A stretch of 33,715 nucleotides of DNA from Bacteroidales bacterium (lineage in GTDB: Bacteria; Bacteroidota; Bacteroidia; Bacteroidales; F082), in contig JAFYJV010000039.1 of the NCBI GenBank assembly GCA_017537965.1, positions 1-33,715 on the forward strand. The letters are read 5' to 3'. Under the pieces are notes generated by a model that saw only the letters and a program-made list of their open reading frames with translations, had not been told where the DNA came from and did not search any database. Shown piece after piece: positions 1-33,715 of this stretch (its first letter is position 1; every line of letters starts with the position of its first letter). A program made the position numbers and the translations under genes.

Positions 1-3000
1 CCACGGTCGAACCTCGGTGCGCCAGTGAAAGTGCCACTCCAGGTATATGGATTGCGCAGGTTGCCCCATGCATCATAGCTCAACTCCTGAACAATGGTGC
101 CATTCTCGTCGGTGATCGTGGTGATGCTGCCCAGATGGTCGCGGTGAAGGTAATACAAGGCATCTAAAAAGAGATCGTCTGTAAGGCTGTCGTTTACAAC
201 ACCGTCGTTGTCTTGGCCGGTACCGCCGCTTTTGTAGATGGGGCCCAACTCCTCAAAGACAGCGAACACGCCCATCGGACCACTAATATAGGTGAGCCGA
301 CGGTCACGGTCAAAACCGTGGTTGTATTCGCAGTTGCCCACATAGGTCTTCGTCGCAGTTGCGTATTGGATATAAATAGACTCCGACATCCCGATCCGCT
401 GGCGGTCATATCCATAATCGATCGTCAACACATCATTGCCCTGCTGTATCTGCTTCACCTTGTCGTGCATGGTATAGGTGATGGTACGTGACGCATCAGG
501 AAACACGGCGCCGTTGACATCGGCACCCAAAACAGCATGGGGCCTGGTTTGACTGCCGTAGTACGCGTTTTGGAAAACCACGTTCCCCTCCGATGCCCTG
601 CGTGTCATCCGTCCGTATGCGTCGTAATCCATGTAACTCCTCACGTTGTTGAAGATCACAGAATCAAGGCGGTCCATGTTGTCGTATTTGAACACCTCTG
701 TCATCGGGGTTGCATATTTGTTTTCCTTTCGGGAGGCTAAGTTACGAAAATCATCGTAAGTATAGCGAAAATCTTGAATAATTGCCGATCCTTTTTGAGC
801 CTTTTGGCTTTTCAGAAGATGAGTGCTTCCGTAATACGCAAGCGTATCCACAATCTGATTGCCTGTCATATACTTCACAATCTGACCATTGGCATTCTCC
901 GCGAGGGTTTGCCAAAGCACATGGTCTTGAACATCCTTGATCGTCTGGAGATGTCCGTTCAAATAGTCCCTTTTCACAACAAATCCCGTAGGATAGGTGA
1001 TTTGGCTTATGCGGCCGGTGCTCACGTTGTAGCCATAGTGGGTTTGATAGGGTCGCCCGCCCATCCTTGACTCGCTCACGGTAACAGGCCGGCATAAGGT
1101 GTCGTATGCATATTCAAAGGTCTGTTTGCCGTTGTTGTAATTGATGCTTTTCAGCAATCCCTTTTCTCCGCTTGAAGCACCATATACCCAAATGGTGGAA
1201 TCGACCGTGTTGTTGGTGTAGTCGCGATCGTAACGTTTGACAACCCTTCCCAAAACGTCCATCTGGTATTCGGTCACGTCACCTTTCGGCGTTTCGGTAG
1301 CCATCAGTTCTCCGAAAGGGTTGTAGGTGCTTTGTTGGTGCCCATAATTGGGATCGGTGATGGCGGTTCGGTTGCCTGCGTCGTCATATTGCAAACGTAT
1401 CTCCATGTTAGTGTTAAGACCTGCATTTTTTAGTTTGCCATCGGGGTAATAATCATAGTGCACAGTAGTCCCGCTATTGTCGGTGCTTTCAGTGCTCCAA
1501 CCCATCACGTTGGTCTTATTGACAGTACTACGGGTACCGCCATCATGAACGGCATGAAACACTTTTGTCACCGTGGCATTTCCAGGAGTCGATGCATAAT
1601 AGGTTTTCTCGAAGTTTCCGTCGGGATAATAGATTGAATCTATGCGGCTGCACACATCATAGATGTATTTTGTACGACAAGTCGTTGCATCATCCGAATA
1701 GCGGGGCTCATATTTCCGTCTCACCCTTCCAAGTCCATCGTAATCAGTGTCACGATAGATGGCTCTGCCATTCATGTCTTCGGTCACAGTACGAAGTTCG
1801 CGTCCCGAAGCGTCGTAAAACACAATAATTGGGGCTTCACCTGTCGATCGATCCCAGGTATAATATGCAGCATGGTTCGGTGCATGGTTCACCAAATTGC
1901 CCGTTCCGTCAAACGCCCAACGCAAAGCCGAACATCCGTATGTTGCATCAGGACGTTTCGTATGATTCGTCAATCCGATGTGGTCGTTGTTCCAGTATTT
2001 GGTTTCCAATCCATTACAGTCAGTCAACAAATTCAGTTCTTGATAATAATTGTACGAGGTCTGTGTCTCATAGCCCAAAGCGTTTCTCTCCAATCGTCTT
2101 GACCTGAATTGTTCATATTCATATTCTATCGTCCTGTCACCGACCGTATTGTTCAAAGCATGCGAAGTGGTTCTTGTCACGTTTCCGGCAGCATCATATT
2201 CATACGACACGCTTGTGGCAAGGCCATTCACGTTGTTGACATCTGCGCCAGGGAAAACGGTTGTTTTTGAAACCAGCAACGGGTTGTCCAGTTCAAACTC
2301 ATAAGCGGTGAGAGTCTTCACATCCGCGTCATTGCCAAACAAATGTTTTTTTGTTGTCAGCACGGTATCGGGCCTGTGAATAACCCAATCATCGAAATCT
2401 GGTTTATGGTACATGATGACCGTGTTGGTTTGGAACTCACAAACGTAAGGGGATGTCACCGTCAGCAAGGTGTCTGTCCCAACCGTTGTTGAGTACGGGG
2501 CTACGGTGTAGTAATAGTTGTAGGAATCCGTTTCCTTTGACTCCATGGTAAAGTCTGCCCTTTCTATGGTTCTTCCAAAAAAAGAGTCGGATATGGCATC
2601 GTACGAGTCAAACGTCTTGGTGTACGGCGCTGGATAGAACACCTTATTATTCAGCGACCTCGAGCAAGAATATTCTCGGTAAGTGTAGCTACACTCCGAC
2701 TTTGTATGTCCAGTCGGCCCATTGATTCTTTCATAATTCAATACGGCATAAGGATGGCTTGCCATGGCATTGATACTGAACTCTTTAATCGTCTGCGACA
2801 GCAAACTGTCAGCCAACCGGTAGTTCACGGTTATTCCCTTGAAACCAAGACACCCACATCCATATTTATGGACCAACACGTTTTGATAATTGAATCTCTG
2901 TGACGACCATGGTGCATTGGCATAAAGATTCCTTTTGCTTATCTTTTTCAACGCCCTGATTGGCAAAGGTTTGCTGTAAATGGAAAGTCCAAGATCCTGG

Positions 3001-5501
3001 CCCACTTGCGACAAGGTATAGATATTATCCCCTTTCATCGGATTATGCACCAAATAGTCATAATCAAATCCAATATAGTTACCCATGCCGTCAACAATGG
3101 AGTCAACACTGTAATAAGTAGAATGTTGTGGTTTAGATAGCAGTAATTGATTCTGAAGAATAGAGACGTTCTCTTGTCCAAAGAAATTCCCAACACAAAT
3201 GCCATAGGTGTTTTCTCCATTAAATCCGATAGATTCGGTTGAAAGACTCTCAGATCTTGCAAATGAACCAACGCCTTGTACATTATTCAGCGGGCCGTAT
3301 AAAGAATAAAAGTTTGTATTGTTTCTTATTACAACATCAGACTTTCCATCGCCATCCATATCAGCCAAGCCAACGAAATACTTTATGTTTGTATTACTTT
3401 CTCTCGTCTCAAAATTATAGCTATAATCTCCTGGATCTATCCCTCCAGTACAATTATTCATAATAATTGATATATTATAACTATAATTAGTACTACCAAC
3501 ACAACCAAGAACAACTTCCCAGCCTTCTGTTTGCCCAGATGGATGATAGGCAAGAATGTCACTTCTGCCATCCCCATTTATGTCTCCGGCAAACAATTTG
3601 CATGATGAATCGAAACAATTTCGTATTAGGCTATAAGTGTATTGATCATTGGAATTCTTACATATTTTTACTAGTTTGCCCGTTTGTCCGTCAGCCGCAT
3701 ACCAAACCTCCGTCTTTCCATCTCCATTATAGTCACAGGTAAAATAAACGATCCCTTTCCAATCCACAGCACTTTCAGAGGAATCGATTCGGTTGGTTGC
3801 CTCATTGTAAGTAAAATAAATAAAATGTTCACTATCATTAGAATTAAAAGCCAATATCAAATCATCTTTGCATCTACCCATAAAGTCACCTGTCAGAAGT
3901 GTTGTTGATTGGTTTGACCCTATGCTTGTAAACCAACAAGGACTTATCAAATTATTATTAAAATAAACACGTTCTATTCCCCATTTCCCATCGCTACGAA
4001 TTACCGACTTAAACGCTTCAATTTCAACCGTTTGATAAACAATATATGATTGATGTGCCCCCAATGTGATAATATCATCCAAACCATCACCGTTAAAGTC
4101 ACACACATAAATCCAATACACATCATTAAGGTTATAGTAATTGGTGGTATCATTATATAAATACAAAGGAGAACATCTCAATTTTGCTATTCCAGAAACG
4201 CCATCCACTTTACTATTCCCCTCATTCAAATAAACACGCATTTTTCTCACAGAAGTCTTACTATAATATCCAATAGAATCAGTCGTTTTTTGTTTATCTT
4301 CTATTTCCTCGGTTTTGCTATCTGCTCTTTCTACCACTATAACATCCGATAAGCCGTCGCCATTGAAATCACCTGAAAATTTTATATTGTTATGAATATC
4401 ACCAAGGTGATCCAAGTAATTCGCTGTTGTAAGATAAATGTTCTCGCCATCAAAAGGTGCCGGATTACTAATATCATCTGGTCTTTCGCCCCATACAATC
4501 CTCGTCGGATTATAATGATAATCTCCACAAGTATATGTAATGCTGCTTATTCTTGTGTAATAATCCAACAATTCCATACCCGTACCTGTTTCATAAGCGA
4601 ATTCATACTTCCACAATTCGTTTTCCCACCATTTCACTTTGATCCGTTCAAGCAGATGTTTTTGCTTCACAGGATGATTCCCGATAAAAAACAACTCTAC
4701 ATCGTCACGCAATTCATTGTACTCAAAAACAACGGAATAACAACTCGACAAGCCTACTCTACTAGTATAATAGATTCTATCAATTACAATGGATTCGCCA
4801 TCGTTATAGTATTGATACTGCATGTAATTGCCGTTACGGTCGCTTACTTTGCGCAACAGCCACATGCCCACCTCTATGTTGTTCCCGTTGGCAAATGCCA
4901 ATCTTGAGTTGGCATTGCTTCCATACTCTAGGATCAAACCATCAGAAGTCCTCACCTCGAAACGAGTAGGTCCGTGGACGGTCCCATTATCTCTGTATGA
5001 CACAATCTTGCTCATGCCGTCCACCTCTGTTTTATACTCAGTGCCATTCGCCCCGTATGTAGCACCATCTAACGCTATGAGCCTTTGTCCGTCCAAAGCG
5101 AAACGGTCATGTGAGCCGAAAGTGACACCGTGAACAGTATCATCATGATATAGGGTTGAAGCAATTCGGGTTATGGCCGAGATTCCTCCCAAATTCCATC
5201 CCCACCCAAGCAATCCGTTGCCCGCTTGGCTGTTGTAAACAACAGAAAGATCCGGCTGGATTCCATTAATCCCACTTGGCACCTGAATCGGAATTGTATA
5301 AGTGGCACCGCCCAAAGCGCCTATATCAACAACTGCCGGAATAGATCCCACAACACCGTTGCCGTTACCATTAGGGCCGCTTAAGACCAAGTCGGGCGGA
5401 TTCATGGCGGTGATGGCATCAACTTGATCAGAATCGTCCACCTGCGCCAATGCTGGAATTGCTACTATAAACAATAATAAAGTATAGATTAACTTCTTCA
5501 T
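1..5501 (-). CDS. Giant secreted SpvB / FG-GAP / RHS-repeat protein, partial (C-terminus beyond left edge)
   Basis: The frame is open from the ATG at 5501 to the left edge, about 1833 codons, and I translated it through without finding a stop. It begins with a Sec signal peptide (MKKLIYTLLLFIVAIPALAQ). Residues about 60-110 match the SpvB/TcdB amino-terminal domain (IPIQVPSGINGIQPDLSVVY, then GLLGWGWNLGGIS). Residues about 375-725 carry FG-GAP/VCBS calcium-type motifs: DFNGDGLSD, DFNGDGLDD, DYNGDGKTE, DINGDGRSD and DMDGDGKSD, plus one degenerate copy. RHS YD motifs follow (YEYDAAGNVTRT near 1100, YDDAGNRTAITD near 1375). The RHS core hallmark YYLHRDHLGSIT near 1785 and YDAWGNLRNPYTW near 1810 lie close to the edge, so the core end and any variable C-terminal tip are missing. 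By family knowledge such proteins form a secreted shell that can carry a toxin or adhesive tip; which applies here cannot be seen. It is probably the last gene of the operon with 5523-5975 (21-bp gap). The 3300-5400 part is visibly AT-richer than the housekeeping genes. Confidence 0.95.
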   Translation of the reverse strand, partial: MKKLIYTLLLFIVAIPALAQVDDSDQVDAITAMNPPDLVLSGPNGNGNGVVGSIPAVVDIGALGGATYTIPIQVPSGINGIQPDLSVVYNSQAGNGLLGWGWNLGGISAITRIASTLYHDDTVHGVTFGSHDRFALDGQRLIALDGATYGANGTEYKTEVDGMSKIVSYRDNGTVHGPTRFEVRTSDGLILEYGSNANSRLAFANGNNIEVGMWLLRKVSDRNGNYMQYQYYNDGESIVIDRIYYTSRVGLSSCYSVVFEYNELRDDVELFFIGNHPVKQKHLLERIKVKWWENELWKYEFAYETGTGMELLDYYTRISSITYTCGDYHYNPTRIVWGERPDDISNPAPFDGENIYLTTANYLDHLGDIHNNIKFSGDFNGDGLSDVIVVERADSKTEEIEDKQKTTDSIGYYSKTSVRKMRVYLNEGNSKVDGVSGIAKLRCSPLYLYNDTTNYYNLNDVYWIYVCDFNGDGLDDIITLGAHQSYIVYQTVEIEAFKSVIRSDGKWGIERVYFNNNLISPCWFTSIGSNQSTTLLTGDFMGRCKDDLILAFNSNDSEHFIYFTYNEATNRIDSSESAVDWKGIVYFTCDYNGDGKTEVWYAADGQTGKLVKICKNSNDQYTYSLIRNCFDSSCKLFAGDINGDGRSDILAYHPSGQTEGWEVVLGCVGSTNYSYNISIIMNNCTGGIDPGDYSYNFETRESNTNIKYFVGLADMDGDGKSDVVIRNNTNFYSLYGPLNNVQGVGSFARSESLSTESIGFNGENTYGICVGNFFGQENVSILQNQLLLSKPQHSTYYSVDSIVDGMGNYIGFDYDYLVHNPMKGDNIYTLSQVGQDLGLSIYSKPLPIRALKKISKRNLYANAPWSSQRFNYQNVLVHKYGCGCLGFKGITVNYRLADSLLSQTIKEFSINAMASHPYAVLNYERINGPTGHTKSECSYTYREYSCSRSLNNKVFYPAPYTKTFDSYDAISDSFFGRTIERADFTMESKETDSYNYYYTVAPYSTTVGTDTLLTVTSPYVCEFQTNTVIMYHKPDFDDWVIHRPDTVLTTKKHLFGNDADVKTLTAYEFELDNPLLVSKTTVFPGADVNNVNGLATSVSYEYDAAGNVTRTTSHALNNTVGDRTIEYEYEQFRSRRLERNALGYETQTSYNYYQELNLLTDCNGLETKYWNNDHIGLTNHTKRPDATYGCSALRWAFDGTGNLVNHAPNHAAYYTWDRSTGEAPIIVFYDASGRELRTVTEDMNGRAIYRDTDYDGLGRVRRKYEPRYSDDATTCRTKYIYDVCSRIDSIYYPDGNFEKTYYASTPGNATVTKVFHAVHDGGTRSTVNKTNVMGWSTESTDNSGTTVHYDYYPDGKLKNAGLNTNMEIRLQYDDAGNRTAITDPNYGHQQSTYNPFGELMATETPKGDVTEYQMDVLGRVVKRYDRDYTNNTVDSTIWVYGASSGEKGLLKSINYNNGKQTFEYAYDTLCRPVTVSESRMGGRPYQTHYGYNVSTGRISQITYPTGFVVKRDYLNGHLQTIKDVQDHVLWQTLAENANGQIVKYMTGNQIVDTLAYYGSTHLLKSQKAQKGSAIIQDFRYTYDDFRNLASRKENKYATPMTEVFKYDNMDRLDSVIFNNVRSYMDYDAYGRMTRRASEGNVVFQNAYYGSQTRPHAVLGADVNGAVFPDASRTITYTMHDKVKQIQQGNDVLTIDYGYDRQRIGMSESIYIQYATATKTYVGNCEYNHGFDRDRRLTYISGPMGVFAVFEELGPIYKSGGTGQDNDGVVNDSLTDDLFLDALYYLHRDHLGSITTITDENGTIVQELSYDAWGNLRNPYTWSGTFTGAPRFDR

Positions 5502-5522
5502 GGTATTCTAGTGTTAATTGGT

Positions 5523-5975
5523 TTATCTTTTCAGCACTTGCCAGGCCTTGGATTCTCCTTTTACGATCAGTTTCATGAGATAAAGACCTGCCGATCGACC
5601 TGAAAGATCGAATTCCACCGAACTATCCCTCACAGTTCTTTCATCAAGAAGCACTCCTTCGATCGTGAATAGAAAAACATGCACTTCGGGAACATCATCC
5701 TCGATTATCGACAACGTAAAACGATCAGGGGTGGGATTTGGATAAAGACTAACCTCCATCCCACAAAAACGCTCGGTCAGGCTACTTAAAAACGACGAAT
5801 CCAAATCCGTCCCGTTTCGAGTGTCATTTCGAAAACTAATAGTACGCGAAATGCGATTTCCGTTGGCATCATAAACAAAACTCACCGTTCCATAGTTTTG
5901 CGCCACGCCAACCAAAAAGAAAAAGCCGACAAAGGCTGCAAGCAACAAGGCTCTAATAAATGAATGTCTTATCAT
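5523..5975 (-). CDS. Small secreted protein with one RHS YD half-repeat and a T9SS type A sorting domain
   Basis: This is a 150-residue protein. I chose the ATG at 5975 because the hydrophobic signal segment (MIRHSFIRALLLAAFVGFFF) follows it directly; a longer in-frame start would overlap the upstream gene. After the signal peptide comes a single RHS-like half-repeat, VSFVYDANGNRISRTI. The last 75 or so residues resemble the Por secretion tail / T9SS type A sorting domain (SLYPNPTPDRFTLSI, then GLYLMKLIVKGESKAWQVLK). By family knowledge that domain sends cargo through the type IX system to the cell surface. It lies between the DUF3244-like gene (13-bp gap) and the giant RHS gene (21-bp gap), so co-expression is likely. 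A role as a partner or anchor of the RHS protein is inference. Confidence 0.88.
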   Translation of the reverse strand: MIRHSFIRALLLAAFVGFFFLVGVAQNYGTVSFVYDANGNRISRTISFRNDTRNGTDLDSSFLSSLTERFCGMEVSLYPNPTPDRFTLSIIEDDVPEVHVFLFTIEGVLLDERTVRDSSVEFDLSGRSAGLYLMKLIVKGESKAWQVLKR

Positions 5976-5988
5976 GGCTGTAGTGTTT

Positions 5989-6390
5989 TTATCTTTCAAA
6001 ATAACCTTCGGCCATGCCATTGGCGTTGTTCAGCTCCAGTAGATACTCATCACCTGAAAGAATGACCATGGGAATTTGCACTACTTGCTGGACATCAGTA
6101 TTGACCACATTATTGTAAAGCAGCAACCCCGACCCATTATAAAGGGATACCGTTACATTGCCGACACTCTGGTTGAATTGGATGTAAACACCGTTATCGC
6201 CAACACCAGCATCAATGGCGTCGGGACCAACGCTAAGCATTAAAGCACCTTCTAATTCGAGTTCATGGTATCCAGGCGGCAAATTGTTCTCCATTTCAAC
6301 AAGGAGGATCGATTCTGGATTCAATGCCTGTGCTCGCCAATTAATAAGGAATGAGACACACAAGCCGATCAATAGTAAAGCTTTTTTCAT
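5989..6390 (-). CDS. DUF3244-like small secreted protein
   Basis: This is a 133-residue protein with a clear signal peptide (MKKALLLIGLCVSFLINWRA). I chose the ATG at 6390 over the upstream in-frame start because the signal peptide begins there and the promoter box (6429-6436) lies just upstream; a start at 6480 would put the promoter inside the gene. The mature part is a short beta-rich domain (GVYIQFNQSVGNVTVSLYN, then GDEYLLELNNANGMAEGYFE) that resembles DUF3244 proteins of Bacteroidales, whose function is unknown. It is the first gene of the three-gene minus-strand operon ending in the giant RHS protein. The family assignment comes from pattern memory; the secreted small beta protein is seen directly. 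Confidence 0.85.
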   Translation of the reverse strand: MKKALLLIGLCVSFLINWRAQALNPESILLVEMENNLPPGYHELELEGALMLSVGPDAIDAGVGDNGVYIQFNQSVGNVTVSLYNGSGLLLYNNVVNTDVQQVVQIPMVILSGDEYLLELNNANGMAEGYFER

Positions 6391-6428
6391 TTGAAATAGT
6401 TTTTTGTTTGGACATTTTTGCAATGAAG

Positions 6429-6459
6429 CAAAAATAATACGGCCATGGCATGATCCAAA
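6429..6459 (-). promoter_or_regulatory. Bacteroidetes-type promoter of the DUF3244/RHS operon
   Basis: On the minus strand a TTTG (-33 element) at 6456-6459 is followed after exactly 19 nt by TATTTTTG (-7 element, TAnnTTTG) at 6429-6436. The first ATG of the operon is at 6390. Both elements and the spacing fit the known Bacteroidetes primary sigma factor consensus. Confidence 0.75.
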
Positions 6460-6461
6460 CG

Positions 6462-6541
6462 CCATCCAAACTTTTGTCAATGAAAAAAAGAAATAATTAG
6501 ATGGTTTTTAGTGGATTAAAAAGAGCACCATCCAAACTTTT
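6462..6541. repeat. 14-bp perfect direct repeat in the RHS operon leader (possible operator pair)
   Basis: CCATCCAAACTTTT occurs at 6462-6475 and again at 6528-6541, 66 bp apart. A third, shorter copy of its core, ATCCAAAC, lies at 6453-6460, 11 bp from the core of the first copy and overlapping the -33 element. Spacings of 11 and 66 bp would place the copies on the same DNA face. Use as a binding site is inference. Confidence 0.6.
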
Positions 6542-6600
6542 TTCTGGAATATCCAAAGTCAGCAAGTACAATTTTGAGCTTTGGGGACAGAAGAACAAGA

Positions 6601-8160
6601 TTATTCTTGTCCTTCCGAGATCCATTTATGCACCTTTCCTCGTGCCTTATCAAGCACACTGGTGCTAATGCCGAGCAATGTCGCCTCCTCAATCCTCGAC
6701 AGTTTGAACCGAGAGAGCAGATACACTTCACATTCAAGCTCGCTCATCTGAGGATACTTCGCCTTCACCGTGTCACGCAAACCCGGATACAACACATCCA
6801 TTACCTCCATAATGGCCTCATTGTGCGTTTTGCCATCAAACAACAACTTCTCCACTTCCCTTAAACTCCTTTTGTCACCTTGATTGTTCAGATAGTAATC
6901 CAGCCGCTGCATGATGTGTATTCTTTCCAAAAGCATGTCCGACAACTGCTGCGACTTTTCGATGCTTTCTTTCTTCTGGGCCTCATGGCGAAGCAGCAAC
7001 TCCTCGTTCTCATGCATGAAATGGAACAGATTGGCGTTGATCTCAGCCTCCCTTTTGTTTCGCTGTGCAGAACGATACAAGAAAAACACAATGATCGCAA
7101 ACAGCAACACAAGCCCGATCGCGACAAACCGCTGAATGCGGACCAATTTGACATTCATCATATTTTGCAAATGTTCGTAATCATACTTTTGCTGAATCCG
7201 AAATACTGTCTGATCTTGACGTTGACGCATCAACTCATATACTAAATCTTCATGCATATCACGGTATCGCAACGCCAATGAATCATTGCCCTGAGCCTCA
7301 GCCACCTGGATAACCAAACCGTATGCAGTCAATATAGTTCCTTTTCTTACTTTAGCATAAGGCAACACCTCCTCCATACGATGGCAATAAAAGTCGGCAG
7401 AGTCCACTTCCCGCAAAGACATGAACACCCTACCCATATTAAGGTAACACATCAACAATTCCGAATTGTCTAAATTGCTATCATCCAAAAACTGCTTAAG
7501 ACAATTAATGGCTGAATCATATTCTTTTTTCTGCTGGTATAGCACCGAATAATTGTTCAATACTTTTATCCTAGCCTTTGAAGACCTCCCCTTTTCAGCA
7601 TATTTTAAACTGTTTTGTAAACATAGCTCAGCACTGTCATATTGAGCGAGCATCATATAAGAGGCTGCCATCAGGTTTTGAATCATAGCCTTTTCGTAGT
7701 AATGATAGTCAGAAAAACCAAGATCAGCATTCTTCAACACAACAAGAGATTCTCTTTTTCTGCCATCATCAAAAAGCATTCTCCCCATCTTGTATCGCGC
7801 TTTTGCCACCACAAGGCTGTCACCGACAAGGGTGCCATACTGCTCTGCTTCTTTGTACGACTGCATAGCCTCTGCCTTTTCTTGATAATACTGTTGCACA
7901 TAACCGCTATAAAGTGCAGCACGAGCCGCTCTGGCGTAATCTCTTTTTCCCGCAAAATAAAATGCTGCACGTTCCAACTCGGGATTGGGAACAACGCTAT
8001 CGAACACTTCCGACAGGTCTTCTTCATCCACAGCGATTTCGCAATACAATGTGTCACCTTGCAACAACGCCGCCTCCATGCGTTGCGCGTCACGTCTAGG
8101 ACCTTGGCACGAAGCGAAGAGCAGCAACAAAGCTAAAACTCGAAAAAGATGTTTCATCAT
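6601..8160 (-). CDS. TPR lipoprotein with a transmembrane segment and a C-terminal HTH (membrane-bound regulator)
   Basis: This is a 519-residue protein starting at the ATG at 8160 (or the next codon, 8157). The longer frame to 8220 is unlikely because the lipoprotein signal (HLFRVLALLLLFASC) begins at 8157 and the promoter lies at 8190-8220. Residues about 25-330 form helical TPR-like repeats (for example AASYMMLAQYDSAELCLQNS and NYSVLYQQKKEYDSAINCLK). One transmembrane helix (FVAIGLVLLFAIIVFFLY) lies near 345-362, followed by a coiled-coil-like stretch. The last 50 residues look like a LuxR/sigma-4-type helix-turn-helix (MSELECEVYLLSRFKLSRIE, then LLGISTSVLDKARGKVHKW). Known relatives are TPR regulators of Bacteroidetes. 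It lies just upstream of the RHS operon, so it is a good candidate for its regulator; that link is inference. Confidence 0.9.
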   Translation of the reverse strand: MMKHLFRVLALLLLFASCQGPRRDAQRMEAALLQGDTLYCEIAVDEEDLSEVFDSVVPNPELERAAFYFAGKRDYARAARAALYSGYVQQYYQEKAEAMQSYKEAEQYGTLVGDSLVVAKARYKMGRMLFDDGRKRESLVVLKNADLGFSDYHYYEKAMIQNLMAASYMMLAQYDSAELCLQNSLKYAEKGRSSKARIKVLNNYSVLYQQKKEYDSAINCLKQFLDDSNLDNSELLMCYLNMGRVFMSLREVDSADFYCHRMEEVLPYAKVRKGTILTAYGLVIQVAEAQGNDSLALRYRDMHEDLVYELMRQRQDQTVFRIQQKYDYEHLQNMMNVKLVRIQRFVAIGLVLLFAIIVFFLYRSAQRNKREAEINANLFHFMHENEELLLRHEAQKKESIEKSQQLSDMLLERIHIMQRLDYYLNNQGDKRSLREVEKLLFDGKTHNEAIMEVMDVLYPGLRDTVKAKYPQMSELECEVYLLSRFKLSRIEEATLLGISTSVLDKARGKVHKWISEGQE

Positions 8161-8189
8161 TTCAACCAAAATATCATGTTTTAAAAACA

Positions 8190-8220
8190 CAAAGATACTA
8201 GTATTATTGATAATATCCAA
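8190..8220 (-). promoter_or_regulatory. Promoter of the TPR-HTH regulator
   Basis: On the minus strand a TTG at 8218-8220 is followed by a 20-nt spacer and TATCTTTG (TAnnTTTG) at 8190-8197. The ATG lies 30 nt further downstream, at 8160. The near-palindromic repeat at 8199-8215 sits inside the spacer. Confidence 0.7.
8199..8215. repeat. 17-bp near-palindromic repeat, copy 1
   Basis: TAGTATTATTGATAATA contains the palindrome TATTAT-TG-ATAATA. An identical copy in the same orientation lies at 8357-8373. This copy sits between the -33 and -7 elements of the regulator promoter. Confidence 0.65.
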
Positions 8221-8307
8221 TCACATACTCATATTTACATAAAAAACCAACTGGAAATCCATTCCCCTCAAAAAACAACCGTTTTTAGAAATATCTATTA
8301 CTTTCTA

Positions 8308-8338
8308 TTGTAACGTATTATATTTTATTCTATTTTTG
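8308..8338 (+). promoter_or_regulatory. Promoter of dprA
   Basis: TTG at 8308-8310 is followed by a 20-nt spacer and TATTTTTG (TAnnTTTG) at 8331-8338. The dprA ATG is at 8396, leaving a leader of about 50 nt that contains the second copy of the 17-bp repeat. Confidence 0.7.
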
Positions 8339-8356
8339 TGGTTGTTTTTAAAAGAT

Positions 8357-8373
8357 TAGTATTATTGATAATA
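8357..8373. repeat. 17-bp near-palindromic repeat, copy 2
   Basis: The sequence is identical to 8199-8215 and in the same orientation. It is preceded by AAAGAT, as the first copy is (AAAGATAC). It lies in the expected 5' leader of dprA, 22 nt before the ATG. Confidence 0.65.
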
Positions 8374-8395
8374 GACACAACATACCCATTTTGAC

Positions 8396-9496
8396 ATGAA
8401 AACCGAAACCATCTATCAAATTGCACTCACGCTCATCCCTGGCGTTGGTGACATCAACGGGAAACGCCTCATCGCGGCATACGGCAGCGCAGAGGCACTC
8501 TTCCATGAAAAACGAAAATCGCTGGAGAAAATCGGCGGCATGAGGGACGCCACCATCGAGGCGCTCTCCAACCCGAAAGAATTCCTGAAACGCGCCGAAC
8601 AAGAGATGGCATTCACGGAGAAGAACACCATCCGTCCCCTGTCCTATCAAGACAAGGACTATCCACGTAGGCTGCTGCAATGCGACGACAGCCCTTTGAT
8701 GCTTTACTACAAAGGGAACGTCAACCTCAACGCAAGCCGTGTGGTGGCCATCGTGGGCACCCGCAACGTCACGGAATACGGGAGGGAACGCTGCATCCAA
8801 CTGGTAAACGACCTCGTCGGAGAACAGGTGCTGGTGATCAGCGGACTGGCCTACGGCGTGGATACCATAGCCCACCTGACAGCAGTCCAGGCAGGCCTCC
8901 CCACCGTTGGCGTGATGGGCAACGGCATGCAACAGATCTACCCTTCGGCCAACAGGAAACTGGCCGTGGAGATGCTGCAAAACGGGGGACTGCTCACCGA
9001 ATGCATGAACGGCACCCTGCCCGACCGAGAGAACTTCCCTCGACGCAACCGCATCATCGCCGGCATGGCCGACGCCGTCATCGTCGTCGAATCGGCACTG
9101 AAAGGCGGCTCGCTGATCACCGCCGACCTGGCCAACTCCTACAACCGCGACGTGTTCGCCTTCCCAGGCCGCGTGACGGACCTCTACAGCCAAGGCTGCA
9201 ACCATCTCATCCGCACCAACCAAGCGCATCTGATGGAAGACGTCAACAACCTGCGTTACGTGATGCGATGGGAACAACCCGAGTCGGTCAAGGAACGGCA
9301 GACCACCCTGTTCAGGGAATACACCGAAGAGGAACAACGGATCATGGATTGCTTTGAAGGACAAGCCGTCGTAAATCTCGACGACTTGATCGTGAAAACC
9401 GGCCTCGCCACCACCAAACTGGCCGCCTTGCTGCTCAACCTGGAATTCGACGGCATCGTGACGGCACTGCCCGGGAAACGGTATCAACGCTGTTAA
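8396..9496 (+). CDS. dprA: DNA-processing protein DprA
   Basis: This 366-residue protein is of usual length for DprA. By family knowledge DprA binds incoming single-stranded DNA and loads RecA during natural transformation. Residues about 5-70 form the helical N-terminal part with an HhH-like segment (LTLIPGVGDINGKRLIAAYG). The Rossmann-like core shows VAIVGTRNVTEYGRERC near 117-133, VISGLAYGVD, then the signature ENFPRRNRIIAGMAD near 212-226, and GGSLITADLANSYNRDVFAF. A winged-helix-like C-terminus (VNLDDLIVKTGLATTKLAAL) completes it. It is convergent with lepA, with only 33 bp between stop codons and no strong terminator hairpin there. Confidence 0.97.
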   Translation: MKTETIYQIALTLIPGVGDINGKRLIAAYGSAEALFHEKRKSLEKIGGMRDATIEALSNPKEFLKRAEQEMAFTEKNTIRPLSYQDKDYPRRLLQCDDSPLMLYYKGNVNLNASRVVAIVGTRNVTEYGRERCIQLVNDLVGEQVLVISGLAYGVDTIAHLTAVQAGLPTVGVMGNGMQQIYPSANRKLAVEMLQNGGLLTECMNGTLPDRENFPRRNRIIAGMADAVIVVESALKGGSLITADLANSYNRDVFAFPGRVTDLYSQGCNHLIRTNQAHLMEDVNNLRYVMRWEQPESVKERQTTLFREYTEEEQRIMDCFEGQAVVNLDDLIVKTGLATTKLAALLLNLEFDGIVTALPGKRYQRC

Positions 9497-9529
9497 GTTA
9501 GGCTGCCACGATGTGACAACCCTACACTT

Positions 9530-11317
9530 TTAATCCAGCTTGAGCACGGCGAGGAAGGCAGACTGCGGCACTTCCACGTTGCCGATCTGACGCATGCGCT
9601 TCTTTCCTGCTTTCTGCTTCTCGAGCAGCTTGCGCTTACGGGAAACGTCGCCGCCATAGCACTTGGCGGTCACGTCCTTGCGGACCTGGCGCACCGTCTC
9701 GCGGGCAATGATCTTGGCACCGATGGCAGCCTGGATGGCGATGTCGAACTGATGGCGCGGGATGAGCTCTTTCAGCTTCTCGCACATGCGCCGTCCGAAG
9801 TCGTAGGCATGACCGCGATGAATCAAAGTTGACAAGGCATCCACCGACTCGCCGTTGAGCATGATGTCGAGCTTCACCAAGTCGGCGTCCTGATAGCCTG
9901 CGATATGGTAGTCGAACGAGGCATAGCCCTTGGAAATGGACTTCAGCTTGTCGTAGAAGTCGAAGACGATCTCGCTCAGCGGCATCTGGAAGGTCAGCTC
10001 CACACGGTCGGTGGAGAGATAGACCTGGTTCTTGAGCACGCCGCGACGCTCGATGCAGAGCGTCATGATGGGACCAGTGAACTCGTTCTTGCTGATGATC
10101 TGGGCGATGATGTAGGGCTCCTCGATATGGTCGATCTTGGTGACCTCGGGAAGGCCACTCGGGTTGTGTACCTCGATCATCTCGCCATCGGTCTTGAAGC
10201 ACTTGAACGACACGTTGGGCACCGTGGTGATGACATCCATGTCGAACTCACGGTCGAGACGTTCCTGCACGATCTCCATGTGGAGCAGGCCAAGGAAGCC
10301 GCAACGAAAGCCGAAGCCCAGTGCCGCGGAAGACTCAGGTTCCCACACCAGCGAGGCGTCATTGAGTTGCAGCTTCTCCAGCGAAGCACGCAGTTCCTCA
10401 TAGTCGTCGGCATCCACGGGATAGATGCCCGCAAAGAGCATGGGCTTCACGTTCTCGAAACCCGCCACTGGCTGGTCGCAGGGGTTTTCAACATGGGTGA
10501 TGGTGTCGCCCACCTTGACTTCCTTGGAAGTCTTGATGCCCGAGATGATATAGCCCACGTTGCCCGCCGAGAGTTCCTTTACCGGCACCTGATGCAGCTG
10601 CAACACACCGATCTCGTCGGCATTGTATTCCTTGCCCGTGGCGAAGAACTTCACCAAGTCGTTGGTGCGCATGGTGCCGTTCATGATGCGGAAGTAGGCG
10701 ATGATGCCACGATACGAGTTGAACACCGAGTCGAAGATCAAAGCCTGCAGAGGAGCGTCGGGGTCGCCCTTGGGAGCCGGTATCTTCTCCACGATGGCAT
10801 CGAGGATGGCAGGCACGCCTTCACCCGTCTTGGCGCTCACACGAAGGATGTCGGAAGCGTCGCAGCCCAACATATCGACGATCTGGTCCTCCACGATGTC
10901 CACCATGGCGCTGTCCATGTCGATCTTGTTCATCACGGGGATGATCTCCAGATCGTGTTCCAATGCCATGTAAAGGTTGGAGATAGTCTGCGCCTGGATG
11001 CCCTGGGTGGCGTCCACCACCAACAGCGCCCCTTCGCAGGCGGCAATGGAGCGTGACACCTCGTATGAGAAGTCCACATGGCCAGGAGTGTCGATGAGGT
11101 TGAGGGTATAGACCTCGCCCTTGTACTCATATTTCATCTGAATGGCGTGACTCTTGATGGTGATGCCGCGTTCGCGCTCCAGATCCATGTCGTCGAGCAC
11201 TTGGTCCACGAGTTCCTTCTCGCTGACGGTCTTGGTGAGTTCCAAAAGGCGGTCGGCCAAGGTGGATTTCCCGTGGTCGATATGGGCGATGATGCAGAAG
11301 TTTCGGATGTTTTTCAT
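9530..11317 (-). CDS. lepA: Elongation factor 4 (ribosome back-translocating GTPase LepA)
   Basis: This is a 595-residue protein, the usual length. The ATG at 11317 gives the canonical [19 protein letters not shown] start; the TTG three codons upstream overlaps the -7 promoter box. The GTPase motifs are G1 AHIDHGKS, switch I region [11 protein letters not shown]3 DTPGHVDF and G4 NKID. The LepA-specific C-terminus is present ([20 protein letters not shown], then [20 protein letters not shown]). By family knowledge LepA acts on the 70S ribosome in the cytoplasm, remobilising stalled or mistranslocated complexes. The neighbours give no functional link. Confidence 0.98.
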
Positions 11318-11323
11318 GGGGCG

Positions 11324-11331
11324 CAAAGGTA
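11324..11331 (-). promoter_or_regulatory. -7 element upstream of lepA
   Basis: On the minus strand TACCTTTG (TAnnTTTG) ends 6 nt before the lepA ATG, implying a very short or absent leader. I see no good -33 element at the proper distance, because that region is the low-complexity AATTTAGAAT-like stretch 11341-11370. Confidence 0.5.
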
Positions 11332-11340
11332 CGAAATAAT

Positions 11341-11370
11341 TCAGAATGCAGAATTTAGAATTTAGAGAAT
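11341..11370. repeat. Short AT-rich tandem repeat between the C69 dipeptidase and lepA genes
   Basis: The units CAGAAT, GCAGAATTT, AGAATTTAGA follow each other just after the dipeptidase stop. This is a simple-sequence stretch rather than a gene, and no hairpin is visible. Confidence 0.5.
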
Positions 11371-13061
11371 TATCGTTCCCTGCGCTCGATGACTTCCTTC
11401 AGGCGATAACGGTCGCCGGTGGACTTGCCCACGGCATCGATAAACTGCTGGTCGTAGCCAGGCGTGTCGTGACCCCAGCGGGTGAACTGGCCGTTCTCGT
11501 CAGTGCGGCGAACGATCTGGTCGTTGTATTTCACGATGAGGTATTTGGCGAGCTTGTCCCAACGTTGCATCATGCGTTCAGCGTAGGCGATGCTCTTTTT
11601 GTTGAGGTAGCTCTGGCGGTCGGCCGGCATCATGTCCTTGATGGCAGAAAGCACGCTGTCCTGGTCGGCAAAGTAATAGTCTTCCAGCTCTTTCTGGGCC
11701 TTGCGCAAGTCGCCGATCATCATGGAATAACGCGGATAGATCATGTTGGCCACCCAGTTGTTCATCCAGAAGGCCGATTGGTCGCTGAACTCGGCCCGTG
11801 GGTTGTTCTCGGGACGGAAGGCGTCGGGCATCTGGGTGATGCAGCAGTAGAGCGGCACGTAGGCCACCATGTCGGCATCGTCGCAGTTGAACCAGGTGAC
11901 GCCGCCCACGTCGTCGGGCAGCCACGAACGCATTTGGCATGTCATGGTGAAGCCGCTTTGTTGCGTGGCGATGGGGCGTTCACGGAAATAGGCGATGCTG
12001 TCGCTGTCCTTATAGTGCATGGGCAACGGACGGATGGGCATGCCCCAGGGGCCGGCGGTCATGTCGGCGGTCATGTCGAGGGCGGTGCCTTCGAAATGGT
12101 CGCGCATATCCTGTTGGAGATCACGAATTGACAATGGTTTATCCGGCTTAATCCACAATGGAAGATGGTCACATTGGTCGAAGTCACCATTGATGTAAGG
12201 CAAGTATTTGTCCATCTCCTCGTGGCTGTAATGGTGGCGGAAGAAGCTCCATACGCGGGCGTCGGCATAGCGCACGTTCTCGAAGTCGATGGGGCAATAG
12301 GCGTCACGGAACGAGAAGTCGGCGTCCTTGCCGTTGAAGAAGCCTTTTTCGCGAGCAAAGGAGATGACGTCGTAAGCATAGACGCATTCCACCTCAGGCT
12401 TGTTGATTTTGTTGAGCTGTTTGCTGTTGATGCTTCTTCCCTTTTCTTGCGGGAATTGTCGGATTCTGCTTAGGTTGGCATGAGCGCAGATGCAGTCGTC
12501 GGGGATGCGCAGGGCTACCCATACAGCACCTTTGCGGCCTGGGCCCTTGCCTACAATCTCCATGATCCAGGCCTCGTTGGGATCGCAGATGGTAAGCGTC
12601 TCGCCGCTGCTGTTGTAGCCGTATTCCTCCACCAGCTCTGCCATGCATTTGATGGCTTCACGCGCCGTTGAGGAGCGTTGCAACGCCAACCGCATCAGGC
12701 TGAAATAGTCGAGCAGACCCTCGTTGTTGACAAGTATCAGCCGTCCGTCGAAGGTCGTTTCCACGATGGTCACCTGGCGTTCGTTCATGAGCCCCACCAC
12801 GTTATAGGTGTAAGGCACCTGTTTCACGTATTGGCCCTCGTGCGGCGGACCCCATCCGTGGATGGCGATGAGCTCGCCATCGGCATGTCGCCCGGCAGGG
12901 CTATATGACAGCGATCCAGAGAACCCGAAGCCGTCGCAGTTATAGGAACACATCACACTGCCATCAGCGGAGGCTTTTTTCCCAACAATGAGGTTGGTGC
13001 AGGCCCACGCCGACTGGAGGCCGAGGGCGAAAACCAGAGTAAGAAGGAGTAGTTTTTTCAT
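11370..13061 (-). CDS. Secreted C69-family dipeptidase (PepD-like)
   Basis: This is a 563-residue protein. I chose the ATG at 13061 because the signal peptide ([20 protein letters not shown]) begins there; the longer frame starts before the promoter box. The first residue after the signal is Cys21 ([19 protein letters not shown]), matching the amino-terminal Cys nucleophile of C69 / Ntn-hydrolase peptidases, which is exposed by cleavage. Further family stretches are [58 protein letters not shown] and [14 protein letters not shown]. The inferred role is hydrolysis of dipeptides in the periplasm or outside the cell, feeding amino acids to the cell. It is a single gene between the PEP-synthase-like gene and lepA. 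Confidence 0.93.
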
Positions 13062-13078
13062 AGGATTGAGATTTTGCG

Positions 13079-13086
13079 CAAAGATA
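13079..13086 (-). promoter_or_regulatory. -7 element of the C69 dipeptidase gene
   Basis: On the minus strand TATCTTTG (TAnnTTTG) lies 17 nt before the ATG at 13061. No TTG/TTTG is seen at the ideal spacing; nearby CAAA copies on the plus strand are too close (15 nt or less). Confidence 0.5.
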
Positions 13087-13163
13087 CACCCTTTTTCCAA
13101 TCAAAAATAAAAAAAAACCACAGCCATGAGAAGAAGGAACATCCACCTTACGCAGTCCGAAGG

Positions 13164-16100
13164 TCAATGCGTCTCCACGGGATAATGTCCCAAATACACC
13201 AACCCCAAATTGCCGTCGATGGCGATCTTGTCGCCCATGTTGAGGGGATGGCCATTGAGTTGGCCGAACTCGTCATCGATATCGACTTCGAGGCCGTCAC
13301 AGCTCACCACGCAGACCTTGCCGAGACGGACCGCCGTGACAGCGGCATGCGAAGTGGCTCCACCACGAGCGGTGAGCAGGCCGTCGCAATCGAAGATCAT
13401 GCCGATGTCGTCGGGCACCGTGTCGGGACGGACCAAGATGACATGCTCGCCAGGATGCTCCTCCCTTAAGGTCTTGATCTGTTCAGGGTTGAAGGCCGCC
13501 AAACCGTTCAAGGCACCGCCTCCGATGCCCATACCATGACCGATAGGATTCATCTCGTCGGGCGAGAGCACAAAGGCGGCGGGCTTCTCTTCGTTCTTCA
13601 AGTCCTGGTCGCGGGTCTGGAGGATATGGAAGTCATCGGGGTTGTCGCTCTCGAAGGTGAACTCGATCTCCTGCGGGCTGTAGCCGAGGTTTTCGGTGAG
13701 CTCCACGGCGACATTATAGATCTTCTTGTACATATCGGGCAATAGGGTCTGCATGGACGGACCTTCCAGTCCGGCAGCCTTGCGCTGGGTCTCGCCAATA
13801 GGCAATGGCTTCACCAAGCCGCCCACGATATCCTCGCCTTGGCTGCGCATGGTGAAGTCGCCATAAAGGTGCACGCCAGGCCGCTCACGGTTTGGGTTTT
13901 GCGTGAACACAACGCCGGTACCCGAAGAGGCACTACGGTTGCCGAAGATCATCTGTTGCACGATGACGGCGGTCCCCCAGTCTTCGGCGATGCCGAGATG
14001 GCGACGATACGCCAAGGCGCGCTCACTATTCCACGAGTCGATGACCATGTTGACGCATTCGATGAGTTGCTTGAAGGAATCCTGCTCAAAGGCCACGTCA
14101 TGATCCGCCAGGATACGCTTGTAGGCCATGGCGATCTCCTTCATCTGCTCCGCCGAGAAGTCGGCTTTCATCACCACGCCGGTCTGCTGCTTGTAGGCGT
14201 TGATCTCGTCGTCGAACTCATCGCGTTCGATACCCTTGGCCATGCCCCAACTCTGAAGCAAACGGCGATATGAGTCCCAGATGGCCCAACCTTTGTCGGG
14301 ATCCTGTGCCACGGCTTCGGCGATCTCATCGTTCAAGCCCACGTTTAGCAATGTGTCCATGGCACCAGGCATGGAGATGGCGGTACCCGAACGCACCGAG
14401 AGCAGCAGCGGATTCTTGGGATCACCGAAACGAAGCTTCGTGATGCCTTCCAGCCCAGTGATGAACTTGCGAATCATGCCATGGATCTCCGAACGCAGTT
14501 CGGGAATGGTGTTGATGGTCTCATTGCGACGGAAGGTCTCGGTGGTGATGACAAAGCCTGGAGGCACTGGCATCCCGTGTAGATACAGGTTCTTCAGGTG
14601 ATAGGCCTTGTTGCCGATAAACACCTGGTTGTCCATCTTGGGAGTGGCTTCCCAGAAGGGGCTGATCAGCATGTCGGAGTTGTACGACATGATGTCGCGA
14701 ATCAACTTCTCGTCGAGGTCGGCGGCCATGCCCCTCAAGGATTTCAGAATGCGGGCTATGAAGTTGTCCAAGGGTTGCATCAGGAAGGCATCCGACAAAA
14801 GGTCACGATGAAATTCCTCGGATTTCCGACTGATCAATGCGGCGGTCTCGCGCTCGTCGAGCTTGCCTTCGGGATCGAACAGCTGGGGCACCACCACCTT
14901 CAGCGGATATTCGTATGACTTCAGGAAGTAGCTGATCACAATGCGTTTGACATCTTCGGAGATAAACTGGAAGATGTTGATGTACTGGTCGAAGGTGAAG
15001 CTTCGTGACGTCAAGGCGTACTTGAGCATCTGAAGCTTGGCGTTGAGTCCCTGGTTGTTGATGCCGTCGAGTTCCAAACCCTCGCGGAAGTATTCCAAAA
15101 TGTCGTAGATCACCTCCAAGGTGCGCGCGGAGATGTATTCGAGGTTGATGCCCTGCACCACCTGTTCCATCAGCTGGGTGGCCACACGCTCCAACCTGAA
15201 CGTCAAACCCATGGCTTCGAACTTGTTTTCACGATAGGTGCCGTACATCGAAGGGATGCCTATAGCGATATGGCGCTTGTGGTAGATGTTCTCCCAACCT
15301 TCACTTTCCTCGGGGTTGAAAATGGTCTCCTTGAGTTTCTCCATGAAGGCATATATCATCTTCAGCGAAGTGCCCACATCCTTTTTCTTATAGGCTTTCT
15401 CGAATGCATTGATGTCCTTGTCGGCAATGAACGGGTAGTTGCGCAACGAGTTGAAGATGTTGACGCTCTCGAAGGAATATTTTTCACGCAAGAAGGCATA
15501 GAGATCCTTGATGTCCATGAGGCGGGCGTGTTCGCGATCGCCAATGGTTTGTTCAAGCCCAAGTTGCTCCACGGCGCGAACGATGAGTTTTTCAAAGTCG
15601 TCGCGTGAGAGCATTAGCAGGTCTTCGGGATCAAGGCAACTGGTCTCGCTCATCGCCACGGTGATGTCATGAACGTAGGTAAACCACTCGCTGTTGACAT
15701 CGATGCTGTCATAAACGTTGTTCGGAAGGATGGATTGGAGGTTTTCTTTGATGCCATCGCTCCAAAACTTGAATACACTGAGAGTCAGACCAATAAGCGT
15801 ATTGTTACTCTCGGTATGCACTTGCTTGCGAAGAAAATGCACCAGCCTGTCTTCACGACCCGAGATCTCGTCCATGTTGGTGGTGACGTTACGGATCTCG
15901 CCCTCGGCACCGATCTCGTTGAAATACACGGGGAAGATTCGGGTGAGTTGTTTCACTTTTTTATAATAGGGCGAAATGTTCGAGTTGAGGATCTTGGTGA
16001 TCTCACGCTGGAACAAGTCAGTGTCGCTCAAGAAGATGCCACCCAGCTTGAGGTTGACAATCAAGGATGAAAGCAATTTCTCCATGGGGAACTTGGAGTG

Positions 16101-17303
16101 CTCGATCAGTTCCAGCCACACGCGGATGTTCTTGATATGGTTCTCATCCACGGAAAGCTGCCAGTCCTCATCGACAAACACCTTGCCCGGGGTGACGAAG
16201 CCAAAGTTGATGAGTTTTTTCTCGAAATAGTTTACGATCTCTTTCTGTTCCGTCTGGTCAATGTCGATGATCTTCAAGCCCAAAGTCAGTTGGAAGTCGA
16301 GTACGGCCGACATATAGTCTTTGCGAAGTTCCTGGGCCAAGTCGAAGATGGTGTCGATGAAGGGCATGATTTGGTCTTGCGGCATCTCATCAACGGCTTC
16401 ACGCAACATCTTGTTCATGTTCCAAATCAGGCGTTCGCGCTGGCTCTCCATACCGGGCAAGTGCAGCAGATAAAACACATAATGGAACTTCGTGATGAAA
16501 TGCGGGAAAGTCTCTTCCGATTGGGTGAAGCGGCTGGCGATCTGGTCGAAGACCGGCATGTCGCTAAGCTTCTCCCAAGTGTCGTCGGCTTCGAGGTCGG
16601 CATTGAGTCGATCGAAATAGGGTTGACCGATGGATGCCTTGATGGCTTCAGCTTCCTGCGGTTCCACGAGCGACGCCTTCTCTTCGAGCCAGTTTTCCAC
16701 CATGGTGGTATCTTGCCAAAAGCGGTAAGTCTCTTTCAAGATGGTCTTCACGAGATGCATCACCTTGTCGTGATATGCGGCGTCAGGAGCCAACTTGTCA
16801 AGATAGCGGATGGCATATTTCGAAGCCAGGATATAGCAGTCGCGGTTGGCATCGAAGCGTTCTTCAAGGATCTCGAAAACAGCATCAATGATTCCGTCTT
16901 CCGTCTTCGGTCTTCCGCCTTCCGCCTTCTGTCTTCTGTCTTCTGAAGAAACAAACTCCAAAAGGGTATTGACAATACTGAGCCTTAACTTCTTAGGAAC
17001 ATCAGGCCTTAGCAGGCTGCGCATCATCTCCAGCGGGATGAGCAAGGCATCGGCAGGCACGTCGTCGCGGGTATAGAACCAAAAATCGTCCATGAGGATC
17101 TTGCGGAGTTCCTCGATGACGAAGGTGTGGTTCGATAGCGGGTGGTGATATTCAGTGATGCATTCCTTGGCTCGTTTGTTGATGCCAAAATACTTGGCCG
17201 AAAGGTTGATGAATTGCTGATGTTCTTCCGGAATGAAAATATCTTTATACCGGGTTTGTTCCAGATTGGCCTCAAGAGCCTGTGATTTAAAAGAATCCGA
17301 CAT
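13164..17303 (-). CDS. PEP synthase / pyruvate phosphate dikinase-like protein without the PEP-binding barrel
   Basis: This is a 1379-residue protein starting at the ATG at 17303. Residues 1 to about 880 match no family I recognise; they are mostly helical and charged. Residues about 885-1230 are the ATP-grasp PEP/pyruvate-binding domain: GNKAYHLKNLYLHGMPVPPG, LLSVRSGTAISMPGAMDTLL near 960, SSGTGVVFTQNPNRERPG, and EIEFTFESDNPDDFHILQTR. Residues about 1290-1370 are the mobile phosphohistidine domain, with TARGGATSHAAVTAVRLGK and catalytic His1319. The protein then ends, so the C-terminal TIM barrel that handles PEP/pyruvate in true PpsA or PpdK is missing. The expected chemistry is ATP-dependent His phosphorylation and transfer to an acceptor that is unknown. 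A purine-rich in-frame insert encodes residues 121-137. Annotation as PEP synthase would be only partly justified. Confidence 0.9.
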   Translation of the reverse strand: MSDSFKSQALEANLEQTRYKDIFIPEEHQQFINLSAKYFGINKRAKECITEYHHPLSNHTFVIEELRKILMDDFWFYTRDDVPADALLIPLEMMRSLLRPDVPKKLRLSIVNTLLEFVSSEDRRQKAEGGRPKTEDGIIDAVFEILEERFDANRDCYILASKYAIRYLDKLAPDAAYHDKVMHLVKTILKETYRFWQDTTMVENWLEEKASLVEPQEAEAIKASIGQPYFDRLNADLEADDTWEKLSDMPVFDQIASRFTQSEETFPHFITKFHYVFYLLHLPGMESQRERLIWNMNKMLREAVDEMPQDQIMPFIDTIFDLAQELRKDYMSAVLDFQLTLGLKIIDIDQTEQKEIVNYFEKKLINFGFVTPGKVFVDEDWQLSVDENHIKNIRVWLELIEHSKFPMEKLLSSLIVNLKLGGIFLSDTDLFQREITKILNSNISPYYKKVKQLTRIFPVYFNEIGAEGEIRNVTTNMDEISGREDRLVHFLRKQVHTESNNTLIGLTLSVFKFWSDGIKENLQSILPNNVYDSIDVNSEWFTYVHDITVAMSETSCLDPEDLLMLSRDDFEKLIVRAVEQLGLEQTIGDREHARLMDIKDLYAFLREKYSFESVNIFNSLRNYPFIADKDINAFEKAYKKKDVGTSLKMIYAFMEKLKETIFNPEESEGWENIYHKRHIAIGIPSMYGTYRENKFEAMGLTFRLERVATQLMEQVVQGINLEYISARTLEVIYDILEYFREGLELDGINNQGLNAKLQMLKYALTSRSFTFDQYINIFQFISEDVKRIVISYFLKSYEYPLKVVVPQLFDPEGKLDERETAALISRKSEEFHRDLLSDAFLMQPLDNFIARILKSLRGMAADLDEKLIRDIMSYNSDMLISPFWEATPKMDNQVFIGNKAYHLKNLYLHGMPVPPGFVITTETFRRNETINTIPELRSEIHGMIRKFITGLEGITKLRFGDPKNPLLLSVRSGTAISMPGAMDTLLNVGLNDEIAEAVAQDPDKGWAIWDSYRRLLQSWGMAKGIERDEFDDEINAYKQQTGVVMKADFSAEQMKEIAMAYKRILADHDVAFEQDSFKQLIECVNMVIDSWNSERALAYRRHLGIAEDWGTAVIVQQMIFGNRSASSGTGVVFTQNPNRERPGVHLYGDFTMRSQGEDIVGGLVKPLPIGETQRKAAGLEGPSMQTLLPDMYKKIYNVAVELTENLGYSPQEIEFTFESDNPDDFHILQTRDQDLKNEEKPAAFVLSPDEMNPIGHGMGIGGGALNGLAAFNPEQIKTLREEHPGEHVILVRPDTVPDDIGMIFDCDGLLTARGGATSHAAVTAVRLGKVCVVSCDGLEVDIDDEFGQLNGHPLNMGDKIAIDGNLGLVYLGHYPVETH
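16896..16943 (-). repeat. In-frame purine-rich short-repeat insert in the PEP-synthase-like gene
   Basis: On the coding strand the units GAAGACAGAAGACAGAAG, GCGGAAGGCGGAAG and ACCGAAGACGGAAGACGG encode EDRRQKAEGGRPKTEDG (residues 121-137). It lies between two ordinary helical stretches and resembles the purA insert at 26693-26743 and the intergenic copies at 20108-20133, 25500-25536 and 26855-26888. Confidence 0.75.
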
Positions 17304-17357
17304 GTATTGTGTTGTTATAATTTCAATATTTTTATTTTGTTGTTTTATGAATTTTTT

Positions 17358-17412
17358 ACAAACTTCGGGGCCATAAGTTGGTTTTTTATCGAGTTAAAGC
17401 CCGAAAGTCTGC
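17358..17412 (+). repeat. 55-bp hairpin element, left copy (downstream of the ATPase gene)
   Basis: This copy aligns without gaps to 18938-18992, in the same orientation, at 48 of 55 positions. The right arm GCCCGAAAGTCTGC is intact, while the left arm (ACAAACTTCGGGGCC) has drifted, so the hairpin is imperfect. It ends 7 nt from the ATPase stop codon and is followed on the plus strand by a run of seven T. Confidence 0.85.
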
Positions 17413-17419
17413 ATTTTTT

Positions 17420-18883
17420 TCAGTGGAACAAGTCCTTTAGGGTCACTACATTTTGAAAAAACGAACTGTATTTGTTGTGTGTCAATCCATAGGATGTGAC
17501 AAGAACGGGATGGATGGCGCACCGCATTTTCCGGCTGTCGCGGAAAGCCTTGACACGACGCGTGATATCCGCATAATCTTTTGCTTTCATGGTATAGTAA
17601 TCGTCATAGTATTTCATTTCGCAAACGTTGATCACCTTGTCGGCACGTTGAATGATCATGTCGATCTGCGCTTTGTCTTTCGCATCGGAGGAAGTGTTCC
17701 AGGAATACACTTGGGTGATGATGCCAGAAATGCCCAAGCTTTTCTCGATCTGTTGATGGTGGTTCAAACACAGTTGTTCAAAGGCAAGTCCCGCCCAGGT
17801 ATCGTGTGTTCGGGTTCCGATTTGGTACTGCCAGAATGGTTTGTCGGAATGGCCGTATTTTTTGACAAACTTGAAATAAAACAAGGTGAAAGGGTCGATC
17901 AGTTGATAAATACCCAAGCGTGTTCTGCTGCCATAGCCTTTATAGTAGCGGACAAAATCGCAATCGACAAGGTCTTTGAGCACTTTGGAGAAATGTCCGT
18001 TGACTTCCAGTTTTGTGGCTTTCAGGATCTCTTCCCTGGTCAGGCCTTTGTTTTTCGTACTCAAGGCTTCCACCACTTTGATGTAGTTATCCGACTTCTC
18101 AAACAAAGAGCTGTACAAGGCGTCAAACTCATCATCCAGGCGTCCGTGCTCGGCAAAAAACATCTCATCCACATTTTGCGACAGGCTGGCGCCTCGGCGA
18201 AGGTTCTTCAGATAATAGGGAATGCCGCCCATGATCATGTAACACTCGGCAATCTCCTTATCGTCCATCTCAATTCCTTGATGACGGATATAATCCCTGC
18301 ATTCGGCCAAGGTGAACGGACGGATAAAGAGTTTCTGGGTAACCCGGTTGTGCAAACCGCCTTTGTTTTTCAGGATCTTACGTGTAATCCATGAAGTGGC
18401 TGATCCACAGACAACGAGCACCAGGTCCTTTTGCGTTACCGCCCAGTTGTTCCAAAAATGCTCCAAAGCCGAAACGAGATTGCTTCCACGCGAGTCGAGC
18501 CAAGGCAATTCGTCGATGAAGACCACCCGTTTGGTTTTCGTGGCAGCACGGTTGTTTCCACTTCTTTTCGACTCCAACAACTCCCTGAGTTTTTCAAAAG
18601 CTTCGTACCAGGTGCGAGGCTTGGTGAATTTCCTTCCATCGCCATATCGGTTGAGCGACGCGGTGAAATTGGCCAATTGTTCCCGCTTGCTGTTTTTGGC
18701 AAGACCCGTCAACTTGAAAGCATAATGGTCGTTGAAAAACGTGTTGACCAGAAAAGTCTTCCCCACTCTACGGCGGCCATACACCACCACAAACTCGGCT
18801 TCCCTTGACTTCATGATGGTTTCCAAGTGCTCAATTTCATTTTTCCTTCCCACCATGACATTGGATGAAAACTGCTTTTTCAT
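17420..18883 (-). CDS. AAA ATPase with C-terminal PD-(D/E)XK-like (DUF234-type) domain, bracketed by hairpin repeats
   Basis: This is a 487-residue protein. I chose the ATG at 18883; a TTG two codons upstream is the only other nearby start. Residues 36-43 are Walker A (GRRRVGKT). Walker B is RVVFIDELPWLD, and VLVVCGSATSWI fits sensor 1. A winged-helix-like middle part follows (NKGLTREEILKATKLEVNGH). The C-terminal region has the spacing D-x(12)-E-x-K in QIDMIIQRADKVINVCEMKY, which fits the PD-(D/E)XK nuclease core of DUF234-type ATPases. By family knowledge these are ATPase_2/DUF234 proteins, common in archaea and Bacteroidetes and often in many copies, with no clear function. Its unusual context is two direct copies of a 55-bp hairpin element, at 17358-17412 and 18938-18992. 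It interrupts a run of metabolic genes and no transposase is seen. Confidence 0.93.
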   Translation of the reverse strand: MKKQFSSNVMVGRKNEIEHLETIMKSREAEFVVVYGRRRVGKTFLVNTFFNDHYAFKLTGLAKNSKREQLANFTASLNRYGDGRKFTKPRTWYEAFEKLRELLESKRSGNNRAATKTKRVVFIDELPWLDSRGSNLVSALEHFWNNWAVTQKDLVLVVCGSATSWITRKILKNKGGLHNRVTQKLFIRPFTLAECRDYIRHQGIEMDDKEIAECYMIMGGIPYYLKNLRRGASLSQNVDEMFFAEHGRLDDEFDALYSSLFEKSDNYIKVVEALSTKNKGLTREEILKATKLEVNGHFSKVLKDLVDCDFVRYYKGYGSRTRLGIYQLIDPFTLFYFKFVKKYGHSDKPFWQYQIGTRTHDTWAGLAFEQLCLNHHQQIEKSLGISGIITQVYSWNTSSDAKDKAQIDMIIQRADKVINVCEMKYYDDYYTMKAKDYADITRRVKAFRDSRKMRCAIHPVLVTSYGLTHNKYSSFFQNVVTLKDLFH

Positions 18884-18908
18884 GGACAATGATGATTTTT
18901 TTCCACTG

Positions 18909-18916
18909 CAAAAGTA
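18909..18916 (-). promoter_or_regulatory. -7 element of the ATPase gene
   Basis: On the minus strand TACTTTTG (TAnnTTTG) lies 25 nt before the ATG at 18883. The position where a -33 element is expected is taken by the edge of the hairpin element 18938-18992. Confidence 0.55.
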
Positions 18917-18937
18917 AGAATCTTTTTTGAAAAAATT

Positions 18938-18992
18938 GCAGACTTTCGGGCCATAAGTCGATTTTTTATCGAGTTAAGGCCCGAAAGTCTGC
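18938..18992 (+). repeat. 55-bp hairpin element, right copy (upstream of the ATPase gene)
   Basis: The arms GCAGACTTTCGGGCC (18938-18952) and GGCCCGAAAGTCTGC (18978-18992) are a perfect 15-bp inverted repeat, 17 bp with the flanking TT/AA pairs. The 25-nt loop holds a second, smaller palindrome, TCGAT-TTTTT-ATCGA. It is a direct copy of 17358-17412. It lies in the promoter region of the ATPase gene and about 107 bp before gapA. Confidence 0.92.
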
Positions 18993-19050
18993 AAAAAAAG
19001 GTGTATTGTCAAAAAAAATGATTGGTGCGGAATATTTTGATGGAAAATTG

Positions 19051-19058
19051 TATTTTTG
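19051..19058 (+). promoter_or_regulatory. -7 element of gapA
   Basis: TATTTTTG (TAnnTTTG) lies 41 nt before the gapA ATG. A TTTG at 19036-19039 is too close (11 nt) to be a normal -33 element. Confidence 0.55.
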
Positions 19059-19099
19059 CAGTTTGAATTCAACGAACAATCATCAAATTACAATTCGAT

Positions 19100-20107
19100 A
19101 TGGAAAAGATTAAAGTAGGTATCAATGGTTTCGGCCGCATTGGCCGCAACGTGTTCCGCATCATCTGCGAACGTCCGAATCTGGAAATCGTGGGCGTCAA
19201 CGACCTGACGAGCACCAAGGTGCTGGCCCACCTCTTGAAATATGACTCCACCCAGGGCAAGTTCCCCGGCACCGTGGAATATGACGAGACCGCGCTGATC
19301 GTCAACGGCCAACGCATCCCCGTCACCGCCGAGCGTTCTCCGCTGAACATCAAGTGGGGCAAGACCCCCGATGTGGTGGTTGAGTCCACCGGCGTGTTCC
19401 GTTCCAAGGAAAGCAGCAAGGGCGGCTATGGCGACCACCTAAAGAACGGCGCCAAGAAAGTCATCCTCTCCGCTCCCTCGAAAGATGCCATCGACGCCAC
19501 CATCGTGGTCGGCGTGAACAACCATGAGCTCACCGATGACATCGAATGCGTCAGCAACGCCTCTTGCACCACCAACTGCCTGGCTCCCGTGGCCAAGGTG
19601 TTGAACGACCGTTTCGGCATCGAGCAGGGTTACATCACCACCATCCACAGCTACACCAACGACCAGGTCATCCTCGACGGTCCGCACAGCGACCTGCGCC
19701 GCGCCCGTTCGGCCGCCATGTCGCAGATCCCCACCACCACCGGCGCCGCCAAGGCAGTGGGCATCGTGATCCCTGACCTTAACGGCAAGCTCGACGGCAT
19801 CGCCGTCCGCGTCCCCACCCCGACCGGCTCACTGGTTGACCTCGTCTGCACATTGAAGACCGAAGCCACCAAGGAAGAGATCAACGCCGCCATGAAAGAA
19901 GCCGCCGAAGGCCCGATGAAAGGCGTCCTCGAATACACCGAAGACCCAATCGTGAGCTGCGACGTCATCCACAACCCACACAGCAGCATCTTCGATGCCC
20001 AAAGCACCATGGTGATGGGCAAGATGGTGAAGATCATGTCGTGGTACGACAACGAATGGGGTTACTCCAACAGAATGGTGGACCTCATTGAGATGATGAA
20101 GTATTAA
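19100..20107 (+). CDS. gapA: Glyceraldehyde-3-phosphate dehydrogenase, type I
   Basis: This 335-residue protein is of the usual length. By family knowledge it catalyses the phosphorylating, NAD-dependent oxidation of glyceraldehyde 3-phosphate in cytoplasmic glycolysis and gluconeogenesis. It shows the nucleotide-binding start KVGINGFGRIGRNVFRI, an Asp after VGVN that favours NAD over NADP, the active-site segment SNASCTTNCLAPV with Cys156, and the C-terminal WYDNEWGYSNRMVDL. Its codons are strongly biased to C-ending forms, as expected for a highly expressed gene. It converges on the minus-strand T9SS cargo gene with 34 bp between, where a purine-rich repeat and a short palindrome lie. Confidence 0.99.
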   Translation: MEKIKVGINGFGRIGRNVFRIICERPNLEIVGVNDLTSTKVLAHLLKYDSTQGKFPGTVEYDETALIVNGQRIPVTAERSPLNIKWGKTPDVVVESTGVFRSKESSKGGYGDHLKNGAKKVILSAPSKDAIDATIVVGVNNHELTDDIECVSNASCTTNCLAPVAKVLNDRFGIEQGYITTIHSYTNDQVILDGPHSDLRRARSAAMSQIPTTTGAAKAVGIVIPDLNGKLDGIAVRVPTPTGSLVDLVCTLKTEATKEEINAAMKEAAEGPMKGVLEYTEDPIVSCDVIHNPHSSIFDAQSTMVMGKMVKIMSWYDNEWGYSNRMVDLIEMMKY

Positions 20108-20133
20108 AAGAAGACAGAAGTAAGAAGTAAGAA
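20108..20133. repeat. Purine-rich short repeat after gapA
   Basis: AAAGAAGACAGAAG followed by TAAGAAGTAAGAAG begins just after the gapA stop. It has the same unit as the copies at 25500-25536 and 26855-26888. Confidence 0.65.
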
Positions 20134-20145
20134 GTTACTTCTTAC
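20127..20145. repeat. Short perfect palindrome between gapA and the T9SS cargo gene
   Basis: GTAAGAAGT-T-ACTTCTTAC has 9-bp arms and a 1-nt centre. It contains the stop codon of the minus-strand gene (20142-20144). It could help end transcription from both sides, but it is AT-rich, has no useful loop and lacks a T run. Confidence 0.5.
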
Positions 20146-22685
20146 CGAAGTAAAGTTATGACCCCCTGGAGGCGTTGGGTAACCACTCCTTCAGGGGTTT
20201 TTATATACACATCGCACACATAGAAATAGGTGCCGTCGGGACATTCCATGCGGGTGCCCATGGCGCGTCCATCCCAGTGGATGAAAGGATCCTCCGTGTC
20301 AAAAACAGGCCGTCCCCAACGGTTGAAGACATGCATCTCCACATGATCGATGGAGACCCTAGCGATGTGAATGGGCTCGAAGATGTCGTTGACACCATCA
20401 CCATTGGGCGTGAAAACGTTGGGCAACTCATAAACGGGACAGGCATCCCAGGCGATGCAGACCGTGTCGGTGGGCTGCGAAAAGTTGCCCTTCTCGTCGA
20501 AAGCCTTCATGTAATAACAGCCCGCCGTACTCAACAGCCCCTTATGGAGATACGTCGTATCCATCGGATTCGTCAAGGTCTCCAAAAGGTCAAATCCCTC
20601 CGATAGGGAGGCGGTGTAATAGATCTGGAACCCGGCGAGATCGTCTTCCATTTCGCCATGCCAGGTCAGGATGTTTTCCACAGCGTCGCAGTCGGGTTCC
20701 ACCTCCAGCCTCGGCGGCGCAGGTGGCTCGTCATCGTCAGGCGTCACGCTGACGATGGCCGACCAGTTCACCAAAGGCTGTTGCAGTCCCTCGAGGACGT
20801 AATGGCCGAAGCTACGAACATAATAGCGGTACTCCACGCCGTTCTCCACGGCGGTGTCAACAAAGCCGTTGGAGACGGTCGCGCCGATCTTCACAAAGCC
20901 CCTGTCGTTTTCCTTATAGACCTCGATGCTGTCAATCATCCAGGGCACCTCCTCCGTCCACGAGAGGACCACCCTGGCGTCACCGCCGAGGCCCGACAAT
21001 AGGAGGGCCTCGGCGGTGACGCTATTCCCTACCAGCTGTTGGGCGGCATCACGCATCTCCACTCGATAGCGGAGCGACTGCACCTGCGAAAGGTCGGCCT
21101 CCACGTCACGGAAGACGGTGTCGGCGCCTTCATAAACCATCGACTCCATCCCATTCATATAACGGATCAAACGATAGGTGAATGGCTCTGTATGATACGG
21201 TTCTATTTCCTGAGGCCTCATCCAACCCAACAACACTTGGTTTGTCGTCAAGTCGAGGCTGTCGTTGCTGACATGGGTCATCAGCGGTCGGGTGTTCTTC
21301 AGATGCACACATGCCTCCTCGCTCGGCGCTCCTTCGATTCCCTCATAGAACACCGCCACAAGACGGTAACAATAGTCCAGCCCTTGCCCGAAGTCCTGGC
21401 CGCCGTTGTCATCGACAAACGAAGTGGCATCCGAACCATCGAGTTCCGCCACCAGCTGATAGCCAGGCCTCACTCCGGTCTCACAGGGATCCGGCACATA
21501 CGGCCATCCTCCTGTCCTTCGATAGATACGCAACTGTTGCGCATTGGAGCAGGCATACGGCAACCAAGTCAAGGCGATCTTCCCGTTTTGCAACTCCGCC
21601 GACAGCCCCTCCACGGGGGGACCTATCACAGTAATGTTGACAATGTGCACGTTAGAGAGCGCTATAGGAAAGGCATCGTCCTTGGCATGGACGACCACCT
21701 GATATGGATTTCCGCAGACATGTCCGCACTGGGTGTTCCACGAAAAAGTGAAAGATGGCGTCAGTCCAAAAGCCGTGGGAGGCGTCAACACCGCGGGGCT
21801 GTCGTCCAGCACAAAAGGACCGCCCGAAGCCGTGAGGGTGACATTATCGCCATCAGGATCATAACCCGAGATGAGGAAGTCAATGGAGGTCCCAGCGACC
21901 ACGCAAGTGTCATCGACGCAGACGATTTCGGGGATGTTGTCGTTGCATGCGTTGACAAGGATCTGCATATCGCGCGTGACAGAGCCTATCTTCACGCCGT
22001 GACGCCACTCCTCAACGAGGATGGCAACGTTGTACTCCCCTTGAAGGACAGGATTCTCCCATTTCAACACACCCGTCACCGGATCAATCTCGAAGAGACT
22101 TGACGACTGTGGATAGGAATAGCCGGGGATATCCTCTCCTCCAGTGCCTTTGCAAGGGATGAGGCGATAACTCAAGCTGTCGCCATCAGGGTCGTAAGCC
22201 GATGGATGATGGTAGAACGGCTTCCCAACGCAACCTTTGTCAACAGGCGGATTGAGCAGCTGCACTGAGTTGTTATAGCCAAGGAAAGGACTGATGACCA
22301 GCTCCGTCTCGATATACATGGGAACACTGACCGAATTGGGCACGTTGACCACCCCATAGTTGCGATCGGGGTCTTCCATACTGATAATAAAGGTACCAGA
22401 AGACGCGAAATCGTGCGTCATACGATAGACATTAAGCGTGTAGTCATCGCCCAGGTCTTCATAGACCACACGGGGCACATAGTCCTCGAAGCCATCGCCC
22501 CACTGCATGAGCAACGAGTCGCGCTGCATCCCGGCCGGGCTGGGCGAATAGGTGTAGCAGGTCAAGGTGAACTCGTAGGTGTTCGCCCCCATCCAACGGT
22601 AGGTGATCTCAGCCGCCCGCTGGTGCGTGGCCAAGGCAGGCAGAGCCAAGAAGAGAAACAATCCCAGGAGAAGGCGGTTGCGCAT
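20142..22685 (-). CDS. Large secreted protein with T9SS type B (gliding-motility-type) C-terminal domain
   Basis: This is an 847-residue protein. I chose the ATG at 22685 because the signal peptide (MRNRLLLGLFLFLALPALAT) starts there; the longer frame to 22826 crosses the promoter. The N-terminal part (HQRAAEITYRWMGANTYEFT) and several later beta-sandwich segments resemble surface proteins with Fn3/PKD-like folds, for example GYDPDGDNVTLTASGG and AFDEKGNFSQPTDTVCIAWD. The last 90 residues are the CHU_C/T9SS type B sorting domain: ELPNVFTPNGDGVNDIFEPI, MHVFNRWGRPVFDT and CPDGTYFYVCDVYI. By family knowledge it is exported through the type IX system to the surface. No catalytic site is visible, so an adhesin or structural role is only a guess. 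Confidence 0.93.
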   Translation of the reverse strand: MRNRLLLGLFLFLALPALATHQRAAEITYRWMGANTYEFTLTCYTYSPSPAGMQRDSLLMQWGDGFEDYVPRVVYEDLGDDYTLNVYRMTHDFASSGTFIISMEDPDRNYGVVNVPNSVSVPMYIETELVISPFLGYNNSVQLLNPPVDKGCVGKPFYHHPSAYDPDGDSLSYRLIPCKGTGGEDIPGYSYPQSSSLFEIDPVTGVLKWENPVLQGEYNVAILVEEWRHGVKIGSVTRDMQILVNACNDNIPEIVCVDDTCVVAGTSIDFLISGYDPDGDNVTLTASGGPFVLDDSPAVLTPPTAFGLTPSFTFSWNTQCGHVCGNPYQVVVHAKDDAFPIALSNVHIVNITVIGPPVEGLSAELQNGKIALTWLPYACSNAQQLRIYRRTGGWPYVPDPCETGVRPGYQLVAELDGSDATSFVDDNGGQDFGQGLDYCYRLVAVFYEGIEGAPSEEACVHLKNTRPLMTHVSNDSLDLTTNQVLLGWMRPQEIEPYHTEPFTYRLIRYMNGMESMVYEGADTVFRDVEADLSQVQSLRYRVEMRDAAQQLVGNSVTAEALLLSGLGGDARVVLSWTEEVPWMIDSIEVYKENDRGFVKIGATVSNGFVDTAVENGVEYRYYVRSFGHYVLEGLQQPLVNWSAIVSVTPDDDEPPAPPRLEVEPDCDAVENILTWHGEMEDDLAGFQIYYTASLSEGFDLLETLTNPMDTTYLHKGLLSTAGCYYMKAFDEKGNFSQPTDTVCIAWDACPVYELPNVFTPNGDGVNDIFEPIHIARVSIDHVEMHVFNRWGRPVFDTEDPFIHWDGRAMGTRMECPDGTYFYVCDVYIKTPEGVVTQRLQGVITLLR

Positions 22686-22704
22686 GGTCGAGTCGTTTAG
22701 ATTG

Positions 22705-22734
22705 CAAAAGTAATCAATCTTCAGAAAATAGCAA
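22705..22734 (-). promoter_or_regulatory. Promoter of the T9SS type B cargo gene
   Basis: On the minus strand TTG at 22732-22734 is followed by a 19-nt spacer and TACTTTTG (TAnnTTTG) at 22705-22712. The ATG follows 19 nt downstream, at 22685. It is divergent from the rel promoter. Confidence 0.7.
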
Positions 22735-22758
22735 TTCACAAAATAAAAACCGGATTCC

Positions 22759-22791
22759 TTGACTTTGAAAAGAATAATTTCGCTAAGTTTG
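22759..22791 (+). promoter_or_regulatory. Promoter of rel/spoT
   Basis: TAAGTTTG (TAnnTTTG) lies at 22784-22791, 26 nt before the ATG at 22818. The best -33 candidates are TTG at 22759-22761 (22-nt spacer) and TTTG at 22764-22767 (16-nt spacer); neither has the ideal spacing. Confidence 0.5.
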
Positions 22792-22817
22792 CAAATTCTA
22801 ACAAAAAAAACAATATC

Positions 22818-25007
22818 ATGGAACACGTTTTACCCGACAGTTATTCATCCGAAGAGAAAGAGGAGATCCTCCGACGATATGGGCGTTTGCTGGATGCCTG
22901 GCAAACGCGCAAAGAACAACAGGACCTTGAGATGGTGGAGAAGGCATTTTACTTCGCTGCCAACGCCCACTGCCATCAACGCAGGAGAACAGGCGAGCCG
23001 TACATCTACCACCCCATCGCCGTGGCTACTATCGCGGCAAAGGACATCGGTCTAGGACGCACTTCCATCACCTGCGCCCTGCTGCACGACGTCGTGGAAG
23101 ATACCGAATACACACTGGACGACATCGAATCGCTGTTCGGAAACAAAGTGGCGCATATCATCGACGGGCTGACGAAACTCGACAAGGTGGAGAACGCCGA
23201 GAGCATGCAGGCCGAGAACTTCAAAAAGATCATCAGCACCCTCTCGACCGACATCCGCGTGGTGCTCATCAAGCTAGCCGACCGACTTCACAACATGCGT
23301 ACACTGAGTTCCATGCCACCCCACAAGCAACTAAAAATCGCCTCCGAGACCTCGTATATCTACGCCCCCCTCGCCTACCGCCTCGGCCTTCACGCCATCA
23401 AAAACGAGCTCGAAGACCTCTCCTTGAAATACACCGACCCCGTCATCTACAACAGCATCATGAAACAGATGAACGAGGTGAGAGAGGAACGAACCGCCCA
23501 ACTGAAGGCATTCCTGGAGCCACTGGACAAGACCTTCAAACAACGCGGGATGGACATCAAGGCGCAGATCGTGGAACGCTCCACGCACTCCATTTGGAAA
23601 CGCATGAACAAGAAACAGCTGACCTTCGAAGAGCTGTATGGCGTCTTCCACATCCGCTTTCTTGTTGACTGTCCAGCCGACATGGAAAAGATCGAGTGCT
23701 GGAAAATCTATGCCGTCATCACCGACGTCTATACCCCCAACGTGTCGAAACTAAAGGATTGGATCTCAACGCCCAAGATCAATGGCTATGAGTCGATCCA
23801 TGCCGTGTTCATGGGCAAGGACGGCAAGTGGGTGGAGGTTCAGATTCGCAGCAAGCGCATGAACGAGATCGACGAGAAAGGCTTCACCGCCTATTGGCAA
23901 TATCGCACCGACAACCAGACCGAGAGCGGCTTCGACGAATGGCTGAAACGCGTCAACGAACTGATCAGCTCCGAGAGCGACTCGACTCTCGACTTCGTGG
24001 ACACCTTCACCAACGACCTGTTTTCCGACGAGATCAAGGTGTTCACCCCACAGGGCAAGGCCGTCACCCTCCCGAAAAACTCCACCGTGCTCGACTTCGC
24101 CTATAGCATCCACTCCGAGATCGGCAACCACAGCATCGCCGCCAATGTCAACAACCGTCTGGCCCACCTCGACCAGAAACTCCAGACCGGCGACCAAGTG
24201 GAGATCATCACCTCCGAGGCACAGCACCCACAAGAGAAATGGTTCGAGTTCCTCAATACCGCCTTCGCCAAATCAAAGCTCAAAGCCGGCATCAAGGAAT
24301 ACCGCCGCAGCTTCCGCGAGAAGGGCGAGGAGAAGTTCAACGAGCTCATGAAACGACTCAACCTAGAGCCCTCCAAGGCCAACCGCGCCAAGGTGATGGA
24401 AGACGCCAAGCTCTCCAGTGCCGTTGACTTCTTCTATATGCTCGCCGAAGGCAAGATCAACGAGAGCACCCTGCAAAGGGTGCTGAAACCGCAGAACAAC
24501 AACGGCGGCGGCTTCCTCAAATACATCACCTTCGGATTGCTGGGCGGAGAAAACCGAACCAAGAAAGACGATTCCATCGAGTCGTCAGGCGAGTTCGACT
24601 TCAACGTGGCCACCTGCTGCAACCCCATCCCCGGCGATGAAGTCGTGGCATTCAACTTCCCCGGAGAGCCGCTGCAGATCCACCGCTCCAATTGCCCCAA
24701 AGCCATTGAGATGATGTCGCGCTACGGCAACAACATCGTCAAAGCCAAATGGCAACCCAAGAGCGAGATTGCTTTCCTCGCCGGACTGAAGATCACTGCG
24801 CTCGACAACGTGGGACTCCTCAACAAGATGACCGACCTGCTCTCCAACGAGCTGAAACTCAACCTCCACTCGCTGCAGATGGAGTCGAAACAAAACCTCG
24901 TGGAAGCCGAACTCTCCGTCTATGTGCATAACATCGCCGAGCTTGACCTCCTCATTGACCGACTTGGAAAACTGAAGGAAGTGAAAAAAGTTGTGCGTCT
25001 TATTTAG
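22818..25007 (+). CDS. Bifunctional (p)ppGpp synthetase/hydrolase, RelA/SpoT family
   Basis: This 729-residue protein is a full-length long RSH protein. By family knowledge it makes and breaks (p)ppGpp in the stringent response. The hydrolase HD domain is intact: [12 protein letters not shown], then [15 protein letters not shown] near 88-102, and [12 protein letters not shown]. The synthetase has [20 protein letters not shown] near 311-330 and [20 protein letters not shown]. The TGS domain is [20 protein letters not shown] near 404, followed by the [10 protein letters not shown] motif near 596 and an ACT domain at about 655-729 ([20 protein letters not shown]). It is first in a plus-strand run with the Fur-family gene and purA, an order I recall from other Bacteroidales. 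Both activities look functional. Confidence 0.97.
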
Positions 25008-25027
25008 AATTATTCCGTATAAAACCG

Positions 25028-25035
25028 TATCTTTG
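25028..25035 (+). promoter_or_regulatory. -7 element of the Fur-family gene
   Basis: TATCTTTG (TAnnTTTG) lies 24 nt before the ATG at 25060. A TTTA at 25003-25006, overlapping the rel stop codon, gives a 21-nt spacer as a weak -33 element. The gene may therefore have its own promoter as well as read-through from rel. Confidence 0.55.
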
Positions 25036-25059
25036 CAACTCAATCAAGGATCATTGAGC

Positions 25060-25500
25060 ATGAAAGAGAACAACGAAAGCATCGCACTGACGGTGAGGAA
25101 GATCTTCACGGACTATCTGCAGCAGCACAACCTGCGCAAGACACCGGAACGCTTCGCCATCCTGCAGGAGATCTATTCGACAAACGGCCATTTCGACATT
25201 GAGTCGCTCTACAACAAGATGAAAGACAACAAGTACCGTGTCAGCCGCGCCACCTTGTACAACACCATCGAGTTATTGCTCGACTGCAACTTGGTGATCA
25301 AGCACCAGTTCGGGCACAACTGCGCGCAGTACGAACGCTCCTACAAGTTCAGGCAACACGACCATTTCGTGGACCTTGACACCGGCCAGGTGCTGGAGTA
25401 TTGTGACCCGAGGCTGCTTGAGATCCAAAAGACCATCGAAGAGGAACTTGGGGTGGTAGTGACACATCATTCGTTGATTTTTTATGGGCATAAGAAATAA
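25060..25500 (+). CDS. Fur-family transcriptional regulator
   Basis: This is a 146-residue protein. I chose the ATG at 25060 because the frame extension to 24991 overlaps rel and the -7 box. The N-terminal winged helix is present ([20 protein letters not shown], then [20 protein letters not shown]). The dimerisation part has the metal-type histidines of [17 protein letters not shown] and [10 protein letters not shown]. Where typical Fur has a CxxC zinc pair (CLDCG) this protein has DLDTG, and it has no C-terminal cysteine pair, so the structural zinc site seems absent. The metal or signal it senses cannot be told. It lies 52 bp after rel and 43 bp before purA. Confidence 0.93.
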
Positions 25501-25536
25501 GAAGTAAGAAGATAGAAGTAAGAAGTAAGAATAATA
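25500..25536. repeat. Purine-rich short repeat between the Fur-family gene and purA
   Basis: Units AGAAGTAAGAAG, ATAGAAGTAAGAAG and TAAGAATAA fill nearly the whole 43-bp intergenic space and begin at the Fur stop codon. They have the same unit as at 20108-20133. Confidence 0.7.
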
Positions 25537-25543
25537 CTTGAGT

Positions 25544-26854
25544 ATGAATAAGATAGATATTTTATTAGGATTACAATGGGGAGACGAAGGCAAAGGCAAG
25601 GTAGTGGATGCACTCACCCCGAATTACGACATTGTGGCGCGCTTTCAAGGCGGTCCCAACGCAGGTCACACCATCGAGTTTGAAGGCAAGAAATTCGTGT
25701 TACACAACATCCCGTCGGGTGTGCTGACCCCAGGCTGCGTCAATATCATCGGCAACGGCGTCATCATCGAGCCGCACATCCTCAAAGGCGAGGTGGAAGG
25801 CTTGAAACAGGCTGGGTTCAGCCTTGGCAAGACCCTGATGATCTCCAATCGCGCCCACCTCATCCTTCCCACCCACCGCGCCCTCGACGCTGCCAACGAG
25901 AAGGCCTTGGGCAAGATGAAGATCGGCTCCACGCTAAAAGGCATCGGTCCCACCTATACCGACAAAACAGCACGCAAAGGCTTGCGCATAGGCGACATCG
26001 CCATGGGCGACTTCATGGCTAAATACGAGAAATTGAAACAAGCCCATCTGCAACAGATCGCGAGCCTGGGCTTCGACATGAACGGCTTCCAACTCGACGG
26101 CATGGACTTCGCCGACTACGAGAAGCTCTGGTTCGAAGGCGTGGACTACATCCGCCAGTTCCCCTTCATCGACAGCGAATACTATATCAACGAGGCCCTC
26201 GACCAAGGCAAGAAGGTGTTGGCCGAAGGTGCCCAAGGCTCCATGCTCGACGTGGACTTCGGCAGTTATCCCTTCGTCACCTCCTCCAACGTCATCGCCG
26301 CCGGCGTCTGCAACGGCCTTGGCATCGCCCCCAACAGGATCGGCAAGGTGTATGGCATCTTCAAGGCCTACTGCACCCGTGTGGGCACCGGCCCCTTCCC
26401 CACCGAGCTGTTCGACGCCACTGGCGAGACGCTCCGCCAGAACGGCCACGAGTTCGGCGCCACCACAGGCCGTCCGCGCCGCTGCGGATGGCTCGACCTG
26501 CCCGCCCTCAAATACGCCGTCATGCTCAGCGGCGTCACCGACCTGATGATGATGAAATCAGACGTGATGGACGAGTTCGAGACCATCAAGGTGGCCACCG
26601 CCTACCGTTACAACGGACAGGAGACACAGCATCTGCCCTTCGCCGCTTGCACCGAGACGATGGAACCCGTGTATGCCGAGTTGCCTGGATGGAGAGAGAA
26701 AATTGAAGACAGGAGACAGGAGACAGAAGACGGGAGAAAGAAGATGATACCGGAAAGGTTAGAAGAGTATATTGAATTCATAGAGAATTATGTCGGCGTT
26801 CCGATCAAATTCGTCTCCTACGGCCCCGACCGCACCCAGAACATCATTAGATAA
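25544..26854 (+). CDS. purA: Adenylosuccinate synthetase with a short in-frame repeat insert
   Basis: This is a 436-residue protein. I chose the ATG at 25544 (a TTG lies two codons upstream). By family knowledge it joins IMP and aspartate using GTP in AMP synthesis. The catalytic P-loop-like start is LGLQWGDEGKGKVVDALTPN with Asp14. Other signatures are GGPNAGHTIEF, GIGPTYTDKTARKGLRIGDI, LAEGAQGSMLDVDFGSYPFV and TTGRPRRCGWLDL. The C-terminus ends in KFVSYGPDRTQNII. Residues about 384-400 (REKIEDRRQETEDGRKK) replace the usual loop after LPGW and are encoded by the purine-rich repeat at 26693-26743. The active-site residues lie elsewhere, so the enzyme is probably functional. Confidence 0.97.
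   Translation: MNKIDILLGLQWGDEGKGKVVDALTPNYDIVARFQGGPNAGHTIEFEGKKFVLHNIPSGVLTPGCVNIIGNGVIIEPHILKGEVEGLKQAGFSLGKTLMISNRAHLILPTHRALDAANEKALGKMKIGSTLKGIGPTYTDKTARKGLRIGDIAMGDFMAKYEKLKQAHLQQIASLGFDMNGFQLDGMDFADYEKLWFEGVDYIRQFPFIDSEYYINEALDQGKKVLAEGAQGSMLDVDFGSYPFVTSSNVIAAGVCNGLGIAPNRIGKVYGIFKAYCTRVGTGPFPTELFDATGETLRQNGHEFGATTGRPRRCGWLDLPALKYAVMLSGVTDLMMMKSDVMDEFETIKVATAYRYNGQETQHLPFAACTETMEPVYAELPGWREKIEDRRQETEDGRKKMIPERLEEYIEFIENYVGVPIKFVSYGPDRTQNIIR
26693..26743 (+). repeat. In-frame purine-rich short-repeat insert in purA
   Basis: Units GAAGACAGGAGACAGGAGACAG and AAGACGGGAGAAAGAAG encode EDRRQETEDGRKK within a loop before the final helix. Unit and reading frame match the insert in the PEP-synthase-like gene (16896-16943). 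Confidence 0.75.
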
Positions 26855-26888
26855 TAGAAGAGAGAAGAGAGAAGTAAGAAGACAGAAT
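26855..26888. repeat. Purine-rich short repeat between purA and the ATP-grasp gene
   Basis: TAGAAGAGAGAAGAGAGAAG followed by TAAGAAGACAGAA occupies essentially the whole gap between the purA stop and the next ATG (26889). Confidence 0.7.
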
Positions 26889-28040
26889 ATGATAGTTTTA
26901 GAAAAGCCATACGTTTCGGCACCTTTGGTCGCCTATCTTGAAGAAAAACAGATCCCCGTATTGCATAACGACATGGCCGAACTGCTTAAGCAACAAGGCC
27001 ATCAGCTTCATCTCTTGGACGACGAGCAGTTTGTGGAAAGATACCGGCAGACCCAACAGCTCTATGCCGTCTCGGAAAATGCCCTGGTTTGGCTCTATGC
27101 GCAATTGCCCGAATCAGAGTTGGTCAAGAAAGTCAAGATCTTGAAGGACAAAGCCGAGTTCAGGAGGATATGCCAGCAGATCTATCCCGACTTCTATTAT
27201 AAAGAGGTGGAGATGAAAGAGTTGCCTCGCCTGAATCCCGATGAATTGCCTTTGCCCCTTGTGCTGAAGCCAGCCGTGGGATTCCTGAGCGTTGGCGTTT
27301 ATATCGTCAGGAGCAAAGCAGAATGGCATGCCGCCTTGGATGACATCGACCAGAATTTCGCCAAGCAGTGCGCCGTGTTTCCCGAGACCGTGGTGCGCAG
27401 CGAGAAGTTCGTGCTGGAGCAGTTCATCGAAGGCGAGGAATATGCCGTGGACGCCTACTATGACGCCGAAGGCAAGCCGAACATCATCAACATCTTCCAC
27501 CACATCTTCAAGAACGAGACCGATGTGAGCGACCGGCTCTACTGCATGAGCAAGCAGATCTTCGAGACCAACTATCCTGCTTTCAACCAGTTCTGCATCG
27601 ATTTGAATGGCGTGCTGCAACTCAAGAACTTCCCGATGCACGTGGAGTTCCGTGTGGACAAAAACACAGGACGCGCCATCCCCATCGAGGTGAATCCGTT
27701 GCGTTTCGCTGGCATGTGCTTGAATGATCTCACTCGCCACACCTGCGGCTTGTTGCCCGTGCGCGCCTATTTCGAAGGAACCCATCCCGACTACGCCACC
27801 ATGTGGAACGGCATTGAGGACGATGTGTTCAGTTTCGTCGTCTTGGACAAACCCTACGACACCAACCGAAAGCTTGACTTTGAGCGGATCCGCCGCCATT
27901 TCCACGGCGTGTTGGAGACCCGTGACATCATGAATCCCGCCATGAGCATTTGGGGGTTCCTCTTCACGAAAACCAGTCCTGCCCACCGCGAGGAACTACA
28001 AGAGATTTTGCATTCCACCTTAGAAGAGTTTATGCTGTAA
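26889..28040 (+). CDS. ATP-grasp domain enzyme, substrate unknown
   Basis: This is a 383-residue protein. I chose the ATG at 26889 because the longer frame starts inside purA and would read through the purine repeat. The ATP-grasp pattern is present: LPLPLVLKPAVGFLSVGVYI (ATP-binding Lys), EKFVLEQFIEGEEYAVDAYY, and metal-binding acidic and Asn residues in HVEFRVDKNTGRAIPIEVNP. These enzymes join a carboxylate to an amine or thiol using ATP. The acceptor cannot be told from sequence. It follows purA by 34 bp and may be co-transcribed, but a role in purine synthesis is not shown because it resembles neither PurK nor PurT in its N-terminal part. Confidence 0.88.
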   Translation: MIVLEKPYVSAPLVAYLEEKQIPVLHNDMAELLKQQGHQLHLLDDEQFVERYRQTQQLYAVSENALVWLYAQLPESELVKKVKILKDKAEFRRICQQIYPDFYYKEVEMKELPRLNPDELPLPLVLKPAVGFLSVGVYIVRSKAEWHAALDDIDQNFAKQCAVFPETVVRSEKFVLEQFIEGEEYAVDAYYDAEGKPNIINIFHHIFKNETDVSDRLYCMSKQIFETNYPAFNQFCIDLNGVLQLKNFPMHVEFRVDKNTGRAIPIEVNPLRFAGMCLNDLTRHTCGLLPVRAYFEGTHPDYATMWNGIEDDVFSFVVLDKPYDTNRKLDFERIRRHFHGVLETRDIMNPAMSIWGFLFTKTSPAHREELQEILHSTLEEFML

Positions 28041-28088
28041 ATCACAATATTTACAACCATATTATAATTGATAATAATTTAACAAAAT

Positions 28089-30710
28089 ATGAAAAGAAAC
28101 ATCATCACTGCAATCGCCCTTGTTACGCTATTCTTTTGCGCCTGTACGCCAAAAGACGAAGGCGAGCACTTCTTTACTGACGAACAACAACGCACCGACA
28201 TCAAGAACGATCTGAAAGCCAAGAAGAAACATCTCCCCGACGGACATCTGTTTGATATCCTCTCCAATAAGGAACTTAACACCCGCGAGCGCGAGGGGCT
28301 TCAGTTTCTATATGCCTATATGCCTGTCGGCGACATTGCCGACTATCCTGGCGAATACCATCTCGAGAACCTGCGCCTCGCCTTCCGTGCCAAGGATGAG
28401 ATGCCTTGGGGGAAGGACATCCCCGAGCGCGAGTTCAACCATTTCGTGGTGCCGGTACGCGTCAACAACGAGAACCTTGATGCTTTCCGGGCCACCTATT
28501 ACGAGGAGTTGAAGGACCGTGTCAAGGGCCTCTCGCTCCACGACGCCGTCCTCGAAGTGAACCACTGGTGCCACGAGCATGTCAGTTACAAGGGATCGGA
28601 CAGCAGGACAAGCGCCCCGATGGCCACCGTGAAGACTTCGTGGGGTCGCTGCGGCGAGGAGTCCACCCTGCTCGTCACAGCCCTTCGCACGGTGGGCATC
28701 CCTGCCCGCCAGGTGTACACCCCACGCTGGGCACACTGCGACGACAACCACGCCTGGGTGGAGGCCTACGTCGATGGCGGATGGCACTTCCTAGGCGCCT
28801 GCGAGCCCGAGCCTGTGCTCGACCTGGGCTGGTTCAACGAACCAGCCTCACGTGCCCTACTGCTCCACACCAAGGTGTTCGGACGCTATCAAGGCCCCGA
28901 AGAGGTCATCAGCCAAAACAACAACTACACCGAGATCAACCTCATCGACCATTATGCAGAAACGGCCAAAACCACCTTCACTGTATCCGACAACGACCTC
29001 AACCCTCTCGCCAATGTGCCAGTGGAGTTCAAGATCTACAACTACGCCGAATACTGCACCGTAGCCACCAAATACACGGATGAAAACGGACAGACATGGC
29101 TCACCGCCGGACTGGGCACCATGATGGCCTTCGCCTCCAAAGACGGCAAGTTTGGATTCAAGGTCTTCCAATCAGGCGACAAGGACGAAGTGAAGATCGT
29201 CCTCAACCACACCTCTCCTGTGGCCGAGACTATGACTTACGATCTTATCCCACCAGAGCCTAACTGCACCCTTCCCGAAGTGAGTCCAGAGATGCGGGCA
29301 GAGAACGACCGCCGCATCGCCCACGAAGACTCCATCCGCAACGCCTATATCCAGTCATGCAAGGAAGCCCAGACGGAACTCATCGCCAAAACGGGCAACA
29401 AGACCTTATGCAGCATCTATGAAAAGACATGGGGCAATTACCAAACCATCGCCGACTTCATGCAATATGCCCAGGAAAGAGGAAGGGAGACCGATGCCGT
29501 AAGAATGCTGGAATCCTTGTCAGACAAGGACTTGCGTGATGTCTCTTTGGATGTGCTGATGGACCTTTTCGACGGTAATGTCATCTCCCCCCGTGTCAGC
29601 AATGAGATGCTGGTGCCTTACCGCAAGACACTTTCCACTTTCTTCAGCAAAAAAGAAACCCAGCGGTACCACGACAACCCCACTCTCCTCGTCGAATGGG
29701 TGAAGCAACACATCCGCGTCAACGACGACCTCAACCCACAACGCATCCCGATCTCTCCCATCGGAGTGCTGAAAGCGAGAGTGGCCGACAAACACTCACG
29801 CGACATCTTCTTCGTCGCCATGGCGCGCTGCCTCGGCCTCACAGCACAGATCAACCCCATCACCGGCAATGTCGAATACATGGACCAAGACACATGGAAG
29901 AAAGTGAATTTCGATGCCAACGAAACCGAGTCAACACCGACGACCTTTGGTTATCTCGACATACAATACCAACCCACTGAAGACCTGCCTGATCCGAAAT
30001 ACTACTCCAACTTCAGCATCAAGAAATTCAACGGCGAGCGCTTCGATCTCCTTGCCTTTGACGCACAGGATCCTGGCATCGACGATGGTCTGAGCCTCTC
30101 CTCATTCGAGCACCCGCTGACTCTTGAGTCTGGCTACTACATTATCACGGGCGGTAACAGGCTCTGCGACGGGAATGTGCTCGCACACAGCCAGATGTTT
30201 ATCCTCAAAGAAAACGACACCACCCATGTCAACCTTGTCATACGCCAGCCCGTCAACACCCTGAAAGTGTTGGGCAAGATGGATACGGAATGTCCCTACA
30301 TTGACGCGACGACCGGCGAGTCCAGCTTCCTTTCCAGCAACAGGAAAAAAGGCTATATCGTCGGCTTCCTTGACCAAGGCAGTGAGCCCACCTCACACGT
30401 CATGCAAGACTTTGCCGCTCTCTACAAACAGTTCAATCGTACGGGAATGCCCATCTATCTCCTTTTCGACAACACGGATGATTACAAGGTTTTCCAAATG
30501 AAATCCTTCGACAACCTGCCCGAGACCATCATCTATGGCATCCAAGACGGGAATTTGAAGAAAAAAACTGCAGCCAACTTGAAACTCAAAGGTAATAATC
30601 CTCCCCTTTTCTTGATTGTGAACGCCAAAGGAGAAGTGGTGTTTAGCAGCCAGGGCTACAGTATCAAACTTGGAGATCAGTTGTTGAGAACGCTTTACAA
30701 ACTTTATTAG
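28089..30710 (+). CDS. Transglutaminase-like lipoprotein with a thioredoxin-like C-terminus
   Basis: This is an 873-residue protein. The start MKRNIITAIALVTLFFCACT is a lipoprotein signal (acylated Cys near 17 or 19). Residues about 160-240 are a transglutaminase-core domain: WGRCGEESTLLVTALRTVGI with Cys188, and HCDDNHAWVEAYVDGGWHFL with His221. By family knowledge this fold acts as a protease or peptide-crosslinking enzyme. A beta-rich middle part follows (LANVPVEFKIYNYAEYCTVA). The last 120 or so residues (GYIVGFLDQGSEPTSHVMQD, PIYLLFDN, PLFLIVNAKGEVVFSSQGYS) look like a peroxiredoxin/thioredoxin fold without CxxC. It probably sits on the outer or inner membrane facing the periplasm. It is a separate gene 48 bp after the ATP-grasp gene. 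Confidence 0.93.
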   Translation: MKRNIITAIALVTLFFCACTPKDEGEHFFTDEQQRTDIKNDLKAKKKHLPDGHLFDILSNKELNTREREGLQFLYAYMPVGDIADYPGEYHLENLRLAFRAKDEMPWGKDIPEREFNHFVVPVRVNNENLDAFRATYYEELKDRVKGLSLHDAVLEVNHWCHEHVSYKGSDSRTSAPMATVKTSWGRCGEESTLLVTALRTVGIPARQVYTPRWAHCDDNHAWVEAYVDGGWHFLGACEPEPVLDLGWFNEPASRALLLHTKVFGRYQGPEEVISQNNNYTEINLIDHYAETAKTTFTVSDNDLNPLANVPVEFKIYNYAEYCTVATKYTDENGQTWLTAGLGTMMAFASKDGKFGFKVFQSGDKDEVKIVLNHTSPVAETMTYDLIPPEPNCTLPEVSPEMRAENDRRIAHEDSIRNAYIQSCKEAQTELIAKTGNKTLCSIYEKTWGNYQTIADFMQYAQERGRETDAVRMLESLSDKDLRDVSLDVLMDLFDGNVISPRVSNEMLVPYRKTLSTFFSKKETQRYHDNPTLLVEWVKQHIRVNDDLNPQRIPISPIGVLKARVADKHSRDIFFVAMARCLGLTAQINPITGNVEYMDQDTWKKVNFDANETESTPTTFGYLDIQYQPTEDLPDPKYYSNFSIKKFNGERFDLLAFDAQDPGIDDGLSLSSFEHPLTLESGYYIITGGNRLCDGNVLAHSQMFILKENDTTHVNLVIRQPVNTLKVLGKMDTECPYIDATTGESSFLSSNRKKGYIVGFLDQGSEPTSHVMQDFAALYKQFNRTGMPIYLLFDNTDDYKVFQMKSFDNLPETIIYGIQDGNLKKKTAANLKLKGNNPPLFLIVNAKGEVVFSSQGYSIKLGDQLLRTLYKLY

Positions 30711-30761
30711 TGGTTAATTTTATTTAATTAATTTTATTTAATACAGAAACACGTCTCGCAT

Positions 30762-30829
30762 TTGTAAACTATTTGTATTTTTGCTGGTTAATTCTCTAAG
30801 AATAAGAAAAACAAACAAATAGTTTACAA
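30762..30829. repeat. 14-bp inverted repeat around the promoter of the M14 gene
   Basis: TTGTAAACTATTTG (30762-30775) and CAAATAGTTTACAA (30816-30829) are perfect reverse complements 40 nt apart. The first touches the -7 element and the second ends 3 nt before the ATG. Confidence 0.7.
30776..30783 (+). promoter_or_regulatory. -7 element of the M14 carboxypeptidase gene
   Basis: TATTTTTG (TAnnTTTG) directly follows the first inverted-repeat arm and lies 49 nt before the ATG at 30833. No -33 element is seen at ideal spacing; a TTTG at 30761-30764 is only 11 nt away. Confidence 0.55.
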
Positions 30830-30832
30830 TTT

Positions 30833-33715
30833 ATGAAGATTTTACGTTTTTTCGTGCTCCTTCTCGCCGTTATGATCAGCGGGAATATGGCTGCTCAGAG
30901 CCAGAAGGCACTAAATGATCTCATGCGCGAGCGCAACGAGTATTATTTCACGCTAACCGTTCAGCAACCTTCTGAGATTCAAACCATCAACGAGATTTGT
31001 TCCGTTGATGCCGTCAAAGGCAAATCCGTGGTTTGCTATGCCAACCAACAGCAATACGACAAGCTGCTTCAGGCAGGTTACAAGCCCACGCTTATGACTC
31101 CTCCTTGCATGCAGGAAGAGACCGTCATGTGGGATGGCAGTAACCGCGCAGCATACGAATGGGACAGCTATCCCACCTACGATGCTTATCAGAGCATGAT
31201 GGAAGCCTTTCCGTCGCAAGCCTTGAGCGACCGCACTTGCACTTTGCTCGACCTTGGTACTTTGAACAGCGGCCGCAAGATCTTGGGTGTGCGCCTCTAT
31301 AAAGGTCAACCTGATGGCAAGCCGAGGTTCCTCTACAGTTCCACCATGCATGGCGATGAGGTGACGGGCATGATGCTCATGCTACGTCTCATCGACGAGT
31401 TCTGCACCAGCACCGACTCACGCATCGTCAATATCCTTGAGAACGTGGACGTCTTTATCTTCCCCTTGACCAATCCTGACGGCACCTATTATGGTGGCAA
31501 CAGCACCATGAATAGTGCCCGCCGATACAACATCAACGGAGTTGACCTGAACCGCAACTACAAGGACTATTATATTGGAGAGCACCCAGATGGCGAGTCA
31601 TACGCCTTGGAGACCCAATGGACCATGCAGTTGGCTCAAGACTATCTTTTCACCATGAGTGCCAACTATCACGGCGGTGCCGAGGTGGCAAACTATCCTT
31701 GGGATGCCATTACTGCAAGACATCCCGATGATGCCTGGTACCAATACGTTTGTCGGGACTATGTCAGTCGTGCCAGGGCGGTTAGCTCTTCCTATATGAC
31801 GGACACTTATTCCAGTGGCATCACCAATGGCTATGACTGGTATCAGATCACAGGTAGCCGCCAAGACTACGAGAACGCCTACGGTCAATGTCGCGAGATA
31901 ACCATGGAATGTTCCACCACAAAGAAACCCAACGCCTCCACCATGCCCACCTATTGGAATTACAACCATGATGCCATGCTGGGTCTTTTGGAGCAATGCT
32001 TGAATGGCGTTCATGGCTTCGTGTATGATGCTGTGACCAACGCTGCTCTCCAAGGCGTCACCGTCACGGTGGAAAACCATGACAACGACATTTCAAAAAT
32101 CACCACCTACAATGCCGGTGATTTCCACCGTCCCATTAAAGGCGGTACATACACCTTCACCTTTGCCAAACAAGGCTATTATTCCCAGTCGGTACAAGTT
32201 ACCGTGACTGACGGTGGAAGACAGGACCTGACCATCTATCTCGAGCCTAATCTCAACTTGGACGCTGATTTCACGGCCTCGACCACCAATGCTTCTTTGG
32301 GTCAAAGCATTAGCTTTACCGATGCTTCAGACGGCATGGTATCTTCATGGAGCTGGACCTTCGAAGGTGCTACACCTTCCACCTCTACAGAACAGAACCC
32401 CACCGGCATCACATATAACACGCCTGGCGACTATGATGTCACACTGACCGTCACGGGCCCCACTGGTCATACCGACACCAAAACCAAGGAGAATTACATC
32501 CATGTTACGGAATCCATCCTCATGCAAAATGGATCGGTGACGACATGCAGCGGTTTGTTCTACGATTCGGAAGGTGCCAACTCCAACTATGGCGACAACC
32601 TCGACTACACGATGACCTTCTATCCTGAAACCGAAGATGCCTCCATCAGCGTTGCTTTCTCTGAGTTCAACACAGAATCAAACTACGACTACCTATACAT
32701 CTACAATGGCACCTCAACCTCAGCCACCCTTATCGGTCAATACTCAGGGACCAATGGTCCCGGCACGGTGACCGCTACCAATGCCGACGGCGCATTGACT
32801 TTCCGTTTTACTTCCGACAGTAATACGAATAGGACTGGTTGGGTCGCTACTTTGTCCTGTGTGGAAAGACCTGAAGTGGTTATGAGCTGCTATTATCCGG
32901 CAAGTAGCATGTCGGCCGGCGATTACGTCATGGGCAATCTCAACGGATCGTCGTTAGCTATGCCTTCGCACAACAACGCCTCAACAGTGACCACCGCTAC
33001 TGCAGCTGTCACATCGACTGACTACGGCTTCACTGCGGAAGAGGGAACCACCCCGCAAGTCACCTTGACGGAATACCAAAACGGTCAGTATTACATTTCC
33101 TATAATGGAAGGTATTTGGCCAAATCCAATTATGGCAACAGCCTCACTTGGGGAACTTCCACGAGCCAATATGGAAGATGGCATATCGATGCTAACGGCA
33201 TTTATGTGACTCAAAATAACAGAAACTATTATCTCTATTACAGCAACGGTTTCCAACTTAGCAACACACAGCAGAACAACATCACCTTCTATGTTGCTGG
33301 CGATTGCCCGTCTGCTGTTACCTACACCATTACTACAACCGCTAATCCGACCGAAGGCGGCACCGTCAGTGGCGCTGGCACTTTTGAACAAGGCGAGACC
33401 TGCACTTTGACCGCCACGGCCAACGAAGGCTACACCTTTGTCAATTGGACAGAAGATGGGGAAGCGGTTTCCGCCGAGGCCACCTATACCTTTGATGTCA
33501 CCGCCGACCGTGAGTTGGTCGCCAACTTCACGCTGAACAGCTACGAGATCACAGTTTCGGCCAATCCGAGCAACGGCGGCACCGTCAGCGGCGCAGGCAC
33601 CTACAACCATGGTGCCACCGCCACCCTGACTGCCTCGGCAGTTGAAGGCTACGACTTTGTCAACTGGACCAAAAACGATACGGAAGTAAGCACCGAGGCC
33701 ACCTACAGCTTCACC
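30833..33715 (+). CDS. Secreted M14 zinc carboxypeptidase with PKD, CUB-like and InlB-type repeat domains, partial
   Basis: The frame is open from the ATG at 30833 to the right edge, 961 codons, so the C-terminus is missing. Signal peptide: MKILRFFVLLLAVMISGNMA. The M14 catalytic domain covers residues about 110-390. Zinc ligands are His173 and Glu176 (MHGDE) and His280 (NYHGG). Catalytic Glu359 is in EITMEC, and DLNRNY is the substrate-binding motif. It should release C-terminal residues from peptides outside the cell. A CarboxypepD_reg-like domain follows near 391-460 (GVHGFVYDAVTNAALQGVTV), then a PKD domain near 477-560, a CUB-like segment (DYLYIYNGTSTSATLIGQYS), and at least two InlB/Flg_new-type repeats of 73 residues (GGTVSGAGT, then GYTFVNWTEDG and GYDFVNWTKND). 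A T9SS tail is expected beyond the edge but not seen. Confidence 0.95.
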   Translation, partial: MKILRFFVLLLAVMISGNMAAQSQKALNDLMRERNEYYFTLTVQQPSEIQTINEICSVDAVKGKSVVCYANQQQYDKLLQAGYKPTLMTPPCMQEETVMWDGSNRAAYEWDSYPTYDAYQSMMEAFPSQALSDRTCTLLDLGTLNSGRKILGVRLYKGQPDGKPRFLYSSTMHGDEVTGMMLMLRLIDEFCTSTDSRIVNILENVDVFIFPLTNPDGTYYGGNSTMNSARRYNINGVDLNRNYKDYYIGEHPDGESYALETQWTMQLAQDYLFTMSANYHGGAEVANYPWDAITARHPDDAWYQYVCRDYVSRARAVSSSYMTDTYSSGITNGYDWYQITGSRQDYENAYGQCREITMECSTTKKPNASTMPTYWNYNHDAMLGLLEQCLNGVHGFVYDAVTNAALQGVTVTVENHDNDISKITTYNAGDFHRPIKGGTYTFTFAKQGYYSQSVQVTVTDGGRQDLTIYLEPNLNLDADFTASTTNASLGQSISFTDASDGMVSSWSWTFEGATPSTSTEQNPTGITYNTPGDYDVTLTVTGPTGHTDTKTKENYIHVTESILMQNGSVTTCSGLFYDSEGANSNYGDNLDYTMTFYPETEDASISVAFSEFNTESNYDYLYIYNGTSTSATLIGQYSGTNGPGTVTATNADGALTFRFTSDSNTNRTGWVATLSCVERPEVVMSCYYPASSMSAGDYVMGNLNGSSLAMPSHNNASTVTTATAAVTSTDYGFTAEEGTTPQVTLTEYQNGQYYISYNGRYLAKSNYGNSLTWGTSTSQYGRWHIDANGIYVTQNNRNYYLYYSNGFQLSNTQQNNITFYVAGDCPSAVTYTITTTANPTEGGTVSGAGTFEQGETCTLTATANEGYTFVNWTEDGEAVSAEATYTFDVTADRELVANFTLNSYEITVSANPSNGGTVSGAGTYNHGATATLTASAVEGYDFVNWTKNDTEVSTEATYSFT
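33356..33715 (+). repeat. Tandem InlB-type coding repeats, period 219 bp
   Basis: GGCGGCACCGTCAG at 33356-33369 recurs at 33575-33588. The period is 219 bp (73 codons). The second unit is cut by the window edge. Confidence 0.75.

Follow-up and report, generated by a model that had tools for sequence, protein, structure and literature searches.

Matching hairpins around an ATPase-nuclease gene suggest a one-gene mobile element behind a family of candidate anti-virus defence proteins

Why should one gene in a Bacteroidales genome stand between two copies of the same hairpin, and do these hairpins belong to the site, to the regulation of the gene, or to a unit that moves? The gene lies in the window, by which we mean the whole stretch of 33,715 nt that was analysed, a contig (G000:C41) of a genome of 2.32 Mb in 41 contigs that is 94% complete. 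On re-measurement the layout reported in the initial annotation proved exact: the gene (17420-18883, minus strand) is enclosed by two 55-nt copies in the same orientation (17358-17412 and 18938-18992), identical at 48 of 55 positions, the left copy 7 nt past the stop codon and the right copy 54 nt ahead of the ATG. The right copy is, as was also claimed there, a hairpin with perfect 15-bp arms; in the left copy 10 of the 15 pairs are formed. The repeat extends to 71 nt at 83% identity (17343-17413 and 18923-18993), and the extended right hairpin has 27-nt arms that match at 93%. A repeat and palindrome search placed the left, imperfect hairpin, downstream of the gene, at 17356-17413; the right hairpin, upstream of the gene, spans 18936-18994. 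When the right copy was compared with its own genome it matched itself and the left copy only (E = 7e-15), each match appearing on both strands because the copies are palindromes, and since the next match reached only E = 0.5, a chance origin of the pair is excluded. Terminal inverted repeats were considered and ruled out, the repeats being direct (83% identity in direct versus 76% in inverted orientation).

Hairpin, gene and hairpin together form a unit of 1641 nt (17356-18996, minus strand) that is homologous along its full stretch, at 76%, to a sister unit in genome G018. Outside it lie a PPDK-like gene on the left (13164-17303, minus strand; PF01326, PF00391) and gapA on the right (19100-20107, plus strand). 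Between the right hairpin and the gene, the sequence TACTTTTG (18909-18916, minus strand) resembles the -7 box of Bacteroidota promoters. Elsewhere in the window, purine-rich short tandem repeats (GAAGTAA, GAAGACA and similar) occur at 16912-16946, 20109-20134, 25489-25533, 26700-26744 and 26845-26889, several of them close to reading-frame ends and one, on the other strand, within the PPDK-like frame; a 110-nt direct repeat of 75% identity occupies 33341-33450 and 33560-33669, its starts 219 nt apart.

The encoded protein, of 487 residues from the ATG or 489 from a TTG at 18889, matched ATPase_2 (PF01637, E = 5.5e-20) and, over nearly the full length of the profile, the PADLOC family PDC-S27 (residues 12-488, E = 1e-193); by sequence, the gene is a member of PDC-S27. 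The label of DUF234-type ATPase that it had been given does not hold, as Pfam DUF234 (PF03008) is absent among its matches at E<=1 and the two matches just named are found instead. NCBIfam and PHROGs listed nothing for the protein. The Walker A motif, the DE of Walker B, and residues E371, D410, E424 and K426 (window protein numbering) are invariant in 39 of 39 aligned proteins. We assign the last four to the E...D...ExK of a putative PD-(D/E)XK nuclease, a reading that agrees with the available text of PMC12988326, where PDC-S27 and PDC-S01 are described as ATPase domains fused to members of the PD-(D/E)XK superfamily. Among PDB sequences, the family profile matched at E<=0.01 only TnsC of Tn6677, weakly and in its ATPase part (E = 4.7e-4 and 1.5e-3).

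PADLOC lists PDC-S27 as a phage defence candidate, and both families are treated as abundant defence candidates in the accessible portions of PMC12988326 and PMC13356809. The former states that experimental validation is pending for most such candidates; it places PDC-S01 fourth among prokaryotic defences by frequency and counts 3503 archaeal and 4562 bacterial detections of PDC-S27, with no mechanism given in the text available. In the available part of PMC4158269, an archaeal AAA+ ATPase joined to HTH and RecB nuclease domains is listed as likely to be a gene of defence or of plasmids. Matches to the family protein numbered from 0 to 24 per genome and were present in 29 of 60 genomes, the window's own included.

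The site itself is informative. The PPDK-like gene and gapA stand head to head, and they share a contig at 23 places in 22 genomes of the same genus. At 12 of the 23 the junction measures 77-114 nt and is without the unit (G020, G034, G013, G002, G012, G003, G031, G021, G028, G033, G016 and contig 26 of G004); the corresponding distance in the window is 1796 nt (17304-19099). The junction of G020, whose PPDK-like protein is the closest to the window's (93%), is 77 nt long. Distances of 1.1-8.1 kb were found at ten places (1128 nt in G008 and 1737 nt in G014, for example), and at the place in G024 the first 98 residues of gapA are missing from the match. No family protein was found between the two genes at any of the 23 places, among the matches listed. 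A hairpin search at the empty junctions gave no match, and 10 of the 12 short junctions, inspected by eye, were also without a hairpin. Comparison of these sites indicates that the 1.64-kb unit of the window is an insertion. The initial annotation had anticipated relatives with no ATPase and a single hairpin copy at this junction; the empty junction was found and the retained copy was not, and, with 12 of 23 junctions empty, the gene and both its flanks are not fixed in all relatives.

Two further loci gave a similar picture. The nearest sister unit, in G018, has 83% protein identity and a hairpin on either side, and lies upstream of a gene that we take, by eye, to be fusA. The distance from the left neighbour to fusA is 1763 nt in G018, versus 128 nt in G021 and G002 and 167 nt in G030, and at the sites of these last three genomes no hairpin was evident to the eye. 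Other DNA, of 984, 1441 and 1721 nt, lies between the same neighbours in G016, G003 and G031, with no family match among those listed. Ahead of fusA on contig 31 of G022 stands one solo hairpin without a family gene; because the DNA after it matches G018, it is best read as a relic, and it probably derives from a unit. The unit on contig 20 of G018 (L086) is missing in five of six genomes (G012, G022, G007, G010 and G016), where the flank matches are 0-104 nt apart; G014, the sixth, holds 1840 nt. At all three loci the site is occupied in some relatives by other DNA of comparable size, and for this reason, and because intergenic DNA is too diverged, the exact ends cannot be read from the empty sites. 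Insertion into a pre-existing hairpin was considered and is disfavoured, since the hairpin search and inspection by eye revealed none at the empty PPDK-like/gapA junctions, and inspection by eye none at the fusA sites of G021, G002 and G030.

Where similar units occupy unrelated sites, homology ceases at the outer edges of both hairpins; the stretch shared by the window and the G018 sister unit is 17356-18996. Two units, in G018 and G012, are 96.0% identical over 1565 nt and have unrelated flanks, and the units of L208 and L213, also at unrelated places, are 91.8% identical over 1624 nt. Because identity between G018 and G012 is 79-85% elsewhere, and 91% in fusA, the unit that is 96% identical probably moved recently. 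The empty sites and the unrelated flanks thus bear out the mobile part of an earlier suggestion, that the unit could be a transposase-free mobile cassette. Unit length ranged from 1549 to 1792 nt, with a median of 1648, in the 58 units that had a left-right score of at least 25 and a palindrome score of at least 10. The terminal repeat of a unit is about 40-140 nt long, in direct orientation, and holds one or two palindromes; some units have two hairpins per end, on both sides. Loops of 13 nt are the most frequent (22 of 118), and many loops are A- or T-rich.

How general is this arrangement? The search found 163 family genes; flanks and length sufficed in 153, and after uniqueness was required 152 remained, 149 of them with 450 nt on both sides. 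The 149, which include the window's gene, were drawn from the window's relatives and close matches and are not a random sample of PDC-S27. Direct repeats containing a hairpin lie on both sides of 64 of the 149 family genes, versus 1 of 193 control genes of the same loci, and on both sides of 6 of 55 DUF4143-type (S01) ATPases. The remaining 85 of the 149 have no hairpin pair, and the two other full-length family copies in the window's own genome (L067, L068) are both without one. Looser scoring gave 81 of 152 family genes, a count that mixes hairpins with long non-hairpin repeats, and 19 of 66 S01-labelled genes, a count that includes gene-end duplications and S27 genes missed by the motif rule; the stricter figures are those given above. 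In the 149-gene count a masking letter could match itself and produce repeated rows, while the locus counts of hairpin repeats stand; this count misses second repeats behind a hairpin (those of L071 and L095 were found only by a separate comparison) and places borderline palindromes, such as that of L138, on the non-hairpin side.

Single palindromes are more widespread. An upstream palindrome was found at 117 of 152 family genes, 23 of 66 S01-labelled genes and 33 of 214 controls, and a downstream palindrome, at the same score, at 76 of 152, 19 of 66 and 70 of 214, respectively; 49 of 71 family copies without a left-right match have an upstream palindrome. Relatives of the family protein, mostly distant, occur in 144 plasmid records, 8 phage records and 7 viral contigs. 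Upstream palindromes of similar score are present on plasmids of Butyrivibrio, Emticicia and Segatella; scores are lower in Halobaculum, Malaciobacter and Desulfosarcina, and low in Haloferax. The plasmid and phage genes examined outside the relatives had no matching downstream copy. Among six viral-contig genes, that of L395 has a matching downstream copy that is palindromic (score 32.5), and that of L397 has a weaker, non-palindromic match (21). In Wolbachia phage WO (L409, MN180249), two tandem imperfect palindromes, seen by eye and of low score, lie at about 2400-2490 upstream of a PDC-S27-like gene, which has head-tail genes on one side and other phage genes on the other.

The two ends of a unit match each other and seldom match those of other units. 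The left and right ends of one copy matched above the cut-off in 15 of 23 copies in G018, versus 2 of 506 comparisons between different copies; the figures for G022 are 15 of 21 and 2 of 420. Searches with 12 hairpins in G018 (where the scoring covered 40 of 45 first-look candidates), G022, G007, G023, G034 and G020 yielded 78 rows. By our own tally, 70 of them have a family gene no more than 130 nt away; the other rows fall at five solo places, and none was found in the three genomes with 0 or 1 family match. That hairpin copies always pair around such genes, as had been expected, is correct for the window's own genome, which has only the two copies rather than many at sites unrelated to ATPase genes, and agrees with the 70 of 78 rows; it fails at the five solo places and for the 85 family genes without a pair. 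Among 71 selected units, likeness of the downstream ends fell with protein identity: it was seen in 44 of 47 pairs at 80% identity or more, in 8 of 55 at 60-80% and in 4 of 2383 below 60%. Some of the closest pairs are one site in two species, and their likeness is partly that of the flank. These comparisons indicate that the two ends of a unit vary in step with each other and with the protein, which would be expected if the unit's own protein recognises them.

Hairpins were also seen in other settings. On contig 82 of G007 (L144), the same hairpin type, at about 4168-4220 and 5747-5795, brackets a different ATPase (AAA_14/DUF4143, PDC-S01 profile) that is additionally flanked by its own direct repeats of about 65 nt; hairpin ends seem to be common to both ATPase-nuclease families. 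On contig 109 of G022 (L106), two copies of one hairpin bracket a gene region, presumably DUF1016-like, directly upstream of a PDC-S27 gene (about 1530-2905, gene-oriented). A solo hairpin is shared by contig 3 of G023 (L018) and contig 1 of G034 (L019); the roughly 300 nt to its right are nearly identical between the two species and the left sides differ, and in G023 an ATPase gene with a DUF4143 match lies to the right of it.

Signs of the manner of movement were sought in the same loci. Among the 152 loci compared, no genome carried a near-identical pair at two places, and nothing in their sequences points to copying in place. There was no short target duplication (mean shared length 2.90, versus 2.71, sd 0.15, for shuffled flanks), and no excision product was seen. 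The absence of near-identical intragenomic pairs and of target duplications, with 0 to 24 matches per genome, fits a conservative (cut-and-paste) unit or horizontal spread, and not copy-and-paste. Long repeats not scored as hairpins bracket 14 of 149 family genes (one of them, at L138, a borderline palindrome), 6 of 55 S01 genes and 5 of 193 controls. At L071 (contig 12 of G018), L095, L181, L117, L333 and L334, imperfect direct copies, 36-118 nt long, of the end region of a neighbouring gene are found on both sides. Three copies of a gene end, from what looks by eye like radA, surround an S01 and an S27 gene at L071, as after serial insertion. These cases, small in number, suggest that some insertions duplicate a gene end.

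The explanation that we favour, with a probability of roughly 0.55, is that the unit is a mobile element of one gene, the product of which recognises the ends of the element. Each unit is about 1.65 kb long: one gene, for an AAA+ ATPase with a PD-(D/E)XK-like part, stands between two direct copies of a terminal repeat. The encoded protein would recognise and, as the initial annotation also proposed, act on the palindromes of its own unit, which would mark the ends; the upstream palindromes adjoin the likely promoter and may also control expression. With ATP, the protein would bring the two ends together and cut there, and this protein, rather than another enzyme, would move the unit without copying it, host repair closing the gap.

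The main competing explanation is that a PDC-S27 defence gene has been spread horizontally by host recombination, phages and plasmids, and that its palindromes are operators and a terminator. The protein would bind its own palindrome to control expression, the site would travel with the gene, an alternative already offered in the initial annotation, and change with it, and the left copy would end the transcript or limit read-through. The listing of the family by PADLOC as a phage defence candidate is in keeping with this, as are the position of the upstream palindrome beside a presumed promoter motif, the excess of upstream over downstream palindromes (117 versus 76 of 152), the mostly distant relatives in plasmid, phage and viral records, and the fact that each of the 12 hairpins searched marks mostly one unit per genome. 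It leaves unexplained, however, that units at unrelated sites lose their homology at the outer edges of both palindromes, that matching repeats stand at both ends, with two palindromes per end in some units, and that the left copy retains the same private stem at a distance from the promoter. We regard it as possible, if doubtful.

The unit might also be a passenger, comparable to a relative of IS200/IS605 with cargo, for which an HUH (Y1) transposase that acts on hairpin ends provides the movement in trans. Direct hairpins at both ends and the absence of a short target duplication would follow, and Y1 transposases are present in 9 of 10 genomes searched. The window's own genome, however, has no Y1 (PF01797) match, where at 94% completeness a gene may have been missed, and G022, with 21 family-protein matches, has one partial Y1-domain match (E = 1e-8). 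A single enzyme acting in trans needs a single type of end, yet the ends differ between copies of one genome, and we judge this origin improbable. Still harder to credit is an ordinary fixed gene with chance or terminator hairpins and no mobility. Downstream hairpins do occur in controls (70 of 214 at the same score), but the empty sites would then have to be deletions, and a left-right hairpin match distinguishes family genes from controls (64 of 149 versus 1 of 193).

Several known systems resemble the proposed single-gene element in part. Members of IS200/IS605 have a single gene, for an HUH Y1 transposase, and direct-orientation hairpins at both ends, and make no short target duplication. 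The unit shares the single gene, the direct hairpins and the lack of a short duplication, but its sole large gene encodes the ATPase-nuclease and not an HUH Y1 transposase, and near-identical intragenomic copies are absent among the loci compared. In REPtrons a RAYT transposase occurs with cognate REP palindromes, and here too one gene is flanked by palindromes that are private to the gene lineage and not amplified; the unit differs in having no RAYT and few dispersed palindromes (five solo places for 12 hairpins in six genomes). Although it is likewise hairpin-ended, the unit is not a member of either group, because the defining HUH transposase is absent. Tn7-like transposons employ the ATPase TnsC and the PD-(D/E)XK nuclease TnsA. 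The unit has AAA+ and PD-(D/E)XK-type parts as well, and TnsC of Tn6677 is the one, weak PDB match of the family profile at E<=0.01, but the parts are joined in one protein, the gene content of the unit includes no TnsB, there is no short duplication, and the ends are of another kind. The protein family is the same as the PDC-S27 of PMC12988326, in whose available text neither flanking palindromes nor a mobile unit is mentioned; the word hairpin is absent from its main text. Nor was any mention of flanking palindromes of the PDC-S27 or PDC-S01 families found in the text available from open-access journal articles. No known kind that was tested fits, and we therefore rate the unit a new kind, by a mechanism that we infer.

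More tentatively, at somewhat less than an even chance, the family would represent a new kind of transposition enzyme, in which one AAA+ ATPase and PD-(D/E)XK-like polypeptide moves its own gene by means of co-evolving, private palindromic ends; by extension, much of PDC-S27 and part of PDC-S01/DUF4143 would be selfish elements or mobile defence units. Should units of this kind set their own boundaries and be mobile, then mobile elements are being tallied among defence systems, and it becomes possible to test a compact enzyme that recognises ends private to its unit. Our observations suggest that a one-gene mobile element stands behind a family now listed as candidate anti-virus defence.
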